From positions 2,999,350 through 3,063,349 of the forward strand of contig FO203512.1 in assembly GCA_000967895.1 (NCBI GenBank): a stretch of DNA of 64,000 bases. Direction: 5' to 3'. The stretch comes from Oleispira antarctica RB-8 (GTDB lineage: Bacteria; Pseudomonadota; Gammaproteobacteria; Pseudomonadales; Oceanobacteraceae). This document shows positions 1 through 64,000 of this stretch, one piece after another. A program made the position numbers and the translations under genes. The notes beneath the pieces are model-generated. The model was not told the origin of the DNA. It made no database searches and saw nothing but the letters and a program-made list of their open reading frames with translations. Each line of letters begins with the position of its first letter. Within the stretch, counting starts at the first letter, position 1.

Positions 1-647
1 CTTTGCATATCACGACGACTTTCTTGCTTAGGGTCGTAGTGATACTGCTCTTCTGTCGGCAGTTCTATGGCAACATCTGGGCTTGCAACACTGCCCGACT
101 GATGCTCTAGCACTTGCCCACCCTTTGCATTAATTGTTACATCCGAAGCCGATAAACCGCTGCTGCTACTGGTGGCATTCTTTTGCCCTAATAACGAGCG
201 GCTACTTTTTTGTACCTTACCAGCATCCGCTACAAAGACATTTTTCTTTTGTTGTTTAGGCGCACTCGCCGCACTGCTCAACGCGCTAAGCTGTTGCGAA
301 AGCGCAGCCAAACTCGAAGCATTACTGCTCGGCGGTTTTACTTTGGCAGCATCACTGGTTTTCTTACTCGCCACAGGTTTCGGTTTTGGCTTGGGCGCTT
401 CTACAGGAGGTGCTTCTTCAGGCGCACGCACAACTTCAGGTGGGTCAAGCGCCAACTGCATAACGACCTTTTTCACAACCTCAGGTTCTGCAGAGAAGTC
501 GGGTAATAACGGCATTACAATGAGCAGTACCATAAGAGGTATTACGATACGTTTAGCGAGCTTTTTAAAGTACTCAAATTGCTCTTCATTTTCGTGCCAC
601 GGCAGTACAACATCAAGGGCAAGGTGATTGAGTGCAAGATTACTCAT
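1..647 (-). CDS. AgmX/PglI-type TonB-like protein, C-terminus outside window
   Basis: The reading frame starts at the ATG at 647 and stays open to the window edge, so about 215 residues are visible and the C-terminus is missing. A short cytoplasmic head rich in acidic residues (LPWHENEEQFEYFKK, about residues 15-29) precedes one membrane helix (about 33-50). A Pro/Glu/Lys-rich stretch with KPKPKP and a long Ala/Ser-rich linker follow, the usual layout of TonB and AgmX/PglI periplasmic spanners. The start overlaps the stop of the upstream ExbD gene by 8 bases (ATGAGTAA), suggesting translational coupling. The likely role, by family and context, is to carry the energy of the ExbB/ExbD channel across the periplasm. 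The domain that would settle AgmX versus TonB lies outside the window, so the subfamily is inferred from the neighbours. Confidence 0.8.
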   Translation of the reverse strand, partial: MSNLALNHLALDVVLPWHENEEQFEYFKKLAKRIVIPLMVLLIVMPLLPDFSAEPEVVKKVVMQLALDPPEVVRAPEEAPPVEAPKPKPKPVASKKTSDAAKVKPPSSNASSLAALSQQLSALSSAASAPKQQKKNVFVADAGKVQKSSRSLLGQKNATSSSSGLSASDVTINAKGGQVLEHQSGSVASPDVAIELPTEEQYHYDPKQESRRDMQ

Positions 648-1155
648 TACGATTCACCTCCACGACGCCAGAAACAACCTGGTTTACCGCCAAGGCGATA
701 TCGCGATAGTTCTCTTCTGAACAACTCGCCATCACACTGCGTAAGATTTCATAAGGAACGTTTTGGTCGCCTAAAATGGTGACTGAGCGACCATTTTCCT
801 TTTCAAACGCGTTCATCTCACTGTTTTCTTCGCTGTTTTTCTTTAGCACATCGGTAATTTCAGATACCGCTTTGCCGTCTGCCTCTTTTACTTTCTCAAG
901 GCTTACAATTTCGACATCATCAATGCTAATAAATTCTGTGCCTACCGTAATCAGCAATTCATTCGAAAACGAACTTTTCGCGAATGAATCTGGCAAGGTA
1001 ATAAATTTTGCACTTTCAATTTCTTGGCTATCACCTGAGTTCATCAATAGGAAGAATACCAAAATGGTAAAAATATCCATCAATGAAACAAGGTGCAGTC
1101 CTGCGGTTTTTTTGGCCGTAGGACGCTTGTATAAACCGGTATTATTTAATCCCAT
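640..1155 (-). CDS. ExbD/TolR-family proton-channel subunit (canonical Asp present)
   Basis: This 171-residue protein has a short basic N-terminus, one membrane helix (about residues 20-38, LVSLMDIFTILVFFLL) and a periplasmic domain, the standard ExbD/TolR plan. Asp27 sits where ExbD and TolR carry the protonatable aspartate needed for proton flow. It follows a second ExbD-like gene after 8 bases and overlaps the AgmX-like gene by 8, so the three are one transcript with the ExbB gene upstream. By family it forms the ion pathway with ExbB and couples proton motive force to a periplasmic partner. Its periplasmic part is longer and more acidic (about residues 85-125) than in E. coli TolR, which suggests a partner specific to this system. 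Confidence 0.9.
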   Translation of the reverse strand: MGLNNTGLYKRPTAKKTAGLHLVSLMDIFTILVFFLLMNSGDSQEIESAKFITLPDSFAKSSFSNELLITVGTEFISIDDVEIVSLEKVKEADGKAVSEITDVLKKNSEENSEMNAFEKENGRSVTILGDQNVPYEILRSVMASCSEENYRDIALAVNQVVSGVVEVNRNE

Positions 1156-1163
1156 TGTTTATC

Positions 1164-1667
1164 CTACTTTTTGCCATCTTTGTTGATGTCACCTAGGGAT
1201 ATCTGTGGAAATAATTCCACCTCCGCTAAGCTTGCGACAACAACAGTTTGATATGATTTCACCGTATCCATGGTATTCAATAACGTTTGATATTCTAGAT
1301 CTTTGGTTAATAAAATTAACGCGTCTTTTTTATCCGTTACTCGTTGTTTTACTTCGCGCATCACCAAGGACAGCGTTTGAAAATCTTGCGTGCCACTTTC
1401 TAATAGCGGAATATCTTTAACCAATGAGCCACTCGGGAAATACACCTGTATACCCGATTTACGCACCATAATTTCTAGCTGCGACTGGTCCATTGATGAA
1501 CTGCTTGGGCCACCGCCTAGTTCAGGTAGATTAATTTCCATCACACTGATCTTGGTAAAAGTCATACTCATAAGCAGCACCGGAACCAGTACAATCATCA
1601 GGTTCATAAAACTGGTTACGTCGATGTCTGCATCATCAGTATTTTGACGTTTTATTTTGAATCCCAT
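1164..1667 (-). CDS. Second ExbD/TolR-family protein, membrane Asp replaced by Asn
   Basis: The 167-residue protein has the ExbD signature: acidic N-terminus, IDVTSFMNLMIVLVPVLL as the single membrane helix (about residues 15-34), then a periplasmic domain starting EINLPE. Aligned with E. coli ExbD (INVTPFID), the conserved ion-carrying Asp falls on Asn22, so this copy cannot carry protons at that position. Asp14 and Asp16 lie just before the helix and are probably outside it. The gene follows the ExbB gene by 16 bases and precedes the canonical ExbD by 8. One channel protein with two unlike TolR-type proteins matches the AglR/AglQ/AglS motor arrangement of Myxococcus. I infer that it is a structural or regulatory subunit rather than a proton carrier. 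Confidence 0.88.
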   Translation of the reverse strand: MGFKIKRQNTDDADIDVTSFMNLMIVLVPVLLMSMTFTKISVMEINLPELGGGPSSSSMDQSQLEIMVRKSGIQVYFPSGSLVKDIPLLESGTQDFQTLSLVMREVKQRVTDKKDALILLTKDLEYQTLLNTMDTVKSYQTVVVASLAEVELFPQISLGDINKDGKK

Positions 1668-1683
1668 AATAAGTACTTCGCTA

Positions 1684-2448
1684 CTAGTTTTCTTGAAGCT
1701 GCGGTTCTTTAAGCTGCTCTTCTTTCTGCTGATTATGTTTCAGCTTATCTTCTATGCGCTTAATTTCTTGAATATTATATTCTTGCTGCTTCTCTTTTGG
1801 GATGCCTGCTTGTATGGCACGGTTTAAGGTCATCACATTAAGAAATTTAACGCCGCCCATTTCAATGCTGCCAATAATTTTATTGGTTTTGTTACTTAAA
1901 AACGCGTGCGCAATCAATAACGGAATAGCGGCAATCAAACCGAATGCCGTGGTGTTCATCGCCACCGAAATAGACAGTGATAATAACTTTGCCTTTTCAG
2001 AAGGATCAGCATTGGCTACCGCGGTAAAGGCGGCGATCAAACCAATAATGGTACCCAGCAGTCCTAATAGCGTTGCGACGTTAGCCAGTACGGCTAAGTA
2101 GCCGGTACGCTCTTCTAAACGTGGCACAGCTTCCATCATGCCTTCACTCATCGCTTGCTCAACATCAGCGCGCTGTTCCGTGACCTTCATCATGTCTAGA
2201 CCACAACCGATCATACGCGAAATAGGCGCTGTATTATCGCGGGTAAACAAGGTCATCTTTTCGTGATCATTGGTGCGTAATAACGGTAAAAAGTCATCAA
2301 ATGCTTTTAAATTACGAGCACGTTCTTTATTCAGATAGCGCCAGCGTTCAATCGTAATGGCTATACCAATGGCAAATGCCAAGCCGATGGGATAGAGAAA
2401 CAAACCACCTTCTTGGAAAAACTTAACAATAGCTGCGAAAAATTCCAT
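1684..2448 (-). CDS. MotA/TolQ/ExbB proton channel family protein
   Basis: At 254 residues with three membrane helices (about 15-33, 117-140 and 161-184), this matches ExbB/TolQ. The conserved stretch ANVATLLGLLGTIIGLIAAF covers the second helix and carries the GLLGTxxG signature. The long cytoplasmic loop between helices 1 and 2 is typical. The C-terminal 40 residues are highly charged (Lys/Glu/Gln) and probably cytoplasmic. By family it forms the pentameric inner-membrane channel around ExbD helices. It heads the ExbB-ExbD-ExbD-AgmX block and lies 44 bases after a small exported-protein gene, so it belongs to the larger leftward operon. This arrangement is not the E. coli tol-pal or exbBD layout. 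Confidence 0.93.
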   Translation of the reverse strand: MEFFAAIVKFFQEGGLFLYPIGLAFAIGIAITIERWRYLNKERARNLKAFDDFLPLLRTNDHEKMTLFTRDNTAPISRMIGCGLDMMKVTEQRADVEQAMSEGMMEAVPRLEERTGYLAVLANVATLLGLLGTIIGLIAAFTAVANADPSEKAKLLSLSISVAMNTTAFGLIAAIPLLIAHAFLSNKTNKIIGSIEMGGVKFLNVMTLNRAIQAGIPKEKQQEYNIQEIKRIEDKLKHNQQKEEQLKEPQLQEN

Positions 2449-2492
2449 AACTCAAACCTTCTCTTCTTTTAATCTAATCGATTTAATTTCGA

Positions 2493-2774
2493 TTATTTCT
2501 GTACTTGTTCTAAGTTTAATTCGTTGTATATGCGCATTGAGCGCAGCATTACGTCGCGGTCGACGGCATCAATGCTTTTTTCATACTTGTCTTCTTCTTT
2601 GCGGTAAAGTTTGTCATTACCCCCAGGGCCTTCCCAAGGAACAAAGTAACTCACTGCAGGTTGTTCTTTATCACCGACGAAATTACTTTGTAGTTTTATC
2701 GGCTCTTCTGCCAAGCTCGTATTGCTGGCAAATGCAGCGAGCAAAGAAGCCAATAAAAGAATGCGTTTAATCAT
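2493..2774 (-). CDS. Small exported protein of the ExbB/TPR cluster, function unknown
   Basis: This 93-residue protein begins with a clear signal peptide (MIKRILLLASLLAAFASNTSLA, cleavage near residue 22). The mature part is about 70 residues, polar, with FVPWEGPGGNDKLYRKEEDKY in its first half and a predicted helix at the C-terminus. No domain is recognised. It starts directly after the stop of the TPR lipoprotein gene and lies 44 bases before the ExbB-like gene, so it is clearly in the operon. Position and export suggest a small periplasmic accessory subunit of the envelope machine; this is inference. Signal peptide, length and operon position support it as a real gene. Confidence 0.8.
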   Translation of the reverse strand: MIKRILLLASLLAAFASNTSLAEEPIKLQSNFVGDKEQPAVSYFVPWEGPGGNDKLYRKEEDKYEKSIDAVDRDVMLRSMRIYNELNLEQVQK

Positions 2775-3482
2775 TTATGCCTGCCCTGCTGATGCGCGTT
2801 CGTTTAACTGTTGCAGCCATTCCAAACTTTCTGCATCACCACCGGTTAACAGAATATAAGCGTCTAAATGCTGCTTCGCTTTTGCGGCCTGATTCAGGTA
2901 AATATCAAATAAGATGCTGAGGTTGTAATGCGCCTCAGGAAAATCTGGCCACAGCGCTAAGGCTTTGGCGAGGGTATTTTGTGCGTGGTCATAACGCCCC
3001 TGCAAACGCTGTACGCTGGCTAAGGCGGTATAACCGTTAATATTATTTGGATTAACGGTTAAGCCTTGCTGATAATGCTTTAGCGCTTGCGGATAATCTT
3101 TTTCTGCCAGGGCAATATCCCCTAGCATCATCCAAGGGCCAGACAGCGCGGCGTCATTTTTAATGATGACGTTCAGCTTCTGTTTGGCGGTATCAGCATC
3201 TTCGTTGCGCCACGCGCTTTTGGCTTCGATAAACAACAGCACCGAACCTTTATCGACTTGTGCTTTCTGCGCAAGATAAGGATTTTCTTTCTCTTGATAC
3301 GGAATCAATTGATTTTTCTCATCATACGTTTGCACTGGCAAGTACTGCTCGGTCGCTACTAGATCAACTTTCCCTTGCGTATCTTGCAACTGAAAACCTT
3401 TTTTACTGGCACAGCCTGATGCCAATAGCACTGATAACAGCACCATAAAGAATGCAGTTTTATTAAAGAATTTCATCACCAT
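2775..3482 (-). CDS. TPR lipoprotein
   Basis: The 235-residue protein has a lipoprotein signal with lipobox LASGC and a predicted lipidated Cys24. Residues about 85-210 contain TPR units, with sequences such as GPWMMLGDIALAEKDYPQA and NGYTALASVQRLQGRYDHA spaced about 34 residues apart. The residue after the Cys is Ala rather than Asp, which favours sorting to the outer membrane. Its start overlaps the end of the 971-residue TPR gene by 20 bases, consistent with coupled translation. A likely role, by analogy with PilF-type TPR lipoproteins, is scaffolding at the outer membrane for the neighbouring motor; this is inference from context. Confidence 0.88.
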   Translation of the reverse strand: MVMKFFNKTAFFMVLLSVLLASGCASKKGFQLQDTQGKVDLVATEQYLPVQTYDEKNQLIPYQEKENPYLAQKAQVDKGSVLLFIEAKSAWRNEDADTAKQKLNVIIKNDAALSGPWMMLGDIALAEKDYPQALKHYQQGLTVNPNNINGYTALASVQRLQGRYDHAQNTLAKALALWPDFPEAHYNLSILFDIYLNQAAKAKQHLDAYILLTGGDAESLEWLQQLNERASAGQA

Positions 3483-6378
3483 ACCTCGCTACGGCTTCTG
3501 TTTTATCAAAACGCTCAGGAGATAAACGTCGCATGGCATTAAAACTGTTTTCGATCCAGCTGTTAAAGTGCCCCTGCCAACCCAGCTCGATATTATTATG
3601 ATGGATTGTTTGTGCTAATTCCGTGAACGGTGCGGCTTGTTGAGAAAATATTTGCTTATACAGGGCTTTTTCTTCTGCGCTGGCTTCTTTTGGAATCGGT
3701 GCGGCTAATAATTCTTCGCTAAATTTCTCATACAGATCGGCCATTTTCACATTGGCCATGCTGACAAATTCCAACATGCCGTAGTCTGCAGCCATGGCAT
3801 AGCGAGCTTTTGCATCCGTTAAATAACCATTTTTGCGCGCAATACTTTTATCAATCGGTGCTCGTAAGCTGCGACGATAAAACTCTGAGGCAAAATAATC
3901 ACCGTATTTGGCATTCGCCCAAGCGCCTAACCATTGGCTACGCTCTGTACGCTCTGCGCCGCCTTTAGCATCACCATCAATCACACGGCGCAACCAAAAC
4001 AGCTGACGACCATGGTCTTTTTGCTTTTCGTATAAGCTGGCTAAGTGAAAACGGGCTTCCATGCGATTATCAAATGGCTTTTCATATTTATGCGCATAAT
4101 CACGATAGTATTTTATCGCCAGATCAAGATCGTCTGTTTTCTCTGCTAAACCTGCAGCAATAAATAAAGCCTCTTGACGTACATCGTCACTTGGGTCGTT
4201 ATTCATTAAATACTGATAAGCAACCAACGCTTGCGGCCAGTCTTTTTTGTTCTCGTATGCGAAAGCAATTTTTCGTGGAAATTCAGCGGCAAGTTTATGC
4301 TTAGGATATTTCGCTTTTAAGTCCTTCAACTCAACCAAGGCGTTATCCCATTGCTTGTCCGCCAACATTAATGAACTGGCATCGTACTGGGCAATAATGC
4401 GAATATTGGTTTTAGGCGCTAATTGCTTAAGGCTTAGCAAGGTAGCGATGGCTTTTTCGCTACGCTGAGCTTTGCTTAGTGATTCAACCCCTTGTGGTAA
4501 CCATTTTTCATCCTGCCACAATTCAGCTTGCTTATAGGTTGCTGCGGCTAGTTGCTGACTTATTTCTTTATATTCTGCACTCTTCTTATTGGTTAGCTTA
4601 CGCTGAGCGATGTAGTTGCTTTGGGCTAACTGATAATTGCCCTTCTTGAAATACGATTGCGCGATAATGCCATAAGCTGTTTTCTTCAACTCTGGATTCT
4701 TTGGCCCTGCTTTACTCACCAATTCGGTAGCAATTTTTATAGCTTGGTCGTATTCATTCAAGGCAAACAAGGTTTGTGAAGCATTTGTTAGCACGGATAC
4801 CGAACGCTCGTCATCATGAAAGGTGCTGGCAAACTTCAATAAACTGGTTAACGTTTGTGTGCGCCACGCGGTCATGTCCTTACCCTCTTTCAGGGTATCT
4901 AAATGCTTTTGGTGGGCAACGATATTGGCATAAGCGGCTTTATTCGCCAGTTCATAACCACTCTTCTTACTGTATACGCTTTCTTCATTGCTACGACTAT
5001 TTTCTCCATAGCCAACGACTTCGTAATCGCGAGCAGCCAACGCAAACTGAGTATTTTCAAAATGCGCTTCTGCTTTCTTAAAACGTATTTCTTCGCTGTC
5101 TTTTTGGCTATTAAAATGGGTTAAATATAAACCATAAAACTGCGTTGCTTGGTTCAGTGATTTTTCACCCAGTTCAACCAAGTGCTCTTCTTTTGGCTGC
5201 CTTTTAGCTTTCTGTAGTGCTTGCTGGCCTAGGCCATGGTAATGACTTGCAAGTTCGATGTAATAGTTTTGCAGCTGTTTAAGTATGTTGCCTTGCTGAT
5301 CGGTATGCTGGGTAAAGTATGTTGAACTCGGTCCATACAAGCTGCTGTAGTTTTCTTTTTCTTCTAATACGAGTTTCGGAAAAGCGCCCTTCACATAAAC
5401 CTGAATTAGGTCTTGATGAAATTGGTTGCTATACGCATTATTTGGATGACGCTTAATATAAGACGCGTACGTAGTCGCACTGTCATTATAAAGTGACTTT
5501 TCTAAATAGAATTGTGCAAGTTCGCGATACAACTGCCACACATAAGTTTTATTTTCTAATAAGGCAATATCTTGTATCGCTTCTGCACCACCGAGATTAA
5601 TTAAGGCTAAACTCATGCTATGCAGGGTATCGCTAACCAAAGATTTTTCGACATTGTTCAATTCTGCATTGGAATCTTTCGCCATTAATAGCTGATCTAA
5701 TACTAGGGCGAAGTGATGCAATGACTTCTGATAAATACCTTGCTTATAGAACGACCATGCCAACATGTAGTGAGCGTTATTATTAAGTTTCGCTTCTTGT
5801 CGCTGGGTGGTTTGAAAGTAGGCTAACTCAGCTTTGTGGTAACGTGCGCTATTAAAATAGATATCACCAATGCGGAAATAGACTTCAGCCATATTTGGAT
5901 AGTACGGGTGACGATCGACTAAGCGCTCCAACATCTGCAAGGCATTTTGAGTTTGCCCTTCCATGTCATACGCTTTGGCTAGCTGATAAAGTACTTCTAC
6001 GTTATCGGGACTATTAGGGTATTTTTCTAGAATATCGCGATAGCTGGCAATAGCATTACGATAATAGCCTTTTTTCGGAGCACTGTTTTCATCACTTTGC
6101 TCGGCATTACCTTCCAACATATGAACGCCTGAAATACGACGTTCAATCTGCTCTTTGATGTATTCATCGTCGACTAATGCTAATAACTCTTGGTATTGAT
6201 CACGCACCTGCTGATGATCAAGCTTATCAATTTTCTCTTCGTTAATTTCACTTAAGTCTGCCTGTTGCAAGCCACCAATCGTGCCTTGAGAGGTACACGA
6301 AATCGTAGCGCTGACAGCCACTAGCGTGAAGATTAATTGCACACTTTTTAATTGTGCGAGTTGCTTTATCATTTTCAT
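3463..6378 (-). CDS. Large TPR protein, probable lipoprotein
   Basis: At 971 residues this is the largest protein of the cluster. A hydrophobic leader (about residues 12-27) ends at ATISC, a weak lipobox with Cys28 as the possible lipid site; a secreted soluble protein is the alternative. The body is helical and built of many TPR-like units, for example PDNVEVLYQLAKAYDMEGQ and NMAEVYFRIGDIYFNSARYH near residues 110-175 and DVRQEALFIAAGLAEKTDD near 740. No enzyme motif is seen. The gene overlaps the upstream TPR gene by 4 bases (ATGA) and the downstream lipoprotein gene by 20. Size and repeats suggest a long periplasmic scaffold comparable to TPR components of gliding or secretion machines; this is inference. 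Confidence 0.88.
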   Translation of the reverse strand: MKMIKQLAQLKSVQLIFTLVAVSATISCTSQGTIGGLQQADLSEINEEKIDKLDHQQVRDQYQELLALVDDEYIKEQIERRISGVHMLEGNAEQSDENSAPKKGYYRNAIASYRDILEKYPNSPDNVEVLYQLAKAYDMEGQTQNALQMLERLVDRHPYYPNMAEVYFRIGDIYFNSARYHKAELAYFQTTQRQEAKLNNNAHYMLAWSFYKQGIYQKSLHHFALVLDQLLMAKDSNAELNNVEKSLVSDTLHSMSLALINLGGAEAIQDIALLENKTYVWQLYRELAQFYLEKSLYNDSATTYASYIKRHPNNAYSNQFHQDLIQVYVKGAFPKLVLEEKENYSSLYGPSSTYFTQHTDQQGNILKQLQNYYIELASHYHGLGQQALQKAKRQPKEEHLVELGEKSLNQATQFYGLYLTHFNSQKDSEEIRFKKAEAHFENTQFALAARDYEVVGYGENSRSNEESVYSKKSGYELANKAAYANIVAHQKHLDTLKEGKDMTAWRTQTLTSLLKFASTFHDDERSVSVLTNASQTLFALNEYDQAIKIATELVSKAGPKNPELKKTAYGIIAQSYFKKGNYQLAQSNYIAQRKLTNKKSAEYKEISQQLAAATYKQAELWQDEKWLPQGVESLSKAQRSEKAIATLLSLKQLAPKTNIRIIAQYDASSLMLADKQWDNALVELKDLKAKYPKHKLAAEFPRKIAFAYENKKDWPQALVAYQYLMNNDPSDDVRQEALFIAAGLAEKTDDLDLAIKYYRDYAHKYEKPFDNRMEARFHLASLYEKQKDHGRQLFWLRRVIDGDAKGGAERTERSQWLGAWANAKYGDYFASEFYRRSLRAPIDKSIARKNGYLTDAKARYAMAADYGMLEFVSMANVKMADLYEKFSEELLAAPIPKEASAEEKALYKQIFSQQAAPFTELAQTIHHNNIELGWQGHFNSWIENSFNAMRRLSPERFDKTEAVARYGDEIL

Positions 6379-8147
6379 TGCGGACCTGCCTGCTGTAACG
6401 CATCTTCTTCTATGGTATTGAGCGTTTGATCGTATAAACGCGCTTTCCCTAGGCGTGCTTGCGCCCAGTAATATCTCATTCGTTCTTCATGCTTATCGAG
6501 TTCGGCGTTGACGACGATGCGCATGACATTTTCGAGTTTCTTAATCATGCGATCGGTTTGCTGAAGCTGGTGCTCGATACGCTTATGCAATCTCGCCATC
6601 CAACGCAGTGTTTTTTCTGACTCTTGATAAGGCTTTTCGATTTTGGCAATTTTGGCAAAGTTCGTTTCTAAAAATTTAAAGTCGTCTTTGGTTGCATCTA
6701 ACAACGGAGCGAAACGGTTTTGTTCTTTTACGCTCAGTGTTTTTGCATGCAAGCCTAGCTCACTGATCTGAATTTCCATCACGTCTTTTTCTTTTTTGCT
6801 AGCACTGACAAAGTCGCGCAAAGTTTCACTGCTCCATCCTTGATGACGATGACTAATGATCAGCTGATGCTCTTGCGCCTGGCGAGACCAATAGTTTAGA
6901 TTTTCACGCAAGGCATATAGATCACGCAATTCTTTTAAAACAATGTGAAAAGAGTTCGATGACATCAATTCGATTAAGAACGGCGTCAGCTTGTTATAGT
7001 CGAGACTTGGCTCGCTGCCATACCAGTCAGTTTCATCCATCATGGCATCGAGATTAATAACAAATTCTTCAGGAATGCGTTGACCTGCAATAATTCTGCG
7101 TGCGGAGTCGATGCTTTCAATACCACTGGCAAAAGCTCGTTCTGCTAATAAGTATTGCTTCAAGGCTGTACGCGGTGCGCTTTGCTGCTCGTATAAATGC
7201 GCCAAAAGCACTTTCGCTTCTTGCACTTCCGCAATACTGATGGAGCGATGATCAAGGGCACTTAGCGCTGGAATGGCAATGTCGTAGCGTTCTAATTTAA
7301 TCGCTGTCCAACCATAACTCAGCAAAGCACGATTACTGTACAGACCCGTTGTACGAACAAACTGCAAATGCGCCCAAGCAGATAATAAATCGCCTTGCTC
7401 AACATCGATATGCGCTAAGGCTTGTTTCGCGCGATCAGCCAGTACTTGAAATTCTTCTTTTGGATGCGTATTGCCATAATCGACAACCTTTTGAAAATTC
7501 ACTTCGCTGCTTTTAGTATCACCGTTTGTAAGCTGTGATGAGGCCAAGTTAAAAATCAAATAAGGTTCAAAAACACTGCCTTTCATTACACTGTTTAGCG
7601 CTTTTTCAACACTGCTTAAGTTTTTATTCCGAATATTAATCAGAGTGGCAAGATAGTTATATTCGTTATGAATGACACTTGGGATATCGCCCTGAATGTA
7701 ACCTAAAGTTGTCGCTGCTTTTTTAGCTTCACCCTTGTGATAGTACATTTTAGCTAAATAAAACCAGGCTTTATTGCGCACTTCGTCGCTGATCTCGACA
7801 TTGCTGCGTTCGCTATCACGACTATTGTCAGCATTAAGCAGTTGTTGAAAAATATTCTCAGCTTCATCTGGTAAACCATAAGATAAGGTCATGCCACCAT
7901 GCAGCAAACGTGCTTCATCTATTTGATGATTCAATTCACCTCGACTATTCGCCACTTCATAACCGATCAACGAAGCGAAATAATTTTGCTGATAATAATC
8001 AAACAAAATAGTGCCGTATTTTAAGTCACGTAGTTTAATTTCGTCTTCGGCATTAACCTGACTTACCATGATTACATTAGAAATAACGAAACCGGAAATC
8101 AGTAGAATAGAAGAACGCAGAAGGTTACCTATGGAGTTTTTCAACAT
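6375..8147 (-). CDS. Periplasmic TPR protein of the motor cluster
   Basis: I place the start at the ATG at 8147 (590 residues). It has an AAGGG ribosome site five bases upstream and begins a good signal peptide (cleavage near VNA, about residue 31). An in-frame ATG at 8204 would overlap the upstream gene by 50 bases and hide the signal peptide. The N-terminal two-thirds holds TPR-like helix pairs, such as NKAWFYLAKMYYHKGEAKKA. The C-terminal third is long charged helix, probably coiled coil. It overlaps the 971-residue gene by 4 bases and lies 7 bases after the secreted coiled-coil gene. No catalytic motif is visible. Role inferred as a periplasmic scaffold partner of the ExbB/ExbD machine. 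Confidence 0.85.
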   Translation of the reverse strand: MLKNSIGNLLRSSILLISGFVISNVIMVSQVNAEDEIKLRDLKYGTILFDYYQQNYFASLIGYEVANSRGELNHQIDEARLLHGGMTLSYGLPDEAENIFQQLLNADNSRDSERSNVEISDEVRNKAWFYLAKMYYHKGEAKKAATTLGYIQGDIPSVIHNEYNYLATLINIRNKNLSSVEKALNSVMKGSVFEPYLIFNLASSQLTNGDTKSSEVNFQKVVDYGNTHPKEEFQVLADRAKQALAHIDVEQGDLLSAWAHLQFVRTTGLYSNRALLSYGWTAIKLERYDIAIPALSALDHRSISIAEVQEAKVLLAHLYEQQSAPRTALKQYLLAERAFASGIESIDSARRIIAGQRIPEEFVINLDAMMDETDWYGSEPSLDYNKLTPFLIELMSSNSFHIVLKELRDLYALRENLNYWSRQAQEHQLIISHRHQGWSSETLRDFVSASKKEKDVMEIQISELGLHAKTLSVKEQNRFAPLLDATKDDFKFLETNFAKIAKIEKPYQESEKTLRWMARLHKRIEHQLQQTDRMIKKLENVMRIVVNAELDKHEERMRYYWAQARLGKARLYDQTLNTIEEDALQQAGPQ

Positions 8148-8154
8148 AAAACCC

Positions 8155-8742
8155 TTACCACTGTTTGATGGTAAATTTAGCTTCTTGCTTGGCACTATCG
8201 TCAATGATGGCCAGTTCTAAATACTGGCTGCCTTGTTTCTTTTGAAATTCCAATTCAGTCGCCCTTTTATAGGGTCTGCCGTTGGGGCCTATGCCGGTAA
8301 AAAAAGCGGCGATGGTATGTTTACCTAAATTAAGGTTGGTAATATAAAGCCGCTGTACGCCGCCACGAGCCAGAGCTTGTCGCTGTTTGTCACTGTATAG
8401 ATGAGTAGCGACTTGCTTGCCATCGAGCTTTACCTTGATACTTTCTAGGGTAAAAAATTGACCTATATCTAACGAGACAAATAGCGACAACTGCGTACTG
8501 GAAGGAAAAAGCAGTTCTTCTTCCATTAGTTGTAGGTCCTTATTCAGGTCGACAACCGATTTTTTAAGCCCTTGAATTTCTTTCGATAATACTTTCACTG
8601 AATCAAGCGCGCGCTGGGCATTTTTCTGATCTTTTTGCTCAGAAAAATCGATACTTTGATCGTTAGCCCAACTGCTAAGTGGACTTATTAATAAGCTCAA
8701 AAAAATAAATATGCAGGAGTTAGTTAGCCCAAATGTTTTCAT
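8155..8742 (-). CDS. Secreted coiled-coil protein heading the motor operon
   Basis: The 195-residue protein has a signal peptide (cleavage after SSWA, about residue 27). A predicted coiled coil follows (about 33-77, with heptads of Leu/Val/Ile among Lys/Glu). The C-terminal part is beta-rich (about 80-195), with phrases such as LDGKQVATHLYS and LNLGKHTIAAFFTGIGPNGR that resemble a small Ig-like or carbohydrate-binding fold. No named domain can be assigned. It is the first gene of the leftward operon, 7 bases before the TPR gene, so it is probably periplasmic and part of the machine. Related proteins are sometimes labelled as AraC-type regulators, which this sequence does not support: there is no helix-turn-helix and there is a signal peptide. 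Confidence 0.8.
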   Translation of the reverse strand: MKTFGLTNSCIFIFLSLLISPLSSWANDQSIDFSEQKDQKNAQRALDSVKVLSKEIQGLKKSVVDLNKDLQLMEEELLFPSSTQLSLFVSLDIGQFFTLESIKVKLDGKQVATHLYSDKQRQALARGGVQRLYITNLNLGKHTIAAFFTGIGPNGRPYKRATELEFQKKQGSQYLELAIIDDSAKQEAKFTIKQW

Positions 8743-8794
8743 AACCTCTCCTTTATTTAATAGGTTTATTTAAGCACGTACTTATACTCGATAT

Positions 8795-8820
8795 GGCTCG
8801 GCAAATCGATTGGCCGAGCC
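8795..8820. other. GC-rich hairpin between the divergent motor-cluster operons
   Basis: A perfect 8-base stem (GGCTCGGC and GCCGAGCC) encloses a 10-base loop. It lies 53-78 bases upstream of the secreted coiled-coil gene and has no T run on either side, so it is not a clear terminator. It may be part of the 5' leader of the leftward operon or a binding site. A TATAAT hexamer at 8896-8901 is a possible -10 element for the rightward genes, but I see no matching -35. Confidence 0.35.
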
Positions 8821-8987
8821 CTTCTAATGTCTGTAAAAGCGAAGCTCATCACAATATCAGCAGCTTGTGAGTAAGTTTTTTAAATATGTTAGGTCTATAA
8901 TGGCGCTCCTCGAATGTTTTCTTCGAGTTCTTTCTTTTGAACATTTCTTTCGTCACGTTCTGCGAGAGTTTTATCAGGTACTGGGTT

Positions 8988-9734
8988 ATGTTTCGCAGCT
9001 TTTTGACCTTCAACTTTGTTTTTCTGTGTATTGCTTTTAGCAATTTTGCCGCGGCCGAAGCATCTGTCGAACTTATTGTTATTGATACCTATTTAGAAAT
9101 GCATTCAGGCCCAGGCCGTGGTTATCCCATTATTCATACTATGGAGCAGGACGAGCCGATTACCGTATTACGTCGTCGTGGCAATTGGTATCAGGTCGCT
9201 AATCGCCACCTTAAAAAAGGCTGGATTCAGCAAGAAAAATTAGCTCGTACAATTGCTCCTAGTGGTTTGCCGGCAGCCCTACCCGATACACAACATGGTG
9301 ACTATCTCGCTCAGCAAGGACGAATTGGTTTTGCCTTAGGCCAACAAGGGGATGCTGAAACAGCCACCTTAGTTGCAGGCTTTCGCTTATTCAGTTTTGT
9401 CGGTGCCGAGTTAGAACTGGGACAGATTTTTGGCACCAGCATCGATGGCACCAGCTATGGGGCAAACCTATTATTTGAACCCATTCAAAGCTGGTCGTTC
9501 ACCCCTTTCATAAGCACCGGCCTTGGTAAGCAAAGCTGGAAGCAAAAAGAAAAACTCAATGTGGGTACTTCCAATGAGTTCAATAGCGAGTACACCTTTA
9601 TTGGTGGCGGCATAAATTATTATATTGGTTATAACTTTGTTGTTCGTGGTGAGTACCGTCAGGTATCGCTCACGGGTGATAACGATTCTTTGAGGAATTC
9701 CGCATGGCGAATTGGTTTCAGCAGCTTCTTTTAA
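8988..9734 (+). CDS. SH3-domain outer-membrane beta-barrel protein
   Basis: I choose the ATG at 8988 (248 residues) because it begins a signal peptide ending near FAAAEA; the longer frame from 8937 puts a hydrophilic tail in front. Residues about 27-80 form a bacterial SH3 (SH3b) domain, with LEMHSGPGRGYPIIHTM, a WYQV motif and GWI near its end. From about 100 to the C-terminus come alternating hydrophobic strands ending in Phe-Phe (IGFSSFF), the signature of an outer-membrane beta-barrel. The SH3 part would sit in the periplasm and might bind peptidoglycan. The 3' end overlaps the next barrel gene by 31 bases. Divergent placement against the ExbB/ExbD operon suggests that it is the outer-membrane side of the same machine. 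Confidence 0.82.
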   Translation: MFRSFLTFNFVFLCIAFSNFAAAEASVELIVIDTYLEMHSGPGRGYPIIHTMEQDEPITVLRRRGNWYQVANRHLKKGWIQQEKLARTIAPSGLPAALPDTQHGDYLAQQGRIGFALGQQGDAETATLVAGFRLFSFVGAELELGQIFGTSIDGTSYGANLLFEPIQSWSFTPFISTGLGKQSWKQKEKLNVGTSNEFNSEYTFIGGGINYYIGYNFVVRGEYRQVSLTGDNDSLRNSAWRIGFSSFF

Positions 9735-10366
9735 TTGCTTTTTTAAGCACCAGTCTTATCACGATCACCACTCCCGCATGGGCTGAAGATGGGGATGTTG
9801 ATATTAATCCGATTATCGTGGTGGAACCCGATAATACTCAGCGCGAAGCGTATGAAGCCCAAATTGATAGTGAATTTTTTGAACTGGGGGCCTATGCCGG
9901 AATTTTAGCCATTGAAGATTTTGGCAGTTCTAGCGTATTCGGTGTGAAAGCGTCTTTTCATGCGACGGAAGATTTTTTCTTGCAGGCCAATTATGGCCAA
10001 GCGGAAGCGGGATTGTCGACAGCCGAATATATTTATGGTGATAGTGAGACATCCATCATTACAGACAGGGACTATCGCTATTATAATCTATTGGTGGGTT
10101 ACAACCTGTTTCCTGGTGAAACATTTGTGACCCAAGACTTAACTTTTAATAGTGCATTCTATTTAGTCGCGGGTGCTGGCAATACAGATTTTGCCGATAA
10201 TAATCATTTCACGATTACGGTTGGTAGTGGTTATCGCATTATCTTAAAAGACTGGTTAACAATTAATGTTGATTTTCGCGACCATAGCTTTGAAGCTGAA
10301 ATTGGCCCAAAAACGAAACGCACACACAATTTAGAATTTAGCACCGGTTTAACCGCTTTTTTCTAA
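9704..10366 (+). CDS. Outer-membrane beta-barrel protein (myxobacterial-type OMP family)
   Basis: The 220-residue protein has a signal peptide (cleavage after PAWA, about residue 27). A linker follows that is rich in Asp, Pro and Val (about 30-50). An eight-strand-type barrel then ends in Leu-Thr-Ala-Phe-Phe, with the terminal Phe needed for outer-membrane assembly. The arrangement fits the outer_membrane_beta-barrel family first noted in myxobacteria, which often sits beside AgmX/ExbD genes; that link is from memory of the family. The gene begins inside the previous one (31-base overlap, different frame), which implies coupled translation. It probably pairs with the SH3-barrel protein. Confidence 0.8.
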   Translation: MANWFQQLLLIAFLSTSLITITTPAWAEDGDVDINPIIVVEPDNTQREAYEAQIDSEFFELGAYAGILAIEDFGSSSVFGVKASFHATEDFFLQANYGQAEAGLSTAEYIYGDSETSIITDRDYRYYNLLVGYNLFPGETFVTQDLTFNSAFYLVAGAGNTDFADNNHFTITVGSGYRIILKDWLTINVDFRDHSFEAEIGPKTKRTHNLEFSTGLTAFF

Positions 10367-10417
10367 TGATTTTAGTGCTTTCTTGTACGTGTTTAAAATG
10401 AATATCAAGGTGTTTGT

Positions 10418-11152
10418 ATGATGAAATTTAATAACATTAAAGCGCTACTGTTATCGCTGGTCCTTTTTCCTTGTGCTAGTACTCTGGCAGAAGAAATTAG
10501 CCCTGGTGACTTTGACGAGCTATGCCGTTGCATTGACCCGTCTAACGGCGTACGTCAAATTCCTGTTCTGATTCGTGATTTCAAACAATCTCACCCTGAT
10601 TTTGAAGGCGGAATTTTTGGCTACGATAAAGGTATCGTTGAGAAAGATATTGGTGCTGACGGGCGTCCAGTATACGCGGGTAAAACTTATACAACTCACG
10701 GTAAAGAAACCTTTGACCAGTGGTATAAATCGATTCCGGGTTTGAACCTACCGATTAATAAAACGTTAGAAATGGCGGAAGTTGAACCGGGTTTATATCG
10801 CTTTACTGACTTTGATTTTTTCCCGATTGATGGTGAAGGTTTTGGTAATGAAGGTTTCACTCATAATTATCACTTCACCCTAGAGACTCATTTAAAATTC
10901 TTTTATGTTGAAGGTGGTCAGTTTACGTTTAACGGGGATGATGATTTATGGATCTATATTAACGGTAAATTAGCCATTGATATTGGTGGTGTTCATGGCC
11001 GTGAGACGAAGACTGTTCAACTAGATACTCTTGCTGAGGAGCTGGGCATAGAGCCTAATAATACCTATTCATTTGATTTATTCTTTGCTGAGCGCCATAG
11101 CACTGAATCGGCCTTCCAATTTGAAACTACGTTTGAATTGCAGTGTTTGTAA
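10418..11152 (+). CDS. Secreted fibro-slime domain protein
   Basis: The 244-residue protein has a signal peptide (cleavage after TLAE/TLA, about residue 24) and a single fibro-slime domain. The family markers are visible: IPVLIRDFKQSHPDFE near the start, FTFNGDDDLWIYINGKLA near residue 170 and SFDLFFAERH near 220. The fold belongs with PA14-like sugar-binding beta domains. A conserved-looking Cys pair (CRC, about 36-38) and a final Cys may form a disulfide. An AAGG ribosome site lies 7 bases before the first ATG. It is 51 bases after the barrel gene on the same strand, so it may be a surface-exposed adhesin-like part of the machine or an independent secreted protein. Confidence 0.85.
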   Translation: MMKFNNIKALLLSLVLFPCASTLAEEISPGDFDELCRCIDPSNGVRQIPVLIRDFKQSHPDFEGGIFGYDKGIVEKDIGADGRPVYAGKTYTTHGKETFDQWYKSIPGLNLPINKTLEMAEVEPGLYRFTDFDFFPIDGEGFGNEGFTHNYHFTLETHLKFFYVEGGQFTFNGDDDLWIYINGKLAIDIGGVHGRETKTVQLDTLAEELGIEPNNTYSFDLFFAERHSTESAFQFETTFELQCL

Positions 11153-11179
11153 CCTTGTAATACGACGGATAAAGCAAGA

Positions 11180-11212
11180 ACTACGGTATTGATTTGGAAT
11201 AAATACCGTAGT
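11180..11212. terminator. Bidirectional terminator-like hairpin
   Basis: A perfect 11-base inverted repeat (ACTACGGTATT / AATACCGTAGT) with an 11-base loop lies between two convergent genes. There is no strong T run on either strand, so the call rests on the stem and the position. Confidence 0.55.
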
Positions 11213-11221
11213 CGCTATCAC

Positions 11222-12796
11222 CTACTGTACGTAACGCAGGCTCTCTGAGAAATCTTGTTTTACAGCTTCACCCATGTGAATAGTGAAGGTTTCATTATCC
11301 CCAATTGAGTCAGACCATAAATATAAATGGTCTTGCCAAGAACCTGAAGACCAGCGCTGTAAAAAGTAATCTTTACCGTTTACGGTGCTGCGATCAACAA
11401 AGGCAATTTGATCACCATTTTTTAAACAATCACCGTCGTCATTAAGAATACGCACACGCAGTTTGTTAGACGCATTATCTTGGTTGGTGAAAAACGCGTA
11501 GTTGCCACCACCGCCGCCGAGATACCAATTCCAATAAGAGCCTGTCCGCTGTGCACCCTGCACTTGAATCCAGTCATCATGACGAATACAGAAGGCACGA
11601 TTCTTTGGATACCAGTTGTCTAGATTCATCACTGTCGCCGGATCCCTTACGTCACCCTTTACCGTTAACCAGCCGTCACTATCATTAGCATCTATTTTAA
11701 CAAACTTACCATTGGCTTTGTTTTGGAACTGTACACCTTGGTAAGGGTTGTTAACCGCACGGAAGCTCTCAGTACGCGTATCTGCGTTCGCGTAAGAAAA
11801 AGCCGCAATGGGGTAATGATCAGACAATTCTTGAAAGCGATAGTTATCCACACTCCAGTTAGTCGAAGTGACGTCCAGCGATTGGTTATGCCAATGACTT
11901 GGCTGGGCGTGATTACGGGATACAAAAATGTAATCCAGGTATTCACTCGGTAAGTCTGGGTAGTTATACGCAGCAATACCATTAGACTCAGGATCCCAGC
12001 TGGTTGAGAAACCGGCAAAGGCATCAGGCTCACTGACCTGCAAGGTTTCGATGAGGTCTGGATATTCATCCGTGCTTTTAATCACGTTGAAGTCACCGCC
12101 CATGAAAACAACTTCGTCGGCTGGAATGTTATGACCCGCGATGAAGTTTTGCATTTCAATGAACTGACTCTTACGCGTTGCTGCTGGGTCAGTACAAGCA
12201 CTATCTTCTGCTTGAGCATGGGTGCTGATTAGGTGATATGCCGCGCCGTTTTTATCGACTCGGGCATAAACAAAACCTTTATTAGACAGGTAGTCTGCAC
12301 CACAAGCTTCTTTGTACACATATTGAATTTGTTCTGTGATTGGCCAGCGACTGACGATCGCTACGCCACCGTCTTCTGGTGATAGATCGGCATACGCACC
12401 GAGTGTTTCATCCCAGCCACTTTTAGAACGACCCATCACCGGAGTTTGGTATGGGTAGTCAGTTTTTAAGCCATTCATCAGAGTGGTTGCTGGGCCATTA
12501 TCAAACAGCTCTTGCAATAAAATAGCATCTTGGCCTTTGACTATTTCTGATTGTGGAATCATTTGCGCACGGCCTTCGTGATTCCAGCTGAATAGTGTTT
12601 CTGGCAGCATGTAGACGTTGTAGGCTAACAAACGAAAATCATCAACGTAGGCTAGGCCGCTTGATTCTACCGGTATTGCTGGTGCTACCACGACAGGTTC
12701 GGCACTGGGCGTATCTGACATCGCCAAAGTGAAATTACTGTTTAAGCCAGCCAGTGCAATGCACGTTCCTAGACTTAGGGTCTTGTTAAACTTCAT
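11222..12796 (-). CDS. Secreted sphingomyelinase C-like phosphodiesterase
   Basis: The 524-residue protein has a signal peptide (cleavage near residue 25) and an endonuclease/exonuclease/phosphatase (DNase I-like) domain at about 50-335. The catalytic set of bacterial neutral sphingomyelinase is present: Asn60, Glu96 (QELFD), His193 (STHAQ), Asp235 and Asn237 (GGDFNV), Asp288-Tyr289, and Asp326-His327 (SDHYP). By family it splits sphingomyelin to ceramide and phosphocholine using Mg2+. Residues about 345-520 form an extra beta-rich domain with repeated G-x-W and F-V/I-x motifs, like the beta-trefoil or fascin-like tails of secreted hydrolases, probably for binding. Bacillus and Leptospira enzymes are the closest known model. 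True substrate preference (sphingomyelin or another phosphodiester) cannot be read from sequence. It seems to be monocistronic. Confidence 0.83.
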   Translation of the reverse strand: MKFNKTLSLGTCIALAGLNSNFTLAMSDTPSAEPVVVAPAIPVESSGLAYVDDFRLLAYNVYMLPETLFSWNHEGRAQMIPQSEIVKGQDAILLQELFDNGPATTLMNGLKTDYPYQTPVMGRSKSGWDETLGAYADLSPEDGGVAIVSRWPITEQIQYVYKEACGADYLSNKGFVYARVDKNGAAYHLISTHAQAEDSACTDPAATRKSQFIEMQNFIAGHNIPADEVVFMGGDFNVIKSTDEYPDLIETLQVSEPDAFAGFSTSWDPESNGIAAYNYPDLPSEYLDYIFVSRNHAQPSHWHNQSLDVTSTNWSVDNYRFQELSDHYPIAAFSYANADTRTESFRAVNNPYQGVQFQNKANGKFVKIDANDSDGWLTVKGDVRDPATVMNLDNWYPKNRAFCIRHDDWIQVQGAQRTGSYWNWYLGGGGGNYAFFTNQDNASNKLRVRILNDDGDCLKNGDQIAFVDRSTVNGKDYFLQRWSSGSWQDHLYLWSDSIGDNETFTIHMGEAVKQDFSESLRYVQ

Positions 12797-12899
12797 GAGG
12801 TTCTCGCTTCGACAGTTTTATAATTTTTATGGTAAAGCGAGAGCATGATAGATGATTATGTCAGTTTAACGGTAGGTCGAACCGGGCCAGCATAAGGGT

Positions 12900-13382
12900 T
12901 TAAAACGTTATTCCATGTGATCCAGCCATCGCAGCCGCAATCGCTAGTAGGCTTAAACTTAATAGAATGATGTGCATGGTCTGTATTCTCTGAAAAGCCA
13001 CAGCACTGTCTTGCTTCGCTAAACGATGAAATAACTTATGCAGAAACAGGGGTTCAAGAACAAATAAGACCAAGGTAAAAATAAACCAGATGGCAGTCAT
13101 TAAATGCAGCCACCAAAATTGTGGATCAAGATAGCGCGACCAGGCATTTAAATAATCAAGCATCCACAGCCCCGATAATCCAGTTAAAACCGTGGTCACC
13201 TTAGCTTGCAAGGCAAAGCGTCCTTCCAGACGCTCGAACAGTTGTAAGCGATTTTCATCATTGTCTAAGGTTCTTAATGACGGGATTAAAACCGTGGTTA
13301 CAAATGCAACACCCCCGATCCAGAGCACTACGGCGATAATGTGCAACGCTCTGGCAATAACAAACTGGTCAAAAGAGGACAT
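12900..13382 (-). CDS. Four-helix inner-membrane protein, CopD-like superfamily
   Basis: Starting at the ATG at 13382 (with AGGA about 8 bases upstream), the protein has 160 residues and four hydrophobic helices (about 8-28, 52-72, 80-103 and 133-155). The conserved-looking His14 (ARALHIIAVVLWIGG) in helix 1 and the WLH and HKLFHR stretches resemble the CopD/haem-binding membrane family. The frame is open back to 13448, but the extra residues are hydrophilic and lack a ribosome site. It lies divergent to torR and may share its promoter region. No function is assigned; a haem- or copper-associated membrane role is a possibility by resemblance only. Confidence 0.7.
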   Translation of the reverse strand: MSSFDQFVIARALHIIAVVLWIGGVAFVTTVLIPSLRTLDNDENRLQLFERLEGRFALQAKVTTVLTGLSGLWMLDYLNAWSRYLDPQFWWLHLMTAIWFIFTLVLFVLEPLFLHKLFHRLAKQDSAVAFQRIQTMHIILLSLSLLAIAAAMAGSHGITF

Positions 13383-13577
13383 ATTCGATCCTAATAATAA
13401 ATGCCGTATCAGTATAAGAGTATTAATTTTTCCTTGCAGCCTGTTCATCCTTTTGAGCTAAAAATTGTGGATTATCTTGATTTAACTCACAATAATAGCG
13501 GCCGCTTATAATAAGCCAGCCTTGATTGAATCTTATTATGTATAATTAACGTTATTTACTCTTATTTAAGGGATGCT

Positions 13578-14288
13578 ATGCACGCCACAGTTCTCATTGT
13601 TGATGATGAAGCGGTAATAAGAGCCCGCTTAAAAGGCTACTTTGAAAAAGAAGGATACAAGGTCTTAGAAGCCGAAAATGGTGCTGAAATGTGGCATCAG
13701 TTTGAACGCCATGCCATTGACCTTATTATGCTCGACATTAACTTACCCGATTGTGATGGTTTAAGTCTGGCACGTGAATTAAGAAGTCGTAGTCACGTTG
13801 GTATTATTTTAGTCACCGGTAGAGATGAAACCATCGATAAAATTGTTGGCCTAGAAATGGGGGCGGATGATTACGTTACTAAACCTTTTGAATTGCGTGA
13901 ATTATTAGTCCGAGTAAAAAACCTACTTTGGCGCATGTCTTTGGTGAAATTAGCAGAGATAAATACCCTCAAAGAAATGGAGGAAAGCGACGATAAAATT
14001 TGTTTTGAAAATTATATTCTTGTATTAAATAGCCGCCAACTCAAACGTGATAATACGATAATTAAACTAACCAAAGCAGAGTTTGAATTACTCGCCGCAT
14101 TTTCATTGCATCCGCAGCAAGTACTCTCTCGGGAGCGCTTGATGCAGTTAACTAGCCACCGTAACGAGGGGGTTCATGATCGCACCATTGATGTCATCAT
14201 TCGCCGATTGCGCAATAAACTAGAGACAAATCTATTTGTTACTGTACACGGTGAAGGTTATTTATTTGCCGCTAAGGTGAAAGACTAA
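13578..14288 (+). CDS. torR: TMAO-response regulator TorR (OmpR/PhoB family)
   Basis: The 236-residue protein has a receiver domain (1-120) with the acidic pair Asp9-Asp10, phosphoacceptor Asp53 (MLDINLPD), Thr80-region VTGRDE and Lys at DDYVTKPFELREL. A winged-helix DNA-binding domain (about 145-232) ends in RRLRNKLE and VHGEGYLF. The run VGIILVTGR...IVGLEMGADDYVTKP matches E. coli TorR almost exactly. Phosphorylated by TorS, it should activate the torFECAD operon when TMAO is present. A GGGATG ribosome region precedes the ATG. Its stop codon overlaps that of the convergent torT by 4 bases (CTAA). Confidence 0.95.
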   Translation: MHATVLIVDDEAVIRARLKGYFEKEGYKVLEAENGAEMWHQFERHAIDLIMLDINLPDCDGLSLARELRSRSHVGIILVTGRDETIDKIVGLEMGADDYVTKPFELRELLVRVKNLLWRMSLVKLAEINTLKEMEESDDKICFENYILVLNSRQLKRDNTIIKLTKAEFELLAAFSLHPQQVLSRERLMQLTSHRNEGVHDRTIDVIIRRLRNKLETNLFVTVHGEGYLFAAKVKD

Positions 14289-15349
14289 TCAGGGACAACT
14301 CGATAGATCGGATAATAATCAGCTGGCGCTAAACTGGTTTCTGAATAGTGCGTACTAATAGCTTGCATTCTCTGTGTTTGGATAAGAGGCCCTATATCAC
14401 CAAAAGCACTAGCCCCTTCTAGCTCTCGTACCATAACATCAATCGCAAGCTGTCCTTGAGTGACCACCAGATCATCATTACTAAATTGTACTTTTTTTCT
14501 ATGAATCGCCCTTAAAATCGCGGGCGATAAATAGCTACTGACTAGTTGTATTTTACCCTCTAGTTCTTTTTGGCGCAGTACACTCACGGCGGCTTCAATC
14601 GCCACTGCACTGCCCAGTATATAATCTGGGGTTTGTGAGAGTAAAAGTATTTCGAGCTGGTCACGGTAAAGATTCCGGTTATTATCCGCATGTTGAATGG
14701 CGGATACCGTTACCAAAGAGCCTTCAAGCGCATCAATAATACCTTGCTCCACGCTATCACTACCGCCTTGCTTGTTCGGCCCTGCCAATATAGCCAAGGT
14801 ACTCTTTTCCTTCTCATTCTGACGAACAAATAGTCCTGCGCGGTAACCCATTTCGTACCAATTAACACCTATACGAGTAGAGACTTTGTCGCTGTCTAAA
14901 CGATTCACTAGGGCGATGATAGGCTTGGTAATCGGTGGCTGATATTTAGCAAGAAGACCAGGGCTAACAGCCCCTAATAAAATGCCATCAAAACTCTGCG
15001 TCAGACAATAATCTAATTGATTAAGCTGCTTGTCCTCAGCGTAATAACTTCCTGCTTCGAATAATTCCAGCTGAATATTAAGTGCCTTCGCATGAGTGAC
15101 TAAACCGTAATTAATCCCCATCCAATAAGCGTCTTTTAAATGAGGTACCAGCACACAAACTCGCCAAGAATTTTTGACGCTAATTAACTGTTTATATTCA
15201 ATATTATTAATGCTTTGTATAGCTTGGTTAAAAGGCTTTCTTTGCTCTAAGGACCAAGGATTTTTCAACTCTGCTACTACGAAGGGGCCGTATAATGCGA
15301 ACATTAGTGCTATTATAATAGGTAACTTAATACGTTTTTTTAACAGCAT
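14285..15349 (-). CDS. torT: Periplasmic TMAO-binding sensor protein TorT
   Basis: The 354-residue protein has a signal peptide (cleavage near VVAE, about residue 27) and the type-I periplasmic binding fold. TorT-like stretches are seen, such as VCVLVPHLKDAYWMGINYGL (about 64-83) and GILLGAVSPG. The family binds TMAO in the periplasm and presents the signal to the TorS sensor. The gene is divergent from torS with a 67-base gap and convergent with torR with overlapping stop codons, so the three regulatory genes alternate in strand. A ribosome site is weak (AAAGGA about 12-13 bases upstream). Confidence 0.93.
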   Translation of the reverse strand: MLLKKRIKLPIIIALMFALYGPFVVAELKNPWSLEQRKPFNQAIQSINNIEYKQLISVKNSWRVCVLVPHLKDAYWMGINYGLVTHAKALNIQLELFEAGSYYAEDKQLNQLDYCLTQSFDGILLGAVSPGLLAKYQPPITKPIIALVNRLDSDKVSTRIGVNWYEMGYRAGLFVRQNEKEKSTLAILAGPNKQGGSDSVEQGIIDALEGSLVTVSAIQHADNNRNLYRDQLEILLLSQTPDYILGSAVAIEAAVSVLRQKELEGKIQLVSSYLSPAILRAIHRKKVQFSNDDLVVTQGQLAIDVMVRELEGASAFGDIGPLIQTQRMQAISTHYSETSLAPADYYPIYRVVPD

Positions 15350-15416
15350 AGTATTGAAATCATCCTTTGATATGAAAGTGAATCATCTTCCTATTATAAC
15401 AGTTTAAGGAATCAAC

Positions 15417-18386
15417 GTGAGATCTCTGTCATTATTCAGAAAGAGTTTAGTCGGTCGCCTGACACTAGCCTTCAGTCTACTGGCTTTTTTATTATTATTT
15501 CTCATTACCTTAGCGAGTCTCAGTCTTTATTGGGTAAATCAGGCTGATCAATACTTATATGATCAAGCCTTACCCGCCTCTAAAGCAGCTAGGCAATTAT
15601 TGCTATCTTCTAGTGCTTTAGCCGACAATGCGCAAGAACTGGATTTAGTCCAAGAAGAGCGACAAAGACAAGTCGTTGGCCGCAAGCTTTCAATTAACAG
15701 TGCCAGCATGTTCGATGCCATCAGTAAGCTCAATAAACTCCAAGTTAATACCGATTTAAATTTAAAGCAGACTGCATCGAATATTGTCGCCAACCTTGCA
15801 AATCTCGGTGAACACGTAGGCCAACGTATGCGCGTCGCCTATTCATTAAACCTACAAGGTAAAAGCTTGGTTACAGCCGCCAATAAAAGTACGGAATTAC
15901 TGCAAGCAGAGCTTGCTGTTGTCGACTCGGCTATTTTAGCAAAACTCAGTTTAGCCTACCCAGAAACGGTAGGCATTAAACAAACCAGCCAGCTATTAGA
16001 TGATGTAATTGAACTCGATATTGATACTCAGGAACGCTTAAATCGAGCACTAAAAATAGTACACAACATAACTCTTATGGGACAGGTTTTTCAATCTTTA
16101 AAATTGGATTTAAATTTTATAACCTTTATTAACGATTCACCCATAAATGAAAAAGATAAACAACAAGAAACTTATTCTCATTATATTTACGACCTGAAAG
16201 TATTAGATAATTTGAAAGGTATTATACGAGATCCTGTAAGAGCCAGTGTATTAGAAACCCAACTAAAGTCTTTGCACCAGTTGCCAGAAAGTATACGTTT
16301 ACAGCAACAATTCACACGACATATTACAAGCCAAAACTTACAGCTTCAAACCATTAATGATCAACTTCATGCCTTAAATAAAATTATTAATCACTCAATA
16401 GAATTACATCAAGTACACGCGGTCGATGCGCGTACGGCCTACTTGCAACAATTAAGCTGGCTAAAAATAGGCTTGTGGATTACGGGTTTATTAATGATAT
16501 TTATTATGGTTATCATTGCTTATCAGGTTATTTACCGAGGGATTGTATTAAAGCTAAATCAAGCCACTTTAGCGATGACTCAGCTAATAGATACACAAGA
16601 TTTTAATAGCCAAGGCGCAGATGAAATTGCGGTGATAGCAAGTGCGATAGAAGTATTTAAGCAAAAAACAATACATAACCAAGTATTACAGACTGAGTTA
16701 CGAGAAACGGCCTCTCAGCTTTCAGAGCATAAACAAGCACTAGAGATCAAAGTAGCAGAGCGTACAAAAGAACTGGCAAAGACCAATATTCAACTTGATA
16801 AAGAAGCCAAAGGACACATTGACGCCCGAAATATGGCTGAACAAGCAAACCAAGCAAAATCACTATTTTTAGCGACTATAAGTCATGAAATTCGCACACC
16901 ACTTAATGGACTATTAGGCACACTCACATTGTTAGGGCAGTCAGATTTACCTCCAGCCCAACAAAAAATGCTGTCCCTTTCTCACTATAGCGGGACCTTA
17001 TTACAGACGGTATTAAATGATGTATTAGATTTTTCTCGCCTCGAACAAGGCAAAATCACCAACGAACCTCGGCCGATTAATATTCAACAACTTCTGGATG
17101 AAGTCATCGCCATCATGTTAGCTGGCGCTAGCTTGGCAGGTTTACGCTTGATTTTAGTAACAGATTCTTTACCCACCTGGATAAATATCGACGGCCCTAA
17201 ATTGCGCCAAGTTCTACTCAACCTTATTGGCAATGCCATCAAGTTTACTACCCGTGGAGAAATCCAACTTAACGTCACAATAATCGATCAGCAACTAGCG
17301 GTAAAAGTTCAAGACTCTGGAATGGGCATTTCAGCGAGTGAACAAAAACACTTATTTAAATCTTATAGTACACTGCCCAATAAAGGCCGTAGCCGCGGCA
17401 CTGGATTGGGGCTCAGTATTAGTAAGCAGCTGGTTTGCTTAATGAAAGAAATAACAAGTAATTCTTCAGATAATCATTTACAAGAAGATTCACAAGACTA
17501 TTCACAAGAGGATTTATGGGTGAATAGTAAAGAAGGAGAAGGAAGTTGCTTTGGTTTTGAACTGCCTTTCACAATCTGCCAAGAGGCTGAAATAAGCCCA
17601 CTTGAGAAACCTCAGAGCGTGGCCAATAAGAATGTGCTGATCATTGAAGACAATCAAATCAACGCCATGACGGCGCAAGGATTTTTAGCCCATTTAGGAC
17701 ACAGTTCGGTATTAATCAATAGCTGTGAAAACGCTCGAGTTTTGTTCGATCAGAAAGGGCTAAGCGATATTGATGCCATAATGCTGGACATACAATTGAC
17801 TGATGGTTCTGGCCTCGATCTGTTAACAGAAATAAAACTAAATACTCAAACCTATGAATACCCTCCTATCATTGCCGCTTTCACCGCTCAATTACAAGCG
17901 AACGATATTAAGCACTATCAGACTCTCGGTTTTGACCATGTATTAGCAAAACCTCTTGATATGTCAGTATTGGCAAATTGGTTAGGCACAGCACAAAACG
18001 AGATTATGAACAGGGATAATAATCAAACTTTTATGACTGATATTAGCCCCGGCGTCAGCTCCGAGCTAATTGATCAGCAGCAACTCAAAGATGATCTACA
18101 GTATTTAGGCCTTGAGGCTGTCACTAATATGTTGCACCTCTATCAAGACTCTAGCCAACAACACATCGACCAGCTGAGTCTATTCCCACAAGATGCGCCC
18201 AGACTATTGCATGCTTTGAAAGGCAGCAGTTATAGCATGGGGCTTATTGCGCTAGGAAATTTATGCCAAGTAATAGAAGAAGCCTTGAATGAATCCCATC
18301 AAGGCTATCAAGCCGAACAGCATCGCCAGCTACAAGCTTGCTGGCAATTATCATTACGCGGGTTGAAAGACGTGTTAGCAGACTAG
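15417..18386 (+). CDS. torS: Hybrid sensor histidine kinase TorS
   Basis: The start is a GTG with AAGGA six bases upstream. The 989-residue protein has a membrane helix at about 15-38, a long helical periplasmic sensor (about 40-350), a second helix (about 351-373) and a HAMP-like linker. The kinase follows, with phospho-His490 (ISHEIRTPLNG) and an ATPase domain with NLIGNAIKFT and GTGLGLSIS. A receiver has Asp791 (MLDIQL) and an HPt domain has His932 (LLHALKG). This is the four-step phosphorelay architecture of E. coli TorS. It should detect TorT-TMAO and pass phosphate to TorR. Its stop overlaps the stop of torD (CTAG). Confidence 0.95.
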   Translation: MRSLSLFRKSLVGRLTLAFSLLAFLLLFLITLASLSLYWVNQADQYLYDQALPASKAARQLLLSSSALADNAQELDLVQEERQRQVVGRKLSINSASMFDAISKLNKLQVNTDLNLKQTASNIVANLANLGEHVGQRMRVAYSLNLQGKSLVTAANKSTELLQAELAVVDSAILAKLSLAYPETVGIKQTSQLLDDVIELDIDTQERLNRALKIVHNITLMGQVFQSLKLDLNFITFINDSPINEKDKQQETYSHYIYDLKVLDNLKGIIRDPVRASVLETQLKSLHQLPESIRLQQQFTRHITSQNLQLQTINDQLHALNKIINHSIELHQVHAVDARTAYLQQLSWLKIGLWITGLLMIFIMVIIAYQVIYRGIVLKLNQATLAMTQLIDTQDFNSQGADEIAVIASAIEVFKQKTIHNQVLQTELRETASQLSEHKQALEIKVAERTKELAKTNIQLDKEAKGHIDARNMAEQANQAKSLFLATISHEIRTPLNGLLGTLTLLGQSDLPPAQQKMLSLSHYSGTLLQTVLNDVLDFSRLEQGKITNEPRPINIQQLLDEVIAIMLAGASLAGLRLILVTDSLPTWINIDGPKLRQVLLNLIGNAIKFTTRGEIQLNVTIIDQQLAVKVQDSGMGISASEQKHLFKSYSTLPNKGRSRGTGLGLSISKQLVCLMKEITSNSSDNHLQEDSQDYSQEDLWVNSKEGEGSCFGFELPFTICQEAEISPLEKPQSVANKNVLIIEDNQINAMTAQGFLAHLGHSSVLINSCENARVLFDQKGLSDIDAIMLDIQLTDGSGLDLLTEIKLNTQTYEYPPIIAAFTAQLQANDIKHYQTLGFDHVLAKPLDMSVLANWLGTAQNEIMNRDNNQTFMTDISPGVSSELIDQQQLKDDLQYLGLEAVTNMLHLYQDSSQQHIDQLSLFPQDAPRLLHALKGSSYSMGLIALGNLCQVIEEALNESHQGYQAEQHRQLQACWQLSLRGLKDVLAD

Positions 18387-19045
18387 CCTTCTACCTCCTC
18401 TTTCAACCACTGCTGCTCCTGTGTTATCCAAGATTGAGTCAAGCGCGCCAATGCCGAATAAAAATGACCTTGGTCGCTCTCTGTAACCTTCATTACGAAC
18501 GCCTCTAACCAGAGTGCTATATTGTCAGTAATAAATTGCAGCTGCTCAGCGTAGCTTGCCTGCTGGCACTGCTGTGCAATATAAGCCAAAATAACGGCGA
18601 TATGATCGGCGGGTTCAGGAAATTCACTGGCGATTTCCAGTTGGCTTTGCTGTAAAAACTGCGTCATTTTTTGATGCTGCTCACCAAAAATTGCTACCTC
18701 GTCTTTTGAACCTTTCTTCGAATGACTCTTCAATACATCCGCCGTATCATTCATGTACAAACTGGCATAAGGTGAAGCACTATTTTTGGTCCCAAGTAAA
18801 AATAAACTGCAGTAATCCGCGGCCAGCTCTAATAGCTCTTTCTCGCTATTTAGCTCATCTAAACGTGTCACTATAATATTAACATCTACTTCTAATTGCT
18901 CTTCCTGGGTTAACTGAGCCCAAAATGTTTTGCCTTGTAGGCCATTAAGCATGGCTAAGCTATCTGCGTTAATCTCTTTAGCGAACAACGAAGACAGCAA
19001 TTGATAAATAGAAGCTCTGGCTTGGTTAATTAAATCGTCATTCAT
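18383..19045 (-). CDS. torD: TorA-specific molybdoenzyme chaperone TorD
   Basis: The 220-residue all-helical protein matches the TorD/DmsD family in length and in the motif [15 protein letters not shown] (about 143-157), the E(P)xDH signature of these chaperones. By family it binds the Tat leader of TorA and helps molybdenum cofactor insertion before export. Its ATG overlaps the torA stop by 4 bases (ATGA), the usual coupling of torA and torD. The end overlaps the stop of the convergent torS gene, so there is no room for a terminator between them. Confidence 0.95.
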
Positions 19046-21546
19046 AATAAGACCTCCCCTGGGCCGTTAAACGAACTCACATCAGGAAGTTTTCCTGTTG
19101 AGTTTAACCCTTTGTATTTTTCGTAATCAACTAAGCAAGTATACGCTGAACACGCTTGGGCTAACTTAGAGCTGCCGATATCTTGGGTTAACGTGTTCGG
19201 ATCACCATAGCTGCATAAAGCACCCACCTCTGCTCCGCCCTCTTTTTTCCCATCACTGCCCACCGGTCCATACCAAGCGCCTTCGTGAATGCGAATAACA
19301 CCCTCAGGGAATTTTTTAGAAATCACTGCACCCGCCAATAACTGACCTCGGTCGTTAAAGACACGAACAACGTCTCCCTCTGTAATACCACGCTGCTTGG
19401 CATCGACTGGGTTTAAATACACGGGTTCTCGCCCTTTAACAGTATAGGTTTCACGAAATGTTTTTGATTCACACATCTGAGAATGTAAACGCTTATCGGG
19501 ATGACAAGACTGCATCCAAATCGGATGTTTGTCGGATCCTGGGCCACCGTGACTGCGCTCACTTTTTTCTAACCAAGCAGGATGCCCTAAGCAATCATCG
19601 TAATTATACTGATCAATTTTACGACTAAATATTTCAATTAATCCTGAGGGTGTTCCCAACGGATTTATTTCAGGATCTTCTCTAAAAGCACTATGTCGCG
19701 TCCAAGACTTACCTTCACCAAAGTGAACATAGCCTTGCTGCCAAAACGTTTCAAACTCAGGCATTTTAAATTTACCATCGTTGGCACTTTTACAATCGTC
19801 ATACAATTTTTTCAACCAATCTTGCTCGTTCATTCCACGTGTATATTCTTTCTCTTTCCCCATCACTCTGGCAAAGCGTGTGAATATTTCAAAATCAGAA
19901 AGACTTTCATACAAGGGTTCAACCATTTTTTGCATGGCTAATAAACCGCGATTAGCATAACTGCCATACACATCAATGTCGTTACGTTCAAACGTTGTAC
20001 AAGCAGGTAACACAATGTCAGAGAAACGACACGTCGCCGTCCAGTTAATATCAACCGTCACCACAGCTTCCAATTTTTGGAAGGCTTCTTTCATACGGTT
20101 TCTATCTTGGTGATGGTTCCAAGGATTATTACCAGAAAAAATCATCATTTTAATATTCGGATACGTTACTTTCGAGCCATTAGCATCGATCGTTTTTCCT
20201 GGTTCTAAAATAGCATCGATCCAACGTGCGACTGGAATTGTACTGCTCGCACCTTTGAAATCTTTACTATCGAATACCGGATTTTGTCCTTCATCTAGAT
20301 TACGTGGGAACGCTCCTGGCGCTGCGGCACCAGAAGACGGCACTCCAATACTGGAATAATGATGGCCATAGCTTATGCCACCGCCCGGCAAACCAATTTG
20401 CCCTACCATAGTCGCCAGAACTGCTGCCATCCAATAAGGTTGCTCGCCATGCTGCTGTCGCTGAATACACCAGCCCATCAGCATTTGTGTGCGCCCTGCT
20501 GTCATAACTTTGGCAAGTTCACGTATGGTCGCGACAGGCACGCCGCTAATTTTAGATGCCCATTCTGGCGTCTTTTTAATGCCGTCATTCGCACCTAATA
20601 AATACGGTAAAAATTGCTCAAAGCCTAAGCTATAACCATCAATGAATTTTTTATCATGCAGGTTTTCATTAACCATTTCATAAGCAATACCCAGCATTAA
20701 CGCGACATCCGTTTGCGGGTTCACATAGATTTGTTCGCAGCCTAAATACTCCTGCGTTTTTGTGACCACGGGATCAATGCTAATAACTCGAATTTCTCCG
20801 CGTTTAACCTTCTCTTTTAACTCTGCAAGATAATGATACGCCTCATGGGTTTCGGCATTCCAACCGACCTGAAGGTTTTTATACGGATCATTTGACCACA
20901 ATACGATTGTCTTGGAATTTTCTAAAATAAGTGGCCATGACGTTCCTTGGGCATACACCTCTGTTGAACCCAAAATGTAAGGCAAAATTGTTTGCCCAGC
21001 ACCGGTCGAATAATCACCTACTTTTTTAACGAAATTGCCATGCATTCCCACCGCACGTTGCATGTGGCTGGTACTAGAATGCAGCTGCCCTGTTGCGCGC
21101 CAACCTGTTTGACCCGCATGTAAACCTGATGGGCCATAATTGGTTTGTATTTCGTCTAATGATTCTTTAAATAAGGTGAGTGCTTTGTCCCACGTTACGC
21201 GTACAAAACGTAAATCTCCACGCTGAGTGGTATCGCTTTTATGCCCTTTTAATAAAAAATCTAACCGTACCATCGGGTAACGAATTCTTGATGGGTTATA
21301 TACCAAGCCTTTAATGCCATTGATCATATCCGAAGGATATTGATCACGATCAAAAGGTTTTACTTCGCTGATCACGCCATTTTTGCGTTTGATTTTAAAC
21401 GCACCAAAATGAGAACCCGTGGTTAACCACTCATCATTTGATTTAGCACCCATCGCAGCCAGAGCAGATAGAGGCGATAATATCGATACGCCTACTATCC
21501 CATAAGATGCTGATGCTAAACCTTTTAAAAAGTCTCTTCTATTCAT
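19042..21546 (-). CDS. torA: TMAO reductase TorA (molybdopterin enzyme)
   Basis: The 834-residue protein starts with a Tat signal ([16 protein letters not shown], with the RRDFLK twin-arginine motif and a hydrophobic stretch ending in LSALA). The rest is a DMSO-reductase-family catalytic subunit close in length to E. coli TorA (848). Recognisable blocks are [31 protein letters not shown] and a C-terminal molydopterin-dinucleotide domain (about 690-830) with [12 protein letters not shown]. No iron-sulfur Cys motif is present at the N-terminus, as expected for the TorA/DorA branch. It reduces TMAO to trimethylamine in the periplasm with electrons from TorC. It lies 14 bases after torC. Confidence 0.96.
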
Positions 21547-21560
21547 AATATGATGTCCTT

Positions 21561-22739
21561 TTAATGATCAGCTTTTACAAAAGTTGATGAATGCTTTTGT
21601 AAGTACTTCTGTATTAATGCTTGTGTATCTTGGTCCATGTTGACGAAGGCAATCATGCCTTGAAACATTCCTGGCCAAGTATTCGCATCAAAATGCGCTT
21701 CTTCTGGCTGGGTATGGCAAACGCTGCAACTGCTGCTGTAAGTTGTTTTTGCGTAATCCCAAAGTGGCTGTATTTCATCAAGTAAATAATCGTTCTCGGT
21801 CCAGATAACAACTTCAACTCGCTGCCATTTCAACCCTGTTAATGGATCTTCTTTCTCCTCATAGCCTGAGATCACCCCTTCTTCTAAAGCAGCATCTTTC
21901 GTTAACTGAGCGGATAACATGTTGATGCCAAAGTCATAATAAATAACTCGTCCAGCGCCAATCTTTTTACGCCAGCCCGCGATACTGATTTTTGTACGAT
22001 TCAATTTATTTTCTAGAACGTTAACCTTTGTCGCCACATTCAGCATGCCCGCTTCAACATCGGTATTTTCATTAAAGAAAAGTGGTTTTGTTAAAGAAGC
22101 AAAATAACTACCCCCTACCTTCAAGCTGCTAATACCTAATCCAACTTCGGCAATCAATTCGGGCGCTCTTGCCGTCCCCATATCAGGCAGTTTGTGTGCA
22201 ATTCCTTTATGGCAATCAACACAACTTTGATCTTTTTTAGCGGCGCGCTTCATTTGCTTCTGTGCAAGTTTAGACATAGTGTCCCATTTCATAGAATCAT
22301 AGTTGTGGCAGTTTTTACACGCGAGTGAATCATCGCGTTCGAAACGCTTCCATTCACGGCTAGCCATTTCCAAACGCTTATCTTCAAATTTTTCTGAAGT
22401 ATTGACGGTTTGAAATACCCAACCCCACACATCATGAGACGCTTCTATTTTGCGAGCTACTTTTCGGCCCCAAGAATGAGGTACGTGGCAATCAGGGCAC
22501 GTTGCACGAACGCCCGAGTGATTTGACCAATGAACCGTTTCCTGTAGCTCTTGATAAGGCTTACTTTCCATACTATGACAGCCAATACAGAACTCCTCGG
22601 TATTCGTCGCTTCTAAGGCAGTATTAAATCCCCCCCAAAAAACGATACCCATAATAAATGCGGTGATACTGACAGTGCCTAACGTTAAATACTGCGTTGG
22701 TTTATTCAGTGTTTTCCAAATGTTTACAAGCCATCTCAT
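21561..22739 (-). CDS. torC: Pentahaem c-type cytochrome TorC
   Basis: The 392-residue protein has an N-terminal membrane anchor (about 17-40) and five CxxCH haem sites: CIGCH, CPDCH, CKNCH and CVDCH in the NapC/NirT-like half, and CSVCH in the C-terminal domain. This tetrahaem-plus-one plan defines TorC/TorY. It takes electrons from menaquinol and passes them to TorA. It begins 47 bases after torE, with a GGGACATC region as a weak ribosome site, and precedes torA by 14 bases. In E. coli the C-terminal domain also holds TorS inactive when immature; the same is possible here. Confidence 0.95.
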
Positions 22740-22786
22740 AATGATGTCCCTTTTTAATAAATATAATGCGAATACTTTTTAATGAT

Positions 22787-22957
22787 CTAGTGCGCGACAA
22801 CGCCACCAAATACTTGAAACATCCAGAGCACAAAACCATAACTGCCAACTCCGGCAATACTCAGCGTAGGAAACAAGATAAAGACAATGAAACTGAGCGC
22901 TTTTAGCTCATTTCGTTTGCCTATTTTTTCGTCTACCGATAAAGATTGCTTAGCCAT
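22787..22957 (-). CDS. torE: Small membrane protein TorE (NapE/TorE family)
   Basis: This 56-residue gene is easily missed. It reads MAKQSLSVDEKIGKRNELKA, then one membrane helix (about residues 21-45, FIVFILFPTLSIAGVGSYGF) and ends VFGGVVAH. The charged head with KRNELKAL followed by a single helix is the NapE/TorE pattern. It lies directly upstream of torC as in the torECAD operon of Shewanella. A GAGGAG ribosome site lies 11 bases before the ATG. The exact function of TorE is unclear; it is thought to assist the cytochrome or the reductase at the membrane. Confidence 0.92.
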   Translation of the reverse strand: MAKQSLSVDEKIGKRNELKALSFIVFILFPTLSIAGVGSYGFVLWMFQVFGGVVAH

Positions 22958-23010
22958 AATGAGTAACTCCTCGCTACTTTTAATATCAATAGCCTCAGTA
23001 TAAATAGAGG

Positions 23011-23042
23011 GTATGAATAAGGATGGTGACTTTAATGAACTA
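23011..23042 (-). promoter_or_regulatory. Weak TorR-box-like pair upstream of torE
   Basis: On the minus strand, TTATTCATAC (23011-23020) and TAGTTCATTA (23033-23042) match 7 and 6 of 10 positions of the E. coli tor box CTGTTCATAT and are 22 bases apart, two helical turns. They lie 54-85 bases upstream of torE. The match is modest and could be chance in AT-rich DNA. Confidence 0.3.
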
Positions 23043-23090
23043 ATATTGATACATTGTAAAAAGTTATAAATACCACCTTGCAGGATGGCT

Positions 23091-23900
23091 CTAGAAGGAT
23101 CTTGATACCGCTACTACGTAGCGCGGATCAACAATTTGGTAGTTATGATCGAAACCATAAAAGTCATGCTTACCTTTTTCAATATCGGTATCGTGATAAC
23201 GTACATCCCAATTCCAGCCCGCTAGTACTTTGCTTACACCAACATTCCAGTGCTGCCAATCAACACTATTGCTATAACTGCTAGGCTCATCGAATTCTTG
23301 AAAACCATAAGTCGCTGACAAAGTAACATCCGCTGGCAAAGCATAGTTTCCATGAACGGCATAGTTATAAGATTGCAGACCATCAACTCCAAACCAGTCG
23401 GTTAGTGTCGGAGAAAACTCAAGCTTCGCTGTAAAGTCTCCTATGCTTGGCAGGGTCATGTAGTTGAACATTTCTAAATAGTCAGAGTCTCGATCGCCTG
23501 GATAAATATATTGAAAAAGCATAGAGCTGTACTTAAATCCACTGTCTACAATATCACCGGCTATGCCAATATAAGGGCCAACAATGGCATTGATTTTAGC
23601 ATTGGTATTATCGGCCGCATCATTATCCGCAGGGAATAAGTTATTGGCATAATAAGCGCCAACATAAACACCTGAATCATGAGTCCAAGTAAGGGATATT
23701 TTTGCCGACGGAATTTCTCCATCGTTGGTTTCAGACTCTCCACGAAATACGTAGTCTGTTGCCAATTCAACCCAAGTACTTAAGTTACCACTAAGAAAAC
23801 GGTCTGGATCATTCTCAGCCATTGGTGCTTCCCCTGCAAAACAAGTAGACGTTAGCAAAGTGGCGGTTGCAGCTACTAATATTTTCTTTCTAGCGTTCAT
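23091..23900 (-). CDS. torF: TorF family outer-membrane porin
   Basis: I choose the ATG at 23900 (MNARKKIL) because the AAAGG site sits 8 bases before it; the frame is open from a GTG at 23909. The protein (269 residues) has a signal peptide (cleavage near CFAGE, about residue 22) and a beta-barrel of the TorF/gcw_chp family, with the early marker WVELATDYVFRG and a C-terminal Phe (VAVSRSF). It is the first gene of torF-E-C-A-D and probably lets TMAO or its products cross the outer membrane. It is separated from torE by 133 bases, so torE may have an additional promoter. A TorR operator and an FNR-like site lie upstream. Confidence 0.9.
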   Translation of the reverse strand: MNARKKILVAATATLLTSTCFAGEAPMAENDPDRFLSGNLSTWVELATDYVFRGESETNDGEIPSAKISLTWTHDSGVYVGAYYANNLFPADNDAADNTNAKINAIVGPYIGIAGDIVDSGFKYSSMLFQYIYPGDRDSDYLEMFNYMTLPSIGDFTAKLEFSPTLTDWFGVDGLQSYNYAVHGNYALPADVTLSATYGFQEFDEPSSYSNSVDWQHWNVGVSKVLAGWNWDVRYHDTDIEKGKHDFYGFDHNYQIVDPRYVVAVSRSF

Positions 23901-23981
23901 ATTCATCACCTTTAATCGAATTATTTCTTATAATAAACTTTAAATCTAGAACTACTAAAACAGATAAAAATGGTGAATTAA

Positions 23982-23995
23982 TTGACTAAGATCAT
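23982..23995. promoter_or_regulatory. FNR-like site upstream of torF
   Basis: TTGACTAAGATCAT matches 8 of the 10 fixed positions of the FNR consensus TTGAT-N4-ATCAA. Its centre lies about 88 bases upstream of the torF ATG. This would fit oxygen-controlled expression of TMAO respiration, but no promoter start is known. Confidence 0.45.
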
Positions 23996-24109
23996 GAAAT
24001 AAAGGCATTACAACACATCACTAATAATTATTTTTCAAAAATGAAAATATATTATTTTTATAAACTTATTAATAATATTTGTGGTTTTTTATTCAATAAT
24101 AATATTTTT

Positions 24110-24125
24110 TATGAATAAATATGAA
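24110..24125 (-). promoter_or_regulatory. TorR operator TTCATA-N4-TTCATA
   Basis: On the minus strand the sequence reads TTCATATTTATTCATA, a perfect direct repeat with a 4-base spacer. It equals the operator form I recall for Shewanella TorR, and the first decamer (CTATTCATAT, 24119-24128) matches 9 of 10 positions of the E. coli tor box. It is 210-225 bases upstream of torF on the transcribed strand, far for a class-II activator site, so the promoter may lie well upstream of torF. Confidence 0.65.
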
Positions 24126-24235
24126 TAGAATCAGGAGGGGATTATTTTATATTTTAAAGAAGAATTAGCCTGTAATTAATTGCTAACCAACCACTAACTC
24201 TTCTGTTGAAAATGATATAGGACTGCCGTGAACAC

Positions 24236-25630
24236 TTATTTAAATAAGCGTTCAGCCCATACCGTTAAGCCTGAGGCGACACTGCCAAAGTGATCACCAT
24301 CAACCACGTCGACGTCACCGATTTTTTGCTTAATCGCTTGGCGAATCACTGGCGATTGGCCGGAGCCTCCGGTGACATACACTAAATCTGGCTTGCAACC
24401 CGCTTGCTGAATGGCTTCATCCATTAACGCAGCCATTTTTTCTACGGGTCTTTGCACAGCGTCTGCAAACTTTTCACGCGTGATCGATTCGCTTAAGTCT
24501 TGTTCGATAAAGCCAAGATCAACTAAGTGCTCTTGCTGGCTCGATAAGGTAATCTTACATTGCTCTGAACTGCGCACTAGATGATGGTTTTGCTTTTCAT
24601 CACGCAGCTTTATAAAACGTTTTATTAATTCTGGTGCAGCACTATCGCGAACCAACTGATCTAAATACAATTCAGTTTGTAGGCTATTGAAGTTACTTTG
24701 TGCGCTAATATCGTTGGTGGCAACGGCGTCAAAAAACGTTTTAGTCGATACAGGATTACCATTTTTCAGATCACTGCCCATACCAAATAACGGCATTAAA
24801 CAGCTGCCTGCTAGGCGAATATCAAGATCGTTACCGCCAACTCGTTCGCCACTGTGGCCAATAAAGTCTTGTTGACGTTGTTCTTTATTTTTATGGTTCG
24901 GGCCCATGCGCACCATCGCACAATCGGTCGTGCCGCCACCAATATCAACCACCAGCACGGTTTTATCTTCAGTTAAATCTGATTCAAAATTTAGTCCAGC
25001 AGCAATCGGTTCGAATAAAAACTCCACTGATTTAAAGCCTGCACGCTTGGCCGCGACGGTTAAAATATCAATCGCTTGTTTATTACTTTGCTCGGCGTTT
25101 AAACCTTGAAAGTTAACTGGTCGACCGATGACGGTATGTTCGATACCGTGTGGTAATCCTAGCGCAACGGCGCTTTTTTCTGCCTGTGCTTTTACGTTTT
25201 GCATCATCGCGGTAACAATATCTTCAAAAAATAAAACTTGTTCTGGGCGTAAACCGCTGGCACCTAAAAAGGATTTCGGTGATTTAACAAAATAGCCTTC
25301 TTCTGGAAACTCGTAATATTCTTCAAACGCAGCGCGGCCAAAAAACAAACTTTGTTCACTAGGGTCTAAACCTTCTTGTTGGCGAATACGACGTGCTTGC
25401 GCTAGGGAGTTGGCACGTAGTTTTAAGAATTTTTGCTTTATATCCGTCGTCTGAATCGATAGGCCGACTTGTTCGCAAATCAGTTCTCGCTCTAGCGCAT
25501 AGAGCGTTGAAGGCATAAAGGCCTTACCCTGCTCTAGTGCTAATAATTGAACGTTTGAAGCTGGGGAGGTGTTGGGAGAGATAATTCCCATGGCGCAATT
25601 CGATGTGCCGTAGTCAAAACCAGAAAACAT
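24236..25630 (-). CDS. yegD: Hsp70-family protein, YegD-like
   Basis: The 464-residue protein has the actin/Hsp70 ATPase fold: phosphate-1 motif FDYGTSNCAMG at the N-terminus, phosphate-2 motif VVDIGGGTTDCAMV (about 228-241) and an adenosine motif YVTGGSGQSPV (about 418). It ends after the ATPase and has no substrate-binding domain, as in E. coli YegD (450). By family it is an ATPase-only chaperone homologue without an established client. It is followed by a leftward 335-base gap before torF. It lies 20 bases after the GDT1-type gene, so purC, the exporter and yegD probably form one transcript. Confidence 0.9.
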   Translation of the reverse strand: MFSGFDYGTSNCAMGIISPNTSPASNVQLLALEQGKAFMPSTLYALERELICEQVGLSIQTTDIKQKFLKLRANSLAQARRIRQQEGLDPSEQSLFFGRAAFEEYYEFPEEGYFVKSPKSFLGASGLRPEQVLFFEDIVTAMMQNVKAQAEKSAVALGLPHGIEHTVIGRPVNFQGLNAEQSNKQAIDILTVAAKRAGFKSVEFLFEPIAAGLNFESDLTEDKTVLVVDIGGGTTDCAMVRMGPNHKNKEQRQQDFIGHSGERVGGNDLDIRLAGSCLMPLFGMGSDLKNGNPVSTKTFFDAVATNDISAQSNFNSLQTELYLDQLVRDSAAPELIKRFIKLRDEKQNHHLVRSSEQCKITLSSQQEHLVDLGFIEQDLSESITREKFADAVQRPVEKMAALMDEAIQQAGCKPDLVYVTGGSGQSPVIRQAIKQKIGDVDVVDGDHFGSVASGLTVWAERLFK

Positions 25631-25650
25631 GTGAAACCTGTACTAAAAAT

Positions 25651-26226
25651 TTAATAAATCAGATACGCCGAATAGGCCGCTAATGAAGATAATACGATAA
25701 ACAAAATACCGCTTATTCGATGCAGCAGCACAATAGGAATGCGTTGTAATAAAGTGCGTCCTGCCCAAACAGCCATAATGGAGGTCGCGACTAACGCGAG
25801 CGTAGAGCCTAACCAAACCGATGTGGGATTACCCTGGCTACTTAATGCGATCACCGCGAGCTGAGTTTTATCACCCAGTTCCGCTAAGGTAATTAACGCA
25901 AAAGTCGAAAATAAAATATGTCGCTGGCTTTTTACCTGAAGGTCTTCGTCGGTTATTTCTTCATCGTCCGCATTGGCTAATAAAGCATGCAGACCAAAAC
26001 CTAGAAACAACACACTCACCGCAATGGCGATGGCAAGCTCAGGAATCCAACCGGCAATAGCAGCACCAAAAATGACCGCGACGCTGTTCAATAATAAAAA
26101 AGCCAGTATCGACCCCGCTAATACAGGTACCGCGCGATAACGAACCGCTAACGCCATGCAGACGAGTTGGCTTTTATCACCAATCTCGGCGGCAAAGATT
26201 AAGAAAAAACTAGTCAACCAATCCAT
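25651..26226 (-). CDS. GDT1/TMEM165-family (UPF0016) cation exporter
   Basis: The 191-residue membrane protein has six predicted helices in two repeats. Each repeat carries the family signature E-x-G-D-K-[ST]: [10 protein letters not shown] near residue 13 and [10 protein letters not shown] near 115. An acidic loop ([10 protein letters not shown]) separates the halves. Bacterial members such as MneA of Vibrio export Mn2+; eukaryotic ones move Mn2+ or Ca2+ against H+. It overlaps the 3' end of purC by 17 bases, implying one mRNA. I see no yybP-ykoY riboswitch, which often controls this family, in front of purC. Confidence 0.88.
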
Positions 26227-27313
26227 ATTGTTCTCGTAAGATTTCTACAATTTCTGTTTTTGGATTGTCAGATAAAACGATTTTTTCGCCGATGACTTTT
26301 TCGGCAATGCTTAAATACGTTTTCGATAAATCCATTAATGCACTGGCAGGTAATATATTATCGCGAGCTAACGCAGTGCGTTCTGCCATACGATCTTTGT
26401 TCAATAAAATATCTGCATCGTCAAAATGATTCAGTAAGAACTGACGGAAACCTTCTTTCGAATTTTCTACAATGTTGCCATTGCGATATTCAGCACCATC
26501 CCAAATGCGGGATGAATCAGGGGTGCCTACCTCATCCATGTAGATCAGCTTTTCTTTGCCCGCAGCGTCGTTGACGTAACCAAATTCAAACTTGGTATCG
26601 ACGAAGACCTGATCAAGCTCTGCCAATGCATTAGAAATAACGCCAAAGCCTTCTTGTAGTAGCTTTTCGTATTGCTCGATGTCGGAGGCTTTAGTGAAGT
26701 TAAAGGCTTCGAAGTTATCCATGATATTGTCGCGAGTAACGTTCACGTCATCGACCGCTGGAACACCGGGAATACCTTCTAGAATCCCCTTAGTCGATGG
26801 GGTAATTAATAGCTCAGGAAGCTTCTGGTCTTTTTTCAAACCTTCTGGCATTTGAATGCCGCAAAAGTCACGTTCACCTTTGCTATAAGCACGCCACATA
26901 GAGCCTGTGATGTATTGACGACAAATCGCTTCGATCATCACTGGGCGGGCTTTTTGTACGATCCAAACAAACGGATGGGGAATATCAAGAATGTGGCTAT
27001 CGGCTAAGCCTTGTTCGCGGAATAAGCGGAACCAGTGATTAGAGATGGCATTCAATGCCGCGCCTTTACCCGGAACGCCCTTCATGCCGCCTTCGCCATG
27101 CCAAATGCAGTCGAACGCGGAGATGCGATCGCTGATCACCATAATGGCCAAAGGCGCATCGGGGGCAACGTCGTAGCCTTTTTCTTCAATTAGGCGCTTG
27201 CTATCAGCCTCGGTTAACCAGTAAACCGAACGTACCTTGCCACTGTGCACAGGCTTATCGGTACGGATTGGAAGGTCGTTATTCACCGCTAGAATTTGAT
27301 CTGCAAGACTCAT
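26210..27313 (-). CDS. purC: SAICAR synthetase PurC, long form
   Basis: With the ATG at 27313 (GAGG eight bases upstream) the protein has 367 residues, the length of the long PurC group found in many gammaproteobacteria rather than the 237-residue E. coli type. A TTG six bases earlier is in frame but badly spaced. The SAICAR synthetase markers are seen: [11 protein letters not shown] near the start, [11 protein letters not shown], the block [16 protein letters not shown] and TKFEFGYV. It joins aspartate to CAIR in purine synthesis in the cytoplasm. The 3' end overlaps the exporter gene by 17 bases. Confidence 0.95.
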
Positions 27314-27415
27314 AATCAAGGCCTCAGGCTGAGTTAACAGCTATCTATAGAAAGGTAGAAGAAATTATGGCGCGGATTCTACCAGACTGCGGCCTTGCTA
27401 GCACTTGCCAAGGCA

Positions 27416-28162
27416 TTAAAATATCTTGGCAATCACCGATTCAGGTAACTTTGGCATAACCTTGCGCAGAATCGCCCAAGGCCAGCTTGGCACGACGATG
27501 TCGGTTTTACCTTTTTCTATGGCATTCACCATTGTGTTCGCGGCCTTGTCGGCATCGATCACAAAAGGAAATTTATCGATATTGTCATCGATTTCTGTGC
27601 GAATAAATCCTGGGTGAATGGCGGTGACCTTAATCTCTTTTTTACGATACAACTCTGTACCGACGGCTTGTAGGTAATTGGTCAATGCGGCTTTTGAAGC
27701 TGAATACGCTGCACTGCCAGGAATACCCCTGAACGCCGAGAAAGAAGATATACCAACAATGTGGCCAAAACCTTGCTCGCGAAAAATAGCGACCGCAGCA
27801 TCGATAGTAGCAATGGCACCAAAAAGATTGGTTTGTAAGATGCTTTTATCAATCGTGAGATCGCCACTGCCCGTGCGACGCACACCGGTAATGCCTGCAT
27901 TGGCAACAACAATATCGATATTACCAAGGCGTGATTTGATCTCGTTGAGCACTGTCGGTACGGTTTCTAATGCGTTCACATCCAGCGCGGAAGTGATTAC
28001 TTGAATGTTGCTATTTTTTTGTGTTAACGCTTGCTGGAGGGATTCTAGCTTCTCTACCCTACGCGCACATAACGCGATGTTATAACCGCGGTTAGCAAAT
28101 TCATGAGCCAATGCTGCACCAATACCCGACGAGGCACCTGTAATTATTACGCTTTTTGCCAT
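27416..28162 (-). CDS. SDR-family oxidoreductase
   Basis: The 248-residue protein is a classical short-chain dehydrogenase. It has the cofactor motif GASSGIGAA (8-16), an Arg pair in CARRVEKL that suggests NADP(H), NAGITG near residue 90, catalytic Ser near 140 (ISSFSAF) and YSASK near 153. The ending VVPSWPWAILRKVMPKLPESV resembles SDRs acting on lipids or sterol-like substrates. Substrate unknown. It stands alone between purC and the transposase element. Confidence 0.88.
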   Translation of the reverse strand: MAKSVIITGASSGIGAALAHEFANRGYNIALCARRVEKLESLQQALTQKNSNIQVITSALDVNALETVPTVLNEIKSRLGNIDIVVANAGITGVRRTGSGDLTIDKSILQTNLFGAIATIDAAVAIFREQGFGHIVGISSFSAFRGIPGSAAYSASKAALTNYLQAVGTELYRKKEIKVTAIHPGFIRTEIDDNIDKFPFVIDADKAANTMVNAIEKGKTDIVVPSWPWAILRKVMPKLPESVIAKIF

Positions 28163-28308
28163 GCTGAAAGTCCCACTAATTCGAAAATAATATTTTAGTT
28201 ATTGTTGTGTTTATTGAGTGAATTTTGGGGGATAACAAGACTGATGTAAAGAGACGAATTGGTCAATTACAAAGCTGAAAATGCCACTTTTTATGAGAGT
28301 TTTTTATG

Positions 28309-28319
28309 AGGACAGCCAC
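28309..28319 (+). repeat. Left repeat 1 of the REP-transposase unit
   Basis: AGGACAGCCAC, repeated exactly 58 bases later. It is preceded by TTTTTATGAG, which itself occurs twice (28288-28297 and 28301-28310). Confidence 0.6.
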
Positions 28320-28366
28320 CTTATTTCGTGAATTTCTTAACTCATTCCTCATCTGTTTCTTTATCT

Positions 28367-28377
28367 AGGACAGCCAC
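28367..28377 (+). repeat. Left repeat 2 of the REP-transposase unit
   Basis: A second exact AGGACAGCCAC copy, 75 bases before the probable transposase start. Confidence 0.6.
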
Positions 28378-28451
28378 TCTAATAATTAAGGCTGATGGCA
28401 GAACATAAGCCTTTGGCTATCGTTTACAGATACATTCAGAGTTTCAGCATT

Positions 28452-29450
28452 ATGACTAAAGCCAGAAAGTGCCTTATTTCGATAGAGGCCACACCTTACT
28501 ACCACTGTGTAAGCCGCTGCGTTCGTCGAGCATTTCTATGTGGCACGGATAACCATTCGGGTAAATGCTACGAGCATCGAAGAGGTTGGCTAGAAGGTAA
28601 ACTGCTGAAACTGCCTGAGGTATTTGCCATTGATATCGCGGCTTACGCCATTATGAGCAATCATTATCACACGGTTTTACATATCAATAGCAAAAAGGCG
28701 AAATCATGGAGTGACATTGAAGTGGTCGAGCGCTGGCATCAATTATTCAATGGCAATTTGTTATCTCAGCGTTTTAATAAAGGTGATCAGCTAACAAAGG
28801 TCGAAAGAAATCGACTTCAAATATACATAAATGAATGGCGCTCTCGATTACAAAGTATCAGCTGGTTCATGCGTATTTTAAACGAGGCTATTGCACGGGA
28901 AGCAAACTTCGAAGATGAATGCACTGGCCGATTTTGGGAAGGTCGGTTCAAGTCTCAAGCGCTATTAGATGAAGCTGCTCTTACGGCCTGCATGGTCTAT
29001 GTTGATTTAAATCCTATCCGTGCACTATTAGCTAAAACGCCAGAAACGTCGGAGCATACTTCGATCAAAAAGCGCTACGAGCAGGCGAAAAAAACTAGAC
29101 AGCCTAATCGAATAGATCAACAAGAAAAGCGGCTTTACTCTTTCACTGGCAATCCAAAGCAAGATCAACCTGAAGGTATTCAGATGAGATTGACCGATTA
29201 TATCGAGTTGGTAGATTACACTGGAAAAATTATTCGTGGTGATAAGCGTGGGTCTATTAATAAAACTTCTGGCTCGATTCTTACACGACTAGAAATTGAT
29301 AGTCATCAGTGGTTAGAAATGACCAGCCATTTTGAAGAATGCTTCTCGACCTTCGCAGGTGGTGAGTATCGCGTCAAAGTAGCCTGTGAAATACTCAACT
29401 ACCGGCGACCGCCTAACCTTTCTACCTGCAAACTATTATTGAACGCTTAA
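28452..29450 (+). CDS. Y1/HUH transposase, REP-associated (RAYT-like)
   Basis: From the ATG at 28452 the protein has 332 residues and begins MTKARKCLISIEATPYYHCV, the family start; an earlier in-frame ATG at 28395 is possible. The HUH metal motif is HYH in MSNHYHTVLH (about 80-89). The probable catalytic Tyr is in CMVYVDLNPIRA (about 180-191), preceded by GRFWEGRFKSQALLDE, another family signature. About 120 extra C-terminal residues follow the core, longer than simple IS200 enzymes. Related proteins move or maintain REP-like repeats as single strands. The gene appears intact. Confidence 0.88.
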   Translation: MTKARKCLISIEATPYYHCVSRCVRRAFLCGTDNHSGKCYEHRRGWLEGKLLKLPEVFAIDIAAYAIMSNHYHTVLHINSKKAKSWSDIEVVERWHQLFNGNLLSQRFNKGDQLTKVERNRLQIYINEWRSRLQSISWFMRILNEAIAREANFEDECTGRFWEGRFKSQALLDEAALTACMVYVDLNPIRALLAKTPETSEHTSIKKRYEQAKKTRQPNRIDQQEKRLYSFTGNPKQDQPEGIQMRLTDYIELVDYTGKIIRGDKRGSINKTSGSILTRLEIDSHQWLEMTSHFEECFSTFAGGEYRVKVACEILNYRRPPNLSTCKLLLNA

Positions 29451-29650
29451 TAGTTTAAAACTCTAAAAAAAAATAACGCATCGGAAAACCGAGAATTAAA
29501 CACGCTTTGAATACGGCAAAACATAGTCCTATCTGCCCAATTCCAGTTATATATAATATTTTCATCAGATATAAGCTTCTCAGACCTAGAATTTTGAGGG
29601 TAGTGAATGCTGGTATCTTTTTTGTGACGTTTTTTTGCATAGTTATTAGT

Positions 29651-29661
29651 GGATGTCCTTA
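29651..29661 (-). repeat. Right inverted repeat of the REP-transposase unit
   Basis: GTGGATGTCCT on the plus strand is the reverse complement of the left repeat except for one base. Confidence 0.5.
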
Positions 29662-29705
29662 AAAAAAGATTCATAATAACGTTTTATTTTATGTGTTAAG
29701 TGATC

Positions 29706-30455
29706 ATGGCAAGCGACTCGGAAAATAATAACAGTACTCAGCCTCATAACAGTACTCAATCCTACTCTTTGAAACCTATCGGGGTTGTTCACTCGTGTTT
29801 CAAGGAGAAGTTTGCTATTCCACGTCAGCCGGCTTTAGCGCCTGCGGCAAAAGGTGAGGTTGAATTCTACCCACCGTATAACGATCCTATGGCGATTGAA
29901 GGTCTAGAGGATGTGAGTCATTTGTGGCTGAGTTTTATTTTCCATCAGGCAATGCCTAAAGATGATGAGGTTCGTCTGCGTGTTCGCCCTCCTCGTTTGG
30001 GGGGTAATAAGAAGATTGGGGTTTTTGCTACTCGTGCGACCCATCGACCTAATCCATTAGGGCTATCGGTCGTTAAGCTCGATGGCGTTAAGAATGGGCG
30101 TTTGCAGATTTCTGGGATTGATTTACTCGACGGTACGCCGATTGTGGATATTAAACCTTATGTGCCTTATGCCGATGCGCTGCCGCATGCAATTAACGCG
30201 ATTGCTAGCGATCGCCCTGTGCTTAGCCTAATTGAATTCGAGCCTGACGTATTAATCGCGGTAGCCGAACATGAAAAACGCTTAGAACAACCGGTAAAAG
30301 AATTGATTGAGCAGATGCTGGCTCAAGATCCGAAACCTGCTTATCAAAAACCGGACCCTGAGCGTATTTATGGGGTTAAAATTTGGGATTTAGATGTTAA
30401 GTGGCGTTATCAAAAAGAAGGCCTTTTAACGATCATGTCCGTTTCGCTGGCCTAA
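29706..30455 (+). CDS. trmO: tRNA m6t6A37 methyltransferase TrmO
   Basis: From the ATG at 29706 the protein has 249 residues; a GTG six bases earlier is also in frame. The TrmO/TsaA beta-barrel is clear: LKPIGVVHSCFKEKFAIPRQ at the start, the run VSHLWLSFIFHQ, ATRATHRPNPLGLSVVKL and LDGTPIVDIKPYVPYAD. It uses S-adenosylmethionine to methylate t6A37 in tRNA-Thr (GGU). A Ser/Asn/Thr-rich N-terminal extension of about 20 residues is unusual and probably disordered. It is convergent with tpm, with a 14-base gap. Confidence 0.94.
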   Translation: MASDSENNNSTQPHNSTQSYSLKPIGVVHSCFKEKFAIPRQPALAPAAKGEVEFYPPYNDPMAIEGLEDVSHLWLSFIFHQAMPKDDEVRLRVRPPRLGGNKKIGVFATRATHRPNPLGLSVVKLDGVKNGRLQISGIDLLDGTPIVDIKPYVPYADALPHAINAIASDRPVLSLIEFEPDVLIAVAEHEKRLEQPVKELIEQMLAQDPKPAYQKPDPERIYGVKIWDLDVKWRYQKEGLLTIMSVSLA

Positions 30456-30469
30456 TTCAGTCTCAGTAT

Positions 30470-31183
30470 TTACTTTAGGCGATAAGCACGTTGGTAAAAC
30501 GACGTTAAGCCTTTTGCTTTAAAGCGAGGTTCTTGTTCAATAATATCATCTTCTTCTAACAGTTGAATCGGGTAATTTGCTGCGTATAAACATTCAACTT
30601 CGTCACTCGATACGGCAAACGGTGGACCACCCGCAACGGTTTGATCATAATCTAAAGTGATTAATAATTGTGGGGCCTGCTGCGTGATTTTTTCTAACTG
30701 GCTGGAATAGTCTTTACGCATAGATTCTGGCAAAGCGACCAATGCCGCTCTGTCATAAACCAGCGCGATCTCACCTAGATCCTCTTGTGTGAGTGCAAAG
30801 AAATCGCCGACAAAAACCTGTAAATTCTTAGTCTGATAAAGCTTGCCACCCACCCACTCGCTGATTATTGGTTGATTATTAGGCTGTAATTCTAACGACG
30901 CGAAGACTTCTTGAACCGCTATTTCGCTGAGCTCTATCGCCACGACCGAATAGCCTTGTGCTAACAAATAGCCAATATCGAGGGTTTTCCCGCATAAGGG
31001 CACAAAGATTTTTGGCCGATGGCTGTCCTGCTCTCTTTCCTCTCTTTTCTGCTCGTTTTGTTCTTTTAATGCCTCATCAAGCTGAAATAGTTTTAAATTA
31101 CGTTTAAGCAGAGGGTGTATATAGTTTAAATGAAAGCCTATTTGGTTTATGTCCCATTTATTGTGCCAAAAATCGTGTTCCAC
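30470..31183 (-). CDS. tpm: Thiopurine S-methyltransferase family protein
   Basis: The 237-residue protein has the TPMT pattern: MEHDFWHNKW at the N-terminus, NQIGFHL, the SAM-binding block VPLCGKTLDIGYLLAQGYSV and YDRAALVALPESMR. An insert rich in Glu, Lys and Gln (about 40-55) lengthens it relative to Pseudomonas TPMT (218). In bacteria this enzyme methylates selenium or tellurium oxyanions and thiols, giving metalloid resistance. It starts on the minus strand, divergent from the desaturase-like gene with 175 bases between. Confidence 0.92.
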   Translation of the reverse strand: MEHDFWHNKWDINQIGFHLNYIHPLLKRNLKLFQLDEALKEQNEQKREEREQDSHRPKIFVPLCGKTLDIGYLLAQGYSVVAIELSEIAVQEVFASLELQPNNQPIISEWVGGKLYQTKNLQVFVGDFFALTQEDLGEIALVYDRAALVALPESMRKDYSSQLEKITQQAPQLLITLDYDQTVAGGPPFAVSSDEVECLYAANYPIQLLEEDDIIEQEPRFKAKGLTSFYQRAYRLK

Positions 31184-31358
31184 GTTTGAACCTCATTTAT
31201 TTTGTCGGATATTTTTGCGATAAATTGACCAAAGAATACTCTCAAAGCTTGCTTCAATCCAACTAATGCATACGATGCTTCAAATAGTTTGTTAGTATTA
31301 AGGGGCTTTCTAAAATTAAGATAAAGATAATCTCCACGGGATAATGAGGCGCTAAATA

Positions 31359-32228
31359 ATGGAGCACTGGATAATTGATAACGAACCTGCCCTTCGTTTA
31401 GGATTTTTTATTGGAATATTTTTATTAATGGCCACTTTAGAAATGCTATCTCCTCGTAAACGGAATTTTCTAAAGCCTAAGAACAGTAATATTAATAGTC
31501 ATGGTGTGAGTCAGAACAATACTGAATCAATACGGGGCTTCCGCTGGTTCAACAATCTTTCGCTTTCGTTTAGTGCATCGATTTTAATGCGCTTAATTTT
31601 ACCTCTGGGACTTGTGGGTTTTTCTCTTTATTGCCAAGAAGTAGGATTAGGACTATTTAATCTAGATTTTTTTAATCAGATAAATAGTATCTTTATCTTT
31701 ATTTTCAGTTTAATTCTCTTTGACTGTATTATCTATTGGCAGCACAGAATTTTTCACTACGTTCCTTTTCTATGGCGCCTACATAAAGTTCACCATAGCG
31801 ATCAAGCCTTTGATGTCACAACAGGAATACGATTTCATCCTTTAGAAATTTTATTGTCGATCGGGATTAAATTTTTGGTTGTTTTAATATTTGGCTTAAC
31901 AGCAGAAAGTATTATTGCCTTTGAGGTGATTTTAAATGGTTTAGCTTTATTTAATCATAGTAATTTTAAAATCCCACTCACCGTTGATTATTATTTACGA
32001 AAGTTTATTGTCACCCCTGATATGCATAGAGTGCATCACTCTCAAATCCCTACAGAAACCGATAGTAATTTTGGTTTTAACATCAGTCTGTGGGATCGTC
32101 TATTTGGCAGCTATCAAGATCAACCAAGCTTGGGTCATGATGGCATCGAGATTGGTCTAAAAGAATATAAAGATACTGAGCAGCCTAAAAAACTCTCAAA
32201 TCTATTGTTGATGCCTTTCAAAAAATAA
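31359..32228 (+). CDS. Sterol desaturase/fatty acid hydroxylase family protein
   Basis: The 289-residue membrane protein has four or more helices and the His clusters that bind the di-iron centre: HRIFH (about 130), HKVHHSD (about 142), HS in LFNHSNF and HRVHH (about 228). By family it hydroxylates or desaturates a lipid using O2. The substrate is not readable; members in marine bacteria include lipid and carotenoid hydroxylases. A terminator follows the gene. Confidence 0.88.
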   Translation: MEHWIIDNEPALRLGFFIGIFLLMATLEMLSPRKRNFLKPKNSNINSHGVSQNNTESIRGFRWFNNLSLSFSASILMRLILPLGLVGFSLYCQEVGLGLFNLDFFNQINSIFIFIFSLILFDCIIYWQHRIFHYVPFLWRLHKVHHSDQAFDVTTGIRFHPLEILLSIGIKFLVVLIFGLTAESIIAFEVILNGLALFNHSNFKIPLTVDYYLRKFIVTPDMHRVHHSQIPTETDSNFGFNISLWDRLFGSYQDQPSLGHDGIEIGLKEYKDTEQPKKLSNLLLMPFKK

Positions 32229-32254
32229 CTTCCTGATAACTGCCTTCTAAAACG

Positions 32255-32281
32255 AAAAAAGCCTGCATAAGCAGGCTTTTT
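32255..32281. terminator. Bidirectional intrinsic terminator
   Basis: GCCTGC-ATAA-GCAGGC is flanked by A6 on the left and T5 on the right, so it works for both the desaturase-like gene and the convergent ompW. Confidence 0.9.
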
Positions 32282-32295
32282 CATTCACGACAGGT

Positions 32296-32919
32296 TTAGA
32301 ATTTATAACCAACGCCTGCCATGACAACGATTGGATCAATTTCTACATCGTAGTCTTTACCAAGAGCAGTATTAGAACCCTCTAGCTCAGAGTCGATATC
32401 AATATACCAAACGGCTAAGTTTGCCATAAATTTATCATCGATATCGTAATTAACACCTGCCGAAACAGAAAGACCAAAACTATCACCCAGCGGCCCTAAA
32501 GCATCACCTTTTACAGCACCTGCTTCATCAAAGAAGAAGGTCATGTTCAACCCAGCACCAACGTATGGCTGAATGGCTGAACTTGAATCCATTGGATAAT
32601 ATTGAACAGATACGGTTGGTGGCAAGTGCTTAGTCGTACCAATTTTATTACCATCTAATTCAACAGTATGTTTAAAAGGTGTTGCGGCTAATACTTCAAT
32701 ACCAACCTGCGGTGTAATCATATAAGTACCGGTTAAGCCAAGCTGAGTATCGTCTTTAACCTCAACTTTACCGACACCAGTAATAGACACATTATCATTT
32801 TTAGGTGCAACATTAATCACACCTGCCTTAACCATAATGTCACCCGCTTCATAAGCCATCACTTGTGATGAACCCAATACGGCGATACTTGTTGCTAATA
32901 GTGTTGATACCAGTTTCAT
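32296..32919 (-). CDS. ompW: Outer-membrane protein OmpW
   Basis: The start is the ATG at 32919, with AGGAG eight bases upstream; a longer frame from 32958 would hide the signal peptide. The 207-residue protein has a signal peptide (cleavage after VMA, about 23) and the eight-stranded OmpW barrel: GDIMVKAGVINVAPKND, TQLGLTGTYMITPQVGIEVLAA and PYVGAGLNMTFFFDE, ending in VGYKF. OmpW forms a narrow hydrophobic channel in the outer membrane, linked to small hydrophobic compounds and to oxygen or osmotic response. Confidence 0.93.
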   Translation of the reverse strand: MKLVSTLLATSIAVLGSSQVMAYEAGDIMVKAGVINVAPKNDNVSITGVGKVEVKDDTQLGLTGTYMITPQVGIEVLAATPFKHTVELDGNKIGTTKHLPPTVSVQYYPMDSSSAIQPYVGAGLNMTFFFDEAGAVKGDALGPLGDSFGLSVSAGVNYDIDDKFMANLAVWYIDIDSELEGSNTALGKDYDVEIDPIVVMAGVGYKF

Positions 32920-33106
32920 AATAAGCACTCCTAATATGTGAAATAACAATGAGTTCATCTTAGGAGTGCTGTGCTTTATTACTTTGATTTATATCAATAA
33001 ATAACCATGATTAGAGCATGGGTATTTAAATGATTGATTTGCATCATGCTTTGTAGAATTAATAGCCTCTAAACATATTTGCTTAGCACTTCACGCAGCA
33101 TTTTTA

Positions 33107-34768
33107 TTATTTTTTGGCCGCTATCTTTTCATTAATACTCAGTGCCATCGCTTCGGCGATTTTAATGCCATCGATCGCCGCTGACATAATGCCACCAGCA
33201 TAACCTGCGCCTTCACCCGCTGGATATAAACCTTGGGTATTAATACTCTGGAACGTTTCGTCACGTTTAATACTGATCGGCGCTGAGGTTCGCGTTTCAA
33301 CACCGGTTAATAGTGCGTCGTCTTTAGCAAAACCTTTTATCTTACGGTTAAACGCAGGAATGGCTTCACGAATCGCGGCAACAGCAAAATCTGGTAAGGC
33401 TTTAGACAAATCCACTAATTTTATGCCCGGCTTAAACGAAGGCTGAACACTGCCCAAACTGTCTAAATCTTTCTTACTGGAGTCGATGCCTTTTAAGAAA
33501 TCCCCGACGGTTTGCGCAGGCGCATCATAATCTGAACCGCCCAATACATAAGCACTTTTTTCTAACTGGCGCTGTAACTCAATACCCGCCAGTGGTCCAC
33601 CGGGATAATCGTTAGGATCGATTCCAACCACCACGGCGCTATTAGCGTTGCGTTCATTACGCGAGTATTGGCTCATGCCATTCGTCACGACACAATGCTC
33701 TTCCGAGGTCGCGGCAACCACAGTTCCCCCTGGGCACATGCAAAAGCTGTAAACCGAACGACCATTTTTGCAATGATGTACCAGCTTATAATCAGCTGCG
33801 CCCAGTATTTCATTACCCGCATTAGGACCAAATCGAGCAGCATCAATGGTTGATTGCTCATGCTCGATGCGGAAGCCGATTGAGAAAGGTTTAGCTTCGA
33901 TGTAGATACCTTTGTTGTATAACATTTCAAAGGTATCGCGCGCGCTGTGGCCGATCGCAAAAGCGATGTGATTGGATTTTAACGTTTCACCCGTCGATAA
34001 CGTTAAGCCAGTAATACGTTGGTGTTCTTCTTTACCTGTGCCTGTTTTTTCTAATTCGATATCATCAACGCGGCTACTAAAACGGATTTCTCCACCTAAG
34101 CGAATAATTTCGGCGCGCATTTTTTCCACCATGGAAACCAATTTAAAGGTTCCGATGTGTGGCTTACTGACGTACATGATTTCATCCGGTGCACCGGAAG
34201 CGACAAATTCAGTTAATACTTTACGGCTGTATTGCTTGGGGTCTTTTACTTGGCTATAAAGTTTACCATCCGAAAACGTACCCGCGCCGCCTTCACCAAA
34301 TTGCACATTGGATTCAGCATTGAGTATTTTCTGACGCCAAAAACCGAAGGTATCTTTGGTACGTTCACGCACTTCTTTACCACGATCAAGAATGATCGGG
34401 TTGTAACCCATTTGCGCTAACGTTAAACCCGCCAATAAACCACAAGGGCCAAAACCCACAACAATTGGGCGCTCGGTTAATTCCGCTGGTGCTTGAGCAA
34501 CGAAATGATAATCTAAATCTGGGGTCTGTTTAATCAGTTGATCATCAGCAAACGTGATTAATAACTCAGCCTCTAACGCAGCCGATACTTCAATATCAAG
34601 GGTATAAATAAGAAAAATATTGCTCTTTTTACGCGCATCATAACCACGACGGAACATATTGAAGCTAATCAATTGCTCTGGGGTAATACCTAATGTAGAC
34701 AAAATAGCGTGCGGAAGCGCTTGATCATCGTGATCAAGAGGCAATTTGATATTACTGAGACGAATCAT
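33107..34768 (-). CDS. FAD-dependent oxidoreductase, COG2509 type
   Basis: The 553-residue protein has a dinucleotide fold with VVGFGPCGLLAGLTLAQMG at about 102-120. A small N-terminal domain precedes it (1-90, RLSNIKLP... FMNFRRGYDARKK-like). FAD-family blocks include AIGHSARDTFEML (about 270) and a C-terminal GLYPAGEGAGYAGGIMSAA (about 515). It is close to the uncharacterised cytosolic dehydrogenase family with HI0933-like arrangement. The reaction is unknown. It appears to be a single-gene transcript. Confidence 0.88.
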   Translation of the reverse strand: MIRLSNIKLPLDHDDQALPHAILSTLGITPEQLISFNMFRRGYDARKKSNIFLIYTLDIEVSAALEAELLITFADDQLIKQTPDLDYHFVAQAPAELTERPIVVGFGPCGLLAGLTLAQMGYNPIILDRGKEVRERTKDTFGFWRQKILNAESNVQFGEGGAGTFSDGKLYSQVKDPKQYSRKVLTEFVASGAPDEIMYVSKPHIGTFKLVSMVEKMRAEIIRLGGEIRFSSRVDDIELEKTGTGKEEHQRITGLTLSTGETLKSNHIAFAIGHSARDTFEMLYNKGIYIEAKPFSIGFRIEHEQSTIDAARFGPNAGNEILGAADYKLVHHCKNGRSVYSFCMCPGGTVVAATSEEHCVVTNGMSQYSRNERNANSAVVVGIDPNDYPGGPLAGIELQRQLEKSAYVLGGSDYDAPAQTVGDFLKGIDSSKKDLDSLGSVQPSFKPGIKLVDLSKALPDFAVAAIREAIPAFNRKIKGFAKDDALLTGVETRTSAPISIKRDETFQSINTQGLYPAGEGAGYAGGIMSAAIDGIKIAEAMALSINEKIAAKK

Positions 34769-34873
34769 TGTGAAGCCTTTACAAGAGGTTACTTAGCTAT
34801 AGTAAAGGCTGCATTTTACGGTATTTATCCGCCCCCGTCTCCCCGTCGTTCTTAACTTAGCTCAAATTCAAAA

Positions 34874-34905
34874 CAAAAAAATGAGGGCCTAAGCCCCCAT
34901 TTTGA
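34874..34905 (-). terminator. Intrinsic terminator of the VOC gene
   Basis: On the minus strand AATGGGGGC-TTAG-GCCCTCATT is followed by a T run (seven T including the stem end), about 10 bases after the stop codon of the VOC gene. Confidence 0.85.
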
Positions 34906-34913
34906 ATCACTGA

Positions 34914-35297
34914 TTAAGCGGCTTTAAAACAATATACCGCCAACTTGTTACCATCGGTGTCGCGAGTATAAGCGGCATAGGCATTATCTGCCCAATCACG
35001 AGTACCCGGTGCCCCTTCATCAGGACAGCCCGCCGCTAGAGCAGCGGCGTGAAATGCATCCACAGCATTGCGATTAGGCGCTTCAAAGCTAACCATAACA
35101 CCGTTACCAACAGACGCTGGCTCGCCATTAAGAGGCTTCAATACAAAAAATGATGGTGCGTCTTCGCCCCAGATAGAACCATTGTCACCCAAATCTGCAA
35201 TGCGTTTTAAGCCTAACTCAGCCAAAACATCATCGTAAAAAACGCGTGCTTGGTTTAAATCATTAGTGCCGACTGTTACATGAGTAAATATGCTCAT
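34914..35297 (-). CDS. VOC (glyoxalase/dioxygenase fold) protein
   Basis: The 127-residue protein has the beta-alpha-beta-beta-beta repeats of the vicinal oxygen chelate fold, opening FTHVTVGTNDLNQARVFYDDVL and ending GNKLAVYCFKAA. His6 and a Glu equivalent could bind metal, but the full metal set of GloA is not obvious. The gene has its own terminator. It is next to a LysR gene and the formaldehyde dehydrogenase, so a role in aldehyde or electrophile defence is plausible but inferred. Confidence 0.85.
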   Translation of the reverse strand: MSIFTHVTVGTNDLNQARVFYDDVLAELGLKRIADLGDNGSIWGEDAPSFFVLKPLNGEPASVGNGVMVSFEAPNRNAVDAFHAAALAAGCPDEGAPGTRDWADNAYAAYTRDTDGNKLAVYCFKAA

Positions 35298-35490
35298 TGA
35301 TGTTCTCCGTAAATTAAATGAATACTGATGTATCGATGCAGCTGAATTGCTGTAATCATTTCGATAGAGACATCCTATAGTTTTACCAGTAAAAGATAAT
35401 ACGCAAAATTATCAAATAACTTTTACATCACTGTAACAATATTAATTAACGAGCCATTAGCCTGGTAGCAATACCTCGCCCCCGAGCTGG

Positions 35491-36357
35491 CTAAAGTAAA
35501 TGCTCCGCTAAATAATCAACGAATAAACGTATTTTGGGCGATAGGTGCCGATTTTGTGGATAAACTGCCCAGACGCCCTCTTCTGGCTCTCTATACTTAT
35601 CGAGCAAAGTCATAAGCTCACCACTGGCAATATGCTCTTGCACATAATAATCAGGTAGCTGCACTATCCCCAATCCTTTCAGCGCTGCATCCACCAGCCC
35701 ATAACCGCTGTTATAACGTATTCGACCTTTTACCCGGATGTTCTTTTCTTTGCCTGCTTCTTTAAAGTGCCAATAATCTAAAGTCCCTAATAAGCAACTG
35801 TGTTGACTCAGTTCGGATAAGGAATGCGGGATACCTTGCTTGTCTAAATAATCGGGTGATGCACAAATAAAGTTGGTTCTGCTGCCTAATTTTTTTGCCA
35901 TCATGGACGAGTCACTTAACTTGCCCACGCGAATGGCCAAATCATAACCACCTTCTACTAAGCTGATTTGCTGATTGCTTAAAAATACCGAAACTTCAAT
36001 GTCGCCATATTGCTTCATAAAGTCATTAATCAAAGGTAATACCTGTTGCTCACCATAAGTAACGGGAGCCGTCAGTTTTATTTTGCCCTGAGGCTTTGAC
36101 TGCAAATTTGTCACCGCACGCTCGGCGGCGTCTAAGCCATCTAAAACCCCACGGCAGTGTTGATAAAAAATACGCCCCTCTTCGGTTAACGAGACTTTAC
36201 GAGTGGTGCGATAAAACAATTTAATATTGAGTCGCTTTTCAAGCGCACTGATCTGGCGGCTGACTTGAGCCGTAGAGATGTCCATTTTTTTAGAAGCGAG
36301 TGTAAAACTCTCATTTTCTGCCACAAAAACGAATTCACTAATTCCGTCCCACTGCAT
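35491..36357 (-). CDS. LysR-family transcription regulator
   Basis: The 288-residue protein has an N-terminal winged helix-turn-helix (about 1-60, FTLASKKMDISTAQVSRQIS) and a substrate-binding domain (about 90-285). It is divergent from frmA with 275 bases between, the usual position of the LysR regulator of glutathione-dependent formaldehyde dehydrogenase operons. It is likely to control frmA in response to an aldehyde-derived signal. Confidence 0.9.
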   Translation of the reverse strand: MQWDGISEFVFVAENESFTLASKKMDISTAQVSRQISALEKRLNIKLFYRTTRKVSLTEEGRIFYQHCRGVLDGLDAAERAVTNLQSKPQGKIKLTAPVTYGEQQVLPLINDFMKQYGDIEVSVFLSNQQISLVEGGYDLAIRVGKLSDSSMMAKKLGSRTNFICASPDYLDKQGIPHSLSELSQHSCLLGTLDYWHFKEAGKEKNIRVKGRIRYNSGYGLVDAALKGLGIVQLPDYYVQEHIASGELMTLLDKYREPEEGVWAVYPQNRHLSPKIRLFVDYLAEHLL

Positions 36358-36617
36358 GATTAATACCTATATGTAATGATTAATTATTATTCACGGGTTA
36401 TTACCATCATCATAGCAACAACGAGTACAGCAAGCACTTCCGTATTATCCGCCAATACTAAGCCTGCTGAGCTTTAGTCCATCAATATTAATTATCTCTA
36501 CTGTGTAATAGTCATTTTCAAAATAGCCGTATTATCACAATTCATCAAGACTCCTATACTAGACTCAAATACAAGGGCACAGCACGCTCTAGTTTATTAA
36601 CCTAGCGATCTATTTAA

Positions 36618-37763
<1,146 letters not shown>

Positions 37764-37774
37764 ACATTGTTCTG

Positions 37775-37808
37775 CCGCCTTACTAAAGTCATGCAGTAAG
37801 GCGGTTTT
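37775..37808 (+). terminator. Intrinsic terminator of frmA
   Basis: A perfect 10-base stem CCGCCTTACT / AGTAAGGCGG with a 10-base loop is followed by TTTT, 12 bases after the frmA stop. Confidence 0.85.
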
Positions 37809-37834
37809 CGATAACCCTAATAATAGAGTTGCCT

Positions 37835-38761
37835 GTGATTGTTCGAAATAAACCCAATGCCTTTCAATTATTTTTTATTTTACGCGGCTCTATTGTTCCG
37901 CTTATTTATCCACAAATTATTTTTGTCACGCTATTAGGCGCAGCAGTCGCCGCTGGCCACTATTATTATCCCACGCTATTCCCAAGCTTTAGCTTACCGC
38001 CGTTAGCGTTATTAGGCATCGCATTATCGCTGTTCCTCGGATTTAGGAATAACGCCAGTTATGATCGTTGGTGGGAAGCGCGTAAACAATGGGGACAATT
38101 GTTGATTGATTCGCGCAGTCTATCCCGTCAAATCACTGGCTATGTCGATGGCGAAGCCGAAGGTGGCGCGGCAGCTCAACGCCGTATGATCTATCTAACG
38201 ATTGCCTTTAACCATGCACTAAGACATCAACTTCGAAAGACTGAGCCGTGGAATGATATTGAAAAATATTTGGAGACAGAAGATATTGATGCCCTGCGTC
38301 AATCACGTAATGTGCCCGATGCTTTACTGCGGCTGATGAGTAAAAAACTGGGTAACTGTCGTCACAAACATTTATTATCTGAGTTTTTAATTCAAACCCT
38401 TGATGATCGAATTACATCAATGGCAGAAGTTCAAGCCTCTTGTGAACGCATACAAAATACGCCACTGCCTTTTGCCTATATGTTATTAGTGCAGCGCACA
38501 GCTTACTTTTATTGTTTTATTTTGCCTTTTGGTATTGTTACTTCACAAGGATTTTTCACGCCCTTGTTTTGCGCCATTGTTGCTTATACTTTTTTTGGTT
38601 TAGATGCACTGAGTGAAGAATTACAAGATCCTTTTGGTATCGCACCTAATGATTTAGCCTTGAGCGCGATGTCGCGGGCAACGGAAATTAATTTATTGGA
38701 GATATTGGGGGAGACTGAGTTCCCCGCCCCGATAGAGCCGACAAACCATCGCCTTGAATAA
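37835..38761 (+). CDS. Bestrophin-like inner-membrane channel (YneE family)
   Basis: I start at the GTG at 37835 because it gives MIVRNKPNAFQLFFILRGSI, the family's usual N-terminus; a TTG six bases upstream is also in frame. The 308-residue protein has hydrophobic helices near 20-45, 50-70 and 215-255 and the bestrophin marker FRNNASYDRWWEARKQWG (about 70-87). Bacterial members form pentameric channels, some cation-selective. The physiological role is unclear. It is separated from frmA by a terminator. Confidence 0.88.
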   Translation: MIVRNKPNAFQLFFILRGSIVPLIYPQIIFVTLLGAAVAAGHYYYPTLFPSFSLPPLALLGIALSLFLGFRNNASYDRWWEARKQWGQLLIDSRSLSRQITGYVDGEAEGGAAAQRRMIYLTIAFNHALRHQLRKTEPWNDIEKYLETEDIDALRQSRNVPDALLRLMSKKLGNCRHKHLLSEFLIQTLDDRITSMAEVQASCERIQNTPLPFAYMLLVQRTAYFYCFILPFGIVTSQGFFTPLFCAIVAYTFFGLDALSEELQDPFGIAPNDLALSAMSRATEINLLEILGETEFPAPIEPTNHRLE

Positions 38762-38861
38762 GGCTCATCTTTCTAAACACGCCTGCAATTGACTATGGCT
38801 GGCACTCATATTGTCACCAATATGAGTGCCTATCATCACTTAACAGTAGGTTGTTTAGCGA

Positions 38862-39500
38862 CTAACCAAAGCTCGCGGCTTTCTGATAAGCCGGACGCTG
38901 CTGAACTTTTTCTAAATAAGCCAAGGTCTTTGGCTGATCCTTCAATAAGCCAATACTTGCTGCAATTTCTAGCATACTTGTCATCATAATATCGGCGGCA
39001 GTAAATTCTGCACCAGCAAAATAATCACGCTCAGCTAGTACGGATTCTATGTAGCCAAAATCTAAGCTGACTTCTTTAGCAGCATAACCATCCATTGGTT
39101 GGTCACCGCTGCGGGTTTCCATGCCCATGAATAATTTAAGCATCACTGGCAGTGCTAAAGAACCTTCGGCAAAATGCGACCATTCTAAGTACTGATAATA
39201 TTCTTTTGTACCCGACTGCGGACGTAAGCGTTTTTCACTATCAGCTTGATCTAATAGGTATTCCATAATCGTACTGGATTCGCATAAGGTCACTTTATCC
39301 TCTTCAGAGTCGCCATCAGAGCGACTATCAACAATCACTGGCGCTTTGCTCAATGGATGCACCGCTTTTAAACTAGCAGGCGCTAAGTGCGTTTGCGCAT
39401 CGCGTTGATGATCGATTCGCTGATAAGGCATTTCCAGTTCTTCTAATAACCACAAAACACGTTTAGAACGAGACTGATTTAAATGATGTACTGTTAACAT
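38862..39500 (-). CDS. Glutathione S-transferase
   Basis: The 212-residue protein has an N-terminal thioredoxin-like domain, with SRSKRVLWLLEELEMPY (about 10-26) carrying the glutathione-site Ser/Arg, PVIVD near residue 54 and CESSTIMEYLL (about 72). A helical C-terminal domain contains AGAEFTAADIMMTSM, the N-capping motif of GSTs. It probably conjugates or reduces electrophiles. It lies downstream of the CurA-like and YqhD-like genes on the same strand (28- and 26-base gaps), so the three look like one operon. Confidence 0.92.
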   Translation of the reverse strand: MLTVHHLNQSRSKRVLWLLEELEMPYQRIDHQRDAQTHLAPASLKAVHPLSKAPVIVDSRSDGDSEEDKVTLCESSTIMEYLLDQADSEKRLRPQSGTKEYYQYLEWSHFAEGSLALPVMLKLFMGMETRSGDQPMDGYAAKEVSLDFGYIESVLAERDYFAGAEFTAADIMMTSMLEIAASIGLLKDQPKTLAYLEKVQQRPAYQKAASFG

Positions 39501-39528
39501 AATATTTCTCTTGCAACGTCGTGATTCA

Positions 39529-40578
39529 TTAAAGCGCGTCTGGGCCGACTCGCATTACTTGCTTGCCAAAGTTTTTACCTTCCAACAAACCGATGAAAGA
39601 TTCAACTGTATTTTCTAGGCCTTCAACCAGATCTTCACGATATTTAATTTTTCCGTCTTTTAACCACTGCGACATGTCTTGGCTAAATTCGTTATAACGA
39701 TGACCATAATCATCAAATACAATAAAGCCCTGCATTTTAATACGCTTCACTAATAAGTTACCCATTAGCGAGAACATACGATCAGGGCCTTCCGGTAATT
39801 CAGTCGCGTTATATTGAGAAATCATTCCGCATAAAGGAATACGAGCGCAAGCATTTAATAACGGCAAAACCGCATCAAATACTTTGCCACCGACGTTTTC
39901 GAAATACACGTCGATGCCAGAGTCGCAGGCTTGCTCTAATTGTGCAGCCAAGTCTGGAGATTTATGATCTAAACAAATATCAAAACCTAGCTCTTCAACC
40001 GCTGAACGACATTTTTCTGCGCCACCGGCAATCCCTACGACTTTACAACCTTTTAATTTAGCAATTTGACCGACTAAACTTCCCACAGCACCCGTTGCTG
40101 CGGCAACGACTACCGTTTCTCCGGCTTTTGGCTGGCCAATGTCTAATAGCCCCATATAGGCCGTTAACCCCGGCATCCCCATAACACCCAATGCATAAGA
40201 AGGTTGAGTAGGCTGCTGGCCGAGTTTTAATAAATCGACACCATCAGAGATGGCATAATCTTGCCAACCCGAAAATGAAACGACCCATTCGCCTAGGCTG
40301 TAATCAGGATGATTCGATTCTTCTACCCGACAGACCGTTCCGCCAACCATAACTTCATCGATGGCGACAGGCTCGGCGTAAGATTTTGCATCGTTCATGC
40401 GTCCGCGCATGTAGGGGTCGAGGGATAAGAAAACGGTACGTAATAAAAGCTCACCCTGTTTAGCGGTCGGCTTTTCGCTTTCAATAAAATTGAAGTTACT
40501 TAAGCTCGGTGCTCCCACCGGACGAGTTGCTAGTGTCCATTGGCGATTAAACTGAGTGTTTTGCTGAGTTGATTTCAT
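39529..40578 (-). CDS. Zinc-free MDR reductase, CurA/prostaglandin-reductase type
   Basis: The 349-residue protein is a medium-chain reductase without zinc ligands. It has the CurA markers SLDPYMRGRM (about 52-61) and GVMGMPGLTAYMGLLDIG (about 130-147). The NADPH fold is VVAAATGAVGSLVGQIAKLKG and a YFENVGGKVFDAVLP block follows. Members reduce the C=C bond of alpha,beta-unsaturated aldehydes and ketones. Position between GST and YqhD-like genes fits detoxification of lipid-derived enals. Confidence 0.92.
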   Translation of the reverse strand: MKSTQQNTQFNRQWTLATRPVGAPSLSNFNFIESEKPTAKQGELLLRTVFLSLDPYMRGRMNDAKSYAEPVAIDEVMVGGTVCRVEESNHPDYSLGEWVVSFSGWQDYAISDGVDLLKLGQQPTQPSYALGVMGMPGLTAYMGLLDIGQPKAGETVVVAAATGAVGSLVGQIAKLKGCKVVGIAGGAEKCRSAVEELGFDICLDHKSPDLAAQLEQACDSGIDVYFENVGGKVFDAVLPLLNACARIPLCGMISQYNATELPEGPDRMFSLMGNLLVKRIKMQGFIVFDDYGHRYNEFSQDMSQWLKDGKIKYREDLVEGLENTVESFIGLLEGKNFGKQVMRVGPDAL

Positions 40579-40604
40579 AATATTTTCCTATCCCAAGCGG
40601 TTAA

Positions 40605-41762
40605 TTAAAGCGCTGTCATTAAAATTTGGCGGCTAACATCTGGCGTAACAGCCTTATGTTCACCCAGTTTTACCATGCCGTGCTGAGTTAATTTTTCGAT
40701 TAACAAATCGATATCGGCTTCGCCTAAATCAACATGGGATAAACGCGTGGGTACTTGCATCATTTCGAAGAACTGTTCGGTTAATTCAATACCACGATTA
40801 ATACGCGTCTCTTCATCACCTTCAGTCACATTCCAAATACGCTCAGCGTACTGCAATAATTTTTCACGCTTGGCTTCTTTACAAACTTTCATCACCGCCG
40901 GTAAAACAATTGATAACGTACGTGCGTGATCAATACCGTGAGTACCGGTTAGCTCATGACCAATCATGTGCGTTGCCCAATCTTGTGGGACACCTGCACC
41001 GATCAAACCATTAAGCGCCATGGTTGCCGCCCACATAATGTTGCCACGAACTTCTAAATCTTTAGACGTTGCTGCAGCCAGTGCTTTTGGACCTTCTTCA
41101 ATTAAGGTAAGCAATAGACCTTCTGCAAAACGGTCTTGCACTTTACCGTTTACGCTATAAGTCAGGTACTGTTCCATAGTGTGAACAAACGCATCAACCA
41201 CACCGTTGCTGATTTGGCGATCAGATAGCGATAAGGTTACCGCTGGATCAAGTACTGCAAAGATTGGACGAACCAAAGGGCTAGCAAAGGGAAGTTTATT
41301 ACCATCACGAGTAACAACCGCACCGGTATTTGATTCAGAACCCGTTGCTGGCAAGGTCAATACACACGCAAGAGGTAAGGCTTTTTCAATGCTTACTTGC
41401 TTGCTAACGATATCCCAAGGATCTTGACCTTCAAACAAGGCTGCAGCAGCAATAAATTTAGAACCATCAACAACCGAACCACCACCAACGGCTAGAATAA
41501 AGTTGATATTATTTTCTTTAATAATATCTTGTGCCTTCATTAAGGTGTCGTAGCTTGGGTTTGGTTCGATGCCTGAAAATTCGAAAAAGGTATGCTCTGA
41601 TAATGCCGCAGTAACTTGGTCATAAACACCGTTACTTTTAATTGAACCGCTACCATATGTCATTAATACTTTGGCATCGCTAGGGATCTGTTTTTTTAAC
41701 GCTGCGATTTGGCCTTCACCAAAGATAATTTGTGTTGTATTTTGAAAACTGAAATTTAACAT
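40605..41762 (-). CDS. yqhD: Iron-containing aldehyde reductase, YqhD-like
   Basis: The 385-residue protein belongs to the group III alcohol dehydrogenases. It has FGEGQIAALK near the start and VGGGSVVDGSKFIAAA (about 91-106). The metal ligands are Asp in DAFVHTME, His in FVHTMEQYLTY, and the two His of MIGHELTGTHGIDHA. YqhD of E. coli uses NADPH to reduce short toxic aldehydes from lipid peroxidation and glycolysis. It is the first gene of the leftward YqhD-CurA-GST set. Confidence 0.93.
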   Translation of the reverse strand: MLNFSFQNTTQIIFGEGQIAALKKQIPSDAKVLMTYGSGSIKSNGVYDQVTAALSEHTFFEFSGIEPNPSYDTLMKAQDIIKENNINFILAVGGGSVVDGSKFIAAAALFEGQDPWDIVSKQVSIEKALPLACVLTLPATGSESNTGAVVTRDGNKLPFASPLVRPIFAVLDPAVTLSLSDRQISNGVVDAFVHTMEQYLTYSVNGKVQDRFAEGLLLTLIEEGPKALAAATSKDLEVRGNIMWAATMALNGLIGAGVPQDWATHMIGHELTGTHGIDHARTLSIVLPAVMKVCKEAKREKLLQYAERIWNVTEGDEETRINRGIELTEQFFEMMQVPTRLSHVDLGEADIDLLIEKLTQHGMVKLGEHKAVTPDVSRQILMTAL

Positions 41763-41861
41763 GAATATTTTTCCTGAAATTATTTATAACATTTTATTTA
41801 GGCTTCTAGATCTAAGCGCTTATGTTTAAGCGCCTAAATTAAGTCCTAAAACTACAATAAA

Positions 41862-42566
41862 TTAAGCCGATGCCAGCGCTGCGATTAATTTTTCTGCAGC
41901 CAATTCTGAACTCTGTGGATTTTGACCACTGATTAACAAACCATCTTGAATTGCAAACGCATTCCAGTCGGCAACTTTTTGGTAATCGCCACCGCGTTTA
42001 ATTAATTCGTCTTCTAATAAGAAAGGAACAATGTCGGTTAACTGCACAGCATCTTCTTCGCTGTTCGTGAAGCCTGTTACCGCTTTTCCTTTAACAACGT
42101 ACTCGCCTGCTGCATCTTTAATGTTTAAGAATGCAGCCGTTGCATGACATACCGCAGCGACTGGCTTGTTCGCCGCTAACATAGTTTCAATTAAAGAAAT
42201 TGATACTGTATTGTCAGTAAGATCCCATAATGGTCCGTGACCACCTGGATAGAAAACAGCGTCGAAGTCAGCAGAATCAACATTGGCCAATACTTCAGTC
42301 TTCGCCATTAGTGCTTGTACGGCACTGTCTTCGTCATAACGTTTCGTAGAGGCTGTTTGAAAATCTTCTAGTTCACTTTTTGGATCAATTGGAGGCTGGC
42401 CACCTGCAGGAGACGCTAAGCTCACTTTAATACCAGCATCGATAAAGGCATAATAAGGTGCTGCAAACTCCTCTACCCAGAATCCTGTTTTTTCGCCCGT
42501 ATTGCCTAGTTCAGCATGAGACGTTAAAACCATTAATACGTGCTTAGTTGTTTGTGATGTTGTCAT
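41862..42566 (-). CDS. DJ-1/PfpI-family protein (class I amidotransferase-like)
   Basis: The 234-residue protein has the nucleophile elbow AAVCHATAAF with the catalytic Cys near residue 138, and the motif YPGGHGPLWDL (about 106-116). The longer N-terminus (HAELGNTGEKTGFWVEEFA) and the Glu before the active site resemble Hsp31/HchA and YhbO-like glyoxalase III proteins. Some members convert methylglyoxal to lactate or repair glycation; the exact activity is debated. The divergent LysR gene probably regulates it. Confidence 0.9.
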   Translation of the reverse strand: MTTSQTTKHVLMVLTSHAELGNTGEKTGFWVEEFAAPYYAFIDAGIKVSLASPAGGQPPIDPKSELEDFQTASTKRYDEDSAVQALMAKTEVLANVDSADFDAVFYPGGHGPLWDLTDNTVSISLIETMLAANKPVAAVCHATAAFLNIKDAAGEYVVKGKAVTGFTNSEEDAVQLTDIVPFLLEDELIKRGGDYQKVADWNAFAIQDGLLISGQNPQSSELAAEKLIAALASA

Positions 42567-42672
42567 TATCTGTCTCTCATCGGTTATGTATTTGAATTAA
42601 GTCATTAAGTTAAAAGCTGAATCCAGTGTATGCCTCAAGATCATTTCTAACAATACGTAGAAAATAGACTAC

Positions 42673-42695
42673 ATTGTTCGATAAATTGATACAAT
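42673..42695. promoter_or_regulatory. Possible LysR-type operator
   Basis: An imperfect dyad with outer arms ATTGT and ACAAT and 13 bases between lies in the 177-base divergent region, 49-71 bases upstream of the LysR gene. Position fits an auto-regulatory LysR site; no consensus is known. Confidence 0.35.
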
Positions 42696-42743
42696 AAAAC
42701 TGCACAACAGTAAGATAAAGATGCATTTAAGGATAAATAACGT

Positions 42744-43676
42744 ATGAACCTCTCTTTCGAACAGCTCAAAAGCATGGTGGTTTTTGCTCACGTCGTCGAG
42801 CAAGGCAACCTCACCGCCGCTGCGAAACACATAGGTTTATCTCGTGCAGTGGTCAGTTACCATATTAAAAAGCTCGAAACCCATTTAGGCGTGAAGCTGC
42901 TTAATCGCTCGACTCGCTCTATTGTATTAACCGAAGCAGGGGCTGAGTATTATCATTCTTGCCGCATTATTGCTGAACAAGCCAATACCGCTAATCAACA
43001 AATTGAAAATCTTAAAAACGAACCCGAAGGTTTGTTAAAAATCACCTGCCCTGTCAACGTCGGTTTACAGATGGTGGTACCTGCACTGAGTGATTTCCGC
43101 TGCTTATATCCTAAAATTAACCTCGATGTGATGCTCACGGATGAGGTGGTGAATATCATACAAGAAGGAATAGACCTTGCTATTCGAGGTGCACCTTTGC
43201 CTGATTCAGGCTTGCAAGCCAGTAAACTGTCAACCTTGCCCACCTGTTTATGCGGCTCACCGAATTATTTCAAAAAGCGGGGTCGTCCGTTAGATCCAAC
43301 AGATTTAGAACAACACGAATGGGTTGAGTACAAGATGACCTCGGGAGTCATCGAGCTAAAAAAAGGCAGCCGGTCATACAGTGTTGCCGTTAAAGGAGGG
43401 ATCAGTACCAATAATGCCGCGGCGCGCACCGCCTTTTTAGAAGGCGGTCATGGCTTGGGCCGAATTCCGGTTTATGATGCTTTGCCTAAAATTCAAGCAG
43501 GTACTCTAGAATCGGTATTGGATGATTATCAGCTAAAAGACATCGATATCTATGGTGTTTTCCCGCCGGGCAGTGCGGCTTCAAAAAAGCTTCGACTATT
43601 AATTGATTATTTAAAAGAATATTTCATTAAAATTGATCGTCAAACACAGAATGCTATGCCGAATATTAGACGGTAG
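42744..43676 (+). CDS. LysR-family transcription regulator
   Basis: The 310-residue protein has an N-terminal helix-turn-helix (about 5-63, NLTAAAKHIGLSRAVVSYH) and a ligand-binding domain resembling the CrgA/DhcR group. It is divergent from the DJ-1-like gene, which is followed by the YqhD-CurA-GST genes, so it is the likely regulator of that carbonyl-response block. A GGATAA ribosome region precedes the ATG. Confidence 0.9.
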   Translation: MNLSFEQLKSMVVFAHVVEQGNLTAAAKHIGLSRAVVSYHIKKLETHLGVKLLNRSTRSIVLTEAGAEYYHSCRIIAEQANTANQQIENLKNEPEGLLKITCPVNVGLQMVVPALSDFRCLYPKINLDVMLTDEVVNIIQEGIDLAIRGAPLPDSGLQASKLSTLPTCLCGSPNYFKKRGRPLDPTDLEQHEWVEYKMTSGVIELKKGSRSYSVAVKGGISTNNAAARTAFLEGGHGLGRIPVYDALPKIQAGTLESVLDDYQLKDIDIYGVFPPGSAASKKLRLLIDYLKEYFIKIDRQTQNAMPNIRR

Positions 43677-43746
43677 AAGCTCTAAGATTTGGGTTAATCG
43701 ACCTTGATACGATACAATGATGTTTTACTTATTTGAGTCTTAAACT

Positions 43747-44163
43747 GTGCTTTTTATTTCACACGCTGTTTCCATTCCAAGTGACCAACTCGAACTGACT
43801 GCGATGCGCTCTCAGGGCGCCGGCGGACAAAATGTAAATAAAGTGTCCAGTGCGATTCATTTACGTTTTGATGTTAAAGCGTCAACCCTACCTGAATTTT
43901 ATAAAGAACGCCTGTTAGCATTAAGTGATCACCGCATTACTAAAGACGGCATTATAATTATTAAGTCGCAAGAGCACAGAAGCCAAGAACTTAATCGCCA
44001 AGCTGCACTAGATCGACTGGTGGCTTTGGTGCGGTCTGCTACGATTATGCAAAAAGTTCGTCGACCAACAAAGCCAAGCCGCTCTTCACAAAATAAGCGT
44101 ATGGATCAAAAAACCAAACACAGTAATACCAAATCGATGCGCGGAAGAGTTAGGGACGACTAG
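43747..44163 (+). CDS. arfB: Alternative ribosome-rescue factor ArfB
   Basis: The start is a GTG. The 138-residue protein carries the GGQ motif at 26-28 (RSQGAGGQNVNK), equal to the position in E. coli YaeJ. A basic C-terminal tail is rich in Lys and Arg and ends MRGRVRDD; in ArfB this tail enters the empty mRNA channel. It frees stalled ribosomes by hydrolysing peptidyl-tRNA without a stop codon. It begins 70 bases after the LysR gene and appears independent. Confidence 0.95.
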   Translation: MLFISHAVSIPSDQLELTAMRSQGAGGQNVNKVSSAIHLRFDVKASTLPEFYKERLLALSDHRITKDGIIIIKSQEHRSQELNRQAALDRLVALVRSATIMQKVRRPTKPSRSSQNKRMDQKTKHSNTKSMRGRVRDD

Positions 44164-44237
44164 CATTACAATCTTTTACGATAAAGTAACCGTATATTCT
44201 TTAGAATACACATTCTTTACATCGGTATGAATTTTAC

Positions 44238-46643
44238 ATGTTACGTCGCGTTTTTTTTCTATTTTTCGCATTAATCATCAGCCTCCCCTCTTTAGCACGT
44301 CAATCTTGTGAATGGCCTTTTCGTACTCAGATAGATGTGCAAGAAAATTCAGTCTCAGGCAGTCAATTGCAAAGCTATCAAGTAGAGTTTGAAGTAGATG
44401 CCTCGACGCTTAGCTCTGACTATGACTGGAGTAATGAGGGTCAAGATTTATATATTTATGATACCGACGATCAATCCTTATTAGAGTTTTGGATTGAGAG
44501 CTGGGACCCTTCCGTAAAAAAAGCGGTAATCTGGGTGCGTTTTCCAACACTTGACCGTGGCCAGATTCGAACGATCTACTTTTATTATGGTAATAAAGAT
44601 GCACCGGCTATTGCTGACGTCCCTTTTACGTTCAACTATCCCGGCATTAAATTTCATACGCGCTTTTCTACCAGTAATCCTAATAGTTTAAGCCAAGCGC
44701 GCTCTGCATTTGACGCTTCAAATGATCGAGATGCAAACTATGGCTGTGGGTTTATCACTAACTTTGATCGCATTACCAACCGCTCCCAATTTGGTAATGC
44801 GAATAATGACTTCGCCGCTTTTTCAGAAAGTTATTTTTTAGTCAAACCCGGTGAAACAGGACGTTGGAAATTCCGCTATGGTGCTGACTTTGGGCGTGGC
44901 GGTGCTTTGTACATTGATGGCAAACAATTAGAACAACAATGGGGAGATAACCTATGGTGGGCGAATAGTTGGACTCAAGCGAATCAAGTGCTGCAAGGCG
45001 GCCTTAATTTAAATGGGGGTTATCATAAACTTGAAGTACTAGGCTTTGAAGATTGCTGTGATGGCGGGATTACCGTTCAATATAAAAAACCAGGTGGCGA
45101 ATGGACTACATTTTCAACCCATAAGATAGATATACGCTCTCGCGCCTGCCCTGTAGAACAAGAACCCACCTTCACGATTGAGAATCATGATGTATGTAAA
45201 ATTGATCTTGGTTTTGATAGCAGCCTTAGTTACCCGAATGGCTGGGTAGCGGATGATAGTCGCCCCGTCAGTTTTGCTATTGAAAATTTAAGCACTACCC
45301 ACTCTAGCCTGCCAGAGACTCGCGTTTCTATTGTATTAGGAGCTGGGTTAAGTCTCAGCAGTTCATTAGGTAACCACTGGAGCTGCAATACGGTGAGCAG
45401 CAGTGCATCATCAACAGAACTGTCGTGTTTGTACAATATCGCGATTCCACCTAATGCTGCCCGCTCTAGTCTTTTGACTCTCAATATTTTTTCCAACAAT
45501 GAAAACGTCAATACCAATGTGGCATTCTCTGCCACGGTTTTCAGCAAGCAGTTTGAAACACAATTAGACAATAACAAAACGTCAGCAACGTTACCTGTTT
45601 GGCTGCTTGTCGATGATATTACTCCCACCTGCTCATCAACGAACCCAGGAGTATTCAGTCGTTTTTATACTAGCCAAGGTTATTCTGATGACTCTGCGGG
45701 AAGCAAAGCTGAGTTTGATCGCTGGGAAAACGACCTGGCCATTCGCGCAAAACTTTACGGGAAAACGGTATTAAGCCAAATCAACAGCGACTCAGGCAAT
45801 CCATTTGCCACAGGAGGTAATAATTCTAGTGGTAATAATTACTATCTAGCATTACTAGAAGGCTATTTATACGCTCCAGAAGATGGCAATTATATACTTG
45901 GTATTGATGGCGATGACGCCGTAGAGTTTCAGCTTAACGATGTTGTATATTCTAGTTGGTACAATCCACACGGCGCTCAAAACAGCCCTTACGATGAAAA
46001 CAGTGTTGGGCTTGCAAAGGGCTTCCATAAATTAAATTATCGTATGCAAGAGCGCGATGGCGGGAACTCGTTTTACGCTTATTGGCGCAAACCCAGTGAT
46101 CCGGTCACGACGATCATTCCAACCACGGCGTTCTTCCACTGCGCAGGTAAAGATGATATTCGTTTAAATATGACGGTTGATATACAAGATAATCCAAATA
46201 CCCCAAACATCCGCAATAAAGCTATTCCTGGTGCTATTTTACGTTACAACATCGTTGTTACGAATGAAGGTAATATAAGTACGAATGGCAATAGTATGGA
46301 ATTAATTCAAACGCTGTCTCGTGATGCGAGGTTATACGTTAATAACTTATCTGCGAATGGATCTACAGGTGAAGCAACAGGTGGGCCAATAATTTTTACT
46401 GACGGCAGTGCAAATAATACCAGCGGATTAAGTTATAACTTTATAAGTCTTAATAGTACTAATGATAGCTTAAGCTTTTCCAATAACAGTGGCACTGACT
46501 ACAACTATATACCAACCGCTGATAGCGATGGATTCGATACCAATATTACTCATATCAAGCTCGTACTCTCTGGCAATATGAAACCAAAATATAATTTTGG
46601 AACGCCAAACTTTACGATTGAATATCAAGTGAAAGTTAAATAA
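44238..46643 (+). CDS. Large secreted protein with DUF2341 and PA14-like domains
   Basis: The 801-residue protein has a signal peptide (cleavage after SLA, about residue 20). It has a DUF2341-like domain (about 25-125, ending IRTIYFYYGN). A PA14-like domain (about 130-300) follows with LEVLGFEDCCDGG, the CC-x-G mark of a surface-protein family. The middle region is beta-rich (about 310-450). A second PA14-like domain (about 470-640) has YILGIDGDDAVEFQLNDV and FHKLNYRMQERDGG, and a DUF11-like adhesion domain (about 650-800) contains YNIVVTNEGNIS. No membrane anchor or PEP-CTERM tail is seen at the C-terminus, so it may be released or secreted by an unknown route. Probable role: sugar binding or adhesion at the cell surface. 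Confidence 0.8.
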   Translation: MLRRVFFLFFALIISLPSLARQSCEWPFRTQIDVQENSVSGSQLQSYQVEFEVDASTLSSDYDWSNEGQDLYIYDTDDQSLLEFWIESWDPSVKKAVIWVRFPTLDRGQIRTIYFYYGNKDAPAIADVPFTFNYPGIKFHTRFSTSNPNSLSQARSAFDASNDRDANYGCGFITNFDRITNRSQFGNANNDFAAFSESYFLVKPGETGRWKFRYGADFGRGGALYIDGKQLEQQWGDNLWWANSWTQANQVLQGGLNLNGGYHKLEVLGFEDCCDGGITVQYKKPGGEWTTFSTHKIDIRSRACPVEQEPTFTIENHDVCKIDLGFDSSLSYPNGWVADDSRPVSFAIENLSTTHSSLPETRVSIVLGAGLSLSSSLGNHWSCNTVSSSASSTELSCLYNIAIPPNAARSSLLTLNIFSNNENVNTNVAFSATVFSKQFETQLDNNKTSATLPVWLLVDDITPTCSSTNPGVFSRFYTSQGYSDDSAGSKAEFDRWENDLAIRAKLYGKTVLSQINSDSGNPFATGGNNSSGNNYYLALLEGYLYAPEDGNYILGIDGDDAVEFQLNDVVYSSWYNPHGAQNSPYDENSVGLAKGFHKLNYRMQERDGGNSFYAYWRKPSDPVTTIIPTTAFFHCAGKDDIRLNMTVDIQDNPNTPNIRNKAIPGAILRYNIVVTNEGNISTNGNSMELIQTLSRDARLYVNNLSANGSTGEATGGPIIFTDGSANNTSGLSYNFISLNSTNDSLSFSNNSGTDYNYIPTADSDGFDTNITHIKLVLSGNMKPKYNFGTPNFTIEYQVKVK

Positions 46644-46660
46644 AAGTTAAATAAGTATTG

Positions 46661-46700
46661 AGTGATCACCGTGTATTAATTCGCGGTGATCACTTAGTTT
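46661..46700. terminator. Terminator between convergent genes
   Basis: A perfect 11-base stem AGTGATCACCG / CGGTGATCACT with a 12-base loop is followed by TAGTTTTC. It lies between the PA14-type gene and the convergent cNMP-binding gene. Confidence 0.7.
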
Positions 46701-46708
46701 TCAACAAT

Positions 46709-47329
46709 CTATGAATCATTCCATTCGCTGACAAGCTCAGCCAATAAATGAGATTGTTTAAAGAGCGCTTCTAGCTCGTCTGAACCGCCTTTTTGTCCGG
46801 TGAATAGCGGGATTTTATATAACCGTGGTATTAGAGGGTGCGCCGAATCTTCGATTTTATTTCGCTCTAGCGTCCAGCGTAAATTGTTCGCAACCATTCG
46901 ATAAAAAGTCAATTTAGTTTCTAAACTAAACATACTAAAGTCTTCAATATTGCTAAAGTGTTTAAAATCTATACTGGCTAATAAAGCGGTTTTATCGCCT
47001 GTGCGAATGGATGCAGATCTAGGCTGATTGAGCAACATAGACATCACACCAAAGACTTCTCCGGCGTTAATTTCATTCAGTGCATGCTCGCCTTGTTCTT
47101 CTTCTACGTAAACCGAAAGCTGGCCACGCAATAAGAAATACAAACTATTAGAATAATCCCCTTTTTTAATAATAGTTTCATTCGACTCGGCCGTAACAAT
47201 CTGAGCAATGCTCATCAGCACTTCAAATTGTGACTCATCTTGATGGATTAACTCTTTAAAGAAGGTTACGCCGTTAAGTATTCGTTGTAATGAATCCAGT
47301 GGATACTCTTCTTTGGTTACGCGATGCAT
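46709..47329 (-). CDS. Cyclic-nucleotide-binding domain protein without DNA-binding domain
   Basis: The 206-residue protein has one Crp-like cNMP domain (about 30-150) with KGDYSNSLYFLLRGQLSVYV and the phosphate-cassette-like region GEVFGVMSMLLNQPRSASI. About 55 helical residues follow, without a helix-turn-helix. The cassette RSA pattern suggests that a nucleotide may bind, but the partner is unknown. No effector domain is fused, so it may be a stand-alone sensor or a regulator of a neighbouring enzyme. Confidence 0.85.
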   Translation of the reverse strand: MHRVTKEEYPLDSLQRILNGVTFFKELIHQDESQFEVLMSIAQIVTAESNETIIKKGDYSNSLYFLLRGQLSVYVEEEQGEHALNEINAGEVFGVMSMLLNQPRSASIRTGDKTALLASIDFKHFSNIEDFSMFSLETKLTFYRMVANNLRWTLERNKIEDSAHPLIPRLYKIPLFTGQKGGSDELEALFKQSHLLAELVSEWNDS

Positions 47330-47463
47330 GTATCCTGCCTATATGTTGAACATGAGTAAAGCTTATAGCTTGTGACGTAAATATTAAATATAGCATGATT
47401 TAGCCTTAACACAGCCCCAACACCAGAAGCTGTGAGACCAAGCCCTAAAAGTGTGACATATCG

Positions 47464-48375
47464 CTATAAATACTGATAGAGGTATACCTTTAAGCCCCGA
47501 CCTTGCTGCGCTTCTTTGAAGACTTCGGGATTCTCTATTTTTCCGATCACTTTACAATCAGGACAATGTTCAGCCACTTGCTGTTTTAAAAAATCATCAT
47601 CTAAACTTGGTGAGTTCAAGCACAGCATCAATATACCTCCAGGTTTTACCAACTGGGGAATGCGACTGATAATTTTGTAATAATCACGCTGAATATCCAC
47701 ACTGCCTTTTTGAAAACTAGGCGGATCAGAAATTAACAGGTCATAAGGCCCGTATTTTTTGAGACGACTCCAAGACTTAAAAATATCAACACCCTGAAAA
47801 ATAACACGGGTCATATCATGGTCATTTAAGCGATGATTTTCGCGCCCTGTAGACAATGCACCTTTTGCCATATCAATATTAACAACTCGCTGAGCACCGC
47901 CTGCTAAAGCGGCGACCGAAAAGCCACAAGTGTATGAAAACAGATTCAATACATTCTTGCCTTCGCTATTTTCTTTTACCCAAGAACGGCCATTGGCAAT
48001 GTCTAAAAACAGTCCGGTGTTTTGCGCACGCCCTAGGCTTATATGATATTTAAGACCCTGTTCAACCGCGACTAACTCACTCAAAGGTTCGCCTTCAATA
48101 AGCTCACCCTTTATTTGTTCAAAAGGCGCACGAGGGCGACAGCGATATTGCACCTGTAGATTTTCACACTCGGGCAATAAATCCGTCAACGATGTGCATA
48201 GGTTTTCTAACCAATCACGCTCGACCTCGGCGTACAAGGTGATAATAATCGCGGGCGAAATCCAGTCGATATTCACATGCTCTAAACCCTGGTAAGCATG
48301 GCCACGGCCATGAAACAGTCGCTGGGTTTCAACCAAATCGATGGGTTTAGTCATATGATCTATTGGATTTATCAT
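47464..48375 (-). CDS. Class I SAM methyltransferase, RlmI/RlmK-like
   Basis: The 303-residue protein has the methyltransferase core with the SAM motif LNLFSYTCGFSVAALAGGAQ (about 160-179), the acidic NIDMAKGA and the catalytic-type motif SDPPSFQKGSVD (about 235-246). This is typical of 23S rRNA C5-cytosine enzymes of the RlmI group. An N-terminal region of about 120 residues replaces the PUA domain of RlmI. The substrate is probably rRNA, not proven. The start ATG overlaps the PAP2 stop by 4 bases (ATGA), so the two are co-translated. Confidence 0.88.
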   Translation of the reverse strand: MINPIDHMTKPIDLVETQRLFHGRGHAYQGLEHVNIDWISPAIIITLYAEVERDWLENLCTSLTDLLPECENLQVQYRCRPRAPFEQIKGELIEGEPLSELVAVEQGLKYHISLGRAQNTGLFLDIANGRSWVKENSEGKNVLNLFSYTCGFSVAALAGGAQRVVNIDMAKGALSTGRENHRLNDHDMTRVIFQGVDIFKSWSRLKKYGPYDLLISDPPSFQKGSVDIQRDYYKIISRIPQLVKPGGILMLCLNSPSLDDDFLKQQVAEHCPDCKVIGKIENPEVFKEAQQGRGLKVYLYQYL

Positions 48376-49076
48376 GCTGATTTACCCCGCAAATCGGAAT
48401 CAGGTAAGATTCGGCTATAGCCCAATATCCAATACGATAATAAGCGATAGCTAAAATAACAAAGGTAGCCAGCAAAGATTAAGTCACTGGCAAAATGACC
48501 GCCTTGCACCAAGCGACCAAAGCTAACCACAAAGCCCATGGCTAAACCGGCATAAAACCAACTGCGTCTGCGAAATACCCAAGCCAGTACCATCAAATAA
48601 AAGCCCATTGCGGCATGCCCACTCACAAAAGATTTATTATTACCCGGTTGATCTTTAATTATGGCCGCAGGAATAAAAGCAGGAATAAAGTCTTTATGTC
48701 CGCCAAATTCTTGCACTGAACGCGGGCGTGGACGATCCCAATTCTCTTTCACCACCAAGTGCACCAAAATACCTGGGCCGATCAATAAGGCTAATATAAG
48801 GAATGTCCAAGGTTTACGCTGATCAGTGCCTAGACCAAAGCGGCCTTTAACGAAGCTTAACGCCGTCATAATCAGTAATAATGGCAATAAGAATTTGGGC
48901 GCGTGGCGAAATAACTCATAAACCGATAGCACGACAGCGTTATCGCGATATATAAACCCCTGTTCAGGGTTATAAAATAAGCCACTGATCCAAAGATCTA
49001 TTTCTGGCCAAATAAGGAACAGCGCCGCTAATACGATGAAAACGATGATGTCTAACTGTGTTCTTAAGCCTGCCAT
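48372..49076 (-). CDS. PAP2-family membrane phosphatase
   Basis: The 234-residue protein has six predicted helices and the three phosphatase signatures: KENWDRPRP (about 109-117), SGHAAMG (about 150-156) and GRLVQGGHFASD (about 187-198). These form the active site of lipid phosphatases such as LpxE, PgpB and undecaprenyl pyrophosphatase relatives. The lipid substrate is unknown. It is coupled to the methyltransferase gene and divergent from the DUF3010 gene. Confidence 0.92.
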   Translation of the reverse strand: MAGLRTQLDIIVFIVLAALFLIWPEIDLWISGLFYNPEQGFIYRDNAVVLSVYELFRHAPKFLLPLLLIMTALSFVKGRFGLGTDQRKPWTFLILALLIGPGILVHLVVKENWDRPRPRSVQEFGGHKDFIPAFIPAAIIKDQPGNNKSFVSGHAAMGFYLMVLAWVFRRRSWFYAGLAMGFVVSFGRLVQGGHFASDLIFAGYLCYFSYRLLSYWILGYSRILPDSDLRGKSA

Positions 49077-49213
49077 ACCTATGTTACTGCCTATATAAAT
49101 ACTATCGATGAATAAGCCGCCATGATGCTTGAGACGCCGATAAACAGCAATACAGCGAAGCGTAAAAAAGAGTATAATAGCCGCAATTATTTATTTGTTA
49201 GTGGAACCTCCCT

Positions 49214-49660
49214 ATGCGTATTTGTGCCGTTGAATTAAAAGGCGATGACGCCATTTTTTGCATCATGTCTAAAAACATGGGCTTGCTAGACATTCCTGAA
49301 GTCCGCCAGCGCAAGATCACCATCTCTAATACTCAAGATACCGAGAACATGCGTTGGTTCCAGCGTCAGCTTTTGCAGCTAGTCACCGACTATAAAGTCG
49401 ACAAAGTGGTTATCAAAGAACGCCCAATGAAAGGTAAGTTCGCCGGTGGCGCTGTCGGCTTTAAACTAGAAGCGGCGATTCAATTAATTGAAGGCCTAAA
49501 CGTTGAACTTATAACGGGCAGTCGTATTAAAGAACAGCTAAAACATACGCCGATCTTAATGGAATATAAGCAAACCAAATTGAAGCAGTTTCAAGAGCAA
49601 GCATTTATCACAGCTTATGCGTGCCTGCACATGCAAGATGGCTTGTACGGTGCTGGCTAG
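49214..49660 (+). CDS. DUF3010-family protein
   Basis: The 148-residue protein begins MRICAVELKGDDAIFC and contains KVVIKERPMKGKFAGG (about 73-88) and an ending with AFITAYACLHM. The fold looks like RNase H/Holliday-resolvase-like (acidic residue in the first strand, Glu79 and a C-terminal helix), which would fit a nuclease-like role, but no function is established. It is common and single-copy in gammaproteobacteria. A TATAAT lies at 49173-49178, about 35 bases before the start. Confidence 0.88.
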   Translation: MRICAVELKGDDAIFCIMSKNMGLLDIPEVRQRKITISNTQDTENMRWFQRQLLQLVTDYKVDKVVIKERPMKGKFAGGAVGFKLEAAIQLIEGLNVELITGSRIKEQLKHTPILMEYKQTKLKQFQEQAFITAYACLHMQDGLYGAG

Positions 49661-49685
49661 GTTTTCTGCTTGATCCAAAACAAGC

Positions 49686-49713
49686 GTGGCTCACTGTTAT
49701 CACACTGAGCCAC
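49686..49713. terminator. Terminator-like hairpin between convergent genes
   Basis: GTGGCTCA / TGAGCCAC with a 12-base loop, located between the DUF3010 gene and the convergent hypothetical gene. No strong T run. Confidence 0.5.
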
Positions 49714-49740
49714 TGTGCCAATAACCACCACTTTAGATGA

Positions 49741-50199
49741 TTACATATCTTCAAAACGGTTAGTTGCTTGCACCATTTTCATGGTTTCATGCTCCTCAAA
49801 AGAGCTTAACTCCTCCATAAGTTCTTTTGTGCAAGGTATAGCGGTTTGCATCGAGAGAAAACGAAAAAAAGACAGTAGATACTGATGTTTTTCGACAACA
49901 GTAGCGACAATTTGCTGAGCATTAAGATTAACAAAAGGCTTATCGCAGAATTCACCACTTTTAAGTTTGAATTTAGTGATGTACTCGATACACCAAGTAT
50001 TTAATGCGTGCTCATCTCCACTTTCTTCAAACTTCTCAACGACTTTAGCGAGTTTATTTTCATAATTAGATAAATAAGATAAAACTAATTTCGCTCGCTC
50101 ATCAACAGCATCTTCTTGGCACTCAGACAAACACTCACTAAGCTGCAAGTGAACGCCTCTAGCCCAATGAATGACATCTCTTAAAGTTTCAACTTCCAT
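49741..50199 (-). CDS. Hypothetical helical protein
   Basis: I choose the ATG at 50199 (152 residues), with GGAG six bases upstream, over an ATG at 50211. The protein is almost all helix and carries several His and Glu residues spaced as in a four-helix bundle: HWARGVHLQLSE near the start, KHQYLLSFFRF in the middle and EEHETMKMV near the end. The pattern resembles ferritin-like or hemerythrin-like bundles, but no metal motif is certain. No function is assigned. It lies between DUF3010 and the copper genes. Confidence 0.7.
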   Translation of the reverse strand: MEVETLRDVIHWARGVHLQLSECLSECQEDAVDERAKLVLSYLSNYENKLAKVVEKFEESGDEHALNTWCIEYITKFKLKSGEFCDKPFVNLNAQQIVATVVEKHQYLLSFFRFLSMQTAIPCTKELMEELSSFEEHETMKMVQATNRFEDM

Positions 50200-50320
50200 A
50201 ATTAGCTCCATTTTTCTAGTTTTAATCGGGCTCTACCAATGTATGCTTTTGAATATCCCCTGTATACCCAAGTGGCTATACATCCGAGAAACAACACATG
50301 TCCCGACACTTTAGCTGGGG

Positions 50321-50674
50321 TTATTGGACGATTATTTGCCCGCGATACATCTGCATCTGACAATGAAAATTATAAGTTCCTGCCTTCATCGCCGGAAGAT
50401 GGATCGTCTTTAATGTATTTTGCGGCAGTGAATCACTAATCTGTAAATCAGGAATCAGTAGGGTTTCCGAGCAAGGTGATTGGTCTTTGCGCAAAAACTT
50501 TATATCCACAGGGCTACCCGCCGCGATTGTAATTCTTGAGGGTGAGTAGGTACCATTTTCAACAGTAATGATAATTCCCTTCTCTCCAACTTTGGTTTCT
50601 TTTGGCTTATAAAGCCAGAACCACCACACAATTAAGCCAATCAATAACAAACCAATAAGATTAATGATCATCAT
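50321..50674 (-). CDS. Membrane-anchored cupredoxin
   Basis: The 117-residue protein has one N-terminal helix (about 2-21) and a cupredoxin domain. Likely copper ligands are Cys68 (SPCSETL), His104-Cys105 and Met107/Met109 (YNFHCQMQMYRG). This Cys-rich, Met-rich site is not the classical His-Cys-His-Met blue site. The gene follows copA by 41 bases on the same strand and should share its copper-induced promoter. A role in taking copper from CopA or protecting the periplasm is inferred. Confidence 0.85.
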   Translation of the reverse strand: MMIINLIGLLLIGLIVWWFWLYKPKETKVGEKGIIITVENGTYSPSRITIAAGSPVDIKFLRKDQSPCSETLLIPDLQISDSLPQNTLKTIHLPAMKAGTYNFHCQMQMYRGQIIVQ

Positions 50675-50715
50675 AATAAAATCTCCTACTTTCTATAATG
50701 TTCAGTGAATGCTAA

Positions 50716-53007
50716 TTAATGTTCTTCCGCTTTAAAAAAGCGTAAACGGTTCGCATTGGTGACGACGGTTAATGATGAAAATGCCATTGCAGCGCCTGCG
50801 ATCACCGGGCTGAGTAACAAGCCAAAGAAGGGATATAAAATACCCGCCGCAAAAGGCACACCCGCCATATTATAAATAAAAGCACCGAATAAATTTTGCT
50901 TAATGTTTCTAAGCGTTGCTTTACTCACCGCAATCGCGTCTGCCAAACCATGCAGAGATCCCCGCATTAACGTAATATCAGCACTTTCAATGGCGACATC
51001 GGTACCGGTACCAATAGCAAAACCTACATTGGCAATGGCGAGTGCTGGCGCATCATTAATGCCGTCACCCGTCATACCAACTATTTCGCCCTGCATTTGC
51101 AGCTCTTGTACTTTTTCAGATTTTTGCTCCGGCAGCACTTCGGCGAAGAACTCAGTAATGCCCACTTTTTTGGCGACAGCCTTGGCGGTATCTCGATTAT
51201 CACCAGTCAGCATAACGACTCGAATGCCATTATTTTGTAAGCGCTTAATGGCCGCGATGGAGTCTTCTTTGATGGGGTCGGCGACGGCGATGATTGCGGC
51301 AAATTTATTATCAATAGCAAAGTACATCGGAGTTTTAGCTTCCGCGGCTAAGTCCTGAGCTTTTGCAACATAATTCCCCAGCTCAATACCTTGCTCGTGC
51401 ATTAATTTTTCATTGCCAAGGAATAGCGTTTTACCATCTACTTCCGCTTGCACGCCATAGCCGGCGATGGCTTTAAAGTGACTGACGCTACCCAAGTCTT
51501 CTGCTGACTTTTGTGCTGATTCAACAATGGCCATGGCCAATGGATGCTCTGAGCCACTTTCTAAAGCCGCTGCTAATTGTAATACCGTAGCTTCGTCAAA
51601 CTCTGTTGCTTCGCCAAATCCTGAGGCTAAAATCACATCAGTCACTTTTGGCGCGCCTAACGTGATAGTACCGGTTTTATCTAAAATCATGGCCGTGATT
51701 TTTGAAGCAGTTTGCAGCGCTTCACCATTACGAATCAAAACTCCCGCTTCGGCCGCTTTACCAACACCCACCATTACTGACATGGGCGTTGCGAGCCCAA
51801 GTGCGCAAGGACAAGCAATAATAAGCACAGTGGTCGCCGATATAATGGCATACGCGATAACAGGCTCAGGCCCAAAGTTTAGCCAGATCAAAGCACTGGC
51901 CACGGCAATAATCATAATAGTGGGCACAAAGTAAGCTGAAATCACATCGGCCATGCGGCCAATGGAGGGTTTTGAGTTTTGCGCTCGCTTCACCATATTA
52001 ATAATCTGCGCCAGCGCGGTATCTTTGCCTACTCGTGTTGCTTTAAACAACAGAGCACCGGTTTTATTAATGGTGCCCGCAACGACCTCTTTTCCGACTG
52101 TTTTTTCTACTGGCATGGGTTCACCCGTCAGCATCGATTCGTCGATCGCGCTATGACCTTCAATGACTTCGCCGTCTACCGAAATCTTTTCACCAGGGCG
52201 AACACGAACTATATCGTTCAGCAATACTTGATCAATGGCGATGTCCACTTCGATACCATCACGAATGATACGCGCAGTTTTAGGCTGCAAACCGATAAGG
52301 CGTTTAATGGCTTCAGAAGTTCGGCCACGGGCTCTCAATTCCAGCGCCAAACCTAGATTAATCAAACCAATAATCATCGCCGTTGCTTCAAAATAAACGT
52401 GGCGAGCCATTTCGGGCACCGCTTCTGGGGCAAATACCACCACCATGGAATACAACCAAGCTGTTCCTGTGCCCAGTGCGATCAGAGTATCCATATTGGC
52501 TGAGTGATTTTTAAACGACTGCCACGCACCGATATAAAAGTGTTTACCCGAAAATACCATAACTCCTAAGGTCAACAACCCAACGACGAGCCAAGCTAAT
52601 TGTTCTGATATCGTACTCACGGTCATTTCCCCTACAATAAGCCCATAGGCCATAAGAGGAATACCCAACGCCAGGGCAATGCTCATGTCGCGGATAAGAC
52701 GTTTGTAATAATCTTCGTCGGCGGCTTCTTTTTCGCTTAAAGCATCTCCCTCACTTTCAGCGGTGCTCATTTTGGCACTATAGCCCGCTTGTTCTACGGC
52801 CTTGATCAATTCCGCTGGGGTTGCCTTGCCAGCAACCGTCACCGTGCGTTGAGCAAAGTTCATTTCTGCACGGTTCACTCCACTCACTTGCTTTAAAGCC
52901 GATTCAATTTTATTAACACAGCTTCCGCAACTTGCACCATCAATCAATAGCTCTATTTCAGAACTATTTAAGTTGCTTTCTACCTCACTTACATTGAATA
53001 CCGTCAT
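50716..53007 (-). CDS. copA: Copper-exporting P1B ATPase CopA
   Basis: The start is the ATG at 53007 (763 residues) with AAGGA nearby. The open frame continues to 53070 but would run through the promoter. One N-terminal metal domain has GASCGSC (Cys27 and Cys30). Membrane helices follow, with CPC in [12 protein letters not shown], the phosphorylation motif DKTGTIT, HP in [14 protein letters not shown] and [11 protein letters not shown]. These define a Cu+ exporter. The metal domain has Ser rather than Met before the first Cys. It is followed by the cupredoxin gene. Confidence 0.96.
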
Positions 53008-53039
53008 TACCTGATCCTTAAAATACGTTACATCATTCA

Positions 53040-53070
53040 AAGGTACACCTATGCCTAGGACATAGGTCAA
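53040..53070 (-). promoter_or_regulatory. CueR-type copper-responsive promoter of copA
   Basis: On the minus strand a -35 TTGACC (53065-53070) and a -10 TACCTT (53040-53045) are separated by 19 bases, the long spacer of MerR-family promoters. A perfect dyad ACCTATG-N7-CATAGGT (53047-53067) fills the spacer, as in the E. coli copA promoter. This also fixes the copA start downstream at 53007. Confidence 0.85.
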
Positions 53071-53119
53071 ATACTTTCAGTCAATCCATTGATATAGGTG
53101 AGCACCCAATAGCAGGCAT

Positions 53120-53158
53120 AAAAAAACCGCATTCATATTGCTATGAATGCGGTTTTTT
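53120..53158. terminator. Intrinsic terminator of argG
   Basis: An 11-base stem CCGCATTCATA / TATGAATGCGG with a TTGC loop has six A on one side and six T on the other, so it can act in either direction. It lies 19 bases after the argG stop. Confidence 0.9.
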
Positions 53159-53176
53159 GTAGAAAAGCTTTAAACC

Positions 53177-54400
53177 CTATTTTCCAAGAGGATTACGACC
53201 TTTCTTAGCAGCAGTACGTAGACGTAAAGCATTCAATTTAATGAAGCCTGCAGCGTCTTTTTGATCGTAAGCGCCATCGTCGTCTTCGAACGTCGCAATC
53301 GCTTCGTCGAACAAGCTATCGTCAGACTGACGACCAACAACAATCACGTTGCCTTTATAAAGCTTAAGACGTACATCACCATTAACAACCGTTTGAGTAT
53401 TGTCGATAGCCGCTTGCAGCATTAAACGCTCAGGAGACCACCAATATCCGTTGTAGATAAGGTTGGCGTATTTAGGCATTAGCTCATCTTTCAAGTGAGC
53501 TACTTCACGGTCTAGCGTAATTGATTCAATCGCACGGTGTGCTTTCATCAGAACCGTACCGGCTGGAGTTTCGTAGCAACCGCGCGCTTTCATGCCCACA
53601 TAACGGTTTTCTACGATATCAACTCGGCCAATACCGTTTTCGCCAGCGACCTTATTTAGCTCTTCCATTACAGTCGCAGGGGTCTTATCAACGCCATCGA
53701 TTGCAACAACGTCACCGCTCTTAAACGTAAGCGTTACATACGTTGGCTCATCAGGCGCATTTTCAGGCGACTTAGTCCACAACCACATGTCTTCTTCTGG
53801 CTCATTCCAAGGATCTTCTAGAATGTCGCCTTCATAAGATATGTGTAACAAGTTAGCATCCATAGAATAAGGAGACTTCTTGCCTTTTTTCTTTTCAACT
53901 TCAATGCCGTGCTTATCGCAATACGCCATCAAAGATTCGCGAGACGTTAAGTCCCACTCACGCCATGGCGCGATAACTTGTACGCCAGGCTTAAGTGCAT
54001 AAGCACCTAGCTCGAAACGTACTTGGTCGTTACCTTTACCGGTAGCGCCGTGAGAGATTGCATCTGCGCCTGTTTCGTTAGCGATTTCAATCAAACGCTT
54101 AGCGATTAATGGACGAGCGATCGACGTACCTAGAAGATATTCACCTTCATAAATAGTATTCGCACGGAACATTGGGAAGACGAAGTCACGTGCATATTCT
54201 TCACGCAAATCATCAATATAAATTTCTTTGATACCTAACGCTTCCGCTTTCGCACGCGCTGGCTCAACTTCTTCGCCCTGACCAAGGTCAGCGGTGAAGG
54301 TTACAACTTCGCAGTTATATTCTTCTTGAAGCCACTTAACAATTACCGACGTATCCAGACCACCGGAGTACGCCAACACCACTTTTTTGATGTCTGACAT
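53177..54400 (-). CDS. argG: Argininosuccinate synthase ArgG
   Basis: The 407-residue protein opens with [20 protein letters not shown], the N-type ATP pyrophosphatase P-loop. It contains [15 protein letters not shown] and the block [16 protein letters not shown], all typical of ArgG. It joins citrulline and aspartate in arginine synthesis. The length is normal. It has its own terminator and is divergent from queC. Confidence 0.97.
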
Positions 54401-54597
54401 AGTTATGCTCTCGTTATTACAACTCGTATTGAGTTGGGGTAAATAAAAATTTTAGGGCGCAAATTCTACTACAGTCACCTCTTAATGAACAGATATCGCA
54501 GAGATGTAGTAGAATGGCAAAATTAATGGCCAGCTGTATAATAGCCAAACTTTCTTATCCAAACAGTCAACTATCTAGTTAAGCAGTGAGATTTCTT

Positions 54598-55299
54598 ATG
54601 TCTGATACCTCTTCCGATCAACTTTCCACAAAACAAGAGAAGCCAAAAGCCGTTGTTATCTACTCAGGTGGTATGGATTCTTATACCATTTTGAATAAAG
54701 CGAAAACGGAAGGTTACGACTTGTATGCTTTGACCTTTGATTATGGCCAAAAGCACGACAAAGAAATTGAGTTCGCCAGCAATGCCTGCAAAGAACTAGA
54801 GATTAATCATAAAATTATCGATATCACGGCGATTAATCAGCTGTTGCAAAGCTCTTCTTTGACCTCAGATATTGAAATTCCTGAAGGTCATTATGAATCG
54901 GCCAGCATGAAATCAACCGTAGTGCCGAACCGCAACATGATTCTACTATCATTGGCGATTGGCTATGCCGTTGATATTGGCGCTAACAAAGTATTCTACG
55001 GAGCGCATTCTGGTGATCACGCGATCTATCCTGATTGCCGCCCTGACTTTGTGCATGCGATGAATAAGGTCGCTAAATTGGCTAACTATGAGCCTGTGGA
55101 CATTGTTACACCGTATTTGAACAGCGATAAATCAGAAATTCTGGCTGATGGCCTAAAAATGGGCCTAGATTACGGAAAATCTTGGACCTGTTACAATGGC
55201 CGTGAAAAAGCCTGTGGCAAATGCGGTTCTTGTGTCGAACGCTTAGAAGCGTTTGAAATCAACAAAACAACCGATCCATTGGCTTATGAAGCACTTTAA
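54598..55299 (+). CDS. queC: 7-cyano-7-deazaguanine synthase QueC
   Basis: I choose the ATG at 54598 (233 residues); a GTG at 54586 is in frame but adds nothing. The ATP pyrophosphatase motif SGGMDS is at 23-28. The C-terminal zinc Cys set is [15 protein letters not shown] (about 197-211). It converts carboxydeazaguanine to preQ0 for queuosine in tRNA. queE follows after 44 bases. Confidence 0.96.
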
Positions 55300-55343
55300 T
55301 CAAGTGCCAATAATTAAAGCAATTACCTAGTTAAGTACCCGTA

Positions 55344-56042
55344 ATGACAAAGACGTATCGCGTAAAAGAGATTTTTTATACCCTTCAAGGAGAAGGCGCC
55401 CAAGCGGGTCGCCCTTCTGTTTTCTGCCGTTTCAGCAAATGTAATTTATGGAATGGTAAAGAAGAATCTCGCGCGCAATCGGTTTGTGATTTTTGCGATA
55501 CTGACTTTGTGGGTACTGACGGTGAAAATGGCGGCATCTATTCCGCCAAAGAGCTGGTTGAGTTGATTGCATCTTTATGGCCAGGCAAGCCGTCCCCAAA
55601 ATCTAGAAACAAGAATCAAGGCTCTCCTTATATTGTTTGCACGGGTGGCGAACCGTTGCTGCAGCTTGATGAACCCTTAATAGAGGTCATGCACGATTAC
55701 GGTTTTGAAATCGCGGTAGAAACTAATGGCACTCTGCCTGCTCCGGAAGGACTTGATTGGATCTGTTTAAGCCCTAAAGCCGACGCTGAATTAATACTTA
55801 TAGAATGTGATGAACTTAAGCTAGTTTATCCACAACCGCTCGCGCTGCCTGAATCATTTAATTATGTGCAAGCCACACACCGCTACTTGCAACCCATGGC
55901 CGATGCATCACTCGATTATATCGTCTCAGATGCACACCAAGGTTTATCGCAAAGTAATACCCAAAAAGCCACCCATTACTGCTTAAAACATCCGCAGTGG
56001 AAGTTAAGTCTACAAACCCATAAGATGCTGGGTATTGAATAG
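55344..56042 (+). CDS. queE: 7-carboxy-7-deazaguanine synthase QueE
   Basis: The 232-residue radical-SAM enzyme has the QueE N-terminus YTLQGEGAQAGRPSVFCRF and the expanded iron-sulfur motif C-x14-C-x2-C: the first Cys is in SKCNLW and the last two are in VCDFCDTDF. CTGGEPLLQ and ETNGTLP follow. It makes carboxydeazaguanine from CPH4, the step before QueC. The two genes form an operon. Confidence 0.96.
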   Translation: MTKTYRVKEIFYTLQGEGAQAGRPSVFCRFSKCNLWNGKEESRAQSVCDFCDTDFVGTDGENGGIYSAKELVELIASLWPGKPSPKSRNKNQGSPYIVCTGGEPLLQLDEPLIEVMHDYGFEIAVETNGTLPAPEGLDWICLSPKADAELILIECDELKLVYPQPLALPESFNYVQATHRYLQPMADASLDYIVSDAHQGLSQSNTQKATHYCLKHPQWKLSLQTHKMLGIE

Positions 56043-56062
56043 CCACTAAAACGTTAGATACT

Positions 56063-57169
56063 ATGATTTTTTTACTTCGAAGCTTGCTCATCTTAAGTTT
56101 ATTTTTTACGACTGGCTCGGTTTTTTCAGAAGTACCGTCCCATCATATTGATGGGAAATTCCGAAATCCTTATTTACCGCCAGATTTTCAGCCAAGTACT
56201 ATCGCCTTTTTAAAGGCACGCTTCTTTGATGAATTACAATGGCCAGATGAACCTGAGAACTATCGTGAATTTTGGCAAGAAGCCAACTTAGAAAAAATAC
56301 ACAATCCCGATTTCAATAAAGCCCAAGCAACACTCATTGGACATTCGACGGTTCTATTGCAATACCAAGGGATCAATATTCTGACTGACCCCATATTTTC
56401 AGAACGTCCATTTTTCTCACAAAGTATTGGACCGAAGCGCTTCACCCCTCCCGCACTGACCATAGACCAACTTCCTAACATCGATATTATTATCATTTCT
56501 CATAATCATTACGACCACCTGGATGTCGACTCAGTGAAAGCACTGACGAGTTCAAACTTTATAAAAGACACGAATGGCACACAGCCACTTTGGTTAGTAC
56601 CGCTCGGTTTGAAAACATGGTTTGCACAATTTGAAATTACTAACATCGAAGAAATGGATTGGTGGCAAACCTATAAAGTCGATACTAAATTTAGTCGCGG
56701 CCTAACCATTCAAGCCCAACCTAGCCAACACTGGTCTCGCCGAAGTATTTTTGATACCAATAAAAGCTTATGGGCTTCTTGGGCATTTATTTGGCCAGCC
56801 ACGGATGATGGGGAAAATTCAAATGAAAAATTTACAGCATGGTTTGGCGGAGATACAGCCTATAACCCCTACCAATTTAAGGAAATTGGCGAGGCATTAG
56901 GAGAAGTAGATTTAGCAATGATACCGATAGGCGCTTATGAACCACGATGGTTTATGAAAACTCAGCATGTGAATCCGTTAGATGCTGTCGAAATATTTAA
57001 AGATATTAATGCCAAATCAGCTTTTGGTATTCATTGGAATACCTTTGTCTTAACGGCAGAAGCGATTGATGAGCCACCAAAAGCATTGGAGCGAGCCCTG
57101 CAAAAAAATAGTATTAATACAGAGCTTTTTCAGGCGATGGATATTGGTGCCACTTGGAATCAGCCTTAA
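56063..57169 (+). CDS. MBL-fold hydrolase, NAPE-PLD-like, secreted
   Basis: The 368-residue protein has an N-terminal hydrophobic signal (about 1-22, cleavage near VFSE) and the metallo-beta-lactamase fold. Markers are IGHSTVLLQYQGINILTDP (about 92-110), the zinc motif SHNHYDHLD (about 150-158) and WFGGDTAYN (about 270). It resembles N-acyl-phosphatidylethanolamine phospholipase D and the UlaG/RomA group. A lipid phosphodiesterase role is likely but the substrate is open. It begins 20 bases after queE but is functionally unrelated. Confidence 0.9.
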   Translation: MIFLLRSLLILSLFFTTGSVFSEVPSHHIDGKFRNPYLPPDFQPSTIAFLKARFFDELQWPDEPENYREFWQEANLEKIHNPDFNKAQATLIGHSTVLLQYQGINILTDPIFSERPFFSQSIGPKRFTPPALTIDQLPNIDIIIISHNHYDHLDVDSVKALTSSNFIKDTNGTQPLWLVPLGLKTWFAQFEITNIEEMDWWQTYKVDTKFSRGLTIQAQPSQHWSRRSIFDTNKSLWASWAFIWPATDDGENSNEKFTAWFGGDTAYNPYQFKEIGEALGEVDLAMIPIGAYEPRWFMKTQHVNPLDAVEIFKDINAKSAFGIHWNTFVLTAEAIDEPPKALERALQKNSINTELFQAMDIGATWNQP

Positions 57170-57202
57170 AATACGATCTCGGCTAGAGACCAAGATCGTA
57201 TT
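57170..57202. terminator. Terminator-like hairpin between convergent genes
   Basis: AATACGATCT / AGATCGTATT, a perfect 10-base stem with a 13-base loop, starts at the last base of the hydrolase stop codon. No long T run. Confidence 0.6.
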
Positions 57203-57217
57203 AAGCATCAATGTAAT

Positions 57218-59329
57218 CTATTGTGGTAATGGATTACATTGAGTAGAACCAAAATTACTATCCAAAATCAAAAGATCCTGGATATTAATCGTGCCATCAG
57301 CATTAAAGTCACCTCTTGAATCATAAAAGCCGTCACCTTGAATAGAGCGGTAACGTGATGCAACCAGCATGAAATCTGCAACGCCAATACTACCATCGGA
57401 ATTAACATCACCTGCCAATAATTCAATCGATCCAAGATCAACCGAACTACTTCCAGATACACTTGCAGCCTGACAACTTTGAACATAACGATCAGATTCT
57501 AAACTGATGGTAAAATCTCCATCACGTAAACCTTCAAATTCATAATGTCCTGTTTCATCAGTGATAACAGTAACCTGACGACCAACAATTGTCAGTACAA
57601 CCTCTCTTCCTGAGAGATCAGTAACTCCTGGAATATTAAGACTACCTGATACAGAACCTGTTCCGCCATGAATACCGTCATCTATAAGAATAGTAGCAGA
57701 CGTTGATACCGCTTGTAATAGCTGGCCATTTTCATCTAGAATTTCTGCAGCACACGTAATTTCAACATTCTCCGTCGTAAATTCGGCGATGACATCTGCT
57801 AATACAAAACTCCCCGCACCCGTAAAAGATAACTCAGGCGCGATAAGTGTTTCTTTCGCTGCGATAGAATTCGCATTATAAATTAACGGTAACGTCGTGG
57901 TATTTTGTGAACCGAATACATCCTCGTAGTTTGCTTCGGTGACAAATAAAGATTCGCTAGCAATATTACAATTAACATCTAGACCATAAATATCTGTGCC
58001 AGAAACATCAACAGAAAATTGTGAGACTTGATTTGAGTATGGGTCTATGACGGAGTCAACTGGAGTTATAGAAATTTCGTTTTCTGATTCAGATGCTAAG
58101 TTTAACCAAGAAAGACTCGTTTCAACATCAACCTCTCCTGATACTAATGTCATTGTAACGTCATAAGTTATGGCGACATTACCTTCCACTGAAATTTGAT
58201 CAATCAATATTGTTTGAAACTCAGTAAAATTTTGATCTTCTGGCATTGCTAATTTACGTTCGATTACTTGATTTTTAATAAAATCATACAAATAAAACTC
58301 GGTTCCGCCAGTCTCACCATCTGATCCAGTATCACTTCGCACATATTGAACAATACCTGTATTAGTTAACAATCTTGGTAGCAAGCCACCATACCCATAT
58401 ACTTCAAACGGGACATGATGCTCTACTACAACGGAAGAAATAGTATCAATTAATAGAATAACTAATTCCCCCAGTTCATTCCTAGCAGGAAGGGTTATAT
58501 ATTGGCTATTATTAGAAAGTAACGCAGTGTGTACGGTTCCTTTAGTGATATTAATATCATAATTTGATGGAAGCATATCTTTAACAGATAACATAATTTC
58601 AGAAGTTACATTATATTTATAGAATCGACTACTTCCTAGAAGATCTTTTGAATCGTGATCTGCTTGTAATATTAAATCACCTTGGTCGTTAATATCTAAC
58701 CCATGAGCTGCTGAAGTTTGAAAATTCACAACATTTCCATTCGCAAGCGTGTATGAAACAGGTACTAGCTTTTCCTCATTACTATCTTTATCAAAATAAT
58801 ATGAAGTTCCGTCCTTATCATATTTTAAAAATCTTCCATTAGGAGACACTGACCATAAAACTTCAACTTCAGGTTTATATAATGAAACTTCATTGGTTAA
58901 AAAACTATATCGATGAGTCGTACTACTGGAACCATCGTTAGTGACAACATCATGAGTAAATAAAATGGACTGAGAAGTGCTATCTTCAAAATAAATTAGT
59001 GAAAATGAAGGTCCATCTTTCTTAGAATTTTTCATTAATCTCTCTGAGGAAGTTGTTTCATTTAAAATTTTATCATATCTATGAGCTATATAATCAATGG
59101 TCAATGGATCAGATAAGTTTTCATGTTCAGTGACATAAGCTAGGTATCTTCCATCAAAACTAATATTAGTTCCCGTACCCCGTAAAAAGAACAACGACAA
59201 CATTGGTTTATTACCTTGACTACCAAGATTAATACCATCATCAGTTGGGTTTATAGGTTGATGCTCAGATAAGTTTGCAGAAGAAATCTGCACTATAAAG
59301 AGTAAAGCTAAAGCGCTAAGAAATTTCAT
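57218..59329 (-). CDS. Secreted beta-propeller-like protein with C-terminal dockerin
   Basis: I place the start at the ATG at 59329 (703 residues), where a signal peptide begins (MKFLSALALLFIVQISSANL) and GAGAT lies five bases upstream; the frame is open from a GTG at 59407. Residues about 50-420 contain repeated SPNGRFLKYD/GRYLAYV-like units, as in TolB/WD40-type propellers. A Cys-containing beta region and a carboxypeptidase-regulatory-like beta sandwich (VVLTIVGRQVTVITDETGHYEFEG split over about 590-615) follow. A type-I dockerin at the C-terminus (about 640-700) has the calcium loops DVNSDGSIGVAD and DFNADGTINIQD. No cohesin is in the window. A cell-surface or extracellular role is inferred. 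Confidence 0.82.
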   Translation of the reverse strand: MKFLSALALLFIVQISSANLSEHQPINPTDDGINLGSQGNKPMLSLFFLRGTGTNISFDGRYLAYVTEHENLSDPLTIDYIAHRYDKILNETTSSERLMKNSKKDGPSFSLIYFEDSTSQSILFTHDVVTNDGSSSTTHRYSFLTNEVSLYKPEVEVLWSVSPNGRFLKYDKDGTSYYFDKDSNEEKLVPVSYTLANGNVVNFQTSAAHGLDINDQGDLILQADHDSKDLLGSSRFYKYNVTSEIMLSVKDMLPSNYDINITKGTVHTALLSNNSQYITLPARNELGELVILLIDTISSVVVEHHVPFEVYGYGGLLPRLLTNTGIVQYVRSDTGSDGETGGTEFYLYDFIKNQVIERKLAMPEDQNFTEFQTILIDQISVEGNVAITYDVTMTLVSGEVDVETSLSWLNLASESENEISITPVDSVIDPYSNQVSQFSVDVSGTDIYGLDVNCNIASESLFVTEANYEDVFGSQNTTTLPLIYNANSIAAKETLIAPELSFTGAGSFVLADVIAEFTTENVEITCAAEILDENGQLLQAVSTSATILIDDGIHGGTGSVSGSLNIPGVTDLSGREVVLTIVGRQVTVITDETGHYEFEGLRDGDFTISLESDRYVQSCQAASVSGSSSVDLGSIELLAGDVNSDGSIGVADFMLVASRYRSIQGDGFYDSRGDFNADGTINIQDLLILDSNFGSTQCNPLPQ

Positions 59330-59606
59330 GATAGATCTCATTATTTTTATGAGTTGCGACTCTAAAATAAGATACTTATAAAAACCATCTATCCACTTAA
59401 AAAGCACTTACATATAATAAGTTATTCGTATTAAAGATTTATTGTATTATCCAATAATTACGAATTAAATGCTCTGTATATTTCCCTCCACTTTTAACTG
59501 CTGTCCGACTAAGAGTAAAGAGGAAGGCCTAATCCGCTAAGTTTGATACAGTATAAGTACGATCAAACACAGCATAAACAAAAGGATTAGACAAGCTATA
59601 GTCAAA

Positions 59607-59615
59607 TCTGGTGTA
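59607..59615 (+). repeat. Left inverted repeat of the IS256-like element
   Basis: TCTGGTGTA, the reverse complement of the right end at 60934-60942. Confidence 0.65.
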
Positions 59616-59622
59616 CAGAATA

Positions 59623-60862
59623 TCAAGCAGCATCCTGATCCTGTTGTTCTTGTTTGATGCCATCACGAAATTTCACACCCGTAATCACATCCGCTAATAA
59701 ATTATAACCTCGTAATCTGTGCCACCGTTTCTGAGCCGTTTCCATTAACTTCAATACCATCGCTAACGTCGTTACTCGACTGCCACAATTTTTACTTTTT
59801 GTTGTTCTTAACCGCACCGTCGCAAAAACAGATTCTATCGGATTAGATGTACGTAAATGGCCCCAATGTTCAGCAGAAAAATCATAAAATACCAACAAGG
59901 CTTCTCGATCTTTTTCAAGACACCTCATCGCTTTCGGGTACTTAGCTTCAAATAATTTAACGCAATTTGTCATGCTTTTATTGGCTTCTTCTTTTGTTTC
60001 AGATTGCCAGATTTCATGCAGTGCGCTTTTTACTTTTGGTTGCATCGCTTTAGGAAACTTAGCGAGCACATTCGCTGTCTTATGAAACCAGCAACGCTGC
60101 CCCCGTGTCGTTGGCCAGCACTTAGAGAGCGCTTTCCAAAAGCCTAAGGCTCCGCCTCCGACAGCAACTTTAGACTCGATGCTTAAGCCTCTTTGCTTCA
60201 GACTGAGCAATACTTCAGACCAACTTGCCTCTGACTCTCGATAGCCATCACTCACGGCAATGAGCTCTTTATTTTCCAGCTCGTCCGAGCCAATAATCAC
60301 CAGAAAGCAGACTTTGTCATCTATTATTACATTGCAATAAACGCCGTCAGTCCAAGCATAAACATAACGTTTTTTACTTAGATCTCTTTTCTGCCACTGG
60401 GGGAAATCAGCTTCTCAGCTTGTTTTCAATCGGCTGATTGTAGTAGGCGAGAGGCCTTTCGCCTACTCTCCCAATAGGTGCTTTAGCGACTCACTAAAAT
60501 CACCCGTTGAAATACCGTGTAAATAAAGCCACGGTAAAAACTCTTCAATACTTTGGCTGCGTTTTAGATAAGGCGGTACAAGTGAGCTGTTGAATTTTAT
60601 GCCATTATCAGTACGGTCACGCACCTTAGGAGATATTGATATTGATATCAATATCTCCTAAGCCTGTTTGTATTGTTCGCTCAGGAAGGTAGCCATTGCG
60701 CACCAGGTCAGTCTTTCCATAACCCTTTATGATCGGCTAAAAGCTGTTGAACCTCGGTTTCAATCGTTTGGGCTAATAACTGTTGCGCGCTTGCTTTAAA
60801 ACTTGTTGTAATAAGTCAGTTGGTTCTGGTTTATGTAACTGAGAAATATTATTATCATTCAT
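59623..60862 (-). pseudogene. IS256-family transposase, multiply disabled
   Basis: The coding strand begins at an ATG at 60862 with a strong AAGGAG site, but the gene is broken. The first 30 codons end in a stop after a 1-base deletion near VLKQA. A second shift comes after the ADHKG stretch and a third in the ATATCA-repeat stretch near 60640. In the main frame there are two stops: TAG at 60463-60465 and TGA at 60415-60417, where a Trp codon is expected (S-stop-EADFPQW). The remaining 225-codon piece (59623-60300) keeps the family Glu (NPIESVFATVR) but has Gly49 where the second catalytic Asp should be (VGGGALGFW). It is not active. Confidence 0.92.
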
Positions 60863-60933
60863 GCAGTGTACTCCTTTTGGTTGTTGATCCACCAAGATCA
60901 ATCAACAGGATACGCTGCTACTTATTCACCTGA

Positions 60934-60942
60934 TACACCAGA
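60934..60942 (-). repeat. Right inverted repeat of the IS256-like element
   Basis: TACACCAGA on the plus strand, pairing with the left end. Confidence 0.65.
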
Positions 60943-61040
60943 AATGATAATACCTCTAGCCTGGGCTTAAGCCCTTTCACTGGTTTATCCTTGATCGTCG
61001 TGGTACAAACGTACATAATTAATTTTTAGCGCTTATAATA

Positions 61041-62318
61041 ATGACAACAGCCACTACATCATCGACAGAATATTTTCACAATATGAGCCTAGCATTGAAA
61101 GATGCTGGAGCCTTCCGCCCTACCCTTGTGATAGACAAAACGCGCCTTAATGAAAATCTCGATCACTTATCCACAGTCATTCAAAGTGGCTTTGATTATC
61201 GTATTGTCGCGAAGTCTCTGCCCTCAATACCGTTATTAAAATATATAATGCAGCGAAGCGGTAGTAATCGCTTGATGAGTTTTCACCTGCCTTTTTTATT
61301 CCACGTGGTTAAGCATTTACCGCACGCTGATGTATTATTAGGCAAGCCTATGTCTGTTGCAGCCGCGCGCCAATTTTATCAATGGCATCAGTCTCTTGAT
61401 GTCTCAAGCTTTGAACCTAAACAACAATTACATTGGTTAGTTGATAGCGTAGAACGTTTACAACAATATCAAGCGTTGGCAAAAGAGCTTAATTGCTCAT
61501 TGAATATCAATTTAGAAATTGATGTTGGCTTACACCGAGGTGGCTTCAGTGCTGATAAAGAAGAACAAAGAACTGAGTTTAATATTGCGTTAGAAATATT
61601 AACAACAGATAAGGACCTGACATTAACCGGATTAATGGGTTATGAAGCCCATGCTAGTAAAATGCCTAAATTAATCGGCGGCACCGAGAAAGCGTTTAAA
61701 CTGGCAATGCAATCTTATCAAACGTGCCTGCAATGCGTTGTTAATATTTTTGGCCAGGATTTCTGTGACGGTTTAATTTTAAATGCTGGAGGTAGTAGCA
61801 CTTATCCGCTTTATAATAAAAAGAACAATCAAACTAACTTCATTACTGAAATTGCGACTGCTTCTGCCCTGGTAAAACCCACTGATTTTGATGTGCATAC
61901 TTTAGAGCATCACAAGCCTGCATGTTTTATTGCCACACCGATTCTTAAACTAATCAGCAACCCTGAAATCCCTATGGTAAAAAGATTGTCTAAGTGCCTA
62001 CGCACTCTTGGTTTTTTGCCCAGGCAAGCCTGTTTTATTTACGGTGGTAACTGGCTCGCATCACCTTGTTTTCCTGAGGGCAGTAAACGTGCACATTTTT
62101 TTGGCCATTCAAGTAATCAAGAAATGTATGAACTTAAAGATGATCATAAGGTAAAAATGGATGATTTTTTGTTCTTTCGACCTTCTCAAAGTGAGGCTGT
62201 ATTTTTACAATTTGGTAAAATCGCAATCTATGAGAAGGGTAAAATTATTGGTTGGTGGCCCATTTTTCATGCAGAAGAACCGACGAATGAAGAAAAAAAT
62301 AATGAGGAACTTGCATGA
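61041..62318 (+). CDS. Alanine-racemase-fold PLP enzyme (DSD1/D-threonine aldolase-like)
   Basis: The 425-residue protein has the PLP barrel with the probable PLP lysine Lys58 in DYRIVAKSLPSIPLL. INLEIDVGLHRGGF (about 149-162) and GLMGYEAHASK (about 193-203) fit fold-type III. The C-terminal half has YGGNWLASPCF but lacks the His/Cys zinc pair found in D-serine dehydratase (the equivalent region reads FFRPSQSEAVFLQF). A D-amino-acid or amino-alcohol substrate is likely, with the reaction unknown. Its stop overlaps the transporter start by 4 bases (ATGA). The first ATG lacks a strong ribosome site; an internal ATG at 61083 is possible. Confidence 0.82.
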   Translation: MTTATTSSTEYFHNMSLALKDAGAFRPTLVIDKTRLNENLDHLSTVIQSGFDYRIVAKSLPSIPLLKYIMQRSGSNRLMSFHLPFLFHVVKHLPHADVLLGKPMSVAAARQFYQWHQSLDVSSFEPKQQLHWLVDSVERLQQYQALAKELNCSLNINLEIDVGLHRGGFSADKEEQRTEFNIALEILTTDKDLTLTGLMGYEAHASKMPKLIGGTEKAFKLAMQSYQTCLQCVVNIFGQDFCDGLILNAGGSSTYPLYNKKNNQTNFITEIATASALVKPTDFDVHTLEHHKPACFIATPILKLISNPEIPMVKRLSKCLRTLGFLPRQACFIYGGNWLASPCFPEGSKRAHFFGHSSNQEMYELKDDHKVKMDDFLFFRPSQSEAVFLQFGKIAIYEKGKIIGWWPIFHAEEPTNEEKNNEELA

Positions 62319-63493
62319 TACTTACTCTTGCCTACCTACTAGTTCCCGCTATTATTGTTATTGCCTGTCAGAAATTTTCTTGGCTCGATAAAGCCGGAGT
62401 CGTTGTTTTATCCTTTGGCTTAGGTATCGCCATTGCTGCGGGCCTAGATCTAACACTTTTATTCAATGCCGACACGATTACTGCAGTACAAAAAGATGTT
62501 TCCGAAATCACCATTGCTATCGCACTACCTTTATTGCTTTTTTCAATTAATGTGAAAAATGCTTTAAACATGGCGGGGGATACCATGAAAGGAATGGCTC
62601 TGGCCTTACTATCAGTGATCGTGATAAGCATTATAGGCGCGATTATTTTTGCCGATCAGGTTGCCGATGTATGGCAAGTTGCAGGTATGTCAGTTGGAGC
62701 ATACACAGGTGGTGGCCCCAATATGGCGGCCATTAAAACAGCCATTGATGCCAAAGAATCTATCTTTGTCACTATGGTGACTTACGATATTTTATTTTCT
62801 GCTATTTATTTATTGTTTGTTATGACATTAGGCCAGCGATTATTTGGTTTATTTCTGCGTAAATACGAACCTAAGAATGAAGCCGGAGAAATAGATTATG
62901 CGGGTATGGAACACCTTTCAGATGAAACGGCTAACGGCTATAAAAAACTTACTCAAGTAAAACTGCTACCGCAAACGGTAGCGGCGTTATTAAGCTCAGG
63001 GGTTGTTGTAGGCCTTGCATTATTTATTGCAAGCCTAGTACCTGAAACGTATAAATCAACGACAACAATTATTGGAATTACCAGCCTTGGCTTAATGGCC
63101 TCTTTTATTCCAAGGGTTCGTAACTTGGCAAACAGTTTTCAATTAGGAATGTATTTGATTTTGGTTTTCTGCTTCACAATGGGCACCATGACAGATACTC
63201 ACATTTTTACTAATATCGACTTAAGCCTTGCGAGTTATATCAGTTTTATTTTGCTTGGATCTCTGGTTATGCAAGCGTTACTTTGTAAGTTGTTTAACAT
63301 AGATACCGATACTTTTTTAATCACATCTTCAGCAGCCATTATGTCAGTGCCTTTTATTCCGGTAATCGCAGGCGCATTGAAAAATCGTGAAATTTTATTG
63401 CCAGGTTTTGCCGTTGCAATCATTGGTTATGCGATAGGTAATTATTTAGGCATCATTGTCGCAAATGTAAGCCGAGCATTAGTCGGTGCTTAA
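62315..63493 (+). CDS. DUF819-family membrane transporter
   Basis: The 392-residue protein has about 10 to 11 membrane helices and the DUF819 marker GAYTGGGPNMAAIKTAI (about 129-145). A soluble insert lies at about 190-215 (EPKNEAGEIDYAGMEHLSDE). The family is distantly related to glutamate:sodium symporters; substrates are unknown. It is coupled by ATGA overlap to the PLP enzyme and followed after 2 bases by an SDR, so the three are one operon that may import and modify an amino acid or related compound. Confidence 0.9.
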   Translation: MILTLAYLLVPAIIVIACQKFSWLDKAGVVVLSFGLGIAIAAGLDLTLLFNADTITAVQKDVSEITIAIALPLLLFSINVKNALNMAGDTMKGMALALLSVIVISIIGAIIFADQVADVWQVAGMSVGAYTGGGPNMAAIKTAIDAKESIFVTMVTYDILFSAIYLLFVMTLGQRLFGLFLRKYEPKNEAGEIDYAGMEHLSDETANGYKKLTQVKLLPQTVAALLSSGVVVGLALFIASLVPETYKSTTTIIGITSLGLMASFIPRVRNLANSFQLGMYLILVFCFTMGTMTDTHIFTNIDLSLASYISFILLGSLVMQALLCKLFNIDTDTFLITSSAAIMSVPFIPVIAGALKNREILLPGFAVAIIGYAIGNYLGIIVANVSRALVGA

Positions 63494-63495
63494 AT

Positions 63496-64000
63496 ATGAT
63501 TACACACAAAACCATTCTAATTGCCGGAGCATCATCCGGCATTGGCCGCCAAGTAGCGCTATTATTAAGCCATCATAATAACCGCATAATTATTAGTGAT
63601 GGGCCTGCTTTTAATATGAGTACCGCAACGGTTGCCGACATCAATAATAATACTCAGTTAAATTATGGTACTCAGGTTAATTTTTTAGTGCCGTTGATTG
63701 CTCAAATGAAGCAACAAGGTTATGGCGTAATCGCTCATACTAATTCTCTGGCAGGATTTTTAGGCTTACCGATGCAAGGTCCTTACTCTGCAGCGAAAGC
63801 AGCAGGACGAATCTTAATGGACAGCTGTCGAATCGAATTGAAACCTTTCGGCCTTAAGTTTGTTTCTATTTACCCAGGCTTTGTTGCAACAGAAAGAGTA
63901 CAAGGTGATGGCATTCCATCACCTTTCACTATTAGTGAGATCAATGCCGCTAAGCATATTATTCGAGCCTTAGAGACAGAAAAAGCAGACTATTTTTTCC
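63496..64000 (+). CDS. SDR-family protein, shortened inside, 3' end outside window
   Basis: The frame starts at the ATG at 63496, two bases after the transporter stop, and runs off the window (168 codons seen). It has GASSGIG (11-17) with Asp35 after the second strand, then Ser84 (HTNSLAG), Tyr97 and Lys101 (PYSAAK). In classical SDRs the Tyr is about 140 residues after the glycine motif; here it is 86. The third and fourth strands and the NNAG motif are missing, and the frame resumes at GPAFNMSTATVADI. Either it is an in-frame deletion or a real short variant. Activity is doubtful. Confidence 0.8.
   Translation, partial: MITHKTILIAGASSGIGRQVALLLSHHNNRIIISDGPAFNMSTATVADINNNTQLNYGTQVNFLVPLIAQMKQQGYGVIAHTNSLAGFLGLPMQGPYSAAKAAGRILMDSCRIELKPFGLKFVSIYPGFVATERVQGDGIPSPFTISEINAAKHIIRALETEKADYFF

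Follow-up and report, generated by a model that had tools for sequence, protein, structure and literature searches.

Which envelope machine is encoded at the left end of this window, and what might it act upon? The window, meaning the whole analysed stretch of 64,000 nucleotides from Oleispira antarctica RB-8, contains in positions 1-11152 a nine-gene operon on the - strand and three genes divergent from it, all of the listed genes being confirmed. A sequence-only reading had described an operon with one ExbB, two unlike ExbD proteins, a spanner, three TPR proteins and two small exported proteins, divergent from two barrels and a fibro-slime protein; every one of these is present, the divergent trio occupying 8937-11152 on the + strand. 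The intergenic gaps of the operon are at most 44 bp, several genes overlap, and the ninth gene continues past the left window edge. The features are:

8742-8155, - strand: CC195, exported coiled-coil and beta-sandwich protein; first operon gene and marker of the system
8204 (probably 8147)-6375, - strand: TPR609, TPR protein, GltC-like by position; weak TPR matches, all below cut-off
6378-3463, - strand: TPRlip971, TPR lipoprotein of 971 aa, GltD-like by position; TPR_6, 77.5 bits
3482-2775, - strand: TPRlip235, TPR lipoprotein of 235 aa, GltE-like; TPR_11, 49 bits
2774-2493, - strand: sm93, small exported protein, conserved in the operon; no family in the Pfam/NCBIfam profile search
2448-1684, - strand: ExbB/TolQ-like proton channel subunit, AglR-like; PF01618, 91 bits
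1667-1164, - strand: ExbD1, ExbD-like axle subunit, motif FMNLM; PF02472, 48 bits
1155-640, - strand: ExbD2, ExbD-like axle subunit, motif LMDIF; PF02472, 45 bits
647-1, continuing left, - strand: GltG-like TonB-style spanner (AgmX/PglI-type); myxo_SS_tail, 59.2 bits, cut-off 40
8937-9734, + strand: SH3bb265, SH3 domain and barrel-like C-terminal part; SH3_3, 34 bits, above cut-off
9704-10366, + strand: OMPmyx220, outer-membrane barrel of the family OMP_myx_plus; TIGR04565, 162 bits, cut-off 60
10418-11152, + strand: exported fibro-slime domain protein, candidate surface cargo; TIGR02148, 109 bits, cut-off 45

CC195 has no Pfam or NCBIfam family above cut-off; its predicted structure (pLDDT 88.5) consists of an N-terminal helix, a helix at residues 33-78 and beta strands spanning 84-194. 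TPR609 probably starts at the ATG at 8147 rather than the TTG at 8204, since the shorter form better fits its same-family relatives of 562-574 aa. TPRlip971 has a lipobox-like sequence at its N-terminus, and TPRlip235 reaches 34.9 bits against NCBIfam GltE (cut-off 225); the names GltC, GltD and GltE are used here for position, size and weak profile matches. The N-terminal 215 of the 305 residues of the spanner lie inside the window (full gene L009:14080-14997), and it scores 25.5 bits against the GltG equivalog NF033760 (cut-off 650), only the C-terminal domain model being matched above cut-off.

The profiles separate this motor from its best-known relatives. An ordinary TonB-ExbBD energiser would account for the matches to the ExbB and ExbD Pfam families. 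However, the window ExbB reaches 44.9 bits against the ExbB equivalog (cut-off 206) and ExbD1 17-18 bits against the ExbD equivalogs (cut-offs 123-216), with none listed for ExbD2; the Pfam/NCBIfam profiles list no TonB family for the spanner, and no TonB-dependent receptor family was found among the cluster genes in the profile search. With its C-terminal AgmX/PglI model at 59 bits (cut-off 40), the spanner is, as had been supposed, not an ordinary TonB, and we regard the energiser explanation as most improbable. A Tol-Pal-like system, acting in outer-membrane stability or polar processes, shares the same motor superfamily, and TPRlip971 has some resemblance to YbgF (55.9 bits, below the cut-off of 90.1), while an HzsA-like relative in the related locus L103 has a weak TolB-propeller match (21.7 bits of 343). 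Against it, the TolQ and TolR equivalog cut-offs are clearly missed (68.6 bits for TolQ, cut-off 221; 21.1 and 24.9 bits for TolR, cut-off 127.3), the source genome has 13 other PF01618 matches, and the CC195 marker, detected with a search model built from relatives of the window locus, occurs in only 84/369 genomes of the class, a distribution to which a housekeeping task is ill-suited. We therefore consider a Tol-Pal-like role unlikely, and the proposed distinction of this operon from both tol-pal and exbBD-tonB is upheld by the missed equivalogs.

The kinship that emerges instead is with the Agl/Glt systems, as the sequence-only reading had suggested, and is borne out by the profiles, the gene order in relatives and a phylogenetic tree of ExbB. 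In the latter (94 rows, thinned by locus number and excluding seven paralogues on long branches from the source genome), 90 AglR-type rows from gammaproteobacteria, Myxococcota, Nitrospirota and KSB1, with no M. xanthus sequence among them, are split from four ExbB-type rows with support 100/100, and the window ExbB falls within a gamma-type clade of 39 rows, again supported at 100/100. Two of its members are L257, which came from the scan of Myxococcota, and L233, which is labelled Rhodospirillales. In a 101-row tree with the paralogues restored, the 41-row group of the window protein included two of them; this tree fits the AglR-clade reading less well than the 94-row one.

The same gene order is found in 7 of the 9 same-family loci examined, six of them traced as far as the spanner and the seventh (L031) ending short of it within the examined stretch; of the other two, L042 is a different, myxobacteria-like cluster, and in L043 a barrel borders the end of its contig. 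Other families show this order as well, and the arrangement exceeds chance.

The two ExbD-like subunits differ at the proton-carrying site, which is Asn in ExbD1 and Asp in ExbD2. With the window pair as alignment reference, we compared 150 motor operons, defined by an ExbB match above 150 bits followed by two ExbD matches within 1.5 kb, others being excluded; the counts include duplicates, as at least L165/L246, L169/L247 and L193/L245 are identical operons. Grouped by locus number, 119 of these (L030-L242; mostly gammaproteobacteria, with some Nitrospirota, KSB1, Calditrichota and Myxococcota, the window pair standing outside them) comprise 114 N/D, four S/D and one D/D, so that the ExbD1 site is N or S in 118/119 and the ExbD2 site Asp in 119/119. 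The remaining 31 (L245-L285; Myxococcota plus Hahella and Reinekea loci) comprise 21 N/D and 10 D/D, part of the Myxococcota having Asp/Asp motors. As only ExbD2 bears a protonatable Asp, we infer that ExbD1 and ExbD2 have to pair as a heterodimer to form the axle, of which one side would be active. If the motor is a working one, the two must pair, or some subunits would be spent on dead axles; the single Asp/Asp operon among the 119 (L120, genome G051) speaks against this axle. The asymmetry was not seen in the open-licence PMC literature, to which our search was confined. It also bears on the proposal that this motor drives gliding, like its counterpart in Myxococcus: in favour of such a role, the motor is related to the gliding machinery, as are its TPR proteins, its spanner and its barrels, but the window motor is Asn/Asp, unlike that of M. 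xanthus, for which the passages of PMC9389320 on AglQ and AglS give a conserved Asp in both. Gliding is thus quite unlikely as the output, and the designation of the motor as AglRQS in the strict sense is not supported.

What lies at the outer-membrane end? OMP_myx_plus is found above cut-off in 56 genomes belonging to 31 families, and all of these (56/56, versus 84/369 overall) carry the CC195 marker; Fisher tests on these counts, and on those for HZS_alpha below, ignore kinship. By location, 44 of its 57 places are within 30 kb of CC195, the other 13 being on other contigs. SH3bb265 is likely a paralogue of this barrel; it matches OMP_b-brl just under the cut-off (25.4 bits versus 28.7), and in its relative in L103 the OMP_myx_plus model is matched over its C-terminal half, at 45 bits (cut-off 60). 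Among Myxococcota, OMP_myx_plus is above cut-off in 47/57 genomes, and in 4 of 14 loci (L305, L307, L308 and L309; one of the 14 stretches, L310, ends at its barrel) the barrels directly precede GltC- and GltD-type TPR genes, with matches of 31-79 bits to TPR609, after the barrels, and 234-294 bits to TPRlip971; those of L308 also adjoin ExbB-ExbD-ExbD-GltG. Several observations count against an explanation coupling the machine to barrels: 28 of the 84 marker genomes have no barrel above cut-off, the second operon copy of the source genome is itself without barrels, the TPR genes were not seen adjoining the barrels in any of seven loci of Myxococcota whose genomes have Asp/Asp motors, and no motor gene follows CC195 in nine barrel loci where over 9.5 kb of sequence lies beyond it. 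Seven of the nine genomes with these motor-less loci carry a second CC195 place elsewhere; of those examined, that in G335 has a motor and that in G319 none that was seen. The proposal that the barrels are partners of the machine draws support from the conservation of their linkage, although the pair belongs to many, not all, of its versions.

The third divergent gene has a narrower distribution. In the source GTDB family, the fibro-slime gene is present in 8/9 barrel-positive and 0/13 barrel-negative genomes tested for both. Its product matches PA14 just under the cut-off (22.6 bits versus 24), and its structure model is poor (pLDDT 42.8), which tells against an explanation in terms of fibro-slime handling. 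So do the Hahella and Marinobacter loci, which share the layout of the window locus and are without the gene; the protein is therefore at best a lineage-specific cargo.

In most cases beyond the window lineage, the barrels adjoin genes for HzsA-like c-haem-type, thioredoxin-like and DUF3570 proteins. These raise a different explanation, namely that in its older, general role the machine operated a redox or uptake complex of such proteins, sometimes with ApbE, outside the cytosol at the outer membrane, energised in the manner of TonB systems, the window version being derived and having mostly lost the complex. The linkage is extensive: in 53 of the 56 OMP_myx_plus genomes, a DUF3570 match lies no more than 6 kb from the barrel, and HZS_alpha is found in 48/56 of them (in 45 genomes at a distance from the barrel of no more than 5 kb) versus 9/313 others. 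Moreover, 37 of 40 HzsA-like proteins above 700 aa have 2-3 CxxCH motifs, and WCxxC is kept in 48/54 of the redoxins. Yet the linked DUF3570 proteins are of a low-scoring class (below 156 bits) and 34/45 are without the strict flavinylation motif, ApbE is patchy, occurring in only part of the relatives' loci, and the Hahella and Marinobacter loci have neither redoxin nor DUF3570 in the stretch examined. The window locus itself has no redoxin, DUF3570 or ApbE, and the HzsA-like gene next after the spanner, immediately past the window edge (L009:13910-11031), encodes a reduced version with one CxxCH. We hold this explanation as a possible but doubtful one.

The reading that we prefer, to which we give an even chance, is that these genes encode an envelope-spanning machine of the Agl/Glt core-complex type, which is powered by protons and displays, moves or releases the fibro-slime protein. 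In it, an ExbB-like ring in the inner membrane would surround the ExbD1/ExbD2 pair; proton flow would set this axle in motion, and the GltG-like spanner would carry the motion through the periplasm and act, by way of the TPR proteins, on the barrel pair, the presumed direction of the force. CC195 and the three TPR proteins would form a scaffold reaching the outer membrane, where the SH3-barrel/OMP_myx pair is predicted to be the terminal part, equivalent to GltB/GltA of Myxococcus. The output in the window lineage would be the handling of the adhesin-like fibro-slime protein, comparable to Glt with CglB. More broadly, and only tentatively, the Agl/Glt core might represent an ancient class of asymmetric ion-driven motors with an obligatory ExbD heterodimer, one side of it protonatable and the other dead, often coupled to GltA/B-like barrels. 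Its older task in gammaproteobacteria would have been to drive a surface redox complex of c-haem-type, thioredoxin-like and DUF3570 proteins, while gliding in myxobacteria, some of whose motors are Asp/Asp, and fibro-slime handling in the window lineage would be derived uses.

These proposals can be placed against the known systems. The M. xanthus AglRQS-GltA-K machine is comparable in motor type, TPR scaffold and GltG-like spanner, and putatively in a paralogous barrel pair beside a GltC-type gene, the pair being matched by family and position; GltA and GltB are described in PMC4488436 as paralogous outer-membrane barrels binding the TPR protein GltC. The gliding machine differs in having additional Glt proteins and CglB, which Glt recruits and retains according to passages of PMC13104615, and in its known output. 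The M. xanthus Nfs spore-coat system is, by its description, likewise comparable: it pairs the Agl motor with envelope proteins of a Glt-like kind (as stated in PMC3858216), among them the barrels NfsA/NfsB (as stated in PMC4488436). The clusters of DUF3570, thioredoxin-like, ApbE and DUF4266 genes of Meheust et al. 2021 (PMC8238504), whose main text has no occurrence of ExbB, feature the same genes that are found beside relatives of the machine; unlike in those clusters, the DUF3570 proteins linked here are low-scoring and mostly without the flavinylation motif, and the set is missing from the window locus.

The closest counterpart is the Agl/Glt core complex of Luciano et al. 2011 (PMC3169522), given there as of unknown function in gammaproteobacteria, one betaproteobacterium, Geobacter and Fibrobacter; hence, the cluster is not new as such. 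As in the passages on that complex, AglR-, AglQ/S-, GltC/D/E- and GltG-type genes stand in one cluster, and the window operon has the Group B gene set of one ExbB-like and two ExbD-like proteins, a GltG-like spanner and GltC/D/E-type TPR proteins. The one additional gene ascribed there to Group B, without homologue in Myxococcales and Bdellovibrionales, has a candidate in CC195. Two features set the present locus apart from what those passages contain: the Asn/Asp asymmetry of the window motor, which is absent from them, and the linkage of the core complex to two barrels whose family is common in Myxococcota, gltA and gltB being assigned there only to Myxococcales and Bdellovibrionales. A barrel, redox or fibro-slime linkage of the operon was likewise not seen in the open-licence PMC papers that the search covered. 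According to PMC9389320, it is not known whether AglQ and AglS assemble into homo- or heterodimers, and a widespread relative in which one subunit lacks the proton-carrying residue renders this question testable. The barrel and redox linkages, for their part, supply the core complex with concrete partners in the outer membrane and narrow its candidate outputs to a short list.

The genes that the sequence-only reading had described at window 1-11152 were recovered as described. The nine operon genes are consecutive, with intergenic gaps of at most 44 bp:

Minus strand, in operon order: CC195 (exported coiled-coil/beta-sandwich protein), TPR609 (GltC-like), TPRlip971 (GltD-like), TPRlip235 (GltE-like), sm93 (small exported protein), ExbB (AglR-like), ExbD1, ExbD2, spanner (GltG-like; crosses the left window end, complete at 305 aa in the leftward-extended locus L009)
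Divergent to the operon: SH3-barrel, OMP_myx_plus barrel (TIGR04565), fibro-slime protein
L009:11031-13910, minus strand, left of the spanner (downstream): HzsA-like protein, 959 aa, long DPT repeat, one CxxCH
Window 11222-12796, beside the cluster: Member of the sphingomyelin phosphodiesterase family, 352 bits against a cut-off of 248
Window 13578-15349: Regulator of the TorR type with a protein of the TorT type, the first genes of a TMAO-sensing set

The ExbB scores far under the TolQ and ExbB equivalog cut-offs, and the spanner exceeds the AgmX/PglI C-terminal cut-off, with the GltG equivalog far from reached and no TonB family listed for it in the family profile search of the cluster proteins; the proposed difference from tol-pal and exbBD-tonB is thus upheld. 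Luciano et al. 2011, in the passages cited here, describe aglR, Q and S clustered with gltC, D, E and G in gammaproteobacteria, with function unknown (PMC3169522). The window cluster is this core complex, whose named carriers include Hahella, Marinobacter, Microbulbifer, Marinagarivorans, Sessilibacter, Bermanella and Motiliproteus, and CC195 may be the additional gene of the same study. The cluster is real and conserved and, as a cluster, not new. CC195 is present in 84 of the 369 genomes of the class; its predicted structure (pLDDT 88.5) combines a long helix (33-78) with a beta-sandwich, and comparison of the model with the PDB gave no outstanding match.

The window genome, a single 4.4 Mb contig with 14 PF01618 matches, holds a second operon copy (L030; G000:C1 2300091-2309102), with an ExbB 58% identical, no barrels and a redoxin in front; further upstream of the redoxin is what we take to be a VWA-like gene. 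A further, myxobacteria-like kind of motor cluster occurs at L042 (genome G019; spanner of 776 aa), L163, L165 and L166, with a window relative, Bermanella, Reinekea and Nitrospirota as hosts.

The two axle subunits differ at the proton-carrying site. A membrane Asp is required for proton flow, and D28N in M. xanthus AglQ abolishes it (PMC3858216). At the aligned column the window pair has Asn in ExbD1 and Asp in ExbD2, and across the alignment (window pair included) ExbD1-type proteins carry Asn in 118/123, Ser in 4/123 and Asp in 1/123, ExbD2-type proteins Asp in 123/123. Among 119 operons of L030-L242, 114 are N/D (ExbD1 then ExbD2), four are S/D, all from Microbulbifer (L175, L184, L191, L197), with Ser replacing Asn at the dead ExbD1 site, and one is D/D (L120, genome G051), yet with its ExbB inside the gamma-type clade. 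The 31 operons of L245-L285 divide into 21 N/D and ten D/D, the latter without exception found in the Myxococcota scan; D/D loci differ in motif (e.g. PFIDLL, PFIDF). Because an ExbD1 homodimer would be without a proton carrier at this site, the ExbD1/ExbD2 heterodimer is the likely motor unit; for AglQ and AglS, the cited part of PMC9389320 gives the type of pairing, hetero- or homodimeric, as not known. In an ExbB tree without long-branch paralogues, 90 AglR-type rows separate from four ExbB-type rows (support 100/100), the gamma-type clade comprises 39 rows (100/100) and 12 rows with D/D operons form another clade (100/98), joins among the AglR-type clades being weak; with those paralogues kept the picture is less clean.

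The OMP_myx_plus barrel is over cut-off in 56/369 class genomes, spread over 31 families, and CC195 is present in all 56; 28 of the 84 CC195 genomes are without a barrel over cut-off. Of the 57 barrel places, 44 are no more than 30 kb from CC195 and 13 are on other contigs. Outside the window's family we sampled 36 CC195-bearing barrel loci of class and order genomes: the motor is within the compared stretch in 14, 13 end short of the motor position at a stretch or contig limit (the next stretch carries it for several, namely L124, L126, L128, L131 and L133), and nine lack it despite more than 9.5 kb of room, with a second CC195 place in seven of those nine genomes. Barrels and motor can therefore occupy two separate loci. 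Genes for barrels, redox proteins and TPR proteins with no adjoining motor were seen at L105, L106, L107, L109, L113, L121, L135, L140 and L141, most of whose genomes have a second marker place.

From sequence comparison, the SH3-barrel is a likely paralogue of the OMP_myx_plus barrel; the L103 relative of the SH3-barrel scores 45 bits, below cut-off, against the C-terminal half of that family. In Myxococcota, OMP_myx_plus is over cut-off in 47/57 genomes, frequently as an adjacent pair, and in 4/14 stretches (L305, L307, L308, L309) barrels directly precede TPR609- and TPRlip971-profile matches. L308 reads ExbB-ExbD1-ExbD2-spanner-barrel-second barrel-TPR-TPR, the second barrel being just under cut-off (58.3 bits). 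TPR genes beside barrels were not seen with our gamma-based profiles in the other ten stretches, seven of which belong to genomes whose motors are Asp/Asp. For M. xanthus, GltB and GltA are described as paralogous outer-membrane barrels that bind the TPR protein GltC and share one operon (PMC4488436), and we read a GltA/B-like pair as part of many core complexes.

Within the window's GTDB family, 16/44 genomes have a fibro-slime domain above cut-off. Among the 22 tested for both, the gene is found in 8/9 barrel-positive vs 0/13 barrel-negative genomes, the exception (G002) being a genome whose barrel sits next to a redoxin fragment at the end of a contig, and the gene adjoins the barrel in 7/7 loci compared. 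The N-terminus of the protein is signal-like, and one stretch, GDDDLWIYINGKL, presumably resembles PA14 lectins; the predicted structure of the protein was too poor for use.

Most barrel loci sampled outside the window's family show the order HzsA-like, SH3-barrel, barrel, redoxin, DUF3570 and sometimes ApbE, after which CC195 and the rest continue or stand divergent. A machine that works an outer-membrane redox complex is accordingly a strong rival explanation for the wider family: HZS_alpha is found in 48/56 barrel genomes, 45 of them with the match no more than 5 kb from the barrel, vs 9/313 others, a DUF3570 match lies at most 6 kb away from the barrel in 53/56, WCxxC is kept in 48/54 redoxins, and 37/40 HzsA-like proteins above 700 aa have two or three CxxCH. 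It is weaker for the window locus: the window genome is among the three DUF3570 exceptions, and five HzsA-like proteins of its family have 0 or 1 CxxCH. The HzsA-like protein beside the spanner falls just under the PF18582 cut-off in one search and just over in another. DUF3570 has been shown as an ApbE substrate (PMC8238504), but the barrel-linked class is low-scoring and lacks the strict motif in 34/45. The redox set is therefore a common but separable partner of the machine. At other places (L286, L287) the window genome has two DUF3570 genes that score higher and are accompanied by redoxin and ApbE; at L286 (G000:C1 3214747-3221364), apart from the motor, the genes in a row encode a two-CxxCH protein, another with a Tat-like start, a redoxin, a DUF3570 protein and ApbE. 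HzsA-like relatives in the window family (L288-L291) measure 1163 to 1945 aa. Three more proteins (~400, 850, 550 aa) recurrently adjoin the HzsA-like gene (L103, L123, L125, L127, L129, L130, L132, L134, L142); at L103, LamG and a weak cytochrome c match fall in the middle protein, and the last has a Tat-like start.

Alongside the observed composition, gene order, ExbD asymmetry and linkages, we propose that proton flow via ExbB and the ExbD2 side would turn or shift the mixed axle, that the spanner would transmit force across the periplasm, and that CC195 and the TPR proteins may join it to the barrel pair. The pair would handle a surface protein, for which the fibro-slime protein is the candidate in the window lineage.

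As far as limited literature searches go, the asymmetric axle, the outer-membrane pair and the redox and fibro-slime linkages are new. The D/D loci fit the Asp reported in both AglQ and AglS in the cited part of PMC9389320, M. xanthus entering this comparison by description alone. Whereas the cited passages of Luciano et al. place gltA and gltB in Myxococcales and Bdellovibrionales only (PMC3169522), here a barrel pair is linked to the gammaproteobacterial operon.
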